Part shown: piece after piece, positions 1-64,000 of the stretch
Layout: each line of letters opens with the position of its first letter
Position numbering within the stretch: the stretch's first letter is position 1
DNA from: Psychroflexus lacisalsi
Lineage (GTDB): Bacteria; Bacteroidota; Bacteroidia; Flavobacteriales; Flavobacteriaceae
Direction: 5' to 3'
Assembly: GCF_020164495.1 (NCBI RefSeq)
Contig: NZ_JAIQYZ010000001.1
Coordinates: 992,001-1,056,000, forward strand
DNA: 64,000 nt
Translations under genes and position numbers: made by a program
The notes under the pieces: generated by a model
Seen by the model: the letters and a program-made list of their open reading frames with translations, nothing else
Database searches by the model: none
What the model was told of the DNA's origin: nothing

Positions 1-1204
1 GACCAAAGCAAACTAAAAAGAATAAGCAAACTTTAGAAAACAGCAAGTAGCCTGAGCTGATCATGATTTTATTATTCTTGTTTGTCATCAATTTCAAATT
101 GAACCACGCCAGAACAGGAGATGCCAGAAATGACAATCCTGCAGCAAAATCTACTAAAACTGTAAATGTACTTTTCAGGGTATAAAGAATTCCGAGTGCT
201 ACCACTGGAATCACAATTATAAATAGTTGATAGGTCTTTTGTTCCTTACGACTCTGCTTACCGCTTTGTATCAATTTAGACATCACTCTCGGAAATGCAT
301 CAGTCACCGTTAAGGTCGTGCTAAACATAGTCACAAAAGCAATAAACGCAATTAAAACTCTACTCCATTCTCCCAAAGTTTGAGTGTACATTTCAATTAA
401 CTGGCCTGAGAAAGCAACACTCCCTGAAGCAAAACTGATATTGCTGTTATTCATGAGAAAAAGTCCCATCATGAAAAACAAAATGCCAAGTAAAGTGGCT
501 GAGATATAACCTAAATTAAAATCAAATCCAGCTTCTTTTAAATTGGTTTGGTGGTGAGTTTGGTAAGCTTTTTCCTGTATCCAGATGGAATGCCAGACCG
601 AAGCATCAATAGGAATTGGCATCCATCCCATTAAGGCTATGACAAAACCAACACCGCTGAGCGTCCATAATTCTGGTGATTTATTAAAACTGATGCTTGA
701 AAAATCTATTTGAAAGGCTGCAACGACCACCGAAAATAGAGTGCAAACCGTCAGGAAACTGATCACAATCTTCATTAAGAAATCTAGCTTTTTGTATTTT
801 CCTATTAATAAAATCAGAATACAAAAAATCAACAGAAGAAGACTCCATGTGAAATTTGACCAGCCAAATTCAAATAGATATTCAGCTAAACCAGCAGAAA
901 CTATTGTGACTGCAGCTTGGATAATAAACATGGTGGATATGGTAATCAATGCAAAAACTTTTAGATATCCTGGTCCAAGTGTTCTGTAGCCGTCAATCAG
1001 ATTTTTTCCTGTTGCTGAGGCATATCTGGATCCAAATTCCATAAACGGATATTTGGTAAGACAAGCAATCAAGATCGCAAAGATCAAAACTACTCCATAA
1101 TCAGCTCCGGCACGTGTGGCCTGGACCAAATGTGAAACTCCAATAGCAGCGCCAGCCAGAAGAAAGCCGGGTCCGATATGTCTTAATAAACCCCTCAAAG
1201 GCAA
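1..1204 (-). CDS. Nramp-family-like metal ion transporter, partial
   Basis: An inner-membrane transporter of the Nramp (APC superfamily) type; the C-terminus runs off the left edge, so about 401 residues are visible. The N-terminus reads GPGFLLAGAAIGVSH, followed by the hydrophilic turn KYPFMEFGSRYA that is typical of Nramp helix 2-3, and many hydrophobic helices follow. No ATG is available: an in-frame TAA lies three codons upstream of a TTG (complement 1202-1204), so TTG is the likely start, giving MPLRGLLRHIGPG. The helix-1 metal-binding motif DPGN of classical Nramp proteins is replaced by IGVSH, and the helix-6 region reads GWMPIPIDASVW, so Mn/Fe transport is not assured. It is divergent from pyrR. 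Confidence 0.75.
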   Translation of the reverse strand, partial: MPLRGLLRHIGPGFLLAGAAIGVSHLVQATRAGADYGVVLIFAILIACLTKYPFMEFGSRYASATGKNLIDGYRTLGPGYLKVFALITISTMFIIQAAVTIVSAGLAEYLFEFGWSNFTWSLLLLIFCILILLIGKYKKLDFLMKIVISFLTVCTLFSVVVAAFQIDFSSISFNKSPELWTLSGVGFVIALMGWMPIPIDASVWHSIWIQEKAYQTHHQTNLKEAGFDFNLGYISATLLGILFFMMGLFLMNNSNISFASGSVAFSGQLIEMYTQTLGEWSRVLIAFIAFVTMFSTTLTVTDAFPRVMSKLIQSGKQSRKEQKTYQLFIIVIPVVALGILYTLKSTFTVLVDFAAGLSFLASPVLAWFNLKLMTNKNNKIMISSGYLLFSKVCLFFLVCFG

Positions 1205-1307
1205 AGATTTTAGTTAACAATTTTATTATAATAATTTGAATGTACTACAATTTTAATAGCCAAATTATAAATTGAAACTACTGTCTAACATTACAGCTAA
1301 TTTTAAT

Positions 1308-1315
1308 TACTTTTG
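1308..1315 (+). promoter_or_regulatory. -7 promoter box for pyrR operon
   Basis: TACTTTTG matches the Bacteroidetes -7 consensus TAnnTTTG and sits 21 bases before the pyrR ATG, implying a very short leader. No TTG was found at the expected distance upstream, so only half of the promoter is supported. The short leader leaves no room for a Bacillus-type PyrR attenuator in front of pyrR. Confidence 0.5.
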
Positions 1316-1336
1316 TGAATCAAAGGAAATTCGACG

Positions 1337-1876
1337 ATGAGCCAAAAATTGCTTCTTAATGCAAAAGAAATCAATATTATACTTCAACGTTTAGCTTGTC
1401 AACTTGTTGAAAATCATAAAAATTTTGAAAATTCTGCACTCATAGGTATTCAGCCCAGAGGTAGCTTTTTGGCGAATCGACTTTATGACATTCTAAAGAA
1501 AGATTACGGCTTGACTTCTTTGAATTACGGTAAGCTAGACATTACTTTTTATCGGGATGATTTCAGACGTGGAGACAAGGTTTTAAAAGCCAGTGAAACA
1601 GATATCGATTTTATCGTTGAAAACAAACATGTCGTACTAATAGATGACGTTCTATTTACAGGAAGAAGCATACGTTCTGCGTTAACGGCCCTGCAGTCTT
1701 TTGGAAGACCTTCCAAAATCGAATTATTGACGCTTATTGACAGACGATTTAGCAGGCATTTGCCCATTCAGCCAGATTATAATGGAAGGAAAGTAGATGC
1801 TATCAATGATGAACATGTGAAAGTTTGCTGGATTGAAAATGATGGAGAGGATGCAATCTATTTATTGAAAAACTAG
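1337..1876 (+). CDS. pyrR: PyrR bifunctional pyr regulator / uracil phosphoribosyltransferase
   Basis: A type I phosphoribosyltransferase-fold protein of 179 residues, the usual PyrR length. The PRPP-binding loop VVLIDDVLFTGRS lies at residues 99-111, and the IGIQPRG segment near residues 37-42 forms the pyrophosphate loop. Family members convert uracil and PRPP to UMP and, in Gram-positives, bind pyr mRNA. Here the gene is first in an operon, 9 bases before pyrB, which supports a role in pyrimidine metabolism. RNA-binding regulation is not demonstrated: the leader upstream is short and I see no attenuator hairpin, so the enzyme may act only in salvage. Confidence 0.93.
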   Translation: MSQKLLLNAKEINIILQRLACQLVENHKNFENSALIGIQPRGSFLANRLYDILKKDYGLTSLNYGKLDITFYRDDFRRGDKVLKASETDIDFIVENKHVVLIDDVLFTGRSIRSALTALQSFGRPSKIELLTLIDRRFSRHLPIQPDYNGRKVDAINDEHVKVCWIENDGEDAIYLLKN

Positions 1877-1885
1877 CCCTATACC

Positions 1886-2824
1886 ATGAAAGAACTTAGT
1901 GTTTCAAATTTACTAGGAATCAAATACCTCTCTGCAGAAGACCTTCATCTTATTTTTGAAACTGCAGATCAGTTTAAAAAAGTTATCAACAGACCCATTA
2001 AAAAAGTTCCTAGTCTAAGAGACATTACCATAGCCAATCTCTTTTTTGAAAACAGCACACGGACCCGATTATCATTCGAATTGGCAGAAAAACGGCTGAG
2101 TGCAGATGTTATCAATTTTTCTGCATCGTCCTCTTCAGTTTCAAAGGGAGAAACCCTTATAGATACTGTAAATAATATTTTGGCGATGAAAGTGGATATG
2201 GTGGTGATGCGTCATCCCAATCCCGGTGCTGGAGTTTTTCTTTCCAAGCACGTCAACGCAAGTATCGTTAATGCAGGTGATGGCGCCCATGAACATCCTA
2301 CACAAGCACTCCTGGATGTTTTTTCAATAAGAGAAAAATATGGAGATATATCAGGCAAAAAAATAGTGATAGTTGGAGATATAATGCATTCCAGAGTAGC
2401 CCTGAGCAATATTTTTGCACTTAAAAAGCTAGGTGCAGAAGTAAAAGTTTGTGGCCCCAATTCTCTGATGCCAAAACACATTGAAAGTCTAGGTGTGAAA
2501 GTTGAGTCCAACTTGATCAAAGCCCTGGAATGGTGTGATATTGCAAATATGTTAAGAGTTCAGCATGAGCGCATGGAACATTCTTATTTTCCAAGTACTA
2601 GAGAATATGTCCAGCAATATGGTGTCAATAAAACTTTATTGGAAACTTTAAGCAAGCCAATTACAATAATGCACCCTGGCCCAATTAATAGAGGTGTAGA
2701 AATCACAAGTGATGTGGCAGACTCTGAACATTCGATTATTCTCAATCAAGTAGAAAATGGAGTTGCTATTCGAATGGCTGTGATGTATTTACTAGCTTCA
2801 AAAATCAAAAACTATGAAAACTGA
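1886..2824 (+). CDS. pyrB: aspartate carbamoyltransferase, catalytic chain
   Basis: Catalyses carbamoyl phosphate + aspartate to carbamoyl aspartate, the first committed step of UMP synthesis in the cytoplasm. The 312 residues match the catalytic chain length. Visible motifs are the carbamoyl-phosphate loop STRTR (57-61), HPTQ (137-140), RVQHER (224-229) and HPGP (263-266), all expected for ATCase rather than ornithine transcarbamoylase. It follows pyrR by 9 bases and overlaps the next small gene by 11 bases, so translation is probably coupled. No regulatory chain (pyrI) is nearby, suggesting an unregulated trimer. Confidence 0.96.
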   Translation: MKELSVSNLLGIKYLSAEDLHLIFETADQFKKVINRPIKKVPSLRDITIANLFFENSTRTRLSFELAEKRLSADVINFSASSSSVSKGETLIDTVNNILAMKVDMVVMRHPNPGAGVFLSKHVNASIVNAGDGAHEHPTQALLDVFSIREKYGDISGKKIVIVGDIMHSRVALSNIFALKKLGAEVKVCGPNSLMPKHIESLGVKVESNLIKALEWCDIANMLRVQHERMEHSYFPSTREYVQQYGVNKTLLETLSKPITIMHPGPINRGVEITSDVADSEHSIILNQVENGVAIRMAVMYLLASKIKNYEN

Positions 2825-3146
2825 AGAAAAAGATAACTATATAATCCTTAGTGACGAAAAAGACGATGTAGAAGATTTCGCAAATTACCTCACAAGAATA
2901 CAGGATCGATTCAAAGATCAAAATGTTGTTATTGATATTCAGAAATACGGTGAGTTAAAATTAGATCAACTTTTGATGTTTCTAAAGCTCTCTTTTGCTC
3001 ATAGGAAGGGAAAGAAATCTTTGGTTATTGTGAACGATACCATAAATATCGATGCAGTGCCAGAAGAAATCCATGTCGTACCGACCTATCAAGAAGCAGA
3101 AGATTTAATTGGTCTTGAAGAAATTGAACGCGATTTGGGATTTTGA
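2814..3146 (+). CDS. conserved small protein, possible STAS-like fold
   Basis: A 110-residue acidic protein with no signal peptide or membrane helix. Alternating strands and helices (YIILSD, NVVIDIQ, SLVIVND) and the length suggest an alpha/beta STAS-like fold, but no diagnostic motif is present and I do not assign a function. It overlaps the end of pyrB by 11 bases and stops one base before the rnz ATG, so it is translated as part of this operon. Its fixed place before rnz hints at a link to RNase Z, which is inference from context only. Confidence 0.75.
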   Translation: MKTEEKDNYIILSDEKDDVEDFANYLTRIQDRFKDQNVVIDIQKYGELKLDQLLMFLKLSFAHRKGKKSLVIVNDTINIDAVPEEIHVVPTYQEAEDLIGLEEIERDLGF

Positions 3147-3147
3147 T

Positions 3148-4059
3148 ATGATGCAACTCACCATCTTAGGTTGTCATTCTGCAACGCCAAGGGCAAATGC
3201 ACACCCTACTTCCCAAGTTTTGGATATCAATGGAGAACTCATGCTCATCGATTGTGGGGAAGGAACGCAAGTTCGCTTGAGAAAGTATAAAGTAAAATTT
3301 TCTCGCATTAGTCATATTTTCATTTCTCATTTACATGGGGATCATTACTTTGGACTGATTGGTTTGCTATCTACATTCAGTTTATTGAGCAGAACTGCAG
3401 AACTACATATCTATGCTCCACAAGGTTTGGAGGAAATTATCAAACTTCAACTCAAACTTAGTCATGCTTTTACTTCTTATCCTTTGACATTTCATCAGTT
3501 GGATTCAAGTAAGCCTGAATTGATTCTCGACAACGATAAACTTACTGTTGAAACTATTCCGCTAAAACATAGAATTTACACCAATGGATTTCTGTTCAAA
3601 GCTAAGCCTGGAGATAGAAAACTGTTAATTGACAAAGTTCAGAATCTAGACATTGATAAGGTGTATTACAAGAGTATTGTGAAAGGTAAAGATGTAATGA
3701 CCAAGTCGGGTCAACTTATTAAAAACGGAGAACTAACAGAAGATCCCAAACCAGCTCCTAGTTATGCTTTTTGTAGTGATACGGTTTTCAAGCCGGACAT
3801 TGTATCACAGATTAAGGGTGTGACTTTACTTTATCACGAATCTACTTTTTTGGAAGATCAAGAACATTTGTGTGATAAAACAAAACATTCTACTGCAAAA
3901 CAAGCGGGAATTATCGCCCAAAAAGCTGGTGCTCAAAAATTAATTTTGGGGCATTTTTCTGCTCGGTATAAGAATTTATCCTTATTTGAAGAAGAAGCAA
4001 AAGTCGTTTTTGATAATGCAGAGAATGCAGAAACTGGTAAAATTTTCAGGTACGAATAG
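3148..4059 (+). CDS. rnz: ribonuclease Z (tRNA 3' endonuclease)
   Basis: A metallo-beta-lactamase-fold endonuclease that removes the 3' trailer of tRNA precursors. The Zn-binding signature HLHGDH lies at residues 61-66, preceded by IDCGEGTQVRL (34-44), and the late LGHFSARY motif is present; all are typical of the short RNase Z form (about 303 residues here). A longer reading from 3109 would overlap the previous gene and add 13 unrelated residues, so the ATG at 3148 (or the adjacent ATG at 3151) is preferred. Confidence 0.94.
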   Translation: MMQLTILGCHSATPRANAHPTSQVLDINGELMLIDCGEGTQVRLRKYKVKFSRISHIFISHLHGDHYFGLIGLLSTFSLLSRTAELHIYAPQGLEEIIKLQLKLSHAFTSYPLTFHQLDSSKPELILDNDKLTVETIPLKHRIYTNGFLFKAKPGDRKLLIDKVQNLDIDKVYYKSIVKGKDVMTKSGQLIKNGELTEDPKPAPSYAFCSDTVFKPDIVSQIKGVTLLYHESTFLEDQEHLCDKTKHSTAKQAGIIAQKAGAQKLILGHFSARYKNLSLFEEEAKVVFDNAENAETGKIFRYE

Positions 4060-4116
4060 TTTCAATCTTTTCTGAATTCAATTGCTTCTGAAGCTATTAT
4101 TTTTTAATTTGCTAAC

Positions 4117-4767
4117 ATGGAAAATAAACTACATGGTTATAGAAAATCCTATGAAAAATCTAGTCTGATTCGTGAGAATTTAGATGAAAATCCAATTCAA
4201 CAATTCAGAAGTTGGTTTTATGATGTCGAAAAATTTGGAGGTTTGGATGAAGCTAATGCGATGACAGTTTCGACAATTGGTGAAGATGGTTTCCCTAAAA
4301 GCCGCGTTGTACTTCTGAAATCATACGATGAAAATGGCTTTGTTTTTTATACTAATTATGAAAGTGAAAAAGGAAAAGCTCTTTTGAATAATCCACATAC
4401 GTGTTTGTCCTTTTTCTGGCCAAACACAGAACGGCAGGTGATCATAAAAGGTAAAGCTGAAAAGGTTTCTGAGGAGGTCTCAAACAATTATTTTGCATCC
4501 AGGCCAAAAGGCAGCCAGCTAGGCGCTTTGGTTTCCAATCAAAGCAGCGTCATCAAAAACCGAAAAGTATTGGAAGATGAATTGGAAGCTTTAGAAAAGA
4601 AATATGCCGACAAAGAAGTTCCTCGCCCAGAGAATTGGGGTGGATTTCTGGTAAGACCAGAATCTATTGAATTCTGGCAAGGTCGTCCAAACAGACTTCA
4701 TGACAGGTTTCAATTTACAAAATCTGACTCTGAGTACGACTGGAAGATTGAACGTTTAGCTCCCTGA
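4117..4767 (+). CDS. pdxH: pyridoxamine 5'-phosphate oxidase
   Basis: An FMN flavoenzyme that oxidises pyridoxine or pyridoxamine 5'-phosphate to pyridoxal 5'-phosphate. At 216 residues it has the normal length. Recognisable are the FMN-contact stretch SRVVLLKSYDENGFVFYTNY, the FWP/RQV segment, and the substrate-binding C-terminus EFWQGRPNRLHDR ending in ERLAP. It is separated from rnz by 57 bases and from sixA by a single base, so it likely belongs to the downstream operon. Confidence 0.95.
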   Translation: MENKLHGYRKSYEKSSLIRENLDENPIQQFRSWFYDVEKFGGLDEANAMTVSTIGEDGFPKSRVVLLKSYDENGFVFYTNYESEKGKALLNNPHTCLSFFWPNTERQVIIKGKAEKVSEEVSNNYFASRPKGSQLGALVSNQSSVIKNRKVLEDELEALEKKYADKEVPRPENWGGFLVRPESIEFWQGRPNRLHDRFQFTKSDSEYDWKIERLAP

Positions 4768-4768
4768 T

Positions 4769-5254
4769 ATGAAGCGACTAATTTTTGTAAGACACGGTAA
4801 GTCATCTTGGGAATCTCCTGTTGAAGATAAAGAAAGAGAACTGAAAAAACGTGCTTATGAAGATGCAGACCATGTCATCTCTACCTTCAAAGCTTACTTG
4901 GATTTTTCTCCTGAAGTATTCTCAAGCCCGGCAACTCGGTCAGTGACAACAGCCAAGCTATTCAAAAATCAACTAAATATTGAAGATCAACATTTTCATG
5001 TCATCCCGCAATTGTATACTTTCGATTCTGATGAGGTTCTTCAGTTTATTCGAAATATTGACGATGGTCTGGATAATGTAATGTTATTTGGTCATAATCC
5101 CGCTTATACAGAATTGGTCAATAGGCTTGGTAGTCTGCCAATTGAAAATCTACCTACAACAGGATTGGTGAGTATTATCTTTGAAATCGAATCCTGGAAT
5201 CAAATTCAGAAAGGGGAAACCCATTTATACTTATTCCCAAAAAATTTACGCTAA
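4769..5254 (+). CDS. sixA: SixA-type phosphohistidine phosphatase
   Basis: A small (161 residue) histidine-phosphatase protein. The catalytic RHG motif is at residues 8-10 (nucleophile His9), with a second conserved histidine in GHNPAY (His109) and an Arg in the SPATRSVTTA segment near residue 57. It lacks the larger insertions of phosphoglycerate mutase, as in SixA proteins that remove phosphate from phosphohistidine. The stop overlaps the ppk1 ATG (TAATG), so the two are translationally coupled. Because PPK1 works through phosphohistidines, a role in polyphosphate metabolism is a reasonable inference, though unproven. Confidence 0.85.
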   Translation: MKRLIFVRHGKSSWESPVEDKERELKKRAYEDADHVISTFKAYLDFSPEVFSSPATRSVTTAKLFKNQLNIEDQHFHVIPQLYTFDSDEVLQFIRNIDDGLDNVMLFGHNPAYTELVNRLGSLPIENLPTTGLVSIIFEIESWNQIQKGETHLYLFPKNLR

Positions 5255-7326
5255 TGCGAGAAAATAAATATGGTAACAGAGAATTAAGTTGGTTGAAATT
5301 CAATCAACGCGTTCTTCAGGAAGCTGCAGATCCAAGTGTACCACTTATTGAGAGACTTAGGTTTTTAGGCATTTTCTCCAATAATTTAGATGAATTTTTT
5401 AAAGTGAGGTACGCTACAGTAAAGCGTATTGATTTGGCTGGGAAAGCAGGTAAAAAAGTTTTAGGGGGTTTCAACGCTGGACGTTTGCTAAAGGAAATCA
5501 CTCAAATAGTTATCAAGAAGCAAGCGGAGAGCTTAGAGATTTTAGACTCTATACAAGAGCAGTTAAAGGATCATGATATTTTTGTCATAGATGAAAACGA
5601 GGTTACTTCAGAACAGGCTAAATTTTTAAAGGAATTTTTCCTTCAAAAGGTGAGTCCCGCATTGGTCACTATCATGTTAAATGATATTGATAAAGTTCCC
5701 AATTTAAAAGATTCAAAAGCTTACTTGGCTGTTAAGATGGTACAATTTGAAAAAGACCGACTTACAAATCGGTATATTTTGATTGAAATCCCTTCAAGTA
5801 TTGAACGTTTTGTAGTTATTCCATCAACAGATCAAAAAAAGTACATCATATTGCTAGATGATTTAATCCGGTATAATTTAGATGTCATTTTCAATATTTT
5901 TGATTATACAAGCATTTCAGCGCATATGGTCAAAATAACCAGAGACGCAGAATTAGATCTTGAAGGTGACCTTAGTAAAAGTTACATCGAGAAGTTGATG
6001 GAAAGTGTAAAGGATAGAATTGAAGGAGATCCCGTGCGTTTTGTTTACGATAAGGAAATAGAGCAGGATACTTTAGATTTTCTTTTGAAGAAAATGGAAA
6101 TTGATACCACTGATAGTTTAATACCAGGAGGAAAATATCACAACAGACGTGATTATATGAACTTTCCGGATCTTGGAGCTAAACATTTGCTATACGATAA
6201 AATTGAACCTTTGCCAATTCCAGGATTGGAAATTCAAGGAAGCTTGCTGGAGAAAATTTCAAAAAAGGACTACCTTCAGTACACACCGTATCAAACCTTT
6301 TCTTACACAGTAAAATTCCTTCGTGAGGCCGCCTTGGATCCAAAGGTCAAATCCATAAAAATTACCATCTACAGATTAGCGGCGGTTTCACATATTGCCA
6401 GTTCACTTATTAATGCAGCAAAGAACGGTAAGCGCGTAACGGTTTCCATTGAGCTGCAGGCACGTTTTGATGAGGCAAACAACATTAAGTATGCGGAGAA
6501 GATGGAACGCGAAGGCGTGAAACTTATCTTTGGAGTCACAGGACTAAAAGTGCACTGTAAGACTTGTGTTATTGAGCGTCTAGAAAATCAAAAGATAAAG
6601 TACTACGGATTTATTAGCACAGGTAATTTTAATGAAATTACCGCCAAAATTTACACCGATTATACACTGTTTACAGCTCACCAAGGTGTACTAAAGGATA
6701 TTGAAAAAGTCTTTGATTTTTTTGAAGTCAATTATAAAATCAAAAGATATAAACATCTTATAGTGTCACCCCATTATACCCGATCAAAATTTTCAGATTT
6801 GATTGATCAGGAAATTTTCAATTGTAAAGCTGGTAAGAAGTCTGGAATTTCCATTAAAATGAATAGCTTGTCTGATTATGGAATGATAGATAAGCTGTAC
6901 GAAGCTAGTAGAGCAGGAGTGAAGATAAGGTTGATAGTAAGAGGAATTAATTGTCTTATTCCGGAAGTAAAAGGGATGAGTGAAAACATACAATCTATAA
7001 GCATTGTTGATAAATTTTTAGAGCATCCTCGACTTTATATTTTTGAAAATGAAGAGCATCCAAAAGTGTTCATCTCTTCTGCAGACTGGATGACCAGAAA
7101 TATAGATCATCGTGTGGAAGTCACCTGTCCTATATACGATGATGATATAAAGCAAGAACTTATTGAAACTTTTGAAATTTGCTGGAAAGACAATGTAAAA
7201 GCTAGAGATTTTGCTTCCAAAGAAGATAACTCTTACAGGAAAAAAGAGGGTGAAGATTTTAGAAGTCAGTTTGAAACCTACAACTACTATAAACAGAAAC
7301 TTAAATCAATAGATAATAAACAATAA
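5254..7326 (+). CDS. ppk1: polyphosphate kinase 1
   Basis: Polymerises the gamma-phosphate of ATP into inorganic polyphosphate, reversibly. The 690 residues match the four-domain PPK1. The autophosphorylated histidine of KVHCKTCVIER is His434 and the second catalytic histidine, in EHPRLYIFEN, is His591, close to the E. coli positions 435 and 592. The N-terminal NRELSWLKFNQRVLQEA motif is also typical. It starts within the sixA stop codon and ends 2 bases before ppx, making a compact sixA-ppk1-ppx unit in which synthesis and degradation are encoded together. Confidence 0.97.
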   Translation: MRENKYGNRELSWLKFNQRVLQEAADPSVPLIERLRFLGIFSNNLDEFFKVRYATVKRIDLAGKAGKKVLGGFNAGRLLKEITQIVIKKQAESLEILDSIQEQLKDHDIFVIDENEVTSEQAKFLKEFFLQKVSPALVTIMLNDIDKVPNLKDSKAYLAVKMVQFEKDRLTNRYILIEIPSSIERFVVIPSTDQKKYIILLDDLIRYNLDVIFNIFDYTSISAHMVKITRDAELDLEGDLSKSYIEKLMESVKDRIEGDPVRFVYDKEIEQDTLDFLLKKMEIDTTDSLIPGGKYHNRRDYMNFPDLGAKHLLYDKIEPLPIPGLEIQGSLLEKISKKDYLQYTPYQTFSYTVKFLREAALDPKVKSIKITIYRLAAVSHIASSLINAAKNGKRVTVSIELQARFDEANNIKYAEKMEREGVKLIFGVTGLKVHCKTCVIERLENQKIKYYGFISTGNFNEITAKIYTDYTLFTAHQGVLKDIEKVFDFFEVNYKIKRYKHLIVSPHYTRSKFSDLIDQEIFNCKAGKKSGISIKMNSLSDYGMIDKLYEASRAGVKIRLIVRGINCLIPEVKGMSENIQSISIVDKFLEHPRLYIFENEEHPKVFISSADWMTRNIDHRVEVTCPIYDDDIKQELIETFEICWKDNVKARDFASKEDNSYRKKEGEDFRSQFETYNYYKQKLKSIDNKQ

Positions 7327-7328
7327 AT

Positions 7329-8231
7329 ATGCTATCCATCAAAAAATTTGCTGCAATTGATATTGGTTCCAATGCTGTGCGATTACTAATTTCTACAGTA
7401 ACGGAGCCAGATAACAAACCAGTAACTTTTAAAAAAACATCGTTAGTTAGAGTTCCTATACGACTTGGGCAGGATGTGTTTACAAAATCTTATATATCAG
7501 ATGAGAGCACAGAACGAATGATTGATACCATGAAGGCTTTCAGTCTTTTGATGAAATCTCACAGAATTGATGCTTACAGAGCCTGCGCAACATCTGCCAT
7601 GAGAGATGCTAAAAATGGAAAAGCAGTGGCAGAGAAAATTGCTTCCGAATGCAAAATAGATATCGAAATTATAGATGGTTCTGATGAAGCCTCTATCATA
7701 GCAGCTACAGATTTACATACTCTGGTAGATAACAATAAAACTTATCTGTATGTTGATGTAGGTGGCGGAAGTACTGAGTTTACTTTATTTTCTGAAGGAA
7801 AAACTATTGAATCTAAATCTTTCAAACTTGGTACTGTTAGGATATTAAACAATACAATTACAGAAGAAGTCTGGAGTGAAGCTGAGCAGTGGATAAAAGA
7901 CATAACCAAGCCCTATTCAAGAATTGAAATGGTTGGTTCTGGAGGAAATATCAATAATATCTTTAAGTCTAGCAACAAAAAGCTTGGGAAACCTCTATCT
8001 TACTTCTACCTGAGCTCATATTACCAGCTCTTAAACTCTCTTACTTTTGAAGAACGTATTTCTGAATTAAGTCTAAATGAAGACAGAGCAGATGTGATTA
8101 TTCCTGCGACCAAGATTTATTTATCAGCTATGAAATGGAGTAAATCAAAATCTGTACATGTGCCTAAAATTGGTTTGGTTGACGGGATTATAAAATCACT
8201 CTATCAGAATATGAAATTGGTTAAAGCTTAG
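7329..8231 (+). CDS. ppx: Ppx/GppA-type exopolyphosphatase
   Basis: A sugar kinase/Hsp70-fold phosphatase that removes terminal phosphates from polyphosphate or from pppGpp. Phosphate-binding loops are visible: AAIDIGSNAVRLL at 8-20 and YVDVGGGSTEF at 141-151. The protein is only 300 residues, containing the two core domains without the HD-like C-terminal extension of E. coli Ppx. Immediate linkage to ppk1 (2 bases) favours polyphosphate as substrate over pppGpp, but both are possible. Confidence 0.9.
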   Translation: MLSIKKFAAIDIGSNAVRLLISTVTEPDNKPVTFKKTSLVRVPIRLGQDVFTKSYISDESTERMIDTMKAFSLLMKSHRIDAYRACATSAMRDAKNGKAVAEKIASECKIDIEIIDGSDEASIIAATDLHTLVDNNKTYLYVDVGGGSTEFTLFSEGKTIESKSFKLGTVRILNNTITEEVWSEAEQWIKDITKPYSRIEMVGSGGNINNIFKSSNKKLGKPLSYFYLSSYYQLLNSLTFEERISELSLNEDRADVIIPATKIYLSAMKWSKSKSVHVPKIGLVDGIIKSLYQNMKLVKA

Positions 8232-8319
8232 ATAAAAGCTTGATGTAATTTCAAAGAGGCGATTATTAAAGATCTATTAATAAATCTTAACACCTGGCAT
8301 TAAATAATTGATTATGCCA

Positions 8320-8832
8320 TTATTTTTCAGGTGGATATTTTTCCAATACTTTGCCTACAAGAATTCTAAAAAATTCTTCTCGTTCTTTTCCTTTCAAATT
8401 CTCATTGAAATTTGCTTCAACTACACCTTGCCAGAATAAATCATTGGTGAGGCCATCTGCAAATTCAACAGTCAACGCAATACTGCGTTTTGTATTTTGA
8501 GGAGATACGGTTCCACCTATTCCCCCATTATAACCACCTATTCCAATGCCAAAATTACTGTTGGAGGTTCGATTGAATACTTCAGCATAAAAATTGACTT
8601 TAAAATCTGGAATTAATTTTTCTTTAAAGCCTTTTGCAGTCAGTGTATCTTGTATAGTGATATAAACTCTGTCTTCGTCAAGTTGTGACAATCCAGAATT
8701 TTCAATAGCATAAAACGCAAAATTTTTATATTCATCAAAATCAACGTCGGAGGCGTAATCTGTGAAGACTTTAGGGGAATTACAGGATACCAGTAGTACC
8801 GAAAGTAATATTAGACTAAGACTTGCTTTCAT
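8320..8832 (-). CDS. DUF4136-type lipoprotein
   Basis: A 170-residue lipoprotein: signal peptide of about 16 residues followed by a lipobox ending at Cys17 (VLLVSC). The mature part begins with FTDYASDVDFDEYKNFAFY, typical of DUF4136 proteins, and has a glycine-rich central turn (GIGIGGYNGGIGG) and an end resembling the family's EREEFFRILVGKVLEKYPP. It is probably anchored in the periplasmic face of the outer or inner membrane. Function is unknown. It stands alone between two operons. Confidence 0.85.
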   Translation of the reverse strand: MKASLSLILLSVLLVSCNSPKVFTDYASDVDFDEYKNFAFYAIENSGLSQLDEDRVYITIQDTLTAKGFKEKLIPDFKVNFYAEVFNRTSNSNFGIGIGGYNGGIGGTVSPQNTKRSIALTVEFADGLTNDLFWQGVVEANFNENLKGKEREEFFRILVGKVLEKYPPEK

Positions 8833-8887
8833 TTTTATTTGAAATTTATAAATTAGATTCCAATAAGAAATCCTTTTTAGCTAAACA

Positions 8888-9367
8888 TTAAAGGTCTTCT
8901 CTCATTTTTTGAACTTTATCTTTAAGTTCATTCATATACTCAAGAACTTTATTTTGTATCGCTTCATCTTTCACACCAAGTATTTGCGCTGCAAGTATTC
9001 CTGCGTTTTTTGCTCCGTTTAAGGCAACTGTGGCAACAGGGACACCACCAGGCATTTGTAAAATAGATAAAATAGAATCCCATCCATCTATAGAATTGCT
9101 GGATTTTACGGGAACACCAATAACAGGAAGAGGAGTAATTGAAGCTACCATACCAGGTAAATGCGCTGCTCCACCAGCACCAGCTATAATGACATCAATA
9201 CCATTTTTATGTGCATTTTTTCCAAAATCCATCATGTATTCTGGAGTTCTATGAGCAGATATGATATCAACTTCTAAGTCGATTCCAAATTCTTTCAATA
9301 TATCTATAGCATCTTGCATGACCGGGAGATCACTCTTACTTCCCATGATGATTGCAACTTTATTCAT
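8888..9367 (-). CDS. purE: N5-carboxyaminoimidazole ribonucleotide mutase
   Basis: Class I PurE, which converts N5-CAIR to CAIR in purine synthesis. The 159 residues include the N-terminal [11 protein letters not shown] loop, the SAHRTPE motif near residue 41 with the catalytic histidine, and the GAAHLPGM and PVIGVPV segments. It lies 2 bases after purK, which supplies its substrate, so the pair acts as the two-enzyme bacterial route to CAIR. Confidence 0.97.
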
Positions 9368-9369
9368 AA

Positions 9370-10533
9370 TCAGGATTTTTTGGATATGACCTTAATTTTT
9401 GACTTTACAGTTTCAGCGATAGCTCTTGCCTCGCTTATGTCTGAATGTATAATGTTCACATGTCCCATTTTTCTGAACGGACGTGTTTCTCGTTTTCCGT
9501 AGATGTGCGGAGTAACTCCCGGCAGAGCCATGATTTCTTCAATACCTTTATAAAAAACATCTCCAGTATGATTTTCGTCACCTACCAAATTTACCATTAC
9601 AGCATTCGTTTTACTTTCTGTGCTTCCCAAGGGTAGGTCTAGAATTGCTCTTAGGTGTTGTTCAAATTGATTTGTGAAACTCCCTTCGATGCTGAAATGG
9701 CCGCTATTATGTGGCCTTGGAGCAACTTCATTGACAAGAATATCATCAGTTTTTGTGACAAACATCTCAATCGCCAGTAGTCCAACATGTTCGAATTTAC
9801 TGGAAACTTTTTGGGCTAGTTTTCTGGCTTTTTTAGCTACATTTTCACTGATTCTCGCAGGACAAAGTACATATTCTACCTGATTTGCTTCAGGATGAAA
9901 CTCCATTTCCACCACGGGATAGGATTTGATTTCACCAGAAACACTTCTCGAGACTATGACTGCTATTTCAGTTTTAAAATCCACCAAATCTTCTACAATG
10001 CATTCCACATCTGGAAGGTTATGGATAGCCTCCTCAGATTTTATAACACTTACGCCTTTACCATCGTAACCTCCGGTGGCACTTTTCCATACGAACGGGA
10101 AATTTATACTTCCGGTTGAAGTTGCTTTTTTGAGAGCACTTAAGTCAGAGAAAATTTGAAATTCAGCTGTTGGGATCTGGTTGTGGTCGTAAAAACTTTT
10201 TTGTGTAGCTTTATTTTGAATTTTTTGTAAGGTAGCCGCTGATGGATACACCTTTTTACCTAAAGCTTCCAGGTCTTCTAGTGCTTTAACATTAACGGAT
10301 TCAATTTCAAATGTAAGGAGATCCACTTTTTTTCCAAAAGCCATGACCTTGTCGTAATCCATAAGACTTCCAACTTCAAAATGATTGCTAGAAATCCTCG
10401 ATGGAGCCTCAGGATTGGGGTCCATTACAAAGGTTTGGATATCAAATTTCCGTGTGTCGTAAAGCATCATTTTGCCCAGTTGACCACCCCCTAAAATTCC
10501 TAATTTAAAATCCGAAGAAAAATAATGTGTCAT
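9370..10533 (-). CDS. purK: N5-carboxyaminoimidazole ribonucleotide synthase
   Basis: An ATP-grasp ligase of 387 residues that makes N5-CAIR from AIR, bicarbonate and ATP. The N-terminal [12 protein letters not shown] loop, the central [17 protein letters not shown]-grasp loop, and the [13 protein letters not shown] motif are all present. It is the first gene of a purK-purE operon. A TATTTTTG -7 box lies at complement(10538..10545), immediately before its ATG, implying a nearly leaderless message. Confidence 0.96.
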
Positions 10534-10649
10534 CAGACAAAAATAACAGATTTAAATACTGTTGTGTACTATTTTTAAAATAATTTCAACTTTGAAAAGT
10601 TTATAGTAAAGCAGTTTAGATTTCATTATTATTGTATAAACCATTCTTC

Positions 10650-11798
10650 ATGAAATTTTTCGAGAATACCGTCAATGTTAGGCTTTTTATTCTTTTCACT
10701 TCTATTATTGTCATAGGCGTTGTGGTTTGGAATATCTCTGTTTTTTATGAAGGGGTGAAGAATGAAGAACGAGAGAAAATGAGAATTTGGTCCTCAGCAC
10801 AAGCCTCAGTCAATAAGGCAGGGGAGGAGCAGGATCTCAATTTGGAACTGGAAATATTAAACACGATAAATGATATTCCTATGTTTATCGTCAATGACTC
10901 CAATGGATTTCAAGAGGTCAATAATATTCCGGAGACAATTACAAGTGATTCATTGAGATTGAGACAGTATTTTGAATCTATCAAAAATCAAAATCAGCCA
11001 ATAATCATAGATTTAGGGGAAGCCGGAAAGCAATATTTGTACTATGGAGACTCTTCGATTCTCACAAAAATCAAATACTACCCGTTTATTTTATTGCTAA
11101 TTATTTTTCTTTTGCTTGGGCTCATTTATCTGTATTATGTAACCGCAAAAAACAGTGAAAAAAACAAGCTTTGGGCAGGTATGGCAAAAGAAACGGCACA
11201 CCAAATAGGCACTCCGCTATCCTCTTTGGTTGGCTGGATGGAAATTTTAAGATCAGAAAATGTCAATCCTGAATATATTCTTGATATCGAAAAAGATATC
11301 GACAGACTTAAAACGATAACTGAACGATTCTCTAAAGTAGGCTCAAAACTTACATTGGAGGTTTCTAGCCTTAATAAAGCCGTAGAAAATTCATTTAACT
11401 ATTTAAAAGACAGAAGTTCTAAGCTCATCCAATTTTCAATAGAATTACCCGAAGAAGACTTTAAGTGTAAATTGAACCCAACTTTACTGAGCTGGACTAT
11501 AGAAAATCTTACAAAAAATGCAATAGATGCTATGAAAGGTCGTGGAGATTTAAAAATTTCTCTTTTTGAAGATAAAAATTATTTCAAAATTCATGTTAGC
11601 GATACGGGAAAGGGAATTCCATCCTCAAAATTTAAAACCATCTTTCAGCCTGGCTATTCTACTAAGGAACGCGGTTGGGGTTTGGGATTATCGCTTTCCA
11701 AGCGAATTATTGAAGATTACCACTCTGGAAAAATCAAAGTATTATCCAGTTCTTCAGAATCTGGTACGGTCTTCGAAATTAAATTGCCTAAAAACTAA
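10650..11798 (+). CDS. membrane sensor histidine kinase
   Basis: An inner-membrane two-component kinase. Two membrane helices (about residues 12-32 and 142-162) flank a short periplasmic loop. The H-box [18 protein letters not shown] places the phosphorylated His at residue 184; the N-box [12 protein letters not shown]1 box DTGKGIP and G2 box [10 protein letters not shown] complete the HATPase domain. The first in-frame start is a TTG at 10632; the ATG at 10650 gives a more normal N-terminus and is preferred. No response regulator gene is adjacent, so it is an orphan. Its 3' end overlaps the convergent obgE by 4 bases. Confidence 0.88.
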
Positions 11799-12817
11799 TT
11801 TTCAACTTTGTGTTTATCCTCATTTAGAGTTTTCCATAGCAAATCTTTTAATGGTTGTAAGCCTTGCTGTGCAACAGAGGAAATGAAGACGTGAGGAATA
11901 CCATCAAACGCATCTTCTATTTCTTCGGCTAATTCAGTCTTGAGTTCGTCATCGAGTAAATCTGCTTTTGAAATTGCAATCACCCTCGACTTGTCTAGAA
12001 GTTCTGGATTATAACGTCGTAATTCGTCAAGCAGGATTTCATATTGCTCTTTGACGCTTGGAGCATCTGCAGGAATAAGGAATAACAAAGTTGAATTTCT
12101 TTCAATATGTCTTAAAAATCGATAACCCAAACCTTTTCCTTCGGCAGCTCCTTCGATAATACCAGGGATATCTGCCACAACAAACGTTTTGTAATCTCTG
12201 TATTGAACAATTCCAAGATTGGGTTTTAGTGTTGTAAACTCGTAGTTAGCAATCTTAGGTTTAGCAGCAGTTATTACAGAAAGTAAGGTGGATTTACCTG
12301 CATTTGGAAAACCTACGAGACCAACATCTGCTAGAAGTTTTAGTTCAAGAGTTATGTCTTTTTCTTGTCCTGGAATTCCTGGTTGTGCAAACCGTGGTGT
12401 TTGATTTGTGGAGCTTTTAAAATGAGCATTTCCTTTTCCACCCATTCCCCCTTCCACGACAATATACTCTTCATCATGCTCAGTCATTTCTTTGATGACT
12501 TCGTTTGTGTCGGTATCTCTAAAAACTGTTCCAAGAGGAACTTCTATATATTGGTCTTCTCCGTCTGCACCAGTACTTGTTTGTTTGCTTCCATGTTCAC
12601 CATGGGTAGCTTTTATATGCCTTTTAAATTTTAAATGGAAAAGAGTCCACAAATCCTTGTTAGCCTTAAAAATGACATGACCACCGCGACCACCATCACC
12701 ACCGTCAGGACCCCCTTTTGGAATATATTTTTCCCTTCTCAGGTGAGCGGAACCTTTTCCGCCGTTTCCAGATTTTAAATGGAGTTTGATGTAATCTACA
12801 AAGTTTCCTTCTGTCAT
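11795..12817 (-). CDS. obgE: Obg GTPase
   Basis: A ribosome-associated GTPase involved in late 50S assembly and stress responses. The N-terminal glycine-rich Obg domain ([20 protein letters not shown], with GGRGGHV next) is followed by the G domain with G1 [10 protein letters not shown]3 DIPGIIEGA and G4 SKAD motifs. The 340 residues lack the long C-terminal OCT extension. It lies in a -strand operon with adk and hpt, 24 bases after adk. Confidence 0.96.
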
Positions 12818-12841
12818 AGTATTAAGCTAAATGCTTTAGTT

Positions 12842-13414
12842 TTATAAAGAATCTATAACCTTACTGATGCGAGCTGTAATTTCCGGAATGGAACCTACAC
12901 CATCTACACCATAGTATTTATCTTCTTTTTTGTAAAATTCTTTGAGGACTTCAGTTTCCCCATAATACACTTTTATTCTATTGCGAATAATATCTTCATT
13001 GGCATCGTCCTTCCTGCCAGAAGTTTTTCCGCGTTCCAAAAGACGCTCGACCAAAACTTCATCTGGTACTTCCAAGGCTATCATAGCATTGATTTGAGAA
13101 CCCTTGGATTCCATCAATTCGTTTAAAGATTCAGCTTGAGCTTTAGTTCTTGGGAAACCGTCAAAAATGAATCCTTTGCTGTCGAGGTGTTCTTCAACTT
13201 TAGCATTCAACATTTTGATGGTCACTTCGTCTGGTACCAAATCACCTTTATCCATGTAGGATTTAGCTAGTTGACCAAGTTCAGTTTTATTTTTGATATT
13301 GTATCTAAACAAATCTCCAGTAGAAATGTGTTTTAGATTATATTTTTCTTTAAGATTTTCAGCTTGAGTTCCCTTGCCTGCCCCCGGAGGACCAAATAAC
13401 ACTATATTAATCAT
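12842..13414 (-). CDS. adk: adenylate kinase
   Basis: Interconverts ATP + AMP and 2 ADP. At 190 residues it is the short form: P-loop FGPPGAGKGTQAE (7-19), the AMP-binding segment STGDLFR, the FDGFPRTKAQAE motif and a short lid (GKTSGRKDDANED) without Zn cysteines. It overlaps the end of hpt by 8 bases and precedes obgE, so the three genes are co-transcribed. Confidence 0.97.
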   Translation of the reverse strand: MINIVLFGPPGAGKGTQAENLKEKYNLKHISTGDLFRYNIKNKTELGQLAKSYMDKGDLVPDEVTIKMLNAKVEEHLDSKGFIFDGFPRTKAQAESLNELMESKGSQINAMIALEVPDEVLVERLLERGKTSGRKDDANEDIIRNRIKVYYGETEVLKEFYKKEDKYYGVDGVGSIPEITARISKVIDSL

Positions 13415-13952
13415 TGAGCTTTGATTTTAGTTGATATATTTCAGAAATGTTTCTTCCTAATCCGTTGTAATCCAAACCGTAACCCACAATAAATTTGTTT
13501 GGTATTTCCAATCCAATGTAATCTATATTGAGAGATTTTTTGTAAGCTTCAGGTTTAAAAAATAAGCTTACAATCTTGTAGGAGGCAACTCCTTCATTTT
13601 TAAGAACTTCGACAATGTGCTCCAGAGTATTGCCAGTATCGACAATATCTTCCACGACAATAACGTCCCTTCCTTTCAGATTACCAGCCCCTAGTAGCGT
13701 ATTGACTTGACCTGTTGATGAAGTACCTTCATAAGAAGCTAGTTTAGTGAAATTAACTTCACAATCGCCTTCATAATATTTCATCAAATCAGATAAAAAC
13801 ATGAAAGCACCATTAAGTATTCCCAAAAAAACTGGCGTTTTAGAATCGTAGTCTGCAGCAATCTGTTTTGCAAGGCTTTTTATAGATTCTTGTAATGTAT
13901 TCTGATCAAGATAGGGTTCGAATTCCAAATCATGAAGCTTCACCATTTTCAT
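13407..13952 (-). CDS. hpt: hypoxanthine phosphoribosyltransferase
   Basis: A purine-salvage enzyme that makes IMP or GMP from the free base and PRPP. The PRPP loop VIVVEDIVDTGNTLEHI is diagnostic, and the length (181 residues) fits. An in-frame TTG at 13970 would extend it, but that codon overlaps a TATATTTG promoter box at complement(13968..13975), so transcription must begin downstream; the ATG at 13952 is the real start, with a second ATG two codons later. It is first in hpt-adk-obgE. Confidence 0.93.
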   Translation of the reverse strand: MKMVKLHDLEFEPYLDQNTLQESIKSLAKQIAADYDSKTPVFLGILNGAFMFLSDLMKYYEGDCEVNFTKLASYEGTSSTGQVNTLLGAGNLKGRDVIVVEDIVDTGNTLEHIVEVLKNEGVASYKIVSLFFKPEAYKKSLNIDYIGLEIPNKFIVGYGLDYNGLGRNISEIYQLKSKLND

Positions 13953-13967
13953 AAATTTTATGAATCG

Positions 13968-13975
13968 CAAATATA
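13968..13975 (-). promoter_or_regulatory. -7 box of hpt-adk-obgE operon
   Basis: TATATTTG on the - strand matches TAnnTTTG and lies 15 bases before the chosen hpt ATG. It decides the start codon, because the longer reading frame begins inside this box. A TTG at the usual upstream distance is not visible. Confidence 0.55.
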
Positions 13976-14018
13976 AGGATTCAAAAACTATAAAAGATAC
14001 TCATAAAACTAAAATAAG

Positions 14019-14052
14019 ACCTCCCAAGTTTATGCTCAAACTTTGGAGGTTT
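14019..14052 (-). terminator. intrinsic terminator after htrA
   Basis: Inverted arms ACCTCC-C-AAGTTT and AAACTTTGGAGGT (one mismatch) with a 5-6 base loop. Read on the - strand the stem is followed by TCTTATTTTAG, a T-rich tract. It lies 25 bases after the stop of the HtrA-family gene and before the hpt operon. Confidence 0.7.
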
Positions 14053-14076
14053 AAATTTTCAAAATCAAGAGTGATT

Positions 14077-15483
14077 TTACCTGAATACGTAGGTCTTCTC
14101 TTGTCCATTTGGACTTAAGAAAGTGACTAGCATTGGATCCTTGGAATCTTTATTATTGATAATAGTTTTTACGTCATCAATAGAATTCACTTCTTTTTCA
14201 TTTATTTTAGTGATTAATAGACCACTAATGTCGCTTTTGGTAAAACTATCGGACAATACTCTATGAATAAGAACTCCAGATTCTGCTCCATATTTTTTCA
14301 AATCTTCTTCTGAAATTTCCGTTACTTCTACACCGAGATCTTCAATGCGGTATACTTTAAAGATATCTAGAGTAACATCAGTTTTTCGCTCAACATTGTC
14401 CCTTAAGTAGGTTATTTCAACCGTTTCTCCAGGATTTTTTGAATTTAAATAACCAGTCATATCCGCAAACTTTCTAATCTTAATATCATCTATAAATTTG
14501 ATGATGTCACCTTTTTCCAATCCAGCTTCTTTTGCTCCGCTTTCCGGGTCAACATTGGTGATGTAAAATCCTTGCGAGTTCTCTATATCTAATTCTTTAG
14601 CGATCATACTATTCAGGTCGCTACCTCTTACTCCTAAAATTGCTCTTCTTACGTTTCCAAATTCAATTAAATCCTCAACAATCTTTTTGGCATTGTTACT
14701 AGGGATAGCAAAAGAATAACCTATAAAAGAACCTGTCTGAGAAGTGATGGCAGTATTTATACCAATAAGTTCGCCGCGTGTATTCACTAAAGCACCTCCA
14801 CTATTTCCAGGATTCACTGCTGCATCTGTTTGTATGAAAGATTGGAAATTCTTATCGGACCTCCCAAGGTCTCTTGCTTTTGCACTTATAATTCCTGCAG
14901 TAACAGTAGATGTAAGGTTGAATGGATTACCAACAGCTAAAACCCATTCACCAACTTGGACCTCATTGGAATCACCAAAAATCAAAAAGTCCAATTCGGT
15001 AGCATCAATCTTCAAGAGGGCGATATCGTTATCCGGTGAGGTTCCAAGGACTTCGGCAACATAAGTTTTGTTGTCATTGAGAGTGACTTGAACTTCAGAA
15101 GCTCCATCAATAACGTGATTGTTGGTTACGATAAGTCCATCTGGGCTTAGGATAACTCCAGATCCAGCTCCCCTTATTGCTTTTCTTGTTTCTCCGCTCC
15201 CGTAGCTATAGTCAAAAGGACTTCTGGATTGTCTATAAGTAGTTACGTTTTTTACGTGAACCACTGCATTTACTGTTTTTTTTGCAGCCTCAGTAAAATT
15301 CAATTCAGAGGGTTCTTCACTATAGGAAGCTAAGTGAGAAGTTGCATTTACATTTTCTTTTTGCCATGGAATTTCATAGTCTTGGCTTACAGTTTTGGAT
15401 TCTTCTTCAAAAAACTTGTAACCGCCTATACTGAGTACACTGGCGAATAATGCAATCGATATTAATTGAACATTTTTCTTCAT
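14077..15483 (-). CDS. degP: HtrA/DegP-type periplasmic serine protease
   Basis: A trypsin-like protease/chaperone for misfolded envelope proteins. A membrane anchor or signal segment spans residues 7-24. The catalytic triad is visible as His123 (TNNHVID), Asp153 (DNDIALLKID) and Ser228 (GNSGGAL). Two PDZ domains follow (about 275-365 and 375-465): the first contains ESGAKEAGLEKGDIIKFID, and the second is shorter and more divergent. The 468 residues match DegP-like proteins. It is monocistronic, with its own terminator, and divergent from dapF. Confidence 0.94.
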   Translation of the reverse strand: MKKNVQLISIALFASVLSIGGYKFFEEESKTVSQDYEIPWQKENVNATSHLASYSEEPSELNFTEAAKKTVNAVVHVKNVTTYRQSRSPFDYSYGSGETRKAIRGAGSGVILSPDGLIVTNNHVIDGASEVQVTLNDNKTYVAEVLGTSPDNDIALLKIDATELDFLIFGDSNEVQVGEWVLAVGNPFNLTSTVTAGIISAKARDLGRSDKNFQSFIQTDAAVNPGNSGGALVNTRGELIGINTAITSQTGSFIGYSFAIPSNNAKKIVEDLIEFGNVRRAILGVRGSDLNSMIAKELDIENSQGFYITNVDPESGAKEAGLEKGDIIKFIDDIKIRKFADMTGYLNSKNPGETVEITYLRDNVERKTDVTLDIFKVYRIEDLGVEVTEISEEDLKKYGAESGVLIHRVLSDSFTKSDISGLLITKINEKEVNSIDDVKTIINNKDSKDPMLVTFLSPNGQEKTYVFR

Positions 15484-15581
15484 AAGAACTTATTATTTTA
15501 TGTTTAAAATTACTTTCAGTTTATCAATTCAAAATTGTATTTAACCCATTTTTAACCCCTTTACTTCCTTTATTAATTCAC

Positions 15582-15589
15582 TATATTTG
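15582..15589 (+). promoter_or_regulatory. -7 box of dapF operon
   Basis: TATATTTG matches TAnnTTTG and lies 19 bases upstream of the dapF ATG at 15609. No clear TTG box is found upstream. Confidence 0.45.
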
Positions 15590-15608
15590 CGGATACTAAA
15601 CCTAAGTG

Positions 15609-16400
15609 ATGGCTTTACATTTTTATAAATACCAGGGCACAGGAAACGATTTTGTTTTGATTGATAACAGATCTTCAGTTTTCAAAAACGATACCAAAAT
15701 TATAAAGAAGCTTTGCGACAGACGCTTTGGTGTAGGAGGCGATGGACTTATACTTTTGGAGGAATCATCGATGGAAATGTGTGATTTTAAAATGGTGTAT
15801 TTTAATGCAGATGGCAATGAAAGTTCCATGTGCGGTAATGGAGGCAGATGTATTGTTGCCTTTGCAAAGGAACTAGGCATTATAGATACCGAAACTACCT
15901 TTGAGGCTGTTGACGGACTTCATTCTGCTATAATAAAAGACGATGTCGTTAATTTGAAAATGGCGGATGTTCCTACTGTCAATTTAAGTCGTGAAGCCTC
16001 ATTTTTAGATACTGGTTCACCTCATCATGTGGCTTTTGTAGATGATGTTTATGATTTTGATGTGTTTACTCAAGGTCGACGAATAAGAAATTTACCAAAC
16101 TACGAAGGGATAAAAGGCACAAATGTCAATTTTGTCCAGGTGTTGGATGAAATGGTGCATGTAAGGACTTATGAGCGAGGTGTAGAAGACGAAACTTTTT
16201 CTTGCGGAACTGGAGTTACAGCTGCAGCAATCACTGCCAAAATGTCAAATAAGATTGATAAGTTACCTGTAAAGGTCATCACTAAGGGTGGTGACTTAGA
16301 GGTAGATTTTGAAATTGAAGGCCCTAATGCAGTAAAAAATATCTGGTTGAAAGGACCTGCAACATTTGTTTTTGAAGGGGATTATCATGGTAAAGCTTAA
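15609..16400 (+). CDS. dapF: diaminopimelate epimerase
   Basis: Converts LL- to meso-diaminopimelate for lysine and peptidoglycan synthesis. The two catalytic cysteines are seen at Cys75 (MCGNGGRC) and Cys199 (FSCGTG), and the N-terminal KYQGTGNDFVLID is typical. A GTG lies one codon before the ATG at 15609; the ATG is chosen. The gene overlaps the following acetyltransferase by 14 bases, and mltG follows, giving a cell-wall oriented operon. Confidence 0.96.
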   Translation: MALHFYKYQGTGNDFVLIDNRSSVFKNDTKIIKKLCDRRFGVGGDGLILLEESSMEMCDFKMVYFNADGNESSMCGNGGRCIVAFAKELGIIDTETTFEAVDGLHSAIIKDDVVNLKMADVPTVNLSREASFLDTGSPHHVAFVDDVYDFDVFTQGRRIRNLPNYEGIKGTNVNFVQVLDEMVHVRTYERGVEDETFSCGTGVTAAAITAKMSNKIDKLPVKVITKGGDLEVDFEIEGPNAVKNIWLKGPATFVFEGDYHGKA

Positions 16401-16914
16401 AAGCACACATATTTTATTAAGAGCCCTCACGCTAGAAGATTTAGATTTTTTGGAGTTGGTTGAAAATGATGAAGACCTTTGGTATTTAAGTGACACCCTG
16501 CAGCCTTTTTCCAGACCCATACTAAAAGAATATTTAGATCACTCACACAAAGACATTTATGAAGTAAAGCAAATGCGATTGGTGATTGCGCTTCATAACA
16601 AACAACCTATCGGCTTTATTGACCTTTACGACTTTGATCCCAAAAATAAACGAGCGGGTTTGGGTATACTGATTATTGAAGGTTATCAGGCCAAGGGTTA
16701 TGGTACTGAAGCTTTGGAGTTGATGATAGATTATGCGTTTGATATTTTAGATTTGCACCAATTGTTTGCTTCAATTATAGAAGAAAATACCAGAAGTTTG
16801 AAGCTCTTTAAAAGCTTTGGATTTGAAGAGGTTGGGTTGAAAAAAGACTGGAGATACAACTCTGGTAAATTCCAAAGTGAATATTTATTACAAAAAATAA
16901 ATCATGTACATTAA
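16387..16914 (+). CDS. GNAT acetyltransferase, RimJ/RimL type
   Basis: A 175-residue N-acetyltransferase with the RimJ/RimL-like order: an N-terminal LRALTLEDLDFLELVEND segment, the strand RLVIALHNKQPIGFIDLYD, then the acetyl-CoA loop region AGLGILIIEGYQAKGYGTEAL and the late SIIEENTRSLKLFKSFGFEEVG. The substrate is unknown. An earlier TTG frame exists, but the ATG at 16387 restores the normal family start. It is sandwiched between dapF and mltG with overlaps at both ends (14 and 11 bases), so it is co-translated. Confidence 0.88.
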   Translation: MVKLKSTHILLRALTLEDLDFLELVENDEDLWYLSDTLQPFSRPILKEYLDHSHKDIYEVKQMRLVIALHNKQPIGFIDLYDFDPKNKRAGLGILIIEGYQAKGYGTEALELMIDYAFDILDLHQLFASIIEENTRSLKLFKSFGFEEVGLKKDWRYNSGKFQSEYLLQKINHVH

Positions 16915-17947
16915 AAAAATATTGGTGGCAGCTTCTGTTGTTGGATTAATTGTCCTTGGTGGAGTAAGTCTTTATATCTATAACGTCATTTTCACACCTA
17001 ATACATCTTTTGAAACTGATACAACATCAGTTTATGTTTCTACAGGAAGTACTTTACAGGAAGTGGTTAATCAGTTACATCCTTTGCTGAAGGACACCGA
17101 AAATTTCATTACTGTGGCCAAAAAAAAGGGATATGCGTCCAATGTGAAGCCTGGTCATTTCGTGTTAAAAAAGGGCATGAATAATAATGAAATAATAAAT
17201 ACACTGAGATCACGGAATGTTCCTGTAAAAGTAAGTTTCAATAACCAGCACAGGTTAGAAAATTTAGCAGGCAGAGTCGCTGAACAGATAGAGGCTGATA
17301 GTATGCAAGTTTTGCAAGCAATGACTTCTGACGAATTCCTAGCATCAATGAATACCACACCACTGGAAAGCATGAAATATTATATTCCAAATACCTATGA
17401 ATTTTATTGGAATACGTCAGGGGAGGAGTTTCGGGATCGAATGGTGAATTATTATAACGAATACTGGAATGAGACGCGAGTCGCTAAAGCAGATAAGGTA
17501 AATCTTACGTCTGTTCAAGTGATGTCTTTGGCGGCAATAGTCCAAAAAGAAACAGCTAGAGTAGAAGAACGACCAAAAGTTGCTGGTGTCTATCTCAACA
17601 GATTGAAAAAAGGCATGAAATTACAGGCAGATCCAACGGTTATTTTTGCAATTCAAAATGAAAATCAGGATTTTGATACGCCTATAAAACGAGTGCTTTA
17701 TAAAGATTTAGAATTGGATTCTCCTTACAATACCTACAAATACAAAGGCGTACCGCCAGGGCTTATCGCTATGCCAGATGTGTCCTCAATAGAGGCTGTT
17801 CTCAATGCAGAAACCCATGACTATCTCTATTTTGCAGCAGATCCTGAAAATCCAGGGTATCATAAATTTGCGAAAACCTTGTCACAGCATAATAGAAATG
17901 CAAGAGTTTATCAGAATTGGATAAACAAGCAGGAGATTTACAGATAA
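16904..17947 (+). CDS. mltG: endolytic peptidoglycan transglycosylase MltG
   Basis: A membrane-anchored lytic transglycosylase that cleaves nascent glycan strands and sets their length. One N-terminal membrane helix (about 5-27), a LysM-like region and the catalytic YceG domain are present. The catalytic glutamate is Glu216 in AAIVQKETARVEERPKVAG, close to Glu218 of E. coli; LQADPT and YNTYKYKGVPPGLIA are further family motifs. Length 347 is normal. A strong hairpin terminator lies 19 bases after the stop. Confidence 0.95.
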   Translation: MYIKKILVAASVVGLIVLGGVSLYIYNVIFTPNTSFETDTTSVYVSTGSTLQEVVNQLHPLLKDTENFITVAKKKGYASNVKPGHFVLKKGMNNNEIINTLRSRNVPVKVSFNNQHRLENLAGRVAEQIEADSMQVLQAMTSDEFLASMNTTPLESMKYYIPNTYEFYWNTSGEEFRDRMVNYYNEYWNETRVAKADKVNLTSVQVMSLAAIVQKETARVEERPKVAGVYLNRLKKGMKLQADPTVIFAIQNENQDFDTPIKRVLYKDLELDSPYNTYKYKGVPPGLIAMPDVSSIEAVLNAETHDYLYFAADPENPGYHKFAKTLSQHNRNARVYQNWINKQEIYR

Positions 17948-17965
17948 ATTATAAGCTAATAAAAG

Positions 17966-18000
17966 CAAAAGGCCTTAAAATCAATTTTTAAGGCCTTTTG
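17966..18000. terminator. bidirectional terminator between mltG and ABC-F gene
   Basis: Arms CAAAAGGCCTTAAAA and TTTTTAAGGCCTTTTG form a long near-perfect stem with a short loop and T-runs on both strands. It serves the + strand mltG operon and the convergent - strand ABC-F gene. Confidence 0.85.
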
Positions 18001-18026
18001 TTGTTTTTAAATTTAGGAGTTTCAGC

Positions 18027-19658
18027 TTAAACTCCTACAGCATACATTCTTTCACGCTGCTCTTTTATTTTAGGATCCGACATGTATTCATCAAAGGTTG
18101 AGAATTTGTCTATTACTCCGTTTGGTGTGAGTTCAATCACTCGATTACCAACGGTTTGAGCGAACTGGTGGTCATGAGTAGTCAATAAAATATTACCCTT
18201 AAAATTACTAAGCGAATTATTGAAAGCTGTAATAGTTTCCAAATCCAGGTGATTAGTAGGCTCATCAAGAATCAGGACATTAGCCCTGGTCATCATCATT
18301 CTGCTTACTATACATCTTACTTTTTCACCGCCAGAAAGAACATCGCAAGTTTTCAGAGCTTCATCACCGCTAAATAACATTTTACCCAGGAATCCACGAA
18401 TGTGAACTTCCTCACGTTCTTCTTCAGTTTTGGCCCACTGTCTTAACCAGTCTACAAGTGAAAGTTTACTTTCAAAATATTCGCTATTATCGTTAGGCAA
18501 ATAAGATTGATTGGTGGTTACGCCCCATTTATAAGTACCTGTATCAGGTTCGGCTTTTCCATTTATGATTTCATAGAAAGCAGTTGTTGCTCTGGAATCT
18601 TTAGAATAAATAACGACTTTATCACCCTTGTTAAGATTGATATGAACATTATTAAATATTGTCTCTCCGTCAATACTCGCCGATAAATTTTCAGCATGAA
18701 GAATTTGATCACCAGCCTCTCTTTCCTTTTCAAATATGATGGCTGGATATCGCCTGTTTGAAGGTTTTATATTTTGAAAATCCAGCTTATCAAGCATTTT
18801 CTTTCTCGAAGTAGCTTGTTTAGATTTGGCGACATTAGCGCTAAAACGTTCAATAAATTGTTGTAACTCTTTTTTCTTTTCTTCAGCCTTTTTATTCTGT
18901 TGAGCTCTCTGCTTTGCCGCCAATTGAGAGGACTCATACCAAAAGGTATAGTTACCACTGAAATGCGTGATTTTTCCAAAATCAATATCAGAAATATGTG
19001 TACAAACCGCGTCAAGGAAATGACGGTCGTGAGAGACTACTATTACAGTATTATCAAAATTTGCCAGAAAGTTTTCTAACCAGGAAATAGTTTCATAGTC
19101 CAGATCGTTTGTAGGCTCATCCATGATCAACACATCTGGATTTCCAAAAATGGCTTTAGCCAACAGTACTCTCACTTTTTGTGTACCATCAAGATCTTTT
19201 ACCAATGTATAATGCGCATCCGACCCAATACCAAGATTGGAGAGTAGGGAAGCAGCATTGCTTTCTGCATTCCATCCGTCCATCTCTTCAAATTCAACTT
19301 GCAAAATTCCAACGCGCTCGCCATCAGCATCATTAAAATCTTCTTTAGCATAAATTTCGTCCATCTCTTTTTTGATTTTAAAGAGTGGCTCGTTACCCAT
19401 CATGACCGTTTCCAGGACATTATAGTTGTCGTACATCGAGTGATCTTGTTCCAGAACTGACATACGTTTACCTGGTTCCAGGTGGACGTGACCAGAGGTA
19501 GGATCCATTTTTCCGGAAATGATATTTAAAAAAGTAGATTTACCAGCACCGTTAGCACCAATAATTCCGTAACAGTTACCAGTAGTGAAACTGGTATTGA
19601 CTTCGTCAAAAAGGACTCGTTTACCAAATTGAACAGAAAGATTTGAAACTGAAAGCAT
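18027..19658 (-). CDS. ABC-F ATPase, YbiT-like
   Basis: A soluble tandem ATPase of the ABC-F class, related to ribosome-binding translation factors; the order and length (543 residues) resemble E. coli YbiT. NBD1 has Walker A GANGAGKST (about 34-42), Walker B VLIMDEPTNDLD and the H-loop SHDRHF, but its signature reads LDGTQKVR instead of LSGGQ. The charged linker KKAEEKKKELQQFIERFSAN follows. NBD2 has LSGGEKVR and LILDEPTNHLD but a broken Walker A (IYSKDSRATTAFYE, around residue 345-358). So only one of the two ATP sites is canonical. A TACTTTTG box lies upstream. Confidence 0.9.
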   Translation of the reverse strand: MLSVSNLSVQFGKRVLFDEVNTSFTTGNCYGIIGANGAGKSTFLNIISGKMDPTSGHVHLEPGKRMSVLEQDHSMYDNYNVLETVMMGNEPLFKIKKEMDEIYAKEDFNDADGERVGILQVEFEEMDGWNAESNAASLLSNLGIGSDAHYTLVKDLDGTQKVRVLLAKAIFGNPDVLIMDEPTNDLDYETISWLENFLANFDNTVIVVSHDRHFLDAVCTHISDIDFGKITHFSGNYTFWYESSQLAAKQRAQQNKKAEEKKKELQQFIERFSANVAKSKQATSRKKMLDKLDFQNIKPSNRRYPAIIFEKEREAGDQILHAENLSASIDGETIFNNVHINLNKGDKVVIYSKDSRATTAFYEIINGKAEPDTGTYKWGVTTNQSYLPNDNSEYFESKLSLVDWLRQWAKTEEEREEVHIRGFLGKMLFSGDEALKTCDVLSGGEKVRCIVSRMMMTRANVLILDEPTNHLDLETITAFNNSLSNFKGNILLTTHDHQFAQTVGNRVIELTPNGVIDKFSTFDEYMSDPKIKEQRERMYAVGV

Positions 19659-19677
19659 AATATAGCTGAATTTTTTG

Positions 19678-19685
19678 CAAAAGTA
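19678..19685 (-). promoter_or_regulatory. -7 box of ABC-F gene
   Basis: TACTTTTG on the - strand fits TAnnTTTG, 19 bases before the ATG at 19658. No upstream TTG at the right distance was found. Confidence 0.45.
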
Positions 19686-19792
19686 CTCATTTTATCATAA
19701 CTGGTAAAGGATTTATAATCCTGCTTTTTTAACGGTGACTTAACATGCTTAAAGTCTTGGTAAAGCTAGTTTTGTGACACTATATACATTTT

Positions 19793-21202
19793 ATGAGATA
19801 CTTATTTCTTTGTGTTTTATTGATAGCTTCGGCCTGTTCTAAAGAACAAGATAATGATCTCACTTTTATTGGTGGCAGGGTAGTGAACCCTAATTTGAAT
19901 TATGTTACTCTTGAACACAACGATAAAATAATTGATACAATACCTCTGGATTCCAAAAATAATTTCGGCTATCGATTTCATCAGGATAAAGAGTCTATTT
20001 ACACTTTTAAACATTATCCTGAAAGTCAAAACGTTTATTTAAAGCCTGGAGATAGTTCAGTCTTGAGGGTGAATACTCTAGAATTTGACGAATCATTAAG
20101 CTTTGGAGGGAGTTCTTCAGTAGAAAATAATTTTCTCGTTGATATGTTTCTCCTTAATGAACAAGACAATGATTTGATTTTGTCATATTATAAAATAACA
20201 CCAGAACAGTTTATTGAAAAAACAGATTCTATATTGAAGCATCGCCTCAGAAAATTTGAAAAACTAAAAGAAGATTCAAAATTCACACCTTATTTTCAAA
20301 ACATAGCTGAAAGCACAATTGAATATGAATATTACGACATGAAAGAACGTTATGCGTTTTTAATGAAAAAATATGTGCCCAATAAGTTTGAAGAATTTCC
20401 AGAAGATTATTTTGATTACAGAAATGAAGTGAATTTTAATAATTCTGATTTGGTTTCGAATTTTAGTTACATGAGATTCTTAGACAATTATTTAAGAAAT
20501 AGGTCTATTGAAATTTGTAAGACTGATAACAGAGACTGCTTTGATTTGAATGATCATCAAAATCTAAAGCGGAGACTAAACCTTGTTCATGCCATATTTA
20601 ACGATAACTACTTAAAGTCTAATTTCTTTAACCGATTAATCAGGCGAGAAATAGTTTTTTCTCAAACCGAAAAAGAACTTAAAGAGACTTTGAAAATTAT
20701 CAAAAAGTTTGACCTCCCAGCTTTGGACGAGACAGAATTACATCAACTCACTCAAATTCAAAGTAAATATTTACTCGGGAAAGATTTAAAACATATGAAT
20801 TTAAGAACACCTGCAATGGATACTGTTCAGCTTCATCAGGTTTCTCAGTTGGAGCCGACGGTAATGTACACCTGGTCTGCTTTATCTCCCGAGAGTAAAA
20901 AGAATAATATGAATAAGATAAAAGAACTTCGGGACAATTACCCGAACATAAATTTTATCAGTATCAATCTGGATTTTCAGAATCCTAATCTGTGGATCAA
21001 TGCATTGAAGCGCTTTAATCATTTTTCACAAACCGAATTTCAAGTTATTTCTGATGTTCCTCCCAATACTTATGGTTTTTTCAGAAACTACCTTAATCGA
21101 GTTTATGTGTTGGACAAGGACTTCATACTTACCAACAATTCCTTAAGCCTTTTTGATCCTGAACTTGAGAAGCACATTCTAAATGTGCTCGATAAGAATT
21201 AA
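19793..21202 (+). CDS. lipoprotein with DUF4369-like start and thioredoxin-like end
   Basis: A 469-residue lipoprotein: lipobox LLIASAC ends at Cys15. The first about 100 residues resemble the beta-rich DUF4369 domain of Bacteroidetes TlpA-like proteins (FIGGRVVNPNLNYVTLEHN). The last about 130 residues look like a thioredoxin fold (VMYTWSALSPESKKNNMNKI, then NINFISINLDF), but the CxxC pair that should follow the first strand is missing, so disulfide exchange is unlikely. The middle is helical and charged. A TAGTTTTG box is at 19767-19774. Function is unknown; a binding or structural role in the periplasm is inferred. Confidence 0.75.
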   Translation: MRYLFLCVLLIASACSKEQDNDLTFIGGRVVNPNLNYVTLEHNDKIIDTIPLDSKNNFGYRFHQDKESIYTFKHYPESQNVYLKPGDSSVLRVNTLEFDESLSFGGSSSVENNFLVDMFLLNEQDNDLILSYYKITPEQFIEKTDSILKHRLRKFEKLKEDSKFTPYFQNIAESTIEYEYYDMKERYAFLMKKYVPNKFEEFPEDYFDYRNEVNFNNSDLVSNFSYMRFLDNYLRNRSIEICKTDNRDCFDLNDHQNLKRRLNLVHAIFNDNYLKSNFFNRLIRREIVFSQTEKELKETLKIIKKFDLPALDETELHQLTQIQSKYLLGKDLKHMNLRTPAMDTVQLHQVSQLEPTVMYTWSALSPESKKNNMNKIKELRDNYPNINFISINLDFQNPNLWINALKRFNHFSQTEFQVISDVPPNTYGFFRNYLNRVYVLDKDFILTNNSLSLFDPELEKHILNVLDKN

Positions 21203-21294
21203 AATATAAAAGCTTGATTTTTAGGTTTTTGTTTCAATTTGAATGCTGTAAATTATCATTTTATTAAAGCGGTTTTTAATACATAAAATAAACC

Positions 21295-21302
21295 TACCTT
21301 TG
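21295..21302 (+). promoter_or_regulatory. -7 box of typA
   Basis: TACCTTTG fits TAnnTTTG and lies 23 bases before the typA ATG. Confidence 0.45.
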
Positions 21303-21325
21303 CAGACTTAAAATTATGCCTTTTT

Positions 21326-23122
21326 ATGAATATCAAGAACATTGCGATTATCGCTCACGTTGACCACGGAAAAACAACCTTGGTGGACAAAATTATGCAC
21401 CACTGTAAATTGTTTCGTGAAAACGAGTCGACTGGAGAACTTATTCTGGACAGCAACGATCAGGAAAGAGAACGTGGAATTACTATTGTATCCAAAAATG
21501 TCTCTGTTGTATACAAAGACACAAAAATAAATATTATTGACACTCCTGGTCACGCCGATTTTGGTGGTGAAGTAGAGAGGGTCTTGAACATGGCCGATGG
21601 TGTTTTACTTCTGGTAGATGCTTTTGAAGGACCAATGCCACAGACGCGTTTCGTATTACAAAAAGCGTTGGACTTAGGTCTTAAACCATGTGTTGTAATA
21701 AATAAAGTAGACAAGCCAAACTGTACTCCAGACGAGGTGCATGAAAAAGTATTTGACTTGATGTACGAGTTAGGTGCCGAAGAATGGCAGTTGGATTTCC
21801 CTGCGGTTTACGGTTCTGCTTTAAACAACTGGATGAGTCATAGTCCGGATGAAAAAACAGAAAATATTGAGCCTCTGCTCGACATGGTTTTAGAACATGT
21901 TGAGTCTCCAACCGTAAAAGAAGGAAACACTCAAATGCTGATTACCTCTTTAGATTTTTCTTCCTACACAGGTAGAATTGCTATTGGACGTTTACACAGA
22001 GGAGTTTTGAGAGAAAATATGCCAGTTGCATTGGTAAAACGTGATGGTTCAATCACTAAAACACGTATCAAGGAACTTCATACGTTTGAAGGTGTTGGAA
22101 GACGTAGAGTCGAGGAAATACAAGCGGGTGATATTTGTGCTATTGTAGGTCTAGAAGGTTTTGAAATTGGTGATACAGTAGCTGATATTGAAAACCCTGA
22201 AGGCTTAAAATCTATCGCGATAGATGAACCAACGATGAGTATGTTGTTTACAATTAACGATTCTCCATTTTTTGGTAAAGATGGAAAATTTGTGACTTCA
22301 AGACACATAAAGGATCGTTTGACCAAAGAACTTGAAAAAAACTTAGCATTAAGAGTAGAAGAAACAGATTCAGCAGATAAATTCAACGTTTTTGGACGTG
22401 GTGTCATGCACTTGTCTGTTCTTATAGAGACGATGAGAAGAGAAGGTTATGAACTTCAAATTGGACAACCACAAGTGATCATCAAAGAAATTGATGGTGT
22501 GAAATGTGAGCCTATTGAAGAATTAACCATCGATTTACCTGAGAATATTTCTGGTAAGTCAGTTGAAATGGTGACCATGCGTAAAGGTGAAATGCTAAGC
22601 ATGGAAGGAAAAGGAGAAAGAATGACTATTCAGTTTTTAATTCCTTCCCGTGGTATTATTGGTTTGCGAAATCAATTAATGACTGCTACAGCTGGTGAAG
22701 CTATTATGGCTCACCGTTTCAAAGAGTTTCAACCCCTAAAAGGTGATATTCCACAACGTCAAAACGGATCGCTTGTATCTATGGAAAAAGGGAAGGCAAT
22801 TCCTTATTCTATTGATAAATTACAGGATAGAGGTAAGTTTTTTGTTGACCCAGGTGAAGAGATTTACGAAGGTCAGGTGATTGGTGAAAACTCAAGATCT
22901 GATGATATGACAGTAAATATCACTAAAACTAAAAAGCTATCTAACGTAAGATCCTCTGGTGCAGATGATAAAGCCAAAATTGTTCCGGCAAAGAAATTCT
23001 CTCTGGAAGAAGCTTTAGAATATATTCAAAAAGATGAGTACGTCGAGGTAACTCCTCATTTCTTGAGAATACGTAAAATCTATTTAACAGAAACAGACCG
23101 TAAGCGTTACAAAATTATCTAG
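21326..23122 (+). CDS. typA: ribosome-associated GTPase TypA/BipA
   Basis: A translational GTPase acting on ribosome assembly and stress adaptation. The G domain shows HVDHGKTT (G1), RGITI (G2), DTPGHADFGGEVERV (G3) and NKVD (G4). EF-G-like domains III and V follow, with the TypA-specific RGIIGLRNQLMTATAGEAIM stretch and the BipA-type C-terminus. Length 598 is normal. It is a single-gene unit closed by a strong terminator. Confidence 0.97.
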   Translation: MNIKNIAIIAHVDHGKTTLVDKIMHHCKLFRENESTGELILDSNDQERERGITIVSKNVSVVYKDTKINIIDTPGHADFGGEVERVLNMADGVLLLVDAFEGPMPQTRFVLQKALDLGLKPCVVINKVDKPNCTPDEVHEKVFDLMYELGAEEWQLDFPAVYGSALNNWMSHSPDEKTENIEPLLDMVLEHVESPTVKEGNTQMLITSLDFSSYTGRIAIGRLHRGVLRENMPVALVKRDGSITKTRIKELHTFEGVGRRRVEEIQAGDICAIVGLEGFEIGDTVADIENPEGLKSIAIDEPTMSMLFTINDSPFFGKDGKFVTSRHIKDRLTKELEKNLALRVEETDSADKFNVFGRGVMHLSVLIETMRREGYELQIGQPQVIIKEIDGVKCEPIEELTIDLPENISGKSVEMVTMRKGEMLSMEGKGERMTIQFLIPSRGIIGLRNQLMTATAGEAIMAHRFKEFQPLKGDIPQRQNGSLVSMEKGKAIPYSIDKLQDRGKFFVDPGEEIYEGQVIGENSRSDDMTVNITKTKKLSNVRSSGADDKAKIVPAKKFSLEEALEYIQKDEYVEVTPHFLRIRKIYLTETDRKRYKII

Positions 23123-23147
23123 AGTAAAGTTGATTTTTATATAATAG

Positions 23148-23181
23148 AAAAGCCTGTTCGTTAACTCGAACAGGCTTTTTT
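23148..23181 (+). terminator. intrinsic terminator after typA
   Basis: A perfect 13-base stem AAAAGCCTGTTCG / CGAACAGGCTTTT with a 6-base loop and a following T-run. It may also serve transcripts arriving from the right. Confidence 0.9.
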
Positions 23182-23290
23182 AATATATTATAATTATTTA
23201 TTTCAAAGGGACATATGATAAAGAAGATTGGTAAGCTACAAAGCTTTGTCTTTCACCTGTGAAAAAGTATATACAATTTGTGCATATTTT

Positions 23291-24022
23291 TTATTCTAAG
23301 AAATTTACAATACCGGTGTCCATATCATACACAGCTCCAACAATTTTAATTTCACCATTTTCTTCCATTTCTTTCAGAATTGGACTTTTTGCCCTTATTT
23401 CCTCAATTGTATGGATCACATTACTTTCACATACTTTAGCAACAAATTCTTCATTTTTTGAAGTTCGGTCACCTTCATATTGTACTTTGTCAACAGAAGG
23501 CTGAATTTTTGAAAGCATTGCAGTGATATTGCCTAATTTCACATCATCTATTGCTGCTTTAATGGCTCCACAATGTTCGTGACCCATTACTAAAATCAGT
23601 TTTGAACCAGCTACTTTACAACCAAATTCCATACTTCCTAATAAATCTTCGTTCACAAAATTTCCTGCTACTCTTCCCACAAAAATATCTCCGATCCCTC
23701 TATCAAAAACATCCTCTACTGGAACTCTACTGTCTAAACAAGAAAGCACAACTGCTTTTGGAAACTGGCCTGGAGCACTTTTTCTTACCTGTTCGGAGTG
23801 GTCTCTTGCTGTAAGGTTATTATTGATAAAACGTTTATTACCTTCTATGAATGTGTTTAGAACATCATCTGGTGATAATGCATCCCTTTGTTGTTGGGTT
23901 AAAACTTCCTGTACAAGTGGTTTTGTTTGAAGATTTTCAGTTCTTGACTCTTCTGCTTGTTTGGTGCAGGCTATCATTATTACTGCGATAAAGAACATCG
24001 CTAAAACTTTACTATTTTTCAT
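23291..24022 (-). CDS. lipidated beta-carbonic anhydrase
   Basis: A beta-class carbonic anhydrase (CO2 + water to bicarbonate). Zn ligands are visible as Cys95 with the Asp97-Arg99 dyad (SCLDSRV), then His148 and Cys151 (GHEHC). Unlike the cytoplasmic form, it begins with a signal peptide and lipobox ending at Cys19 (VIMIAC), so the enzyme is probably tethered in the periplasm. At 243 residues it is complete. A role in bicarbonate supply or pH balance at the cell surface is inferred. No transporter partner is adjacent. Confidence 0.93.
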   Translation of the reverse strand: MKNSKVLAMFFIAVIMIACTKQAEESRTENLQTKPLVQEVLTQQQRDALSPDDVLNTFIEGNKRFINNNLTARDHSEQVRKSAPGQFPKAVVLSCLDSRVPVEDVFDRGIGDIFVGRVAGNFVNEDLLGSMEFGCKVAGSKLILVMGHEHCGAIKAAIDDVKLGNITAMLSKIQPSVDKVQYEGDRTSKNEEFVAKVCESNVIHTIEEIRAKSPILKEMEENGEIKIVGAVYDMDTGIVNFLE

Positions 24023-24071
24023 TTTGTTAGTTTTTAATTATTTAATATGTGCTTTTCAATCAATTAAAAAT

Positions 24072-24746
24072 TTAAGTTTTGATTAAACTAAATTGTAATT
24101 GATTTTTGGTCCAGACTTCTGTCTCCTGTCGCATCCAGCCAAGTTGATGTCTAGTACTCTTGGTTAGGACATACCCTAAACCAAAGTGTGTTCTATTTCT
24201 ATCAAAAAGTTCCACTTCAGAATTTCCGGTGTTTCGCTCACCATTGATGAAAAATTCATTGTAAAATGCAGCATACAGAGTTTTTGGAACCAGCTCTTTT
24301 GCATTTAAGGCCACATTTACAAACAGGTTGTAGCGAAATCTGGTTCTGAAATCCTGCTCTTCTACCACCGTTGTTCATACCTAAATCTGTGGATGAGATG
24401 AACCCTCTGAAGTACTTTCTGATTGATAAGCGCTTCCTGATAAATTCGATTTTCATTAACTGTAGAAGTACTTTCTCCTGATGTTCCAGTAGTGATATTG
24501 GCAAAACCTAGCATGAACAGAACAGGTGAGTCCTCTGGTCTGTAAGTCACACCAGATCTTAATAACAGCTGTTCCAAATCACCGATTGTGTTCCAATTTC
24601 TGTATTGAAAATCTCCCTAAATACCAAAGTTGGAATTCTCAAGATTGACGTTATAGAAATACATATAGCAGCTTCCAAGTTTTGATTCTTCAACTTGCGC
24701 AATTGTGGATGTCGACAAGACTTAACATCAATAAAATACATTTCAT
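24072..24746 (-). pseudogene. decayed copy of DUF2490 gene
   Basis: A broken paralogue of the gene at 25230-25919. In pieces the translation matches along the whole length, for example LLLRSGVTY, ANITTGT, RIYQEAL and LGWMRQETEVWTKNQLQF. Lesions seen directly are a frameshift in the signal-peptide region, a TAG replacing the Gln codon before GDFQYRNW, a one-base deletion at about 24367 that turns QRWVE into QRW-stop, and a small deletion at the C-terminus. A Trp to Cys change in GSWYMYF also occurs. It is no longer able to make the barrel protein. Confidence 0.9.
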
Positions 24747-24780
24747 TGAAATTATATTAAGTTAATTATAGTTTTTACAA

Positions 24781-25044
24781 CTAACTTAAGGCTTCAGGAG
24801 GTTCTATTTCTTGATCAAGATGAATCTGATCAAATGTGAGTATATAAGACTTCCAGACTTTTAAAGTTTCTGGAAAAGTATTGGATTCTGAAGACAAATT
24901 ATGGTAGGTAATCACATATTCCTCAACTAAAGTGTTGTTCTCTTCAATTTCAAGAACGATAGAAGTTTCAATCAAATCCATTTGATAGTAATCAAACTGA
25001 ATCGAAAGAAGTAAAACACCTAATATGAATACAAATGACTTCAT
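24781..25044 (-). CDS. small exported protein, unknown
   Basis: An 87-residue reading frame with an N-terminal hydrophobic signal-like stretch (FVFILGVLLLSIQFDYY) and an acidic, hydrophilic remainder. It lies between the intact DUF2490 gene and its decayed copy. No family is recognised. It could be a genuine small periplasmic protein or a chance frame. Confidence 0.45.
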   Translation of the reverse strand: MKSFVFILGVLLLSIQFDYYQMDLIETSIVLEIEENNTLVEEYVITYHNLSSESNTFPETLKVWKSYILTFDQIHLDQEIEPPEALS

Positions 25045-25229
25045 TTTGAAAATTATTAGGTAATAATACTAGCTTTTTTGAAATGGTGATTTAGCTATAA
25101 ATAATATTTAACTATAAGTTTTAAAATTTTAATTCATTTTAATAATGAAACTTTCGTTATGCTGCCCAACTAGGAACATGTTTTGTAGAAAATTATATCA
25201 TCTTTCAGAAAAATGAGTTGTGAGTAAGC

Positions 25230-25919
25230 TTAAAAATTCAAACTATGATGAAAACTGAATTGCAGCTGATTTTTGGTCCAAACTTCAGTTTCTTGTCGCA
25301 TCCAACCAAGCTGAACTTTAGAGCTATTGCTTATGATGTAACCCAAACCAAAATAAGTCCTGTTCCTGTCAAAAAGCTCTACTTTGCCCAGTCCTGTATC
25401 GCGTTCTCCATTGATAAATAATTCATTGTAAAAGGCAGTATAAAAAGTTTTTGGCAAAAGCTCTTTTGAATTTAATCCCACATTAATAAATAGATTATAT
25501 CTAAATCGAGTTCTGAAGTCTTGACTTTCTACCCAGCGTTGTTCATACCTAAATCTGTGAGTGAGATGAACTCTTTGCAAGATCTTCTGACCGAAAAGCG
25601 CTTCCTGATAAATTCTACTTTCATTGATTGTTGATGAGCGTTCTCCAGGTGTTCCAGTTGTTATATTGGCATAGCCTAAAGTAAATAAAACTGAAGAATT
25701 ATCTGCCTTATAAGTGACTCCAGATCTCAGCATGAGTTGTTCTAAGTCTCCAATCGTATTCCAGTTTCTATATTGAAAATCACCTTGAACCCCAAAATTG
25801 GATTCCTCAAAATTGACATTGTAAAAGTACATGTACCAGCTTCCGAGTTTGGATTCTTCCACCTGAGTAAAAGCATTAAATGATAGAAAAAGTCCAAGAC
25901 TAACTAGTAAATATTTCAT
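25230..25919 (-). CDS. DUF2490 family outer-membrane protein
   Basis: A 229-residue exported protein with a signal peptide (MKYLLVSLGLFLSFNAFTQ) and alternating amphipathic strands, as in a beta-barrel. The DUF2490-type features are SKLGSWYMYF, the FQYRNW segment, RFRYEQRW and an aromatic C-terminal end NF. A longer frame to 25958 adds 13 unlikely residues, so the ATG at 25919 is used. A decayed tandem paralogue lies about 500 bases downstream. Function of the family is unknown to me. Confidence 0.82.
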   Translation of the reverse strand: MKYLLVSLGLFLSFNAFTQVEESKLGSWYMYFYNVNFEESNFGVQGDFQYRNWNTIGDLEQLMLRSGVTYKADNSSVLFTLGYANITTGTPGERSSTINESRIYQEALFGQKILQRVHLTHRFRYEQRWVESQDFRTRFRYNLFINVGLNSKELLPKTFYTAFYNELFINGERDTGLGKVELFDRNRTYFGLGYIISNSSKVQLGWMRQETEVWTKNQLQFSFHHSLNF

Positions 25920-25978
25920 TGAAATGAGATTTGATTTTGAACAAAAATGAATTGGCAAATTTAGTCAAACCAATAGGT

Positions 25979-26485
25979 TTATAATTCTAAAAGGCCATCA
26001 AACATTACTTTTATTTCTTCTGGTAAGATGATGAGATCTTCCACTATTTCCACATCTGTTTTATAAAAATTAGCTTCTGAAATAATATTAGCTTTCTGAG
26101 CTTTTAGACTCATTTGGAAGGATTTAAGCGCATGCTCACCGCGCGGTGCTTTAGGTGTGAAGGTGATTGGTAATACTTTTTTTCCAAACAATTCGCCAGA
26201 ATCTGTTAACCATTCCAGCATATTTTTAAGTACTGCAGGTATGTTGTGATTATATTCTGGGGTAGAAAATATGACAAGGTCGGCATTCACAAGTCTATCG
26301 CGAAGAAGATTGATTTGTTCAGGCATGCCTGCATTAAGCCGCTCTGGCGTAAATAAAGGGAAATTGTAAAGTCCTTCATAGACTTCGGTAGCATGGTTTG
26401 CCGATAAGTACTCAGCAATTGCTTTTAGAAACTTGACATTGCTGCTGTTTTTTGAAGCTGAACCGGATATGAATAATATGTTCAT
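25979..26485 (-). CDS. NADPH-dependent FMN reductase family protein
   Basis: A 168-residue flavodoxin-fold reductase. The FMN phosphate loop is visible as ISGSASKNSSNVKF near residues 5-18, and the isoalloxazine loop as FSTPEYNHNIPAVLKNMLEW, a strong family signature. Family members reduce FMN, quinones or azo compounds with NAD(P)H in the cytoplasm. The exact substrate cannot be read. It lies 42 bases after the LytTR regulator and may be co-transcribed with it. Confidence 0.88.
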   Translation of the reverse strand: MNILFISGSASKNSSNVKFLKAIAEYLSANHATEVYEGLYNFPLFTPERLNAGMPEQINLLRDRLVNADLVIFSTPEYNHNIPAVLKNMLEWLTDSGELFGKKVLPITFTPKAPRGEHALKSFQMSLKAQKANIISEANFYKTDVEIVEDLIILPEEIKVMFDGLLEL

Positions 26486-26526
26486 TTTTTATCTTGAAGA
26501 TAAGCATTTTCATAAGCTTAGGCATC

Positions 26527-27276
26527 TTATCCTATCCAAGTTTTGAAGTCTTTTACGCGTTCACGGCTTACAATAACAGGTTGGTCCAAGGCTTTTACAT
26601 TGATTTTTATCCTGCTCGTAGAATAACTAACCATGTCATCAATTGCTTTATAGTGAATGATGTGACTTCTGTTTATTCTGAAAAAATCTTTGGGTGAGAG
26701 CTTAGGTTCCAGTTGGTTGAGAGATTCATCGACGACGTAGTGTTTTCCTTCCAAAGTAACCAGAGATGTTGCTTTGTCTGAACTTTCAAAGCAAGAAATT
26801 TCATCTGCTGAATAGGTTTTAAGCTTTTCACCTACTTTAACGGAAAAGCGTGTTTTGTAAGTTGGCTCATTTTTCGGTTGGATCAATAAACTTTTTAAAA
26901 GTTCAGCATCGATGGATTGGGAAGACTTGCGTTTTTCATACTTCTTCAAAGCAGATTTGAGTTCAATAGGATCAATAGGTTTTAGAAGATAGTCGATGCT
27001 GTTGAGCTTAAATGCTTTTAAGGCATATTCATCGTATGCTGTTGTAAAAATTAAATCTGCTTCAATATTAACTTTTTCAAATATTTCAAAGGACAAACCG
27101 TCACTCAACTGGATATCCAGAAAAATCAAGTCTGCTTTCGGTTGTTTCTGAAACCAGTCTATGGCCTCTTCTACAGAGTGCAATTTTTTTAAAACTTCAT
27201 ACTGAAGTGCAGAAAGCAATCTCTCAAGTCTTCTTGCTGCTGGCTTTTCATCTTCAACTATAATGATCTTACTCAT
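26527..27276 (-). CDS. LytTR-type response regulator
   Basis: A 249-residue response regulator. The receiver domain carries the acidic pocket VEDE near residues 7-10, the phosphorylated Asp54 (LIFLDIQLSDG) and the conserved Lys in YLLKPIDP. The C-terminal LytTR DNA-binding domain follows from about residue 145 (ISCFESSDKATSLVTLEGKH, later FFRINRSHIIHY). It overlaps its kinase gene by 4 bases, so they form one two-component system. The target genes are unknown. Confidence 0.94.
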   Translation of the reverse strand: MSKIIIVEDEKPAARRLERLLSALQYEVLKKLHSVEEAIDWFQKQPKADLIFLDIQLSDGLSFEIFEKVNIEADLIFTTAYDEYALKAFKLNSIDYLLKPIDPIELKSALKKYEKRKSSQSIDAELLKSLLIQPKNEPTYKTRFSVKVGEKLKTYSADEISCFESSDKATSLVTLEGKHYVVDESLNQLEPKLSPKDFFRINRSHIIHYKAIDDMVSYSTSRIKINVKALDQPVIVSRERVKDFKTWIG

Positions 27277-28310
27277 GAGTTTTGAGTTTTAATTAAAGGT
27301 AACTTTACAGTAAATGTATCCGAATTATTTTCAATTTCTATTGGAGTTTCAGTGTAAACTTCAAATCGTTTTTTGATGTTCAATAATCCAATCCCATTTC
27401 GTTCAGAATCCTTTGCTTTCGGGTTGACATTATTTTGAATTACGAGATGATCTTCAGTTTTAAAGATCCTAATTTTCAATGGATTTTTTTCTGTGACTTT
27501 ATTGTGTTTCACAGCATTTTCAATCAAAAGCTGTAAAGAAAGCGGAACGATAAAATTAGACTCATCCGAGATATCTATGTTATATTCTAAACTATCTTCA
27601 AATCGGGTTGATAACAGATTCAAATACACTTTAGCAAAATTCAATTCTGAAGAGATACTTACCAAGTCTTCCTGTCGCTGATCCAAGACATACCTATAAA
27701 CTTTAGATAAGCTAGTCGTAAATTCAGTGGCACGCTTAGGATCTTCTTCAATTAGGGATGCTAAAACGCTCAGGCTATTAAATAAAAAATGAGGATCCAG
27801 CTGATCTTGAAGCGCTTTATGTTTGGCTTTGGTATTTTCCAGCATCTCACGTTGCGCCCTGAGTTCTGCTTCAGCACCAAATTTATAGAAGTAATAAGCA
27901 TGGAAAGCTAAACTCACGATGATGGCAATGAGGACTGCAAATACATAACTTACAACGCCTTCATTCTTCCAGAAGTAAGAAAGCGAATTTCCATATATCC
28001 ATACGCTGTGAACTATTCTTGCTAAAAAAAAGCCCATGACAGAAACTACAACTGTACCAGGAATACCAATAAGGATAAGTGTTTTTGGTTCTTTGCGCCA
28101 AGTAAACTTACTCTGAATAAGTTCAATAAAGCTAATATTGAATATGCCGATGATAAATGCATAGGCAAAATTTACAAGCAAATGTTTATAATTTGTGATA
28201 TAGGTTATAGACCAGTTATTACCCATACTATTGATAATGTGAATAAAAAGTGCAATAACCGCAGATATCCAAATGAACTTGATGAGCAGTTGAAAAGGTG
28301 TTTCTTTCAT
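27273..28310 (-). CDS. LytS/YehU-type sensor histidine kinase
   Basis: A 345-residue membrane kinase of the His_kinase (LytS/YehU) family. Four hydrophobic segments occupy about residues 8-27, 44-64, 78-100 and 120-141. The H-box LDPHFLFNSL places the phosphorylated His at 174, followed by an HATPase domain with LLIENAVKHN and GIGLLNIKKRF. It is first in the operon with the LytTR regulator. No separate ligand-binding domain is visible, so the signal is probably sensed within the membrane. Confidence 0.92.
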   Translation of the reverse strand: MKETPFQLLIKFIWISAVIALFIHIINSMGNNWSITYITNYKHLLVNFAYAFIIGIFNISFIELIQSKFTWRKEPKTLILIGIPGTVVVSVMGFFLARIVHSVWIYGNSLSYFWKNEGVVSYVFAVLIAIIVSLAFHAYYFYKFGAEAELRAQREMLENTKAKHKALQDQLDPHFLFNSLSVLASLIEEDPKRATEFTTSLSKVYRYVLDQRQEDLVSISSELNFAKVYLNLLSTRFEDSLEYNIDISDESNFIVPLSLQLLIENAVKHNKVTEKNPLKIRIFKTEDHLVIQNNVNPKAKDSERNGIGLLNIKKRFEVYTETPIEIENNSDTFTVKLPLIKTQNS

Positions 28311-28423
28311 GACTTATATTTTGAGTCAAAAGTAATTTGTAAGATACTCTTTAAAATCTTTTTTCTGATGAGTCGATGAATTTGTAAGATGAATTGTAAA
28401 TAAACCAATTTTTTTACATAAAA

Positions 28424-28450
28424 AAACCCTCGAATCATCTTCGAGGGTTT
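28424..28450 (-). terminator. intrinsic terminator after small barrel gene
   Basis: A perfect 10-base stem AAACCCTCGA / TCGAGGGTTT with a 7-base loop, followed on the - strand by TTTTTATG and a further T-run. It ends the - strand gene at 28544-29038. Confidence 0.85.
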
Positions 28451-28543
28451 CACACAAACTTAATCTTATTAATAACTATTTTTAATCTTGATAGGTTTTA
28501 AACTAAAAGCAAGGATTAAATTTTAACTGTTTTGCTTTGATTA

Positions 28544-29038
28544 TTAAAATTGATACCGCAGAGCAAGAGCAATATCGAAGTCCAAATCATTATTATAATC
28601 TCCAGAACCTATTTCAGGTCTAAAGTCTAAGGCGATAAGTAAAGGGAAATCGAAGTTGTATTCAATACCGATATTACCAGCTCCAAACAGGAAAATTTCA
28701 TTATCATCATCAAAATTTCCGTTGTTGAATCGGTCGTCATAACTCACACTTCCAAGTCCACCTCCAACACCAACAAACCAATTGAATCCTCCTTCAATAT
28801 TCCAAACCCATTGGTATAAGCCAGTTAGTTTAAAGGCATCAAAATTATCATCGTTTCTCCAGCCTAAATCAATTTCCAGGCGATTATTATCTCCTAACGC
28901 ATTTTGGTAAGAAATTTCTGCTCCATAACCATTATTTCCGCCAAATCTTAGTCCAATAGCATGCTCAGCAATAGATTGCGCCTGAGATTGAAATCCAACG
29001 GCAACCATAACACATACTGCAATTAGTAATTTTTTCAT
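28544..29038 (-). CDS. small outer-membrane beta-barrel protein
   Basis: A 164-residue exported protein with a cleavable signal (MKKLLIAVCVMVAVGFQSQA). The mature part consists of alternating amphipathic strands with glycine-rich turns (GLRFGGNNGYGAEISYQ, VGVGGGLGSVSYD) and ends in aromatic YQF, the typical C-terminal insertion signal of outer-membrane barrels. The eight-strand size fits an OmpA-like or OmpW-like small barrel. Function is unknown. It has its own terminator. Confidence 0.78.
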   Translation of the reverse strand: MKKLLIAVCVMVAVGFQSQAQSIAEHAIGLRFGGNNGYGAEISYQNALGDNNRLEIDLGWRNDDNFDAFKLTGLYQWVWNIEGGFNWFVGVGGGLGSVSYDDRFNNGNFDDDNEIFLFGAGNIGIEYNFDFPLLIALDFRPEIGSGDYNNDLDFDIALALRYQF

Positions 29039-29198
29039 AACTTAATATTTATATTATTTGTAAGTAAATCTAAGCCTAGAAAACCCTAATTCAACAAGTG
29101 TTAAGCCAATGTTAAGCCAATTTATTAAGAGGATTTTTCAGCATTTACTGCTCCTTTTGATTTTTGATATTCAGAAGCTCTAAATCTTAAGCATAAAA

Positions 29199-29219
29199 AA
29201 CGCATCCAGAGGATGCGTT
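29199..29219 (-). terminator. intrinsic terminator after porin-like gene
   Basis: A perfect 9-base stem AACGCATCC / GGATGCGTT with a 3-base loop; on the - strand TTTTTT follows. It ends the gene at 29245-29853. Confidence 0.85.
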
Positions 29220-29244
29220 CAGTATAAAAAATATTTAGGTTTGA

Positions 29245-29853
29245 TTAAAACTCGAAAGCTACATAAGCTTGAAAAGTTGAGTTTCTTGCTTCTATACCAG
29301 CAAATTGAGCAAAATCATTTTCAATGATATCTTGCAAGCCATAGTAATAACGAACTCCTACTACCAAAGGAGATAGGTTAACATTCGCACCTACAGCTAG
29401 ACCGTAATCGAAATCTTTAAAATTATCGGTACTGATATCATCTGAAAATTCACCAAAACTATTTTCTCCAGAAATGTTAGCGTTAAGCAAGTAAGAAGCA
29501 TAAGCTCCACCTTCTACGAACAGTAAGTCGCCAAATCCAAGGGAAGCCAAAATTGGTAATTCCAGGTATCCTAAACCTAATTCCAGTTCTCCACCATTAC
29601 CTTCAAGTTTAGCTCCTTTGCCAGAATAACCAAGTTCAACTTGTAAATAAAGCACTTCGCTTATCAAAGGACTTCTGGAGTAGACACCAAAGTTGAGTCC
29701 GGTTCGTAAATTCTCATCATCTACATTTTCTGTAAAAAAGTTGGATAAGTTAAGTCCACCTTTCACACCAAAGACACTTTCTTGTGCTTGTGCAGTGAAT
29801 GCCATTAATCCTAAGACTAAGGCATAAGTTAATTGTTTCAATCTTTTTTTCAT
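29245..29853 (-). CDS. porin family outer-membrane barrel protein
   Basis: A 202-residue protein with a signal peptide ending ...FTAQAQ, then VFGVKGGLNLSNF, which is the standard start of the Bacteroidetes outer membrane protein beta-barrel family. Alternating strands (GLNFGVYSRSPL, LYLQVELGYSGKGAKL, YGLAVGANVNLSPLVVGVRYYYG) run to a C-terminal phenylalanine (VAFEF). It is probably a small outer-membrane protein of unknown cargo. It sits after another barrel gene but has a separate terminator. Confidence 0.82.
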   Translation of the reverse strand: MKKRLKQLTYALVLGLMAFTAQAQESVFGVKGGLNLSNFFTENVDDENLRTGLNFGVYSRSPLISEVLYLQVELGYSGKGAKLEGNGGELELGLGYLELPILASLGFGDLLFVEGGAYASYLLNANISGENSFGEFSDDISTDNFKDFDYGLAVGANVNLSPLVVGVRYYYGLQDIIENDFAQFAGIEARNSTFQAYVAFEF

Positions 29854-29917
29854 CTTGAAATAGTTTAAGCCTTGTTAAATTGAAAAGGGAGTTGAAGTCA
29901 AAGACTTCTGTAATAAG

Positions 29918-30238
29918 TTATTTTTTTTGCGGTGCGTCATTTATGCGAGTACCATTTTCATCAAATTTTAAGATGTCTATGGCATCATCTGAATTGAAAT
30001 AGCAATTGAAGAAGCTATTATTTTGAAAGTTAACTTTCTGAATCTTAATGATGTTCTCTGAAGATTCCGCGTATAGTCGACCCAAGTCAGTGTTTTTATA
30101 ATCAAAATCTAGATGAGATATATTTTCTACTTCTACTTGTTCCACACCTTCTGGAGTATTCAAAAATAATTGAGAGGTGCCAGCACTTGTAAAGTTTGCA
30201 ACGTCTTCTATCAAATCAAAATTCTCTTTCATAATCAA
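29918..30238 (-). CDS. small hypothetical protein
   Basis: A 106-residue acidic, hydrophilic protein (or 104 if the second Met is used) without signal peptide, membrane helix or recognised motif. It contains many Asn, Asp and Phe residues and looks like a compact cytosolic domain (LFLNTPEGVEQVEVENISHL). It lies 64 bases upstream of the porin gene on the same strand. Probably real by length and composition, function unknown. Confidence 0.5.
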   Translation of the reverse strand: MIMKENFDLIEDVANFTSAGTSQLFLNTPEGVEQVEVENISHLDFDYKNTDLGRLYAESSENIIKIQKVNFQNNSFFNCYFNSDDAIDILKFDENGTRINDAPQKK

Positions 30239-30600
30239 TATTTACTTTACAACGGCAAATTTATAGACTATAGTGTCGAATTGGATTTCATTTAATTTTA
30301 ATTTGTGAAGAAAATTCTACTTTTCTTAAATATATCGTAATAGCAATAGTCTTTGAATCCCCGCTGTAAGTTCAAACTCACCTGGTTTGTCTTTAGATCG
30401 TGAACCATTATTGGACAGATGATTAGCATTTTCACCTTGCATTTTTTGATTTAAGTACAGACTTATTTTTAAATTAAAATGAATAAATTTCGTATTTTAA
30501 AAGAAAAAGAGAATCAAATTCTGTTTAAAGTTTCTGAAGTTAGGATAACAAAAAATTGGCAGTAAAGCCTTTTATATGTTTTAGTTTTGAAAAAAAAAGA
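30239..30600. other. intergenic stretch without recognised feature
   Basis: About 360 bases between divergent genes. It is AT-rich, except for a GC-richer island at about 30355-30410. A short open - strand stretch through that island has no start codon and no recognised homology. No hairpin, tRNA or strong promoter was found. Confidence 0.5.
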
Positions 30601-31680
30601 ATGTTTTTACTTTTTGCATATCTATTTCTAGCTCTATTCGTGTCTTTTTTATGTTCTATAATGGAGTCGGTTCTATTATCTACCAACCGTTCTTTTCTCA
30701 TCGTTAAAAAAGAAAACGGGCATTCATGGGCCAATTCTTTCATGACTTATAAGGAAGAAATCGATAAACCTTTATCAGCCATTCTTTCCTTAAACACAGT
30801 AGCTCACACCATAGGTGCCGCGGGAGTTGGTGCTCAGGCTGTGAAGGTGTTTGGAGAAGCTTATTTTGGAATTGTATCGGCAGTTCTTACACTTTTGATT
30901 TTAGTAGTTACCGAAATTATCCCTAAAACCTTAGGAGCAAGATATTGGAAACGCTTGAGCAAAATCTCATATGAGATTCTTCGAGTTATGATTTTTCTGA
31001 CTTATCCATTAGTCATGATGTCCTCTGTCATTACAAAGATGTTGTCGAGTAATAAAAATGAAAAATCTACTAGTAGGGAAGAAATTGCTGCGTTGGCAAG
31101 TATTGGTAATAAAGAGGGGCTGTTCACCGATAAAGAAAATAAAATCATACAGAATATCTTAAGACTTAAAAATATAATGGTCAAAGAAATTATGACTCCT
31201 AGAGTGGTTGTAATCACTGAAGATGAAGACACCACTTTGCAGGAATTTTTAAAAAACCAGAAATACACTAAGTTTTCCAGATTGCCAGTTTATTCAATTA
31301 GTGAGGATAATATAACCGGTTGCGTGTTCCGTCAGGAACTGTTGGAAAAGCTTGCAGAAGGTGAACACAAGCTTCAGCTTAAAGACCTAAAACGAGAAAT
31401 AAGTGCCGTTTCTGGCACAATGCCTCTTTTTACTTTATGGGAGAAACTTCTAGAAAACCGGGAGCATATCGCCATTATTATTGATGAATACGGAGGCATG
31501 GATGGGGTCGTAACTATGGAGGATATTATAGAAACGATTTTGGGGCTAGAAATCGTTGATGAAAAAGATAGCGTTACCGACATGCAGAAATATGCCAAGG
31601 AATTATGGAAGAATAAACTTGAAAAGAGAAACAGCTTTTTAAACAGAATCGATAAGAAACTTAAAAACAAAAAAGAGTAA
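30601..31680 (+). CDS. CNNM/HlyC-CorC family membrane protein
   Basis: An inner-membrane protein of 359 residues. An N-terminal DUF21 (CNNM) domain has about four hydrophobic segments, with the motif LNTVAHTIGAAGVG and later LVVTEIIPKTLGARY that are characteristic of Mg/Co efflux-type CNNM proteins. A CBS pair follows, starting at VKEIMTPRVVVI, with IAIIIDEYGGMDGVVTMEDI in the second CBS. The C-terminal CorC_HlyC domain is absent. The first frame start is a TTG at 30556; the ATG at 30601 is preferred because it begins directly at helix 1. Divalent-cation transport is inferred from the family. Confidence 0.88.
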   Translation: MFLLFAYLFLALFVSFLCSIMESVLLSTNRSFLIVKKENGHSWANSFMTYKEEIDKPLSAILSLNTVAHTIGAAGVGAQAVKVFGEAYFGIVSAVLTLLILVVTEIIPKTLGARYWKRLSKISYEILRVMIFLTYPLVMMSSVITKMLSSNKNEKSTSREEIAALASIGNKEGLFTDKENKIIQNILRLKNIMVKEIMTPRVVVITEDEDTTLQEFLKNQKYTKFSRLPVYSISEDNITGCVFRQELLEKLAEGEHKLQLKDLKREISAVSGTMPLFTLWEKLLENREHIAIIIDEYGGMDGVVTMEDIIETILGLEIVDEKDSVTDMQKYAKELWKNKLEKRNSFLNRIDKKLKNKKE

Positions 31681-31721
31681 AATCAATTTCTTTTTTAAAT
31701 CGTAGGAGCATGACAAAATCC

Positions 31722-33218
31722 TTATTTATAAGTCTTGATTGCCTCGGTCGCCTCAATGATATTATAGTCTTTCCAGTAATTAGTATCGTATTTTTCGACT
31801 TCATCAATTAGAATATATTTATCAAAACTTAGTGAGTTTAAAAGATCTGGTGAAATACTTTGATACTCAATACCAACATATTCTGCAGTTTCCATCAAAT
31901 TGTATTCTAATTCAAATGCCAATTTCAGTTGTTTTCGTTGGCTCCGATCAGGGTTGTTTTCTTTGAATGATAAGCTTCGGCTGATGTAAGCATAGCTTCC
32001 GTCGGTTTGTTTGATGTATCTAGGGTAATAAGTATTCTCGCTATTTCTGGTAAATATTAAAAAACCACTATCTACAAAACTATTTATTTTTATACCGAGT
32101 ACAAATTTCAGGTTGACATTCATAGCTTTTTCTCCTTCATCTAAATCGTAGTTGTAACTTACCATACCGAAATCTCTGGTGTTGATGTAGAGATTACCAA
32201 CATATTTCCCTTTCCATCTCCATGGATTTGGTGAAAACTTAATATGATAACAAGGCTCCCCGTAAACTCTAGTAACTCCCATAAGTTCGTAATTATAGTG
32301 CTTGGTTGAAGTGAGAAAATCTTTATTAAACCTTGTCGCTTTGTTTGTGTAATTTTCACTTCGCCAGCTGTTACTATGGTACACAGTATCTGGCAATTTG
32401 AGCTTATCTTTTTCTATATCTTCAATTAATTCATTGAGTGACACATCCTTATCTATGGGAATAATACCGGTTTTTACTTTAAAAGAATAAGGAGATTTCA
32501 AGCTTTTCATCAATCCGAAGAAAACCTGTTCCTGTATGTCTTCAGTATCAAATGTCGTCTCTCTATTGATTAAATTGAGTGCCTTTTGGTACTCATTGGC
32601 TAAAGTGTCTTCGAAAGCATAAATATTGAGTAAGCGTTCACGGTAGGATTTGGAAGACTTTGAAGTGATTTTATTTCCCAGGGCCTCCATGTTAGCGTTC
32701 ATCTCTTTACGTTCTGATCTGCTGAGGTAGGATGCTTTTTTAATATCAATTTCAAAAGTTTCAGCTTTGTAGTCGTCGTTCGATCTTAAAAACACCTGAA
32801 CTTTTGCATTGCTGAGCTGATGATTCTCCTTAGCATTGGCCTTGAACTTTTCAAGAATCTCTTCAGCTGTCAATTGTTTGTCAAACAACAAAACCTCGTC
32901 CAACTCATAGGTTGCAGGTTTTAAACTGATGATTTGGTTTTCTTCAAAATCTTTTAAAAGTATCTCAACTGATTCGAACCCCATAGATGAAATCAGGATT
33001 GGCGTTTCATCGGAGGTAGTTTTGCGTTGAAGTACAAAATAACCTTCAGCATTTGAAATGACACCATAATTGTCTCCTAGTTGAACAGTTACAAAAGGAA
33101 TTCCTTTTTGATTGCTGGCTTCAACCACACGACCTCGAAGGCTTTGCGCTGTAAACTGAAAACAAACCAAAAGGAGGAAGATGAGAGTAAAACTAGATTT
33201 CATAAGATTGATTTTCAA
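31722..33218 (-). CDS. carboxypeptidase-like regulatory domain protein, exported
   Basis: A 498-residue exported protein. After a signal peptide (to about residue 24), a carboxypeptidase-D regulatory-like domain of about 80 residues is seen (LRGRVVEASNQKGIPFVTVQ, then GYFVLQRK and ISSMGFESVEI), as at the N-terminus of SusC proteins. The rest has no TonB plug. It contains helical charged regions and a late strand-rich part around YEL/YVGNLYINTRDFGMVSYNYD, as in DUF5686-like proteins. It is divergent from the SusC operon, separated by 261 bases in which I see no defined element. Function is unknown. Confidence 0.75.
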   Translation of the reverse strand: MKINLMKSSFTLIFLLLVCFQFTAQSLRGRVVEASNQKGIPFVTVQLGDNYGVISNAEGYFVLQRKTTSDETPILISSMGFESVEILLKDFEENQIISLKPATYELDEVLLFDKQLTAEEILEKFKANAKENHQLSNAKVQVFLRSNDDYKAETFEIDIKKASYLSRSERKEMNANMEALGNKITSKSSKSYRERLLNIYAFEDTLANEYQKALNLINRETTFDTEDIQEQVFFGLMKSLKSPYSFKVKTGIIPIDKDVSLNELIEDIEKDKLKLPDTVYHSNSWRSENYTNKATRFNKDFLTSTKHYNYELMGVTRVYGEPCYHIKFSPNPWRWKGKYVGNLYINTRDFGMVSYNYDLDEGEKAMNVNLKFVLGIKINSFVDSGFLIFTRNSENTYYPRYIKQTDGSYAYISRSLSFKENNPDRSQRKQLKLAFELEYNLMETAEYVGIEYQSISPDLLNSLSFDKYILIDEVEKYDTNYWKDYNIIEATEAIKTYK

Positions 33219-33479
33219 TAAGACGCTTTGGTTGTGAGATTGTTACACAATTAAAATTAAGATGGAATAAGTTGATTTAAAATGTTTCTAAAATTTGTTG
33301 AAATCAAGGCTTAGTCTTTTATTTAACAATTGTACAATCAGGTTATTTGAGTTAAAAAGTATTTTTGAATTTGTCAAAAGTCTAATAAACTATTGTTCTT
33401 ATAATCAATAGTTTATAAAATCAGTTAAAAAACAATTAACTTTATACTCAAGTATATTTATCAAATTTTCACTTTTCAT

Positions 33480-36400
33480 ATGAATTGTTATCTCCGTTCA
33501 AAATCGTTCCTCAAGTATATTTTTATCTTGGTTTTTGCTTTGTGCACCTTTCAGCAGCAATCGTTTGCACAAACTAATAATTTAAATTCTGCCAACCAGC
33601 AGGACCTTATTCCAGATTCTTCATTTCCCCTTACCATCAGTGGTCAGGTCACAGATAAATTATCTGGTGAACCTTTACTTGGAGTTTCTATTATAGCCAT
33701 AGGCACAGTGAATGGGACAACTACAAATTATGATGGGGAGTTTGAAATCTATCTTGAGGAACCCACTCCCGGGCTTACTTTTTCCTATATAGGTTTTAAA
33801 ACAGAAGAAATCTTACTAAAAAACAGCGATTTTCTTGAGGTCCAGTTAACAAGTGACATCAATGCTTTGGATGCAGTAGTGGTTACCGCATTAAACATTA
33901 AAAAGTCTAAAGAACGTTTAGGTTACGCTACACAAAAAGTAGATGGTGAGTCTCTAGTTAAAACTCAGGAAGCCAACGTAATATCGAATTTAACTGGTAA
34001 AGTTGCTGGTTTGACAGTTTTTAATTCGACCGATTTTTTTGCAAATCCAGGATACAGCTTGAGAGGTGAACGCCCCTTAATCGTGGTCGATGGTGTACCC
34101 AATACGTCAACAAATCTTTATGAGCTTAATGGTAATGATATTGAATCCATAAATGTTCTAAAAGGCGCACCTGCTTCCGCACTTTACGGTTCCATTGGTA
34201 GAAACGGTGCCATTCTGATTACTACTAAAAGAGGAAGTACAGATGGTGGCTTGCAAGTAGAAGTGTCTTCCAATACCATGTTTCAAACTGATTTCTTAAG
34301 AGTTCCGGAAAATCAAAGTCAGTATGGGTCTGGACGTAATGGAGTTTATAGGTACACAGATGGGACGGGTTCAGGTCAGGAGGGAAGTGGATTTTCCTGG
34401 GGGCCGCGTTTAGACAGACCAGATCCTTCAACACCAAGTGGTTTTGTGGAGCGTGTTCAATATAACAGCCCCATAGATCCGGTAACCGGCGAGAGAGTCC
34501 CTTTGCCTTGGGTTTCCAGAGGTCAGAATAATCTGGATAATTTTTTTAGAACCGGAGTTATAAGCAATACAACTGTAGCTGTTACAGCGGGAAATGCTGA
34601 GAGAAACATTAGAGTTTCTGTTGGTAATCGCTATCAGCGTGGTATTGTTCCCAACACTGAATTGAACAACTCCAACTTTAGTGTCTCAGGTCGATTTAAA
34701 CATAAAAAACTTACCGTCGACGCGTCCTTAAATTACAACAAACAACAGTCTGATAATATCCCTGAAGTTGCTTTTAGTTCACAAAGTTTTATTTACAATT
34801 TAGCACTTTGGATGGGAGCCAATGTGGATGTCAACGATTTGAAAGATTACTGGGAGCCTGGACAGGTAGGATTTCAGCAAAGACATTACAGTACCAGTTT
34901 TTACAACAATCCTCATTTTTTGGCCAACGAGTTTAACAGAGGATACTACCGGGACGTGACTTACGGCCAGGTGTCTTTAACTTATGATCTTGCTAAAGAT
35001 TTAACCGTTAACATGAGAAATGGATTCAATTATTTTTCTCTCGATCGGACGACCAAACAGCCCATCAGTTTTGTGAGGGACTTCAATACAACCGATGGTA
35101 ATTTCTCACAATCTTATAATTCCGGTTTCGATTTTAATACTGATATTTTTATCAACTACAGCAAAGTAATTTCTGAAGATTTTAATATCCAGTCGACTGT
35201 TGGTGTGTCCAATCTTTATAGAAGTAGTACCGCTTCCAGTGTGAGCACCAACGGACTTAATGTGCCCAATTTTTATAATATTTCCAACTCAAGAAATGCG
35301 GTACAGGGCAGTAATTTTGAATCTGAATCCAGGATTAGTTCAGCCTACGCGACCTTAGATTTAAGTTTTTTCAATTCAATCTACCTTGGGTTCACCGGAA
35401 GAAACGATTGGGTGACCACCTTACCAAAAGAAAACAATTCATTCTTCTATCCGTCGGTATCTTTAAGTTACGTTCCGAGTAAAATGTTTGATTTACCTGA
35501 AGTCATCTCCAACTTAAGAGTAAGAGGAAGTTGGGCTGAAGTCTCCAATGGTGATTTTGGAGGAACCTATTCTCATATCGCCGCCTACAATAGCGGCCTT
35601 AATTGGCAGAACAATGCCTCACTTGTTTTTCCTGGTAATTTGATCAGTCCGGACTTAAGTCCGCAGACGTCTTCAGCTTTTGAAGGCGGCTTGGTGGTTG
35701 GTTTTTTCGAAAACCGATTGAGCTTTGATACCAACTTCATTTATGTAAGAAATTTCAATAACCTCACCAATGTTCCAATTTCAGTTGCTTCAGGATTTTC
35801 GTCTCAATTGATCAATGCTAACGAATTTGAAAAGAAAGGTTTTGAATTGGTCACCCGCGCGAGTCCAATTAAGAATAAAACCTTCGGCTGGGATGTGACT
35901 CTCAATTTGAGTCAATACAGAACCTACATCAGTGAAATTGATAATCAGGAAAATATCGGTCAGCTCAGAGAAGGAGACCGTGTGGATAAATTGTTCACCA
36001 CCGTGTGGCAGGAAACTCCAGATGGGCAGCCAATTATTGGAAATAACGGAATAAACATTAGAGATCCATTCAATAGGCACATTGGCTTTAGAGACCCGGA
36101 CTGGGTGTATGGTTTCCTTAATAACTTCAGATACAAAAATTTTAATCTTTTTGTAAGTATTGATGGAAGAATAGGAGGATTGGCAGAAAGTAAGACCTTG
36201 AGAAGCATGTGGTGGTCAGGTTCTCACCCAGGTTCAATCAATGAATACAGAACAGCTTCTGCGAGTGGTGTAAGCAATTATGTAGCCGATGGAGTTGTTG
36301 TGGTAGGAGGAGATGTCCAATACGATACCGAAGGAAACATCACCGGCGATACCAGGCAATATGCTCCAAACGAACAGGTCGTGAATTATGAAGATTACAT

Positions 36401-36662
36401 GACCACTTACCATTCAAGAGCTTACGGGAATCACTATTACGATATGTCCTTCCTAAAATTAAGGGAAGTGAGTTTGAGTTATAATTTTCCTTCAAAACTG
36501 CTTGAAAATACATTTATAGAAAGCGCAACAGTATCCCTTATAGGAAGAAATCTGGCCTTGTGGGCAGAAATTGATTACCTCGATCCAGATTCTGGCACAG
36601 ATCAGAACATGCAAACGCCATCCATGAGAAATTTCGGGATTCACCTCAATGCTAAATTTTAA
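33480..36662 (+). CDS. SusC/RagA TonB-dependent outer-membrane transporter
   Basis: An active outer-membrane importer of 1060 residues. Order: signal peptide (to about 30), carboxypeptidase-like domain (ISGQVTDKLSGEPLLGV, about 53-125), TonB-box region LDAVVVTALNIKKSKE, plug with GKVAGLTVFNS, YSLRGERPLIVVDGVP and the SusC signature IESINVLKGAPASALYG followed by NGAILITTKRG, then the long barrel ending in NAKF. It is followed by its SusD partner after 18 bases. No glycan-degrading enzyme is encoded nearby, so the cargo cannot be read; peptides are as likely as glycans. Confidence 0.95.
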   Translation: MNCYLRSKSFLKYIFILVFALCTFQQQSFAQTNNLNSANQQDLIPDSSFPLTISGQVTDKLSGEPLLGVSIIAIGTVNGTTTNYDGEFEIYLEEPTPGLTFSYIGFKTEEILLKNSDFLEVQLTSDINALDAVVVTALNIKKSKERLGYATQKVDGESLVKTQEANVISNLTGKVAGLTVFNSTDFFANPGYSLRGERPLIVVDGVPNTSTNLYELNGNDIESINVLKGAPASALYGSIGRNGAILITTKRGSTDGGLQVEVSSNTMFQTDFLRVPENQSQYGSGRNGVYRYTDGTGSGQEGSGFSWGPRLDRPDPSTPSGFVERVQYNSPIDPVTGERVPLPWVSRGQNNLDNFFRTGVISNTTVAVTAGNAERNIRVSVGNRYQRGIVPNTELNNSNFSVSGRFKHKKLTVDASLNYNKQQSDNIPEVAFSSQSFIYNLALWMGANVDVNDLKDYWEPGQVGFQQRHYSTSFYNNPHFLANEFNRGYYRDVTYGQVSLTYDLAKDLTVNMRNGFNYFSLDRTTKQPISFVRDFNTTDGNFSQSYNSGFDFNTDIFINYSKVISEDFNIQSTVGVSNLYRSSTASSVSTNGLNVPNFYNISNSRNAVQGSNFESESRISSAYATLDLSFFNSIYLGFTGRNDWVTTLPKENNSFFYPSVSLSYVPSKMFDLPEVISNLRVRGSWAEVSNGDFGGTYSHIAAYNSGLNWQNNASLVFPGNLISPDLSPQTSSAFEGGLVVGFFENRLSFDTNFIYVRNFNNLTNVPISVASGFSSQLINANEFEKKGFELVTRASPIKNKTFGWDVTLNLSQYRTYISEIDNQENIGQLREGDRVDKLFTTVWQETPDGQPIIGNNGINIRDPFNRHIGFRDPDWVYGFLNNFRYKNFNLFVSIDGRIGGLAESKTLRSMWWSGSHPGSINEYRTASASGVSNYVADGVVVVGGDVQYDTEGNITGDTRQYAPNEQVVNYEDYMTTYHSRAYGNHYYDMSFLKLREVSLSYNFPSKLLENTFIESATVSLIGRNLALWAEIDYLDPDSGTDQNMQTPSMRNFGIHLNAKF

Positions 36663-36680
36663 TTAGAAAAACGACAACAC

Positions 36681-38141
36681 ATGCAGTTCAAGACCTCATA
36701 TCTATTTTTAATTTTCGGTTTGCTTCTTTTAGTAAGTTGCCAGGATTATGACGAATTTCAGAACGATCCCAACAGGACAACCGAAGCTAATCCAGGCTTG
36801 TTGCTTACCAACATAGAGGTGAGCACCTTAAATTCCATAGATCTGAATGCTTCTATGGCCTCAAGGCATTTAGTTAATGTCAATTTGGTTGAAGATTCTC
36901 AGTACTATGGCTGGGACAGAGCAAGCTTTGGGTTTTACAACACTTTGAGACAAGTCAAGAAAATGGAAGAAGAAGCTGAAAACTTCAATAATCAAAATTT
37001 TACAGCGATCGCCAGATTTTTTGAAGCGTTTATCTATGAACAAATCACAAGACAATTTGGAGATATTCCACAAGCTGAGGCTATGCTAGCAGAGTCTGGT
37101 AACTTTCAACCTGTTTACGATCCGCAGGAACAGGTATATCTCAGGATTTTTGAATTGCTGGAAGAAGCCAATTCACTGCTGGAAGTTTCTGGTCCAGCTA
37201 TCAACGGCGATGTTATTTTTAATAATGATTTACTCCAGTGGAAAAAATTAATCAATAGTTTTCATTTAAGAGTCTTGATGAGTTTATCTGTAAGAGAGGA
37301 CGACCCCAATTTGAATCTACCTTCACGGTTCAATGTCATTTATTCCAATGCTGGTGTTTATCCAATTATGGAATCTGCAGACGATAATGCCTTCTATTCC
37401 TATTCAGAAGAAACAGGAAATGTTTATCCGTTTTGGAGAAACGCATCTATCACCACTTCTTACATTTTGGAAGAAACTTTTGTGGAAAGACTTAAAAGTT
37501 TTAGTGACCCACGACTATTTGAAATGGCTTCACCCGATAGTAACTCCAGTGACGACGATCCACTTTCATTTGAGAGTTATTCAGGACTTCTAGGAAGTGC
37601 TCCTCTTAACGCTAACGTGGCCAGACTTACTTCTGGAGAGGGTTCGTCGCTGAATAGTCGTTATGTCGAAGATGCTGAAGCCGAAGTTAATCTTTCTCTG
37701 GGTTTTGCAGAGCTTAATTTTATCTTGGCAGAAGCCGCTCATCGCAATTGGATTTCTGCAGATGCAGAAGGGTTTTATCAGGCAGGCATCAGAGCATCTA
37801 TGGCCTATTATGACATCGACGCCAATCTAGTTGAAAACTACTTAGCACAACCCATCATTACTTATCAGGCTTTAACAGGTTTGGAGCAAATTCTGACACA
37901 AAAGCATACAGCTATGTTTTTAAATTCAGGTTGGGAGCCCTTTTACGATAACAGAAGAACAGGCTTCCCAGAATTTAGTGTGGATGGCGGTGGAATTATC
38001 AATGAGGAAGGTGTACCTAAACGTTGGATGTATCCTTTTTCTGAAATCAATCAAAATGTAGACAACCTTCAGGAAGCGATACAGCGTCAATTTCCTCAGG
38101 GGGATAATGTAAATGCAGTAATGTGGTCAATTCAAAATTAA
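36681..38141 (+). CDS. SusD/RagB-type substrate-binding lipoprotein
   Basis: An outer-membrane lipoprotein of 486 residues that caps a SusC transporter. The lipobox LLLLVSC ends at Cys20 and is followed by acidic residues (QDYDEFQNDPN), a surface export signal in this phylum. Helical TPR-like segments follow, and the late portion ILTQKHTAMFLNSGWEPFYDNRRTG is typical of the SusD-like/SusD_RagB families (SusD-like_2 type). The SusC gene precedes it by 18 bases, and a third lipoprotein gene starts 5 bases after its stop. Confidence 0.93.
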   Translation: MQFKTSYLFLIFGLLLLVSCQDYDEFQNDPNRTTEANPGLLLTNIEVSTLNSIDLNASMASRHLVNVNLVEDSQYYGWDRASFGFYNTLRQVKKMEEEAENFNNQNFTAIARFFEAFIYEQITRQFGDIPQAEAMLAESGNFQPVYDPQEQVYLRIFELLEEANSLLEVSGPAINGDVIFNNDLLQWKKLINSFHLRVLMSLSVREDDPNLNLPSRFNVIYSNAGVYPIMESADDNAFYSYSEETGNVYPFWRNASITTSYILEETFVERLKSFSDPRLFEMASPDSNSSDDDPLSFESYSGLLGSAPLNANVARLTSGEGSSLNSRYVEDAEAEVNLSLGFAELNFILAEAAHRNWISADAEGFYQAGIRASMAYYDIDANLVENYLAQPIITYQALTGLEQILTQKHTAMFLNSGWEPFYDNRRTGFPEFSVDGGGIINEEGVPKRWMYPFSEINQNVDNLQEAIQRQFPQGDNVNAVMWSIQN

Positions 38142-38146
38142 AACTT

Positions 38147-39157
38147 ATGCGAGTCTTTCAAATAAAACCTATTCTTTTCATACTTCTGAGTTTGACCCTA
38201 CTCACCTCCTGTAGCGATGACGATTCGGTGGCCTTAGTTAGCTTTTCATCACCAGATCTAGAAGTGGTGACAGATACACTCCAGCCAGTCACTATCAATT
38301 TTGATATCTCACCGGCCTCTACTCAGGCTTCCAATATAAGAATCATTGCCCCTCAAAATACCTACGGAAACCTCTTTACCACTGAGCCACCGCTTAGTGG
38401 TGGAGAAATAAACATTCCCGTGACTACCGGAGCAACCTCTGCAAGTTTTGAAATGATTTTGATAGAAGAGGGAATTCGGTTTGATGATTTTGCTCAGGAG
38501 TTTGAAATTATCGCCGTCGGTCCCGGACTTGCGACCAATGAATTTGACGGAAGATACTTAAGCTTCAATTTGGTCAACGAGCGCGTGCAGGAAGACGATT
38601 TACCATTCATAGAAAATTTTGGAGTTTGCGGTCCTAATGGAAGCTTTGAACTTCCACCGGATGGATGGACGATCATTGACGTTGTTCAGAATTCTTTCGG
38701 TACAGGTGGTTTCTTTTGTTACACTGGACAAGGAGTCACTGGTGTGGGGACCAACCCGTTTACACCAGCAGGAGAAGCCACCTCTGGGGATGATTATTCC
38801 GAAGCCTGGCTTATTTCACCACCTATCAGTTTGGGTGGAGCAGAAGACCCTAATTTAAGTTTCAATTTCGACAGACGTTTCGATGCTCCGATCGATGAAA
38901 ATACTCTGGCTTACGGACTTCAGATTTCTACTGATTATGATGGAACCAATTTCGAAACGGCCAACTGGGAAGTTTTTCAGCCCGCTGTGGATGAGATGAT
39001 GGCCAATAATCCTGGCTCAGATGATATAGGCAACACAGGAGAATTAAGCCTTGCCCAATACGCGGGTGAAGACATTAGTATTGCCTTTATTTACAGAGCT
39101 GCAGATGCTTATTTCCTAGCGACGTCGATAAGAATTTCCGATGTTGTGGTGGAGTAG
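38147..39157 (+). CDS. SusCD-linked surface lipoprotein, choice-of-anchor-like domain
   Basis: A 336-residue lipoprotein (lipobox LTLLTSC followed by SDDDS). The first half is a strand-rich domain of immunoglobulin-like character. The second half begins LPFIENFGVCGPNGSFELPP and has GDDYSEAWLISPPISLGG and LSFNFDRRFDAP, as in the carbohydrate-binding-module-like choice-of-anchor J/DUF5017 proteins. A GTG at 38123 would overlap susD; the ATG at 38147 directly precedes the signal peptide and is chosen. As the third gene of the SusCD operon it is probably a surface glycan- or protein-binding partner. Confidence 0.78.
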   Translation: MRVFQIKPILFILLSLTLLTSCSDDDSVALVSFSSPDLEVVTDTLQPVTINFDISPASTQASNIRIIAPQNTYGNLFTTEPPLSGGEINIPVTTGATSASFEMILIEEGIRFDDFAQEFEIIAVGPGLATNEFDGRYLSFNLVNERVQEDDLPFIENFGVCGPNGSFELPPDGWTIIDVVQNSFGTGGFFCYTGQGVTGVGTNPFTPAGEATSGDDYSEAWLISPPISLGGAEDPNLSFNFDRRFDAPIDENTLAYGLQISTDYDGTNFETANWEVFQPAVDEMMANNPGSDDIGNTGELSLAQYAGEDISIAFIYRAADAYFLATSIRISDVVVE

Positions 39158-39280
39158 AAGGGAATGAGATACAAGACTTATAGAAAGAACTCTTAATGGT
39201 GATTTTATTGTTCTCGCGAACTTTGATTCTGGTTTTTAATTTTACAGTGGCGTCAAAGCCTAATTCGTTAAATTAGCACT

Positions 39281-40150
39281 ATGGAATTACAAGATCTTAA
39301 AGTAGAAGGCCAATTGAAATTAAGCGATTTTCCCACTCAGCTCGATCACAAATTCAGCAATAAGTCTTTAAAAAAGCAACTGAGAAAAGAGAGACGAGAA
39401 CTCGGCGAGATGCAAAATACGCTTTATGCCCACGGAAAATATTCAGTGCTCGTTTGTATACAAGGCATGGATACTTCGGGGAAAGACAGTTTAATTCGTG
39501 AGGTGTTCAAGGACTTTAATGTGCGTGGAGTGATTTCCTACAGCTTTAAAAAGCCATCAGAAAGAGAGCTGAATCATGATTTTCTCTGGAGGCATTACAG
39601 AGCCTTACCAGCCAGAGGAAAGTATGCCGTTTTCAATCGATCGCATTATGAAAATGTTCTTATTTCAAGGGTCAAGCCAGAAATAGTTTTAAATGAAAGA
39701 ATTCCACATATCAATTCGCTTAAGGACATTACCCCAGAGTTTTGGAATAAACGGCTGGAGCAAATCAATAATTTTGAAAAAACCATCCATGAAAATGGGT
39801 GTATTGTTTTTAAATTTTTTCTTCATATTTCAAAAGATGAACAGAAGATCCGAATTTTAAGGAGACTCAACAAACCCAGCAAAAACTGGAAATTCTCTCC
39901 TGAAGATCTTAAGGATCGAGAACTTTGGGATGAGTACACCAAGTATTACGAGCAGGCTATTTCTGAAACGTCAAAGGATTATGCGCCCTGGTACATCATT
40001 CCTTCAGATTCCAAGCATCACGCCAGATTGCTGGTCGCCAAAACCATAAAAGAACGCGTGGAAACCTATACCGATATCCAAAATCCAAGCCTGCCACAGG
40101 AACTTCAGGATCAAATTTCTTACTACAAAGAGCAGTTGAAGAATTCCTGA
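39281..40150 (+). CDS. ppk2: polyphosphate kinase 2 family protein
   Basis: A P-loop kinase of 289 residues that transfers phosphate between polyphosphate and nucleotides. Walker A reads QGMDTSGKDS (61-70), where the family usually has GMDAAGKGG; Walker B is within VFNRSHYENVL; the lid FKKPSERELNHDFLWRHY is conserved. The PPK2 direction (NDP or NMP phosphorylation) cannot be decided from the sequence. With ppk1 and ppx at 5.2-8.2 kb, this cell has both polyphosphate synthesis and a polyphosphate-driven nucleotide kinase. Confidence 0.92.
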   Translation: MELQDLKVEGQLKLSDFPTQLDHKFSNKSLKKQLRKERRELGEMQNTLYAHGKYSVLVCIQGMDTSGKDSLIREVFKDFNVRGVISYSFKKPSERELNHDFLWRHYRALPARGKYAVFNRSHYENVLISRVKPEIVLNERIPHINSLKDITPEFWNKRLEQINNFEKTIHENGCIVFKFFLHISKDEQKIRILRRLNKPSKNWKFSPEDLKDRELWDEYTKYYEQAISETSKDYAPWYIIPSDSKHHARLLVAKTIKERVETYTDIQNPSLPQELQDQISYYKEQLKNS

Positions 40151-40189
40151 AATTTTGAGTTCTGTCTGTCTAAGACCGCTTAATAAATT

Positions 40190-41045
40190 CATGGAACAGG
40201 CTTGATAAAACGAATTGAAACTATTGTCAGTTCTCGATACAATCCCAACGAAAATGTACAGATTACCCGCCTGAATGATCACGTCGGGCAGGCCCGAAGT
40301 GACATGAAATTTGGCAATGTTAAAACGGCCTACTTTTTATGATTGTTAAAAAACAAAAAAGTGGTGAGGAAAGGGTGAAGGAGCAAAGGACTAGTGAAAC
40401 GGTTTGCTTTGCGTGGGGGAACCGCTTCTGTAGTTTTTAAAGACATAAAAATAAGCCTAGCGTTTTTTGGTTCTTTTTTGGGCAATGCAAAAAAGAATAG
40501 AAACATTAATTTAACTAGAAAGGATAATGCTTAATGATAGAATCCTTTTTAATACTATTTTATTCCGCTGCACTCCATAAAACCTTGGAAATAACATCCA
40601 GAGCAGTAGCTTCGATACAATTCTCCTATCGTCGAATCACTCAGCCACCAGCAAATAACTCAGCTACCGAGTTTAAGTTGGTCATTGAGCCCGCCAGAAT
40701 GACTCCTTTGGGCAGGCTCGAAGTGATAAATTGAATCCGCTGTCAGTTCGAGTGAAGAAGCGATAGCCGAAGCTTTGTATCGAGAACACAAACCAACTAA
40801 TTCATAATTTTACTTCTTTAAATGTTTTTAGATCAAAGACTTCTAGATTCACCACGCAAAAAAAAAGTGTGGCACCCGCCTCAATGACTTCGTCGGGCAG
40901 GCTCTCAGTGACATCCAGAGCAGTAGCTTCGATACAATCCCAACGAAAATGTTGGGATCACTCTGCCACCAGCAAAGTACCCAGTCACTTAAGTTTCTGA
41001 TTGATAATAACCCGCCTGAAAGATCAAGTCACGCGAGTGATTCAA
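40190..41045. repeat. cluster of degenerate dispersed intergenic repeats
   Basis: A gene-free stretch of nearly 1 kb between ppk2 and the next operon. It contains at least three damaged members of the family seen at 60.7-61.4 kb: TCTCGATACAATCCCAACG at about 40235, TTTTATTCCGCTGCACTCC with CTTCGATACAATTCTCC at 40555-40630, and CTTCGATACAATCCCAACG with a complete hairpin at 40925-40975. Modules such as CCCGCCTGAATGATCACGTC (40268) and GGGCAGGCTCGAAGTGAT (about 40709) recur. Members occur in both orientations. A 66-codon frame at 40534-40734 lies wholly inside and is not regarded as a gene. Confidence 0.75.
40937..40958. repeat. 8-bp stem hairpin of dispersed repeat
   Basis: ATCCCAAC / GTTGGGAT with a 6-base loop. 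It is the inverted-orientation counterpart of ATCCCGAC / GTCGGGAT in the tandem array at 60.7-61.4 kb, with an A-T pair in place of G-C. Confidence 0.7.
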
Positions 41046-41123
41046 AAGCCTTTTATGAAATTCTTAATTCAACTTTAATACATGAAGGTCTAGGCAAGTG
41101 ATAAGAATCATTAGATTTACCAT

Positions 41124-41492
41124 GTGAAAGATTCCAAAAACATAGCAACAATTTTTTCTATTTTAGGCTTAGCGGCTTTGCTATTGCTTTCACCATGCAA
41201 GCTTAGAAATTTTATCCAGTCTGAACTTGGAGTTGACCAAACGCAAGTCACCAACAAAAGCAAGTCCTTAGCCTCACAATCCAGTTGTCAGTTTCAGGAC
41301 ATCATACAAACTAAATCTGCCCAAAGCCCATCGGATGTACAGCAATTTTCAGATGCTGGCCATATTAATTTCAGCATCGATTTTGAAGTGGCCTCGCTTT
41401 CGTCTAGTGTTCAAAACGAATACATAAGACCAAATTTGGCCTCTTCGGTTCCCTTGTACATTCTCTTCAACCACTTCAAAGTGTATTTGTAA
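41124..41492 (+). CDS. small membrane-anchored protein, unknown
   Basis: A 122-residue protein beginning with GTG; the overlapping ATG at 41122 reads straight into TGA. One hydrophobic segment (IATIFSILGLAALLLLSPC, ending in a possible lipobox-like Cys25) is followed by a polar Ser/Gln-rich part and a hydrophobic C-terminal tail PLYILFNHFKVYL. No family is recognised. It precedes the doxX-dsrE-doxD genes by 126 bases and may belong with them. Confidence 0.5.
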   Translation: MKDSKNIATIFSILGLAALLLLSPCKLRNFIQSELGVDQTQVTNKSKSLASQSSCQFQDIIQTKSAQSPSDVQQFSDAGHINFSIDFEVASLSSSVQNEYIRPNLASSVPLYILFNHFKVYL

Positions 41493-41618
41493 TTTTCCTG
41501 ATCAGGAAAAATTTTAAACCCATTACATCATAATTTTAATAGTCTGCTTTAGGAAGTAATCTTCTTTCAGTTTTGAATTTTATTCCCATTTTCCCATTAG
41601 GCCTTGGTGAATTGAGAG

Positions 41619-42077
41619 ATGAATTTCAAAAAGCTCAGACTATTTGAAAACACATACAGATCACATGCAATGAACTCTAAACTTAAACCTCTGGGGGTAA
41701 GCTACCTTTCTGTTGTCTTACTTCGCAGCATGCTTAGCCTCATATTTATTGTGGCAAGCATTAGTCATTTTATCAATACAGAAAAAACCATCAATAGAAT
41801 AAAAAATGCCAGAATGGGGTTTGTAGGGGATCTTTTGGGAACTCCCAGAACCGCTGTGATTTTGTCTGGAGTGGTGATGCTTATAGCTGGTATAGCTTTG
41901 CTCATCGGCTTCAAGACCAGAATTGCAGCGATTGTTTTCATCGCCATCTTAATTCCTATAACACTCACTGTACAGGTTGGTCAAGTGGAAACCCTTGGAC
42001 CTCTTTTCAAAAATGTAGCCTTGCTCGGCGGACTTTTATTCTTCAGTATTAATTCAAATTTAAATTTCAAACAATGA
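41619..42077 (+). CDS. DoxX family membrane protein
   Basis: A 152-residue four-helix inner-membrane protein of the DoxX family (helices about 30-50, 75-97, 100-120, 127-146). The segments LLRSMLSLIFIVASISHF and the VMLIAGIALLIGFKTRIAAI stretch are typical. A second in-frame Met at residue 18 is an alternative start. The gene overlaps the next by 4 bases (ATGA). DoxX proteins accompany quinone-linked oxidation of sulfur compounds; here the downstream DoxD/DoxA fusion supports this. Confidence 0.82.
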   Translation: MNFKKLRLFENTYRSHAMNSKLKPLGVSYLSVVLLRSMLSLIFIVASISHFINTEKTINRIKNARMGFVGDLLGTPRTAVILSGVVMLIAGIALLIGFKTRIAAIVFIAILIPITLTVQVGQVETLGPLFKNVALLGGLLFFSINSNLNFKQ

Positions 42078-42496
42078 ACTATTCAATAACATACATCACG
42101 GTGTTACTTTTTCTTATCCTGGGAACACCTCAGTTAAAAGCCCAGAATCAAACTGGAGAGCAGCAGAATTATGTGGTGCTATCCAAGAACATAAAACAAC
42201 TCAAACCCATTTTGATGACTGCCGATTCGCTCGCCGAAGAAGATGGTGAAACTTACGGGGAATTTCAGGTGGTGTTTTGTGGAAAAACAGTACAGGACAT
42301 CAAGAACAATGCTGATTTTAAATTGCTTTTGAAACAAGCAGAACTCCAGAACGTCACCGTCACCGTCTGTGGATTGTCGCTCAATGCTTTTGAAGTTGAT
42401 CAAAAGCAACTCCCGGAACATCTGGAAGTGGTGGAGAACGGTATCTTATACGGATTCCAGCTCAAGAAAAAAGGATTCATAAGTCTAACCATTTAA
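42074..42496 (+). CDS. exported DsrE family protein
   Basis: A 140-residue protein: signal peptide to about residue 23 (TPQLKAQ), then a DsrE/DsrF-like alpha/beta domain. Two cysteines stand at conserved places, Cys69 (VVFCGKTV) and Cys99 (TVTVCGLSL), the second matching the sulfur-carrier position of DsrE-like proteins. Unlike the cytoplasmic DsrE it is predicted to be periplasmic. It is translationally coupled to doxX and lies 11 bases before the DoxD gene, which suggests handling of sulfane sulfur or thiosulfate in the periplasm. Confidence 0.8.
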   Translation: MNYSITYITVLLFLILGTPQLKAQNQTGEQQNYVVLSKNIKQLKPILMTADSLAEEDGETYGEFQVVFCGKTVQDIKNNADFKLLLKQAELQNVTVTVCGLSLNAFEVDQKQLPEHLEVVENGILYGFQLKKKGFISLTI

Positions 42497-42507
42497 TCTA
42501 ACTCCTC

Positions 42508-43527
42508 ATGACATCTATATCTATCAAAAAAGACGCAGGATTATTAACACTTGCCATTCGCCTAGTCGTAGGGTGGACCTACTTTTCAGCCTTATGGCGA
42601 CGAACGATTTTAGCCGATAAGCTCGACCCGGAACAAGCAGGATACATCGGTGAAAAATTCAACCATTTTTTACCCAATGCTTTGGGTATCAAACCTCTGA
42701 TACAGTACATGGTAGAAAATCCGGATGTGCTGTGGATCAATATGGTCATCTTTACGGTCATCGAAGGTATTGTCGGCCTGTTTATTATGTTTGGACTCTT
42801 TACACGACTTATGAGCATAGGTGTATTTGGTCTGGCTATGGGCATACTTTTAGGCTCTGGCTGGATTGGCACCACTTGTCTGGATGAATGGCAAATTGGT
42901 GTGCTGGGCATTGCGACGGGCTTTGTTCTATTTTTAACGGGAAGTGGTAAATACTCGCTTGATCATTATTTGATGAAAAACAACTTTAGCCTTACCCGCA
43001 AAAAAGGATTCGCCTGGTTAGGTTCCGGTGTTTTGCCCATTCGTGACACGGTTTTTCCTAAAATAGTTTTGATCGGTTCCCTGCTAATTTTTGGGATGAC
43101 ACTCATGACCAATCAGATTTTTCACGGTGGTCTGTGGGGGACTTTGCACAATAAATCTGTAAAGCCAAAACTTGAGATCACTGAAACCAAGCTAACCGAT
43201 GGGGTTGTGAGTTTTGATGTGTTCAGGACCGAAGGTGTGGATGTTTACGGCGCCTGGATCATTGGTATAGAAATTCTGGATACAGAACAGCAGCCAGTTT
43301 TGGATTATGATCAAACGGATTTGTCCGGCATGTCTATGGAAAGTATTTCTAACTATTATGTAGCCAAAGTTAAACCTGGCAAACACAGCCTGGTGATTCC
43401 ACTGGGTGCCAAGGCTAATTTATCTCTTAATGATCCGATTATGAAAGATTTACCCTCTGGAAACTACATTATCAAACTAACAGATATCAGTGGAGCTTCC
43501 TGGCAAGAGGATGTCACTAAACTCTAG
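42508..43527 (+). CDS. thiosulfate:quinone oxidoreductase-like DoxD/DoxA fusion
   Basis: A 339-residue membrane protein. The N-terminal 170 residues hold four hydrophobic helices of the DoxD type (LAIRLVVGWTYFSALWRR start, FTVIEGIVGLFIMFGLFTR). After another helix at about 190-207, a periplasmic beta-rich domain follows (VKPKLEITETKL ... GVDVYGAWIIGIE), as in DoxA. In Acidianus TQO these are two subunits that oxidise thiosulfate to tetrathionate and reduce quinone. The fusion is seen in Bacteroidetes, but the reaction here is inferred. A strong terminator follows. Confidence 0.82.
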   Translation: MTSISIKKDAGLLTLAIRLVVGWTYFSALWRRTILADKLDPEQAGYIGEKFNHFLPNALGIKPLIQYMVENPDVLWINMVIFTVIEGIVGLFIMFGLFTRLMSIGVFGLAMGILLGSGWIGTTCLDEWQIGVLGIATGFVLFLTGSGKYSLDHYLMKNNFSLTRKKGFAWLGSGVLPIRDTVFPKIVLIGSLLIFGMTLMTNQIFHGGLWGTLHNKSVKPKLEITETKLTDGVVSFDVFRTEGVDVYGAWIIGIEILDTEQQPVLDYDQTDLSGMSMESISNYYVAKVKPGKHSLVIPLGAKANLSLNDPIMKDLPSGNYIIKLTDISGASWQEDVTKL

Positions 43528-43552
43528 ACGGTGGTAACTTTAATATTTATCT

Positions 43553-43590
43553 GCTCAACGTTGTGGTGACATGGCGTTGAGCTTTTTTTG
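43553..43590 (+). terminator. intrinsic terminator of dox operon
   Basis: GCTCAACG / CGTTGAGC stem with a 14-base loop, followed by TTTTTTTG, 26 bases after the DoxD/A stop. Confidence 0.85.
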
Positions 43591-43750
43591 TTAGTTTGGG
43601 ATCACCATGCGATTATCCGAAAAACGGTATACTGTCAACCGAATATTCCATTACACCACTATACCACTATACAGTTATACTAAAAAAACCGCTCCAGATA
43701 ACTTAAAAACCATTAATTTCGGCACACCCTAACATTAAACCAACTAGCCC

Positions 43751-44641
43751 ATGGCTTCCGGATTTTTTGCCATTTTGGATGATATCGCTGCATTGATGGA
43801 CGATGTCGCAGTGATGAGTAAAGTAGCTGCCAAAAAAACCGCTGGGATTTTGGGAGATGACCTGGCTGTGAATGCTGAAAAGGCTTCAGGTTTTGTGTCT
43901 TCCCGTGAGATCCCCGTTTTATGGTCCATCACTAAAGGCTCTATGCTCAATAAAGTGATTATCTTACCTGTGGCTTTTTTGCTTAGTGCCTTTCTGCCTA
44001 TCGCTATCACTATAGCTTTATTGCTTGGCGGCTTGTACCTGGCCTATGAAGGTGCCGAAAAGATTTATCACTTTGTAGTTCCACATCCCACTTCCAAAAA
44101 GGAGAGTTTAAAACAAGCTAAGACCCAAGCTGAGGTTATGGCTCTGGAAAAGGAACGCATAAAGTCTGCGATTGTAACCGATTTTATCCTGTCGGTAGAA
44201 ATTATCATTATTGCCTTAGGAACGGTGTCAAAGGAAGGCTTAAGCACTCAAATTCCTGTGGTGACTATCATTGCCTTACTGGCAACGGTGGGTGTGTATG
44301 GTATAGTGGCGCTTATTGTACGGATGGATGATGCTGGCTATAAACTCATAAAAAACAGCAGTAATCAAAACAGCTTTAAAGCCAAGCTTGGAGGTGTTTT
44401 GGTGGCGGCCTTACCCAAAGTCATTAAGAGTTTGACAGTCATTGGAACCATAGCCTTATTGCTGGTCTCCGGAGGTATATTTGCTCACAATGTGGAGTTT
44501 CTTCACGGACGCTTTCCGGCTATTCCTTCCATCCTCACCGAATTTCTTCTCGGTCTAGGTGTAGGCATAGTGGTTTTGGTAGTGGTGAACTTAGTTCTTA
44601 AGCTGAAAAAACGTCTGTTCCCAAATCCTTCTACAAACTAG
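43751..44641 (+). CDS. DUF808/YedI-type membrane protein
   Basis: A 296-residue inner-membrane protein matching the YedI family from its first residues (MASGFFAILDDIAALMDDVA, then KKTAGILGDDLAVNAEKASGF). About six to seven hydrophobic segments follow, including ILPVAFLLSAFLPIAITIAL and the C-terminal EFLLGLGVGIVVLVVVNLVL. Function is unknown in the family. It stands alone, convergent with a small XRE gene. Confidence 0.9.
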   Translation: MASGFFAILDDIAALMDDVAVMSKVAAKKTAGILGDDLAVNAEKASGFVSSREIPVLWSITKGSMLNKVIILPVAFLLSAFLPIAITIALLLGGLYLAYEGAEKIYHFVVPHPTSKKESLKQAKTQAEVMALEKERIKSAIVTDFILSVEIIIIALGTVSKEGLSTQIPVVTIIALLATVGVYGIVALIVRMDDAGYKLIKNSSNQNSFKAKLGGVLVAALPKVIKSLTVIGTIALLLVSGGIFAHNVEFLHGRFPAIPSILTEFLLGLGVGIVVLVVVNLVLKLKKRLFPNPSTN

Positions 44642-44670
44642 GCTAGTAGAGGTTAGATATCAGACCCTTC

Positions 44671-44705
44671 GTCAACCGAAAACCGTCAACTGAAAACCGT
44701 TAACC
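44671..44705. repeat. 2.5 copies of a 14-bp tandem repeat
   Basis: GTCAACCGAAAACC, GTCAACTGAAAACC and a partial GTTAACC lie between the convergent DUF808 and XRE genes, reaching into the XRE stop region. A related CTGTCAACCGA occurs at about 43633. Confidence 0.6.
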
Positions 44706-44894
44706 TTTATAAATAAAAATCTCTTCAATTTCGGTTTTAAAGAGGCGGGCCAGTTTAATAGCCAAGACCAAACTGGGGTCAAATTTTTGCTTTTCGATGG
44801 CATTGATGGTTTGGCGAGAAACTTCTACGGCTTTGGCCAGCTGCTCCTGGGTAAGGTTATGCTCAGCCCGAAGAACTTTAAGTTTATTTTTCAT
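44700..44894 (-). CDS. small XRE-family transcriptional regulator
   Basis: A 64-residue DNA-binding protein consisting almost only of a helix-turn-helix: LRAEHNLTQEQLAKAVEVSR, then TINAIEKQKFDPSLVLAIKLAR. This YozG-like size is typical of regulators paired with a small membrane protein. It overlaps the preceding membrane gene by 4 bases (ATGA), so both are translated together. Palindromes over the operon promoter suggest autorepression. Confidence 0.92.
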   Translation of the reverse strand: MKNKLKVLRAEHNLTQEQLAKAVEVSRQTINAIEKQKFDPSLVLAIKLARLFKTEIEEIFIYKG

Positions 44895-45292
44895 GCGTAG
44901 CGTTTTCTGATGACGAGTAAACTGACCATATAGGTCACGCCAATGATTCCGACTAAGAAACCGATTTCCGCATCGTTCGCAATTAAGTTGGTGGTGTCCA
45001 GCAACGAATAGGTAATCCCGAAGATAACGGCAAGGCCAAGGGTGATGCCCAAAGCCTCGAGCTGTATTTTGCGCTGCATTTCATCCAGGCTATTAAAGAA
45101 GCTTCGGTTGGCAATGATCATGGCCACCCCATTGGCAAAATTTAAGCCTACAAAGAGGATGGTGAGCAGTTGGTGGTCGTCCCAAATGAACCGGGGACCA
45201 AAGGTAGCGAGGGCTAGGGTAGCGACCCAGGACCAGGTCCAGCCCGCTAAATTTAAAATCTGTTGCTTCTTGGTTTTCATAGTAAAAGTCAT
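44891..45292 (-). CDS. four-helix membrane protein paired with XRE regulator
   Basis: A 133-residue membrane protein with four hydrophobic segments (about 11-28, 40-60, 80-100, 110-130) and the charged loop SLDEMQRKIQLEALGITLGL, a feature common in small integral proteins encoded next to YozG-like XRE regulators. Start may be the Met at 45280 instead of 45292. Function is unknown. It shares an operon with the XRE gene, which it precedes. Confidence 0.82.
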   Translation of the reverse strand: MTFTMKTKKQQILNLAGWTWSWVATLALATFGPRFIWDDHQLLTILFVGLNFANGVAMIIANRSFFNSLDEMQRKIQLEALGITLGLAVIFGITYSLLDTTNLIANDAEIGFLVGIIGVTYMVSLLVIRKRYA

Positions 45293-45299
45293 TAAGAGT

Positions 45300-45353
45300 T
45301 TACATTATGTCAATAAGACTTTACAAATGTAATCTAATAAGTGACAATGTCAA
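45300..45353 (-). promoter_or_regulatory. full promoter with three palindromic operator-like sites
   Basis: On the - strand a consensus promoter is seen: TTG at complement(45351..45353), 19 bases, then TACATTTG at complement(45324..45331). Three inverted motifs with half-sites T(T/G)ACA and TGT(A/C)A overlap it: TTACATTATGTCA (45300-45312), TTACAAATGTAA (45321-45332) over the -7 box, and TGACAATGTCA (45342-45352) over the -33 box. Their centres are 20-20.5 bases apart, that is two helical turns. They probably bind the XRE protein of this operon. Confidence 0.65.
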
Positions 45354-45645
45354 GTTTATTTTACATTTTTTTGAAAAGGCCATTGCAAGGCGTACGTATT
45401 TTCTCTTTTGATTTTGCTCATAGCAACCCTAATAGCACTTAGATTATAAGCCTAAAACACTCACGTTTACCTACAATTTGGGATCTGTTGGGGAAGTTCT
45501 CTTGAAGGTTTATAAACTCTAAAACTTCTGAACTCGCCTGAAGTCGGCGTGAGTTGGGAGGGGTTATGACTATAATGTGCCTAAGAAGTTCGCACTATAT
45601 TTTTTAGTAACTTGACTTAACTTAATAATTTGAACGTTGGGAACT

Positions 45646-45933
45646 ATGAAAACTTTACTACAAAAATTTGTTGTACTATCTTTAATTTTATTGCTTTTTA
45701 CCTCATGCGTTTCTATAAAAGCTCCGCAGATATGGAGTGGTATGACTGTAAGAGAATTTATTAAAGAGGCAAAACATGAAGAGCTCGTTTCTATGGATAG
45801 TGGATGGATTATTTACAGAGTCTTTTACGGTTATCATGCTCAAAACCTTATGTTCTACTACTTTTACGACAACAAGCTTGTTAAAATGAACCAAGGTCAA
45901 AGAGATGTTGATGTAAGAGTTAGGGTGAATTAA
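45646..45933 (+). CDS. small lipoprotein, unknown
   Basis: A 95-residue lipoprotein: signal segment LVVLSLILLLFTSC-like, with lipobox FTSC at about residue 21, then VSIKAPQIWSGMTVREFIKE. The mature part resembles small SmpA/OmlA-like folded domains in size (GMTVREFI resembles the G-M-T/S-x-x-E/Q-V start) and ends in a basic tail. An earlier TTG start at 45637 is less likely. Function is unknown. It opens a region of small and broken genes before the CRISPR array. Confidence 0.6.
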   Translation: MKTLLQKFVVLSLILLLFTSCVSIKAPQIWSGMTVREFIKEAKHEELVSMDSGWIIYRVFYGYHAQNLMFYYFYDNKLVKMNQGQRDVDVRVRVN

Positions 45934-46041
45934 ACGTCTTTACCTATACAATATCTACTTAAATAATAATTTTCTTTAATTTATACTAGACATAATTATT
46001 ATTATACTATTTTTTTATTCAATTTGTATTTATTGTGGAAA

Positions 46042-46200
46042 ATGACAAAGTATGGTAATTTCGCAGCAGTTCAAAGATAACAGCCGGCACAAGGAATTTC
46101 TAGTGATATAAAGTACTGGAATAATGATGCAGCTAAGGGTAGACTAGAATTGCGTGTTGATGATCAGATACAATACGAGAGAGATAAAGCCAAAGAATAG
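46042..46200 (+). pseudogene. degenerate open frame with internal stop
   Basis: A start ATG followed by KYGNFAAVQR, a TAA stop, then in the same frame a protein-like stretch (ISSDIKYWNNDAAKGRLEL, then DDQIQYERDKAKE), a TAG at 46198-46200, and further in-frame codons VQDHYGKCGFNP. The amino-acid composition is coding-like, so this is probably a fragment of an older gene, possibly a toxin C-terminus, but no homologue is recognised. Confidence 0.4.
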
Positions 46201-46250
46201 GTACAAGATCACTATGGTAAATGCGGTTTCAATCCTAGTTTCTTATTGGA

Positions 46251-46538
46251 ATGGTATTTAGTAGAAGCGGTAGTTCATTATCTTATATTCTTAGATTAAA
46301 ATACGATAATAGATACTTGTATCTTATAACGGGTCTTGCTGGATGTAATTGTAATTATGTAGGATGTGACAGTTATTATCCGACAAATAAAAAACTTAAA
46401 GTTATAGATTTGAACGGTGAGTTAATTAATGCAAAAAACGTAAAAAGCCATGTAAAACTTCCGTTAACCGAAGGCATTTCTGAGGTAAATCTAATAGAAT
46501 ATTATAATATTCATTATAAACCAATTCAAAACACATGA
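46251..46538 (+). CDS. small hypothetical protein, possibly a gene fragment
   Basis: A 95-residue protein without signal peptide. It contains strands (YILRLKYDNRYLYLITG), a Cys-rich turn CNCNYVGC and a terminal NLIEYYNIHYKP. No family is recognised. It follows a degenerate frame and may be the surviving end of a larger gene. Its stop overlaps the start of a 26-codon membrane peptide (ATGA), which argues that it is still translated. Confidence 0.45.
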   Translation: MVFSRSGSSLSYILRLKYDNRYLYLITGLAGCNCNYVGCDSYYPTNKKLKVIDLNGELINAKNVKSHVKLPLTEGISEVNLIEYYNIHYKPIQNT

Positions 46539-46615
46539 AACCAGAAACTAAAAAAGATATCCTATATTGGAGCATTATAGTAATGCTAGGAGCTGCAGTA
46601 ATAATTTTATTATAA
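46535..46615 (+). CDS. 26-residue single-helix membrane peptide
   Basis: A very short frame: six charged or polar residues with KKD, then the hydrophobic run ILYWSIIVMLGAAVIILL to the end. It starts inside the stop codon of the upstream gene (ATGA overlap) and ends 11 bases before the XRE regulator, so it would be co-translated. Such peptides occur in toxin-antitoxin and phage-like cassettes. Chance is possible at this length. Confidence 0.4.
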   Translation: MKPETKKDILYWSIIVMLGAAVIILL

Positions 46616-46626
46616 AATTAAGAGAA

Positions 46627-46872
46627 ATGCAAACAGATTATTTGGAAATAAAAGAAGCCGAGACGGAACTGGTGCAAAAAGTAGCGGCACTGATAAGAAT
46701 AAGGCGAGAAGAACTAGGCATGGGTCAAGTTCTGTTATCAAAATTAAGCGGAGTAGAAAGAGCTAATATAAGCAGGATTGAAAGAGGTAAGCGTCCAGGG
46801 CTCACCTTTGGAATTGTGGTAAAATTATTCACTGCTTTAAAAATTGACTTCGCCGCTATTGACGATTTATAA
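46627..46872 (+). CDS. XRE-family regulator
   Basis: An 81-residue helix-turn-helix protein: VAALIRIRREELGMGQVLLS, then KLSGVERANISRIERGKRP. The C-terminus LTFGIVVKLFTALKIDFAAI is typical of HipB-like antitoxin or repressor domains. A TTG frame from 46567 is less likely than the ATG at 46627. It may control the small genes just upstream. A HipA-type toxin is not present. A terminator follows directly. Confidence 0.82.
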   Translation: MQTDYLEIKEAETELVQKVAALIRIRREELGMGQVLLSKLSGVERANISRIERGKRPGLTFGIVVKLFTALKIDFAAIDDL

Positions 46873-46891
46873 ATCAAAAAAACTATCAAAA

Positions 46892-46927
46892 AAAGCCCTC
46901 CGATTATTCGGCAGGACCTTTTTTTAT
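46892..46927 (+). terminator. intrinsic terminator after XRE gene
   Basis: AAAGCCCTCCGATTATTCGG and CAGGACCTTTTTTT form an imperfect stem with core CCGA-TTAT-TCGG, followed by seven T residues. It isolates the CRISPR array from upstream transcription. Confidence 0.65.
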
Positions 46928-46997
46928 GTCTAATAATTTCTTAAGCATATTTTCAATACGGTTTAGCTGTTAAGGAATAATTGAAACCTTATTTAAA

Positions 46998-49900
46998 TCG
47001 ATCAATGCTGGAGGACTTTGTATTTTCATTAATGATTCACAGGAAGCTTCTGCACTTGTTATAGTTGAAGGAGTTGTGAATTGCTTTCAAAATTGTATTT
47101 TCATTAATGATTCACAGGTAAAAAAGCATTTGTAGCATTATACGCTCTGTTGTGAATTGCTTTCAAAATTGTATTTTCATTAATGATTCACAGGCTATAT
47201 CAGTAACGGTGCTATTGGTTTCGCGTTGTGAATTGCTTTCAAAATTGTATTTTCATTAATGATTCACAGGATTTAGCTGCTTATATATTCGTTAACTTTA
47301 GTTGTGAATTGCTTTCAAAATTGTATTTTCATTAATGATTCACAGGATTTACAGAGGCCATATAAACGAAATGGCAGTTGTGAATTGCTTTCAAAATTGT
47401 ATTTTCATTAATGATTCACAGGGCGACTAAGTAATAACATTTATCAACTTCCGTTGTGAATTGCTTTCAAAATTGTATTTTCATTAATGATTCACAGGTA
47501 AAAAAGATTTGGTTAAATATTATAATCAGTTGTGAATTGCTTTCAAAATTGTATTTTCATTAATGATTCACAGGTTAAAACACAAATTGGAGAATCACTT
47601 ACAGGTTGTGAATTGCTTTCAAAATTGTATTTTCATTAATGATTCACAGGTTAAAACACAAATTGGAGAATCACTTACAGGTTGTGAATTGCTTTCAAAA
47701 TTGTATTTTCATTAATGATTCACAGGCATTTGTCAATTTTAAACTCAGCAATACAGTTGTGAATTGCTTTCAAAATTGTATTTTCATTAATGATTCACAG
47801 GATTCATTAAAATGTTTTTCTGTAAGGTCTTGTTGTGAATTGCTTTCAAAATTGTATTTTCATTAATGATTCACAGGGTTGAACAGGAATTAACAGAATA
47901 GATATGGTTGTGAATTGCTTTCAAAATTGTATTTTCATTAATGATTCACAGGACTTTTTTAAACTTGTAAATATTGGAGGTGGTTGTGAATTGCTTTCAA
48001 AATTGTATTTTCATTAATGATTCACAGGAAAAGTGATGGATGGCTCCTTGATCGCTATGTTGTGAATTGCTTTCAAAATTGTATTTTCATTAATGATTCA
48101 CAGGGACGAAGAAGGAAACCCTACAGGAGAATACGTTGTGAATTGCTTTCAAAATTGTATTTTCATTAATGATTCACAGGATTGGCTGAGTTTGAAAAAC
48201 AGTCAACTGCGTTGTGAATTGCTTTCAAAATTGTATTTTCATTAATGATTCACAGGTTCTACCCTACTCGATCTCAAATGGATCAAGTTGTGAATTGCTT
48301 TCAAAATTGTATTTTCATTAATGATTCACAGGTATTTTTATAAACTACTCTAGGTATAAAGAGTTGTGAATTGCTTTCAAAATTGTATTTTCATTAATGA
48401 TTCACAGGTTCTAGTTTTCGACGATGTTAAAAAGAATTGTTGTGAATTGCTTTCAAAATTGTATTTTCATTAATGATTCACAGGAAATCGTAAGTAATGA
48501 AAAACACATATCGAGTTGTGAATTGCTTTCAAAATTGTATTTTCATTAATGATTCACAGGCCTGTCTCAACAAGTGTAAGTGTTGAATCCGTTGTGAATT
48601 GCTTTCAAAATTGTATTTTCATTAATGATTCACAGGCCTGGTACTTTGAGGGATTCTGTGGCCATTGTTGTGAATTGCTTTCAAAATTGTATTTTCATTA
48701 ATGATTCACAGGAGTGTATTGTTGGCCACAGGATTGAAGGAAGTTGTGAATTGCTTTCAAAATTGTATTTTCATTAATGATTCACAGGCTGAGGTGCCGA
48801 TGGGAATGCGGGCGGTACGTTGTGAATTGCTTTCAAAATTGTATTTTCATTAATGATTCACAGGATGCTGACATTGCAGAAGAGAGACAAATTGGTTGTG
48901 AATTGCTTTCAAAATTGTATTTTCATTAATGATTCACAGGTGAAAAGATGCAACGCTTTAGAAGGAGGGTGTTGTGAATTGCTTTCAAAATTGTATTTTC
49001 ATTAATGATTCACAGGCATCTGCTCTAAGTTGATCGCCTATTCCAGGTTGTGAATTGCTTTCAAAATTGTATTTTCATTAATGATTCACAGGTGGAGTTT
49101 GACGTTGTTTGGCTCAATTCGGTTGTGAATTGCTTTCAAAATTGTATTTTCATTAATGATTCACAGGCCCCTACAAGTGCTAGCCTAGCATCTTGAGTTG
49201 TGAATTGCTTTCAAAATTGTATTTTCATTAATGATTCACAGGGTTGAATTAATTGCATACACAAATATAACAGTTGTGAATTGCTTTCAAAATTGTATTT
49301 TCATTAATGATTCACAGGCAGCAGAACAGCATTGTTTCTTTGGAATAGTTGTGAATTGCTTTCAAAATTGTATTTTCATTAATGATTCACAGGATTATCT
49401 GGCCAACAAAAAAATAGATTTCTGTTGTGAATTGCTTTCAAAATTGTATTTTCATTAATGATTCACAGGAAATCCTTAGTACAAGTTGGAGCTAACAGCG
49501 TTGTGAATTGCTTTCAAAATTGTATTTTCATTAATGATTCACAGGCTGCCTTTATTGAGCTATTTACAGCAGATGGTTGTGAATTGCTTTCAAAATTGTA
49601 TTTTCATTAATGATTCACAGGGTAGTGCCAAGTATCAATCTATAAAACTTGGTTGTGAATTGCTTTCAAAATTGTATTTTCATTAATGATTCACAGGTTG
49701 TGGCTTTGCTATATACATCACTTGTGGGTTGTGAATTGCTTTCAAAATTGTATTTTCATTAATGATTCACAGGATCACAGCTTTCAAAGATATAAGAGAA
49801 ACAGTTGTGAATTGCTTTCAAAATTGTATTTTCATTAATGATTCACAGGAATGGTTGCTCAAGTAGCAAGTAATATTTAGTTGTGAATTGCTTTCAAAAT

Positions 49901-50532
49901 TGTATTTTCATTAATGATTCACAGGTTTGAAGACTTGCAAGCTTTCGCGAGCGAAGTTGTGAATTGCTTTCAAAATTGTATTTTCATTAATGATTCACAG
50001 GGAAATGTACAAAAGAGGAAAAACCTTATTTGTTGTGAATTGCTTTCAAAATTGTATTTTCATTAATGATTCACAGGTCCCTCTATAAGAGAAGCTGTGG
50101 TGGGATAGTTGTGAATTGCTTTCAAAATTGTATTTTCATTAATGATTCACAGGGTTTTGCTTGGTCTTTACTTGCTCCAGATGGTTGTGAATTGCTTTCA
50201 AAATTGTATTTTCATTAATGATTCACAGGCAATTTGACCTTGGGGATAGTGTTTACTTAGTTGTGAATTGCTTTCAAAATTGTATTTTCATTAATGATTC
50301 ACAGGAAAACAGATCCTCCAAAGCAAACCACAGAGGTTGTGAATTGCTTTCAAAATTGTATTTTCATTAATGATTCACAGGAAAGCTTCAAAAGCTTATA
50401 AATCTCATCGAGTTGTGAATTGCTTTCAAAATTGTATTTTCATTAATGATTCACAGGCGATCAAGATAATTTCCCATTGAACAAAAGTTGTGAATTGCTT
50501 TCAAAATTGTATTTTCATTAATGATTCACAGG
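46998..50532 (+). CRISPR. type II-C CRISPR array, 46 repeats plus one degenerate repeat
   Basis: Forty-six identical 46-bp repeats (47073 to 50532) begin GTTGTGAATTGCTTTCAAAA and end ATTAATGATTCACAGG, separated by 30-base spacers; six spacers in the array are 29 bases. A 47th, degenerate repeat at 46998-47043 keeps only its last 26 bases, giving 46 spacers in all. Spacers at 47575-47604 and 47651-47680 are identical. The repeat has an internal GTGAAT/ATTCAC inverted pair. The tracrRNA anti-repeat pairs with the + strand form, so the crRNAs are read left to right, towards a terminator that touches the last repeat. The cas genes face the array from the right. Confidence 0.99.
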
Positions 50533-50566
50533 GTATCAGCTGTAAAATGCTGATACCTTGTTTTTT
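50532..50566 (+). terminator. terminator abutting the last CRISPR repeat
   Basis: GGTATCAGC / GCTGATACC, a perfect 9-base stem, 8-base loop, then TTGTTTTTT. The first base of the stem is the last base of the final repeat. A second inverted repeat TTTTTTAAGC / GCTTAAAAAA follows at 50561-50588 and may act on the cas side. This fixes the direction of array transcription. Confidence 0.88.
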
Positions 50567-50627
50567 AAGCAATAAATAGCTTAAAAAAAATGAAAGAAAT
50601 GGATAGGGTCTAAAGGAAAATATAGGT

Positions 50628-50978
<351 letters not shown>

Positions 50979-50989
50979 TCATTATTTGG

Positions 50990-51892
50990 TTATGAATTAA
51001 ATTCAGGATATAATAGGCGTCTTGAACTTCCCTCAAGACAGAAAAATAAACTAGTAGTTGTTCTGCTTAAGGCATTCATCAAAGGACTTTTTTGTCCTTC
51101 AATAGTAACGTCTAGGACTGGAATTTGTAATAGCTTCATCTTAAGTTCAGTATTCATTTCAATATCTGGATCATCTAAATCTTTAATAATATCATAGACC
51201 AGATCATCGACGTAAATGCGATATGGTTCCATCAAATCGTCAGCTAAACAATAAGCATTGTATTTATTGCGATGAAAAATACCCAGATTGGGAAGTAGAC
51301 CACTTGCTATTATTGCTCTTGCTGTTGAAGCTCTTAAAATGGCATAACCATAATTCAATAAATGATTTGGTGAAATCCCTTTAGGAGTTCTATTAAAGTT
51401 GGGGATATCAAATAAGTGTTGCCAGTAATAAGCAGCAGAAACCCCTTCATGATTTTCAAGATCACCACTTTTTACTTGCTTACTCCAGTTAATCAATTTA
51501 AGTCCGTTCTTTTCTCTTTTTTTTAGATGATGGGCTTGATTCCTTATTTTATAGGTAATGGTTTGTTGCCATAAATTCTTTTTTAAAGGAATGCTGGCAT
51601 CCATTTGATACCGGATGCGTTCCATTTGTTCACTATGCCCATTGAGGGGTTGTAATAAACTGATGGGCAAATGGAACTGATCGCAGTTAACAATAGCCGT
51701 TTTGTTTTGAATCAATTTGGTAATTAAGCCATTGGTTAGTGTTATTTGTTGATTCTCTAAAATGAGCATTCCAATATCTTCAATAGGAACAGTTCTATCT
51801 TCTTTATGGTCTTCAGGGAAACGAATATATAATTGTTGGTGTTTGGTGCTGAGATAGGCTGGGTTTGAAAAAAATAAAGTGCGTTTTATCAT
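50990..51892 (-). CDS. cas1: CRISPR integrase Cas1
   Basis: The spacer-integration nuclease, 300 residues. The N-terminal strand domain (LFFSNPAYLSTKHQQLYIRF) and the helical catalytic domain are present. Metal ligands are visible as Glu in the NHEGVSAAYYWQHLF segment, His in GIFHRNKYNAY and an acidic residue in LADDLMEPYR. It is encoded 11 bases after cas9. Confidence 0.97.
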   Translation of the reverse strand: MIKRTLFFSNPAYLSTKHQQLYIRFPEDHKEDRTVPIEDIGMLILENQQITLTNGLITKLIQNKTAIVNCDQFHLPISLLQPLNGHSEQMERIRYQMDASIPLKKNLWQQTITYKIRNQAHHLKKREKNGLKLINWSKQVKSGDLENHEGVSAAYYWQHLFDIPNFNRTPKGISPNHLLNYGYAILRASTARAIIASGLLPNLGIFHRNKYNAYCLADDLMEPYRIYVDDLVYDIIKDLDDPDIEMNTELKMKLLQIPVLDVTIEGQKSPLMNALSRTTTSLFFCLEGSSRRLLYPEFNS

Positions 51893-51903
51893 TTAATTAA
51901 GTT

Positions 51904-54900
51904 TTAGTATTCGCCTATCTGTACTACTTTACCTAGATGATTTAGTCTTACTTTTTTAATCTGTCCCACTCCAGATAAACCAGTTCTTAACCAACTCAAA
52001 TGATGAGTTTCTTTAATATTATCTACGTTAGTTTCAAGATGATGTCTGAAAAAATAATCTCTATTTGTAAATTTTTGCATCCTAAATAAATTCCCACTTA
52101 TCCGTGATTGATGTGATGAGGCCAAAAGATCAATTTCATTTGGGTTAAAGCTATTTTCTTCATTTGGAAATACAAACATTTCATTCTGTTTCATGGTGAA
52201 CAAAAACTCCCAACCTTTTTCGTGATGTTTATTGATTATTGGGAGCCCAATATTTTTCCTTGTAACAGCTTCATAAAAAGACACAACTTCTTCCTGTAAA
52301 TTACCTTTGTCATCTTTATAAATGGCCACGTGATGGTTATTCCCAGTACTTACGTAATCTGTAGGAACCGAATCACCATGCTTATCTTTAAGTTCTTGAT
52401 TAATATGGTTTTTAGCATGGTGTAAAGGTTCAGCATTTGATACCCCCTTGATTTTAACGCGCTTAATTTTGATTCCCTTTTCTTTATTTAACCATATGGG
52501 ATTCTTATCTAAATTAGCAAAGGCGTCTTTAGATTTATCATTAAACTCTTTTAATCGTTTTTTAAGAATAGCCTTTATTCCATCATCTATAACTTTATCC
52601 AGCTTCAAGTCAGGAGTTACTTCTTTCCTAATCGTATACCGACCTTCAAGCCAAGCCATCTTAACTTTATCTGGAACAGTTTCTTGTGTCCCGTTAATGT
52701 AAATAGGATTTTTAGTCAAAGAATTTGAACCTGTAAAAGCTATTTTAGAGTTATTTTCAAACTCACCTAAACGTTTTAATAGAGCTTTTCTGTAGGTCTT
52801 GCTTGCAACTAAGCCTATCATCTCTTGATTAAACTTACTACCCACTTTTTCAAGTTTCGTTTCGTAATACTGCGACTTTCCATAAATCGTTTCTTTATGA
52901 AGTTGGCCTCTAGGGGTTTGTACAGTTTGATATTTAAACTTATTATTACCTTCTACGTTGATTTTATTTTTATTCTTAGTAGTGACCTTATTTTTAGTTT
53001 TAAATGAAATTAAAATTTGAGATAATTGCTCTTTAGACTCTTTCCTTATAGTTGGAAAAGGAGCAATAAATTTTCGTTTACCTTTTTCGTCTTTGTAGGT
53101 ATAGGTATTTTCAAGCTTATAGATTTCCTTGTTAGATTTGGCATTTAGGTTGTTTAAATATTGTATAATGCCAGGTTTCGTAAACGCAACCGTAATAGCA
53201 TCCATCGCATGATGCCTGTGGTCATTTCGCTTCGACCAATCTTTTATTCTAGGTAACTTTTTACCTTCTTTATTTTCTTTATAATAGGTTAAGCCTACTT
53301 TTTCATACTTATCCCAATTAAGTTCCTGCATAACTTGAATTAGACCCCAATCTTCTCTCAACTTACTAGTGATTTTTCCAGAAGTTAAACTAACACGTCT
53401 TGTAATATCTAGTAAAATTTCAGCAGCTTTTTTAGCGATATAAGCAGAAGTACCTAGATCTCTATTTAGAAAATCTTCTGGTATATCATTTAAAGACATT
53501 AATAACTTGTTTTGTTTAGAGTATTTAATCTTTCCAGCTTTAAAAAGCTCCTCGACACGTTTTCTATACTTTTCAAGTCCTTCTTTACCGTATTTTCTTC
53601 CCACAAAATCAAGAGCCGTTTCGTCCCCTTTATCTAGATTACTTTTCCTCGTTTCCAAAGTTTTATTTGAAAAAGAATCATCAAAAAGTCTTGATTTTGG
53701 AATGATATGTTCGATATCGTATTTTTTGGAAAATAAGTCTTCAGGCTTTATATACTCATCAGTATATAAAGTACGGTATCCATTGGTTTCAAGTTCCTTA
53801 TAAAGCTTATAGCGAATTAAATCATTGCGGCTAACGTGTGGCAAACCAAACTTACTTTTTATTTCATTCCTATATTTCTCATGATCTTTGGTTGCTCTTC
53901 CTATCGCTTTAGTCATTTCACTCCGTTGCTCCTTTGTATTTTTAAGTTCTCGAGCGAGTTCAATTCTAATTTCGTCTGGTCTTCCCATTTCAGAATCTTC
54001 AATAATTGCGTTGACCACATTTATACATTGGTTAAGTATTTTCTCAACAACAGGATTTCTTAGACTATTTTTCTTTAGTATTTCAAGCTTTGGTTTAAGC
54101 TCTCTTTCCTCATTTTGTTTTTTTGTGATAGAATTAGAATGGTTATATCCTGCTAGTTCACATGCTTCTGAGTACAATTTACCATCCTCCAGATAAGGTA
54201 ATATCTTCCTAATGGCTCTTGCGCTTAGGCTACCATAATCATCTTGAAAACTGATGTTTATTAAATAGTGTAAATGCTCATCTTTAAATCCAAATGTTGA
54301 TTTTAGTTTTTGTTCAAGCGATTCGGTTCCTGTTCTTGTGAAATCGTCTTCATAGGAATAAAGTAAATGCCATAATTCGTAAGACTCTTGTTTAGAAAAA
54401 GGATTTCCTTTTAATGTTGAATTAAATTCAAGAATTCCTTTATCAATTCCAATTTCATCAAAACATTTTTTTAAAATCTCAATTAGATCCTCTCCATCTA
54501 TATTAGAATAGTCAATATTGTCGTAGCCTTCAATTCTTAAAATCTCTTTGTAAGTTTTAAGTAAATTATAATTAGTTCTGTTTCCCTCGACTGTTTTAAA
54601 ATTTATTTTCCATTCATTTGGCTTTAAGCCCAATTCCTTCAAAAATTGTTTATCAGTTAATTTATCAATCCAATTTAATGTTTGAAAAAGCTCTTTATTT
54701 GTCTCTTCTTCGATATGGTATACCTCGTTAGTTTTGACATTCGTAATTCTAACAGAGTTCAAGTTTTGCCATACTTTAAACTCTTGAAATAAGGGAGATG
54801 ATTTTGGCACAACACGGTGTCCTACTATTTTATTCTTTTTTTCCCCGTCAATAATTACTTCTTGTTCCCAACTCTCAAACTCACAATAGCTGATTAGTCC

Positions 54901-56016
54901 TTTTTGAGACTTAAGCCTTCGCTGGTAGAAAATGATTTCATTTTGAATTTTATCTCTTAATTCATTTGTCAACTCTGGATAAAATTCAGCTTGTTTTCCC
55001 CAGATTTTTTGAAACTCATTAAGATAGTCCTGCCTATAAAATACTTGATTTTTTAAACTATTATGAGGGTTTTTAGCGATCTGCTTGTATTGGTATTCAC
55101 CAACGGTCATATTGTTGAAATGTAGTTCCTTGCTACGGTCACTAATTTCACTTAAATAACCACTAGACTTATTAATCTCACTATTTATATCTTGTAAAAC
55201 AATTGCTAAATATTCTAGTCCTATTTTTTCAGATAATGCTAGTTTTCTGAGTTTATAGGTCTCTAATTTTTTATCTGCTTTACTTCCATCTATCTTAATT
55301 CCTTTGATACTGAATGGTTTTTCACAAATCTTCCAAGTTTGGTTTTTATTTTTGCCTTCAACTTCTTTAAAAAGCTCTGCAGTTAAGGCTTCGGGATAAT
55401 ATTTTTTTTGATGATTCCAAACTTTATTAAATTCATTTTCAAGATCAGATCGATAGTAGTCTGGTAAAGATTTCTTACCATCTTTTAATAGTGTAAATGA
55501 AAATTCGCCCGGTGTCAAATCGTGGTCATACAACTTTTTGGTTATGTCCATTGAATCTATTAACTCTCCTTCTTCGCTATTGTTAGCTTTTCTACTACTT
55601 TTATACCCACGCTTCTTATTAATTGATAAAAGAACCCTAGCAAATTCATCTTTTTTTAATTTCTCAGAAACAGCATTATTTCTCAAACTCAATAACTCAT
55701 GTGATGAGTTTTTACCGGTTTCCGTCAGTTTGGTTTTCTGATTTATAAAATTTATAAGTTTTAATTCATCAATCAATGCTTTTCTTCTAAGCTGATATCT
55801 AAACTTATTTCTTCTTGCGCCTCTTTTTAAGGTCCGATCTGCATTAATTGTTATACTATTTCCTTTTTTAAAGTCATTTTCTTCATCAGTTGAAATAGGA
55901 ACCACTCTTACACCAGTATTAACTATGGATGACTTTTCGTTTTCATTTTCTGCTTCTTTTACAAAAGCCCATCCAATGGAAGTTGTCCCTAAATCCAATC
56001 CTAAAATTTTTTTCAT
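51904..56016 (-). CDS. cas9: RNA-guided DNA endonuclease Cas9, subtype II-C
   Basis: Effector nuclease of 1370 residues. RuvC-I has Asp8 (ILGLDLGTTSIGWA); the Arg-rich bridge helix follows (RTLKRGARRNKFRYQLRRKA); RuvC-II has Glu686 (EIRIELAREL); the HNH domain has His770 (YDIEHIIPKS) and a downstream NKTLETRKSNLDKGD; RuvC-III has His935/His936 and Asp939 (HHAMDAITVAF). All nuclease residues are intact, so it should cut both strands. The length is large for II-C but usual for Bacteroidetes. It heads the cas9-cas1-cas2 operon, and its start codon lies next to the divergent tracrRNA promoter. Confidence 0.98.
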   Translation of the reverse strand: MKKILGLDLGTTSIGWAFVKEAENENEKSSIVNTGVRVVPISTDEENDFKKGNSITINADRTLKRGARRNKFRYQLRRKALIDELKLINFINQKTKLTETGKNSSHELLSLRNNAVSEKLKKDEFARVLLSINKKRGYKSSRKANNSEEGELIDSMDITKKLYDHDLTPGEFSFTLLKDGKKSLPDYYRSDLENEFNKVWNHQKKYYPEALTAELFKEVEGKNKNQTWKICEKPFSIKGIKIDGSKADKKLETYKLRKLALSEKIGLEYLAIVLQDINSEINKSSGYLSEISDRSKELHFNNMTVGEYQYKQIAKNPHNSLKNQVFYRQDYLNEFQKIWGKQAEFYPELTNELRDKIQNEIIFYQRRLKSQKGLISYCEFESWEQEVIIDGEKKNKIVGHRVVPKSSPLFQEFKVWQNLNSVRITNVKTNEVYHIEEETNKELFQTLNWIDKLTDKQFLKELGLKPNEWKINFKTVEGNRTNYNLLKTYKEILRIEGYDNIDYSNIDGEDLIEILKKCFDEIGIDKGILEFNSTLKGNPFSKQESYELWHLLYSYEDDFTRTGTESLEQKLKSTFGFKDEHLHYLINISFQDDYGSLSARAIRKILPYLEDGKLYSEACELAGYNHSNSITKKQNEERELKPKLEILKKNSLRNPVVEKILNQCINVVNAIIEDSEMGRPDEIRIELARELKNTKEQRSEMTKAIGRATKDHEKYRNEIKSKFGLPHVSRNDLIRYKLYKELETNGYRTLYTDEYIKPEDLFSKKYDIEHIIPKSRLFDDSFSNKTLETRKSNLDKGDETALDFVGRKYGKEGLEKYRKRVEELFKAGKIKYSKQNKLLMSLNDIPEDFLNRDLGTSAYIAKKAAEILLDITRRVSLTSGKITSKLREDWGLIQVMQELNWDKYEKVGLTYYKENKEGKKLPRIKDWSKRNDHRHHAMDAITVAFTKPGIIQYLNNLNAKSNKEIYKLENTYTYKDEKGKRKFIAPFPTIRKESKEQLSQILISFKTKNKVTTKNKNKINVEGNNKFKYQTVQTPRGQLHKETIYGKSQYYETKLEKVGSKFNQEMIGLVASKTYRKALLKRLGEFENNSKIAFTGSNSLTKNPIYINGTQETVPDKVKMAWLEGRYTIRKEVTPDLKLDKVIDDGIKAILKKRLKEFNDKSKDAFANLDKNPIWLNKEKGIKIKRVKIKGVSNAEPLHHAKNHINQELKDKHGDSVPTDYVSTGNNHHVAIYKDDKGNLQEEVVSFYEAVTRKNIGLPIINKHHEKGWEFLFTMKQNEMFVFPNEENSFNPNEIDLLASSHQSRISGNLFRMQKFTNRDYFFRHHLETNVDNIKETHHLSWLRTGLSGVGQIKKVRLNHLGKVVQIGEY

Positions 56017-56022
56017 AATATG

Positions 56023-56051
56023 TTGGTTATCTAATTATATTAATATCTTTG
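56023..56051 (+). promoter_or_regulatory. tracrRNA promoter
   Basis: TTG (56023-56025), 18 bases, then TATCTTTG (56044-56051): a full Bacteroidetes TTG-N18-TAnnTTTG promoter on the + strand. Initiation 5-7 bases downstream would fall exactly at the start of the anti-repeat (56057). The -33 element lies only 7 bases from the cas9 ATG on the other strand. Confidence 0.75.
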
Positions 56052-56055
56052 TTTC

Positions 56056-56137
56056 ACAATTTTGAAGCAATTCACAATAAGGATTATTCCGTTGTGAAAA
56101 CATTTAAAGCGGCCTTTACGGGTCGCTTTCTTCTTTT
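56056..56137 (+). ncRNA. tracrRNA
   Basis: Anti-repeat at 56057-56077 (CAATTTTGAAGCAATTCACA plus A) is complementary to the first half of the CRISPR repeat, with one bulged base. A small nexus-like hairpin GGA-TTAT-TCC follows (56081-56090), then the terminator stem AAAGCGGCC / GGGTCGCTTT (56106-56129, one G-U pair) and a T-rich tail CTTCTTTT. TTCACAA (56071-56077) can also pair with TTGTGAA (56092-56098), offering an alternative fold when no crRNA is bound. It is divergent from cas9. Ends are estimated from the promoter and terminator. Confidence 0.88.
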
Positions 56138-56255
56138 AAAGAACTTAAATCTAATAAATTCTTTCAAAACTCACAACATCTAACGCTAAGGATATGAAAT
56201 TAAATAAGTAATCTCTTGGTTTTTAAAATATTAAAAAAATAACCTATTTACCTTT

Positions 56256-56307
56256 CCCAAATTTTTAACTTCTACTCCGAGCAAGAGTCTAAAATTATCT
56301 AAATTCA
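56256..56307. repeat. left direct repeat flanking the HNH/methyltransferase module
   Basis: 52 bases starting CCCAAATTTTTAACTTCTAC and ending AATTATCTAAATTCA. It matches 58383-58435 with three substitutions and one base of length difference. The right copy is the sequence directly upstream of the M28 peptidase gene. Confidence 0.88.
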
Positions 56308-56385
56308 AACAAGGGATTGATTTAGTAATAAAAAAATATCGCACCATTTCTGGTAAATAAATATTTTAAAGATTTACTAAAACAT

Positions 56386-57246
56386 TCAATATTCCTTCTC
56401 ACTTGGAATTACCCCTCTAACACCTCCGGCAGGATTTTCAACATCACCTTTATAACGCGGAATAATATGAATGTGAACATGTGGAATAGTTTGACCACTA
56501 GCTTCATTAACATTAATACCTATATTATACCCATCTGGATTGAATTTGTTTTGTAAATCTGCTTTAATCAAATTCACTAGAAACCAGCATGCAGATTGCT
56601 CTCTAAAACTAAGTTCAAAATAATCGGAGACTTTTCTTTTAGGAATTACCAGTGTGTGACCTTCTGAAACAGGAAATTTGTCACTAAAAGCAAAACAACT
56701 CGCTAATTCGCCCGCTTGATCTTTAGGTTCAAGTCTTTCAAAAAAAGGACTAGCTTCAGGATTATTTTGATTTAAAAAACAATGATGTTGGTATTCGTAG
56801 ATTTCAACATTATCATTTTTAAAAACTGTTTTGAAGGGAAGTATAACATTGGTCTGGAAAGTTTTAACCTTGTGGATAAAATGAGTTCTAAATCCTGCAT
56901 TTTTAATATCTCTCCTTACGCTGAAATAGGCTTTTCCTCCAAACTTTAGAAGTTTGGAAATTTCAAACAAAACTTTTGCTTGGTCTTGACTTTGGATAAC
57001 ATTTAGGACATAATGACACAGTATAGTATCATAAGTTTTGGTGGGGTAGTGGGGAAAATATTCAGGATCGTAACCAGAAATATTCAGACCTCTCTTTTTT
57101 AATTCTACAACATCTTTCCCAAAGCCACACCCAAAATCGAGAGTCTCGCCTACAATCAATTTTTTATCCAATAAAAGCTTGCTAGGAAAAGACATCTTAT
57201 CTCTTTCTTTGGCTGTGCAATGAGAAAATTGATTTTTGGATGCCAT
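56386..57246 (-). CDS. class I SAM methyltransferase fused to HIT-family hydrolase
   Basis: A 286-residue fusion. Residues 1 to about 155 are a Rossmann-type methyltransferase: motif I LDFGCGFGKD (36-45), acidic SGYDPEY after strand 2, and TYDTILCHYVLNVI for motif IV. Residues from about 165 form a HIT domain: EGHTLVIPKRKVSDYFEL, then GQTIPHVHIHIIPRYKGD with the catalytic triad His256-His258-His260. HIT enzymes hydrolyse nucleotidyl phosphates; the methyl acceptor is unknown. It lies 3 bases after the HNH nuclease gene. A modification plus nucleotide-handling role tied to the nuclease is inferred. Confidence 0.88.
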   Translation of the reverse strand: MASKNQFSHCTAKERDKMSFPSKLLLDKKLIVGETLDFGCGFGKDVVELKKRGLNISGYDPEYFPHYPTKTYDTILCHYVLNVIQSQDQAKVLFEISKLLKFGGKAYFSVRRDIKNAGFRTHFIHKVKTFQTNVILPFKTVFKNDNVEIYEYQHHCFLNQNNPEASPFFERLEPKDQAGELASCFAFSDKFPVSEGHTLVIPKRKVSDYFELSFREQSACWFLVNLIKADLQNKFNPDGYNIGINVNEASGQTIPHVHIHIIPRYKGDVENPAGGVRGVIPSEKEY

Positions 57247-57249
57247 AAC

Positions 57250-58287
57250 TTAATTTAAATATTCAAATCCATTATTGTGAGCAACAGTGATAAGCGGACT
57301 TATAACGTCTTTGTATTGGCTATAATTTATTTGCTCATTATCTTCAAAATTAGGGAAAACTGATAAATACTCTTCTTTAAAATTTTTTGGCATCGATTTT
57401 CCAAATACTTGTATAGCATCATTTTGTAACTTATAAAAGCCATCAAAATATTTTTTAACTAATGGGAGTTTATTGCTTTTAGAGGTATTAAAATTTGAGT
57501 TTATGGGAACTAAGTTCCAAATCAAATCATGAGAGACAAATGAATAAGGCACAAAATGGTCAACGTGATAGTTTTTCGGGTTCAATGTCTCATTGGTGAA
57601 AATACATTTAGTTTCAGGTCTTTTTTCAAGATAAATATTCCAAAATTTGTTTCGCTGTTTGGTTAAACTATTTCGTTTAGCTGGCTTTATCAGTTTATTA
57701 ATAACATCTGGGGTACTAGGGTTTCTAGCTTGAATAAATAAAGCTAAATTCCAATAAATAAAGTCTTTGATTACTTTGGCATTTAATCGAATATAGTCGT
57801 ACCAATTATCATTGACTATAATATGATTTTTAAAAAGGTGATAAATTGAATTTTGAAAATCTAGTTGTGAGGATTCGTAAATTGACTTTTTAGATCCTTT
57901 AAACCAAGGGCTTAGAAACTTATGTGGAACATTTTTATCGAGGTGATAAAGCTTTTTTAAAATAGTGATGTCTTTAGTTTCAATTAAGCACTTTCTTATC
58001 TCTGCTTTATCATCACTAACTTTTATAGAGGTAGAATTGAAGAAATCGTTTATGAGTTGGGATATGTGGTCTTGACTTCCGAATGATAATCTAAAATACT
58101 TTACTGGATACCAAGCATTCGAAATCATACGTGCAAATAATCTATCCTTCTGAATTTCTTTATTACCCCTTTCAACTTCCTCGACAATAGCTAAAAACCA
58201 ATAAAACTTATAAGTTGCTGAAGTATAATTAAAAATACTAGCTAATGCATTGTTATTGATATCAGGAGAAAATGGTAGTTGATTCAT
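57250..58287 (-). CDS. HNH endonuclease domain protein
   Basis: A 345-residue protein. The first about 215 residues are helical and without recognised motif. From residue 218 follows an HNH fold: KCIFTNETL with a single Cys228, HVDHFVPYSF (241-250), WNLVPINSNFN (257-267) and SKSNKLP. The HNH triad is thus His243-or-244/Asn258/Asn267-like and looks intact, though the usual Zn cysteine pairs are mostly missing. First gene of a two-gene unit with the methyltransferase-HIT fusion. A TATATTTG box precedes it. A defence role is plausible but not shown. Confidence 0.85.
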   Translation of the reverse strand: MNQLPFSPDINNNALASIFNYTSATYKFYWFLAIVEEVERGNKEIQKDRLFARMISNAWYPVKYFRLSFGSQDHISQLINDFFNSTSIKVSDDKAEIRKCLIETKDITILKKLYHLDKNVPHKFLSPWFKGSKKSIYESSQLDFQNSIYHLFKNHIIVNDNWYDYIRLNAKVIKDFIYWNLALFIQARNPSTPDVINKLIKPAKRNSLTKQRNKFWNIYLEKRPETKCIFTNETLNPKNYHVDHFVPYSFVSHDLIWNLVPINSNFNTSKSNKLPLVKKYFDGFYKLQNDAIQVFGKSMPKNFKEEYLSVFPNFEDNEQINYSQYKDVISPLITVAHNNGFEYLN

Positions 58288-58304
58288 TTTTTATCTTTTA
58301 CAGT

Positions 58305-58312
58305 CAAATATA
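58305..58312 (-). promoter_or_regulatory. -7 box of the HNH/methyltransferase-HIT unit
   Basis: TATATTTG on the - strand fits TAnnTTTG, 17 bases before the HNH gene ATG. It lies inside the flanking direct repeats, so the module carries its own promoter. No TTG at 17-20 bases was seen. Confidence 0.5.
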
Positions 58313-58382
58313 GTGGAAGTCAGTTTATTTTGAGACACAACTCTTCAATAGCTATGCAAACTGAACTAAAAAATAAGAGGAC

Positions 58383-58435
58383 CCCAAATTTTTAACTTCT
58401 ACCCCAATCAAGAGTCTAAAAATTATCTAAATTCA
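58383..58435. repeat. right direct repeat flanking the HNH/methyltransferase module
   Basis: 53 bases, the partner of 56256-56307. It ends 27 bases before the M28 peptidase ATG and probably is the original copy of that gene's upstream region. Confidence 0.88.
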
Positions 58436-58462
58436 CAATAGTATCATTAAACCCTATAACCC

Positions 58463-60547
58463 ATGCGATATTTTATTATAGTTCTATTGGTGAGTGCTAG
58501 CTTAAACGCACAAACCTATACAGGCTTTACAACAGCCTCTGCCGAAACTCAAGCTCAACAGGAAATCGATTTTTTAAATCAGGTAAAGCCGGCTGACTTT
58601 AAAACCCATCTAAAAACCTTAACCCAAGAGCCCCACATCGCTGGGACGCCCGCCAACGAAAAGGTAAGAGATTATATGGTTACAACTATGGATAAAGCTG
58701 GTTGGTCGGTAGACACCTATCCTTACGAAGTATATATGAGTAGCGGTCCTGGAACCTCATTGGTAGAAGTGGTGTCGCCAGTCTCCAAAATACTCGATCA
58801 GAAAGAGGAAGCTCTGGCAGAAGATCCCTATTCGCAAAACGCCACTCTTGTAAAAGGCTGGAATGCCTACTCAGGAAGTGGAGACGTGACTGCTGAGGTG
58901 ATCTATGCCAATTACGGCACCAAAGCCGATTTTGAAAAGCTGGAAGAACTCGGTGTATCGGTTAAGGGTAAGATCGTGATTGCTAGATACGGTGGCAACT
59001 TCCGCGGGTATAAGGCCAAATTTGCCGAAGCGCATGGAGCAGTCGGACTTATTATCTACACCGATCCTAAAGATTCTGGGTTTACCAAAGGCTTAACCTT
59101 CCCCGAAGGCGTGTATTACAACCCTAGTGCCATCCAACGTGGCTCTTTGCTTACCGCCGACTGGACTGGTGATCCGTTGACGCCTTACCAACCCGCCTTA
59201 CCATTAGACCATAAGGACACTCCAGAGCGTTTGGCGCCAGAGGATGCAGGTCTGCATACTATTCCTGTCACGCCTATTGGTTATGGTGCCGCAGAGTCTA
59301 TTTTTAAATATATGAAAGGCGAGGTGGTTCCTCAAGATTGGCAAGGCGGTTTGCCTTATACCTATAGAGTAGACGGTGGAAAGGATCTGAAAGTAAGACT
59401 CAAAGTGGACCAACCCAAAAAAATGACCAAGATTTATAATGTTGTTGCGACCTTAAAAGGCAAAGAACAACCAGACGAATGGGTGATTCTAGGCTGCCAT
59501 TACGATGCCTGGGCTTTTGGAGCGACAGATCCCAATTCGGGAACCGCCATGCTGTTGAGCTTATCAGAATCATTAGGGCGTTTAGCCGAAGCTGGAAAAA
59601 GACCCAATCGGTCGATTATGATTGCCCATTGGGATGCCGAGGAACATGGGGTAATTGGCTCTAGCGAATGGGTGGAGCAGATGAAGGATGAGCTAAAGGC
59701 TAAAGCGGTGGCTTATATTAATTTAGATGGAGCTGTATCTGGGAAAACCTTTCGAGCGTCATCGGCCCCGAGTCTCAAAACCCTTATTGCTGGCGCTGCC
59801 AAGGCGGTAGACTATCCCTACACAGAGGAAAGCGTTTATGAGCATTGGGCGGGTGAGAAGCCAGAGCCCAATATTGGAAATCTGGGTGGGGGCTCAGATC
59901 ATATTGCCTTTTATATGTTTGCCGGCGTGCCCTCTTTAAGTGGTGGAGCCAGCGGACCTACCTTATACCATACCAATTACGATGACTTTTATTATTACGA
60001 GAATTTCGTAGATCCCGAATTTCAGATGGGACCTATGGTCGAAAAACTGATGGGTATCTTGAGCTTAAGGTTGGCCAATGCCGAGCTTATTCCTTACGAT
60101 ATAGAGCGGTATGCTACAGATTTGGAACTGCATTTTGAAAACGCAACTCAGCAGGTAAAGTCTTTTTATTCTGATTTTACTGGGTTTACAGCTTCAAGCC
60201 AAGCGATATCCAGCTTAAAACTCTCCACTACCTCAGTGGCGAAAGCCTTTGAGGAACAACTTCAAAGCGGGAACTTAAGCAAAAAGCGAACGAAACGACT
60301 GAATGCTAAGCTGATGGCGTTGGAAAAGAGTTTCCTGGACCCTGAAGGCATGCCTTATAGAGACTGGTACAAATCGCTTTACGCTTCCTCCGATCCGTTT
60401 AGCGGCTATGCCTCTTGGATACTTCCAGGCCTGCAGTATCAAATTGAAATGGAAAACAAAGACCAACTTTCCGACTGGGACCAGCGTTACGCCAATGCCA
60501 TCAATGACCTTAACGCTAAGTTGGCTGATATCATGGAGAGTTTGTAG
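58463..60547 (+). CDS. M28 family metallopeptidase, glutamate carboxypeptidase II-like
   Basis: An exported di-zinc peptidase of 694 residues with a short signal peptide (LIVLLVSASLNAQ-like). Domain order matches GCPII/NAALADase: a protease-associated domain (about 150-280, with GVSVKGKIVIARYGGNFRGY), the M28 catalytic domain and a C-terminal helical dimerisation domain. Zn and catalytic residues: His346 (GCHYDAW), Asp356 (DPNSG), Glu393-Glu394 (DAEEHG), Asp in INLDGA, His480 (GGSDHIAF). It probably trims peptides in the periplasm or outside. It is a single gene, richer in GC than the CRISPR region. Confidence 0.94.
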   Translation: MRYFIIVLLVSASLNAQTYTGFTTASAETQAQQEIDFLNQVKPADFKTHLKTLTQEPHIAGTPANEKVRDYMVTTMDKAGWSVDTYPYEVYMSSGPGTSLVEVVSPVSKILDQKEEALAEDPYSQNATLVKGWNAYSGSGDVTAEVIYANYGTKADFEKLEELGVSVKGKIVIARYGGNFRGYKAKFAEAHGAVGLIIYTDPKDSGFTKGLTFPEGVYYNPSAIQRGSLLTADWTGDPLTPYQPALPLDHKDTPERLAPEDAGLHTIPVTPIGYGAAESIFKYMKGEVVPQDWQGGLPYTYRVDGGKDLKVRLKVDQPKKMTKIYNVVATLKGKEQPDEWVILGCHYDAWAFGATDPNSGTAMLLSLSESLGRLAEAGKRPNRSIMIAHWDAEEHGVIGSSEWVEQMKDELKAKAVAYINLDGAVSGKTFRASSAPSLKTLIAGAAKAVDYPYTEESVYEHWAGEKPEPNIGNLGGGSDHIAFYMFAGVPSLSGGASGPTLYHTNYDDFYYYENFVDPEFQMGPMVEKLMGILSLRLANAELIPYDIERYATDLELHFENATQQVKSFYSDFTGFTASSQAISSLKLSTTSVAKAFEEQLQSGNLSKKRTKRLNAKLMALEKSFLDPEGMPYRDWYKSLYASSDPFSGYASWILPGLQYQIEMENKDQLSDWDQRYANAINDLNAKLADIMESL

Positions 60548-60700
60548 AAGACTAGTTTCTGAGTTCCTTAGTTGTGTGAGTCGTGAATAGTTTACTGTTT
60601 TTAGTTTATTGTTTCTCGTATAGCTGTATAATGGAGTAGTGGTGTAGTAGGAGAGACGTGAGTCGTCATAAGTGAATCATGAATCGGGGTGAACAGCAAT

Positions 60701-61441
60701 GTCATTTCGATACATTTTTATTCCGTTGCACTCCATAAAAACACTCAATGACCAACCCCATTCTGGTGGCTGAGTGATCCGACGACTGGTGGCTGAGTGA
60801 TCCCGACATTTTCGTCGGGATTGTATCGAAGCTACCATTCGAAGCCACAGACAACGTCATTTCAATACATTTTTATTCCGTTGCACTCCACAAAAACACT
60901 CAATGACCAACTCCATTCTGGTGGCTGAGTGATCCCGACATTTTTGTCGGGATTGTATCGAAGCTACCTTTCTAAGTTGTTGACAACGTCATTTCGATAC
61001 ATTTTTATTCCGTTGCACTCCACAAAAACACTCAATGACCAACCCCATTCTGGTGGCTGAGTGATACGACGACTGGTGGCTGAGTGATCCCTACATTTTT
61101 GTTGGGATTGTATCGAAGCTACCATTCGAAGCCACAGTCAACGTCATTTCGATACATTTTTATTCCGTTGCACTCCACAAAAACACTCAATGACCAACCC
61201 CATTCTGGTGGCTGAGTGATCCCGACATTTTCGTCGGGATTGTATCGAAGCTACCTTTCTAAGTTGTTGACAACGTCATTTCGATACATTTTTATTCCGT
61301 TGCACTCCATAAAAACACTCAATGACCAACCCCATTCTGGTGGCTGAGTGATACGACGACTGGTGGCTGAGTGATCCCGACATTTTCGTCGGGATTGTAT
61401 CGAAGCTACCATTCGAAGCCACAGTCAACGTCATTTCGAAA
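60701..61441. repeat. alternating higher-order tandem repeat (A-B-A-B-A)
   Basis: Five units, each starting GTCATTTC(G/A)ATACATTTTT: A1 60701-60855 (155), B1 60856-60987 (132), A2 60988-61142 (155), B2 61143-61274 (132), A3 61275-61429 (155), then the first bases of a sixth. A units carry an extra 23-base CGACGACTGGTGGCTGAGTG-type insert and end ATTCGAAGCCACAG; B units end TTTCTAAGTTGTTG. Each unit has terminal inverted motifs TTCGATAC ... GTATCGAA and a hairpin ATCCCGAC / GTCGGGAT. No coding capacity is credible. The rest of the gap (60548-60700) shows nothing definite. Confidence 0.92.
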
Positions 61442-61560
61442 CGTTCCCAAGGTTTCGAATTTTTCGACGAACTTTTTTTGTTAATAAGAGTTAAAACCAT
61501 TTTTCTTTTGAACCCTAATTCAAGTTCGAGCGTAAGTAATGAAAACAAAAAAATATAACG

Positions 61561-62919
61561 ATGAAAAATTTTAAGAAACAATCAATTTTTACAATGATGA
61601 TCCTGGCTTTGGTAATTGTCGGTTGCAGTAGCGACGATGATAACAACAGAATTGTTGAAGAACAAGCTTTGGAAGGCTATGAAAATACTCGAGCTGCTGT
61701 AGATGGTGTAGCGGATTTTATCGATGGTCCTATCGCTAATTTAACTGCCGACCTTGGTGAGCTTACCATGGCAGAAGGAGGTTTTGACGGTGCTACTGTA
61801 GATCCTCAAGCAAAAGTAGCCGCTACCAATGCTGTTGAGGCTTATGAATTGAATCCAACGGATGCGAATGCTGTGATTGCTGCCAACGCCATTGAAGATT
61901 TAGTTGTAGCGAACCGAGTTGCTATTATTACAGATTTCCAACAAATTTTAGGAAACGATTTTCCATCCAACGCAGATCTTGGAGCTCTTATCGCTTCAGT
62001 GGAAGATCGGTTAAATAAGCCTGAAGGTTTGATGGACACGCAGTCAGCTGCTTTTGATGTGATTACCGCTGTGCAAATAAATGGAGTTGCCGTGGAAGCT
62101 TTACTCAATATTGCAAATACACGTTATGAATTAGGTCTGGACGTTCCAACTTATACTGCGCCTAGTATTCCTTCTTCATTGAATACTCAGAATTTATTGG
62201 AGACTGCTTTAAATTCAGTTTCAGCTGTTGGAAGTCTTGCAGTACCTTCTGTAGAAGCTATTCAGGCTATTGTGGACGATTTGTTAATGACTGAAGTTCA
62301 GGCTGGATATGAAACTAATAGAGCAGCGGTTGCGGGTGTGGCCGACTTTATCGATGGACCTATTGGTCAATTGACAGAAGATTTAGGAACCATAACCGAT
62401 AGTGATTTTTCCAGAGTTATGGTAGATGCTCAAGTCAGAGTGGATGCAATGAGTGCGATTGAAGCTTACGAAGCAAATCCTTCAACTGAAACAGCGATTG
62501 CAGCAGCCAACGAAATTGAGAACCTGGTTGTAGCTAACAGAGTAGCTATTATTGGCGACTTTCAACAAATTTTAGCTAATGACTTCCCATCAGATGACGA
62601 CCTGGCAGCTCTTGTCGCTTCAGTTGAAGAAGGATTAGAAAGACCATCAGATCTTTCTGGAGCCGAGAATGCAGTTTTCGATGTGATTGTAGCAGTTCAG
62701 GTTAATGGAGCAGCAGTTGAAGCCTTATTAAATATAGCTAATACAACTTATGAATTGGAACTGGAGATCCCGATGTACGCTGCACCTAGTTTACCCGAGA
62801 TGGCTTCAGAAACGAACTTACTTGTAACTTCAATTGAATCCGTATCAGCAGTCGGTGACCTAGCAGTACCTTCAGTTGAAGCCATTCAGGCTATTGTGGA
62901 TAACGCTTTAGCAAATTAA
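61561..62919 (+). CDS. lipoprotein made of two 210-residue repeats
   Basis: A 452-residue lipoprotein: lipobox LVIVGC ends at Cys22, followed by SSDDD. The mature protein is an internal duplication: repeat 1 starts at Tyr40 (YENTRAAVDGVADFIDGPI) and repeat 2 at Tyr250 (YETNRAAVAGVADFIDGPI), a spacing of exactly 210 residues. Each contains VVANRVAIIxDFQQIL and ends SVSAVGxLAVPSVEAIQAIV. The composition is Ala/Val-rich and helical, acidic and without cysteines. It is probably a surface or periplasmic structural or adhesive protein. No family name is recognised. Confidence 0.8.
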   Translation: MKNFKKQSIFTMMILALVIVGCSSDDDNNRIVEEQALEGYENTRAAVDGVADFIDGPIANLTADLGELTMAEGGFDGATVDPQAKVAATNAVEAYELNPTDANAVIAANAIEDLVVANRVAIITDFQQILGNDFPSNADLGALIASVEDRLNKPEGLMDTQSAAFDVITAVQINGVAVEALLNIANTRYELGLDVPTYTAPSIPSSLNTQNLLETALNSVSAVGSLAVPSVEAIQAIVDDLLMTEVQAGYETNRAAVAGVADFIDGPIGQLTEDLGTITDSDFSRVMVDAQVRVDAMSAIEAYEANPSTETAIAAANEIENLVVANRVAIIGDFQQILANDFPSDDDLAALVASVEEGLERPSDLSGAENAVFDVIVAVQVNGAAVEALLNIANTTYELELEIPMYAAPSLPEMASETNLLVTSIESVSAVGDLAVPSVEAIQAIVDNALAN

Positions 62920-62957
62920 TTTTCTAAAACAGTAGATTTTTTTACGAGTATGTATTT

Positions 62958-62990
62958 AAAGAGTAGGGTTCAAGCCTTACTCTTTTTTGT
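62958..62990 (+). terminator. intrinsic terminator after duplicated lipoprotein
   Basis: AAAGAGTAGGG / CCTTACTCTTT stem with one G-U pair, short loop, then TTTTGT. Confidence 0.8.
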
Positions 62991-63014
62991 TTTGTAATCA
63001 CGCTAAGGTTTTGA

Positions 63015-63175
63015 TAAGGTCATTTCAATACATTTTATTCCGTTTCACTCCATAAAACCACCTACCCGACGAACTCATTAAGGCAGGCCTGCCCGAATGT
63101 GAATACAGACGGGTGATTCTACGTAAGGAGAATCGTATCGGAGCTACCATGAAGCATCGAGATGCCAGCGTTCAC
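63015..63175. repeat. degenerate single copy of the dispersed repeat family
   Basis: AGGTCATTTCAATACATTTT and TCCGTTTCACTCCATAAAAC match the start of the units at 60.7 kb. Then CCCGACGAACTCATTAAGGC with GGCAGGCCTGCCCG (palindromic) resembles the modules at 40.2-41.0 kb, and ATCGTATCGGAGCTACCAT matches the unit end. It fills most of the 322-base gap between the lipoprotein and the ABA4-like gene. Confidence 0.65.
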
Positions 63176-63241
63176 GACTCCGCTCGAACCTGAAACACTC
63201 TCAAGTGAAAGTTAAAATTCACAATTAGTAATTAAGATCCT

Positions 63242-63661
63242 TTATCCCAACTTCTTCGTTTTAGCTGTTTTAATAATAAAATACAGCAGATACCCAACGG
63301 GGCCAAACATAAAGCAGAGTAACAAACAGGGGATGATTAGGAAATGGTTGATGTTTTCTTTTTGTGACTGTTTCAATATCCAGTGGCCAACTAATAAATC
63401 GAATACTAAATAATGCACCCAGCCTGTGACTACTGCTTCATCGGAAGTAAACATGGCTTTGATGCCTTCAAGTTTACTGAAGGACTCCATGTCCAAATCA
63501 CCAAATCCCTGGATGACGTAAATCGCGTAAACGACCGACATGGTAGCGGCGAACGTATAAATTACAGGAGTCTTCCAATGCTTGTTCGGGAAAAATATTA
63601 ATATCAACCAGGCAGGTAAGACAATGGTGTTGACGATTTGAAAAACTACAGATGGAGACAT
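63242..63661 (-). CDS. ABA4-like membrane protein
   Basis: A 139-residue integral membrane protein with four hydrophobic segments (about 5-22, 32-52, 83-100, 108-130). The pattern IVNTIVLPAWLILIFFPN at the start, VVTGWVHYLVFDLLVGHW and the late MFGPVGYLLYFIIKT are characteristic of the ABA4-like (DUF4281) family. In plants ABA4 is needed for neoxanthin formation; in bacteria the role is unknown, a carotenoid link being only a guess. It is a single gene. Confidence 0.88.
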   Translation of the reverse strand: MSPSVVFQIVNTIVLPAWLILIFFPNKHWKTPVIYTFAATMSVVYAIYVIQGFGDLDMESFSKLEGIKAMFTSDEAVVTGWVHYLVFDLLVGHWILKQSQKENINHFLIIPCLLLCFMFGPVGYLLYFIIKTAKTKKLG

Positions 63662-63949
63662 ATGAATGATTTTATTAAAAAAATGGTTCTCATTATTATG
63701 AGTTTCAATATTAAATATAAATTGAAGGATTAATAATTACCAATGTATAAAATTAGTATATTTATGAAAGCAGTGAATTAAAAATCTGAATGATTTACAT
63801 GTAAATGCTTGAATTATAGCTATATCTGATTTGGTTTATAATGACTATAGGATAAAACTATATATCAATTAGAACTACTAATTCGTTTGAGTGCTTATGA
63901 GAATAGTTTCGCTATAATTTTGATATTAATAACACTTAAATATATATCT

Positions 63950-64000
63950 ATGAAAAATTTATTAATTGCAGTATTCAGTTTGTTTACAGTAGCTGTGTTT
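63950..64000 (+). CDS. exported protein, N-terminal fragment
   Basis: The window ends 17 codons into a reading frame that starts MKNLLIAVFSLFTVAVF, a clear signal peptide start. A TAATTTTG -7 box lies at 63915-63922. The 288 bases before it (63662-63949) show no other feature. Product unknown because of the cut. Confidence 0.55.
   Translation, partial: MKNLLIAVFSLFTVAVF

Follow-up and report, generated by a model that had tools for sequence, protein, structure and literature searches.

A Cas9-type HNH nuclease gene and a methyltransferase-HIT fusion gene form a recurrent operon in Bacteroidota: a putative defence pair lying between direct repeats in Psychroflexus lacisalsi

The window, by which we mean the whole stretch of 64,000 nucleotides analyzed here, carries two minus-strand genes spaced 3 bp apart between a pair of direct repeats. 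The upstream gene (57250..58287; ORF of 345 aa) encodes an HNH nuclease (Pfam HNH_4, E 1.4e-10), and the downstream gene (56386..57246; ORF of 286 aa) encodes a methyltransferase-HIT fusion protein, assigned with Pfam and NCBIfam. A TATATTTG box on the same strand (58305..58312), which presumably resembles the Bacteroidota −7 motif, stands upstream of the HNH gene as a putative promoter box and is also found in P. gondwanensis. This arrangement had been described in an earlier, sequence-only reading, and its coordinates were confirmed. As also stated there, the 52-nt left copy (56256..56307) and the 53-nt right copy (58383..58435) of the repeat, both on the plus strand, are near-identical, 49 of 53 columns being the same with three substitutions and one indel. 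The right copy is the upstream region of the plus-strand M28 gene (58463..60547) and ends 27 bases before its start at 58463; the name M28 is that of the earlier reading, and the protein gave weak peptidase matches in NCBIfam (best E 3.3e-4). The next gene to the left of the segment is the minus-strand ORF that was likewise named cas9 (51904..56016), and a tandem array resembling a CRISPR array extends over 47072-50532.

The segment between the repeats is filled mostly by the two ORFs. The severed C-terminal end of a convergent plus-strand gene, here called gene X (56301..56360), makes up the rest of its gene content, and no recombinase-sized ORF was found inside it, in agreement with the previous remark that an integrase is absent. 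When a 111-base query was used, no third copy of the repeat was detected elsewhere in the host genome at E ≤ 0.001.

The HNH protein is composed of an N-terminal helical, winged-helix-like domain (about residues 7-200) and a C-terminal Cas9-type HNH domain (about residues 206-341), as modeled by AlphaFold2 with a pLDDT of 91.3. Its HNH motif, in the Pfam stretch of residues 228-275, is encoded at 57463..57606 on the minus strand. In all 55 aligned HNH proteins H244, N258, N267 and K270 are kept, and position 243 is D or E. HNH_4 was found in all 55, every other Pfam family in three of them at most, and no Pfam family was assigned to their N-terminal part even at E ≤ 10. The fusion protein (AlphaFold2 pLDDT 85.2) consists of a class I methyltransferase domain at residues 29-111 (56914..57162, minus strand; Methyltransf_23, E 8.4e-10) followed by a HIT domain at residues 177-266 (56449..56718, minus strand; HIT, E 2e-23) with the motif GQTxxHxHxH, and the domain identities proposed previously are thus borne out. 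Motif I of the methyltransferase (D37-x-G39-x-G41-x-G43) is present in 24 of 24 members. The HIT triad of the window protein is H256, H258 and H260; among the 24 members one lacks H258 and one lacks H256. Both the HxHxH triad and the HIT fold are present, which places the protein in the HIT superfamily. Compared with P. gondwanensis, dN/dS is 0.15 for the HNH gene (from 15 differences) and 0.30 for the methyltransferase-HIT gene (from 21 differences).

Among the closest named relatives the host genus is Psychroflexus. The HNH protein of P. gondwanensis ACAM 44 (L089) is 99% identical to that of the window, and positions 56384-60522, comprising the pair, one repeat and M28, are collinear with P. 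gondwanensis (G218) at 96%; at the pair locus of that species neither cas9 nor the left repeat copy was found. A second genome (G238), which we take to be P. torquis and so name below, contains the cas9 start with its upstream flank (window 55969-56307, 88%), then a single repeat copy and then M28 (90%, while eight other Psychroflexus genomes show 69-75% for this gene), with no pair between the cas9 flank and M28. Protein searches of this genome gave no HNH model match and one distant HIT match only. The arrangement in the window therefore has each of its halves on its own elsewhere, the pair-bearing one in P. gondwanensis and the cas9 one in P. torquis, and the empty site with a single repeat that the earlier reading had suggested looking for does exist.

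The flanks of the two copies differ in the same way. The 60 bases to the left of the left copy are 74.6% identical to P. torquis, whereas their identity to the bases left of the right copy is 49%, with shuffled sequences giving 51 on average and 60 at most, and the right side of the left copy is unlike the M28 side. Both flanks of the right copy match P. gondwanensis, with 92 and 97% identity over 60 bases on each side. Starting at 56301, with the final 7 bases of the left copy, come the last 19 codons and the stop of gene X, which is intact (117 aa) in P. torquis and there likewise faces a methyltransferase-HIT remnant. The left repeat copy closes with the 7 bases AAATTCA, which are part of gene X as well; on this side the segment is joined through a 7-bp microhomology within the cut-off end of a gene.

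Comparison of the surrounding DNA gave the following results. Between 18000 and 37900, pieces of the window longer than 100 bases are 65-77% identical to P. gondwanensis (one 48-base piece, 85%), and three long pieces match another genome (G199) at 86-93%. To the right of M28, positions 63243-64000 are 88% identical to G199 and positions 63244-63662 are 74% identical to P. gondwanensis. To the left of the CRISPR region the window is 80-85% identical to P. gondwanensis. At synonymous sites the divergence from this species is about 0.05 for the pair, compared with 0.18 for M28. The identity of 96% in the pair and M28, against 65-77% in the tested backbone pieces, indicates that they form an imported block, of which M28 is likely the homologous arm.

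In homology-facilitated illegitimate recombination, homologous recombination on one side is combined with a microhomology join on the other. The pair and the adjoining M28 would recently have been exchanged with a close relative of P. gondwanensis, through homologous recombination at M28 and end joining at the 7-bp microhomology on the cas9 side, and that exchange would have left the upstream region of M28 present twice. Homologous recombination in M28 together with a microhomology join opposite is the simplest history, and the recipient was either a P. torquis-like chromosome that gained the pair or a pair-bearing one that gained CRISPR-cas9 and the left copy. For the direct repeats, the best reading is that recombination left them as a scar, and not that they are mobile-element ends. 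The sequence-only reading had offered entry by homologous recombination as one of two guesses, and it is the guess that fits best.

The left repeat had, in the same reading, been regarded as a duplication made when the segment was inserted. If a mobile segment had truly duplicated its target site and so made the repeats, or if P. torquis had arisen by later deletion between them, the single-copy site without the pair in P. torquis would be accounted for; of the 4 sites at which the two window copies differ, the copy in this genome is like the right one at 3 and like the left one at 1, as deletion with conversion could give. However, the site in P. gondwanensis is filled with the pair and yet has one repeat copy only, the segment lacks a recombinase, and it begins inside the severed gene X. 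We regard this explanation as very unlikely. A length of 52/53 bp is, moreover, very long for a target duplication and counts against insertion. With the empty site (P. torquis) and the filled site (P. gondwanensis) both having one copy, an insertion element with target duplication is rejected; the flanks of two chromosome types and the microhomology junction also speak against a left copy made by insertion.

To see how far the gene pair extends, other genomes were searched, as the earlier reading had recommended, and the operon recurs. A phylum sample of 395 genomes gave 19 matches to the methyltransferase-HIT protein, 2 of them HIT-only and 17 long. All 17 long matches, our own included, directly follow an HNH gene (at L185 the pairing was taken from the match positions of the searches), and the HNH partners are of type 1, type 2 or Pfam HNH_2 (L191). 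A free HIT gene follows an HNH_2 gene at L196, and another (L195) has no adjoining HNH gene. In Psychroflexus, long matches to methyltransferase-HIT are present in 14 of 27 genomes, that of G202 being truncated, and a contig-edge fragment was found in G200. An HNH model match was obtained in 11 of the 27, in each case directly upstream of the methyltransferase-HIT gene; G214 has a second, weak HNH match elsewhere. Coupling in the genus is thus 11 of 14 by model and one more by a weak Pfam match, since in G220 a third HNH type lies upstream (Pfam HNH_4 E 0.0015, below the cut-off). A 76-aa piece of this third type precedes the gene in G237, and the truncated gene of G202 has no HNH gene.

When the best 80 of 335 HNH relatives by score were inspected, the shares thus applying to near relatives, the gene directly downstream was a methyltransferase-HIT in 39, a free HIT in 10, the methyltransferase part only in 1, and neither in 30 (including L131, with less than 200 bases of downstream DNA), so that HIT or methyltransferase-HIT directly follows HNH at 49 of 80 loci. 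Adjacent genes overlap by 4 bases in 22 of 50 pairs. On a quick HNH tree of 84 rows (29 of 81 inner branches well supported; L169, L054, HNH pieces shorter than 300 aa and duplicate Psychroflexus loci left out), the methyltransferase-HIT label changes 12 times, against a shuffled mean of 28, and the well supported branches force 4 changes. Distances within the two families are correlated, with r 0.81 over 40 pairs and a value this high in 0 of 2000 permutations; when Psychroflexus is left out, r is 0.80 over 31 pairs. A third partner was not found, the most frequent other neighbor families occurring in just 9 and 8 of 92 loci, and for the 30 HNH genes that lack HIT, no family turned up downstream more than twice. 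The two genes form a genuine operon that is widespread, and its accessory is seldom seen without an HNH enzyme. The 30 partnerless genes of 80 indicate that the HNH enzyme can do without the accessory, and they count against an effector-accessory reading.

We then considered the company that the operon keeps. In a neighbor scan, which took 110 of the 153 proteins encoded at 43 eligible loci and left out Psychroflexus loci as well as proteins above 1700 aa, 234 PADLOC families were matched at E ≤ 1e-15, compared with 14 in a control scan of 110 of 202 proteins from 20 arbitrary stretches; since one protein, such as a big helicase, can match many families, this tally is an index, not a count of proteins. 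The neighbors included type I methyltransferases, PLD-helicase-DUF3427 proteins, JetA (Wadjet), PDC-S02 and PAPS-reductase-domain proteins. By eye, however, the pair seemed to stand among ordinary genes and not in an island at several of the 13 loci viewed, as would be the case for a stand-alone unit. Such ordinary-looking surroundings, and the purifying selection on the pair, could also mean that it is a repair or nucleotide-hygiene pair that happens to sit in variable regions. This is rather improbable, given its patchy distribution (17 of 395 genomes), the 12 partner changes on the HNH tree and the defence-rich neighbors.

As far as searched, the pair is hardly phage-borne. The methyltransferase-HIT alignment gave 12 pattern matches and 0 relatives in viral contigs, where HNH gave 2 loci; 19 phage records matched methyltransferase-HIT, none covering 80% and, among the ten listed, with the HIT part only, and one partial HNH match was obtained in phage records. 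The link to cas9 is also local. No homologue of this cas9 was found in the DNA compared around the pair in ten other HNH-bearing Psychroflexus genomes, in some of which the DNA ended at contig ends; cas9 was rejected as a functional partner. Of the description of the pair as cargo beside a CRISPR locus, its recent exchange here is supported. From the proposal of a modification/nuclease defence module, the compact operon, its presence in many genomes and its defence-rich surroundings stand, and modification of DNA bases is not supported, a DNA-type motif IV being found in 0 of 24 members.

Taken together, these results lead us to propose, with a probability of roughly 45%, that the pair is a mobile, defence-associated operon of an HNH effector and a detachable nucleotide-processing accessory, and a putative anti-phage role is most likely. 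Nuclease defences usually pair a cutter with a sensor or a modification enzyme. The winged-helix-like domain of the HNH protein may bind or sense nucleic acid, which the Cas9-type HNH domain would then cut. The methyltransferase-HIT protein would be the detachable accessory, working solely alongside an HNH nuclease. HIT enzymes hydrolyse nucleotidyl phosphates, and the Fhit/Hint-like HIT half might take off the nucleotidyl (AMP) group that an adenylated ligase or DNA end carries, while the methyltransferase half might modify that same end or nucleotide. Removal of AMP together with the modification could keep the cut from being resealed, a step that we hold to be rather unlikely. A broader form of the proposal, in which methyltransferase-HIT is a general plug-on companion of different HNH nucleases, namely HNH_4 types 1-3 and HNH_2, and puts their cuts beyond repair, AMP being stripped from ligase or DNA ends and the ends being capped by methylation, appears unlikely.

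An alternative is that the HIT-methyltransferase acts as an off-switch or antidote, breaking down a nucleotide signal or otherwise restraining the HNH nuclease. The match to the PADLOC ThsC model (E 4.3e-7) and the rarity of the accessory apart from its nuclease are in line with it, and for ThsC, the HIT protein of Thoeris type II, a comparable off-switch role has been proposed (PMC8565338). The pair has no signal-making enzyme, however, and the 30 of 80 HNH genes without a partner show that methyltransferase-HIT is not an obligatory antidote. An antidote is, in our estimate, rather unlikely.

A nuclease and a methyltransferase held in one operon also recall restriction-modification, in which the methyltransferase would mark host DNA and HNH would cut unmarked DNA, and C5 DNA methylase genes adjoin some relatives (L189, L190 and L196). 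Yet the DNA-type motif IV [DNS]PP[YFW] was found in the first 165 residues of 0 of 24 members, partnerless HNH genes are common, and 286 residues probably leave little room for a target recognition domain. Such a system is highly improbable, and restriction-modification in the usual sense is rejected on motif IV.

It might also be that the N-terminal domain of the HNH protein is related to the DNA sulfur-binding domain, and that the HNH enzyme senses or restricts phosphorothioate (PT)-modified DNA. The N-terminal fold has its best match in the ScoMcrA/Hga-type sulfur-binding-domain HNH endonucleases, the start of the methyltransferase domain matches TIGR04096, and one HNH relative adjoins dndC (G314). 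Moreover, within Psychroflexus DndC occurs in 0 of the 14 genomes that bear methyltransferase-HIT and in 4 of the 13 others (p 0.04); a shared site may be all that this exclusion reflects, since in G206 dndC is found about 13 kb away from M28, inside the same variable region where the pair sits here. In contrast, DndC is absent from 92 HNH loci, the phylum sample gave the opposite sign for HNH (2 of 11 with DndC, p 0.04) and no association for methyltransferase-HIT (DndC in 0 of 17 genomes with it and in 12 of 378 without it, p 1.0), and sequence searches lent no support: the N-terminal alignment gave four weak PDB matches, none a sulfur-binding domain. The sulfur pocket of PT-dependent SBD-HNH enzymes contains H116, R117/K and P165 (PMC6224610). 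A by-eye alignment would tentatively place Y26-K27, found in 55 of 55 HNH proteins, and Y60 and P61 (P in 12 of 55) at this pocket. The PT lead stays weak and such a link is quite unlikely.

Returning to the HNH effector with its accessory, what recurs across Bacteroidota is a HIT protein and a non-DNA-type methyltransferase, fused or not, behind several HNH families. Recurrence behind HNH nucleases points to chemistry downstream of the cut, or to regulation of the cut. If re-sealing is blocked, this would explain how a small nuclease beats phage-coded ligases, and if the plug-on companion reading is true, the accessory would be a repair-blocking module of bacterial immunity that has not yet been described. 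The locus is in addition a worked case of direct repeats around defence cargo that come from allele exchange and not from an element. In line with the sequence-only reading, which knew of no such system, no description of the HNH and methyltransferase-HIT pair was found in the literature searched, most subscription papers lying outside it.

Known systems resemble parts of the pair. Searched against PADLOC-DB 2.0.0, neither protein gave a strong match, and weak ones were obtained with ThsC, mad2, Cas9 and PtuB only (best E 1.9e-7). The HNH protein shares with the Cas9 HNH domain (HNH_4, PF13395) the HNH fold and the catalytic H and N; the best E of its profile against Cas9 chains was 6.1e-6, and the folds match over residues 206-341. 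It differs from Cas9 in having 345 aa, HNH_4 alone and a different N-terminal domain, and it is not a Cas9, as Pfam finds no RuvC. ScoMcrA and Hga have likewise an N-terminal winged-helix-like domain and a C-terminal HNH, whereas the window protein shows no SRA domain in Pfam and no sequence match to them, and the pocket proline is not conserved in its family, if the by-eye alignment is right. Septu resembles the pair in being a two-gene system with an HNH nuclease (weak match to the PtuB model, E 2.6e-4), but the window HNH gene is flanked by methyltransferase-HIT and M28, not by a PtuA ATPase, and the locus is not Septu.

For the accessory, Thoeris type II is comparable in that a HIT protein, ThsC, is added to a defence operon (PMC8565338). 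The window HIT differs in being fused to a methyltransferase and in having an HNH nuclease as partner; with HNH and cas9 on its sides instead of ThsA/ThsB, it is not part of a Thoeris type II system. TIGR04096 (DNA phosphorothioation-associated putative methyltransferase), a model matched by 24 of 24 methyltransferase-HIT members scanned, aligns at positions 5-87 with window residues 9-89, but the window protein scores 59.8 bits against a cut-off of 150, and the rest of the 478-position model is unmatched, with the HIT domain there instead. With the Fhit/Hint hydrolases the HIT half shares the fold and the HxHxH triad, and Fhit and bacterial HIT chains were its best matches; unlike them, it forms one protein with a methyltransferase, and its gene goes with an HNH gene.

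In Psychroflexus, the DNA around M28 and around the gene that occupies window 63242-63661 constitutes a variable region (window 44000-64000; L045 1356-18001), whose content differs by genome and includes the pair of HNH nuclease and methyltransferase-HIT genes, CRISPR-Cas9, dndC, a helicase and other defence-like genes. Two 3' remnants of methyltransferase-HIT genes were observed in G238, a Psychroflexus genome without the pair at this site, at L176 6042-6181 (G238 C1:322542-322681) and L176 10119-10170 (G238 C1:326619-326670). Both are broken at the base equivalent to window 56440 and, past this point, continue into CRISPR-repeat-like sequence. Their downstream tails differ, one being of the window type and the other of the P. 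gondwanensis type.

HIT genes lacking the methyltransferase part were also found, at L195 1504-1869 and L196 524-1890. In L196 the order is HNH_2 nuclease, free HIT and C5 DNA methylase; no HNH gene adjoins the free HIT gene of L195.

Relatives of the HNH gene occur in other settings as well. In genome G314, such a relative (L221 12381-13469) and dndC (10801-12135) are arranged head to head, and no methyltransferase-HIT match was obtained in that genome at E <= 1e-40. Plasmid neighbourhoods were examined in 4 of the 17 plasmid records. In three of them, from Synechocystis (pSYSM), Hymenobacter and Leptolyngbya (L217, L219 and L220), an annotated cysteine desulfurase gene lies within 2 kb of the HNH relative, with DUF4007 also inside that distance in the first two; neither was seen near the HNH relative of the fourth, from Allochromatium.

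In some loci the pair itself has neighbours resembling genes of known defence systems. In genome G216 it is adjoined (L083 8025-13539) by a DdmD-like protein of 1181 aa (PADLOC E 1e-51), accompanied by a 660-aa protein with no Pfam or PADLOC match. Wadjet-like genes adjoin the pair in two further loci: a DUF3375 (JetA-type) gene lies directly behind it on the same strand (L165 11919-13400), and a DUF3584 (JetC-like) gene lies beside it (L078 8239-11946). Genes at L086 1255-3915 and L057 3-1010 show weak or partial similarity to those of L078 and are probably Wadjet-like, too.
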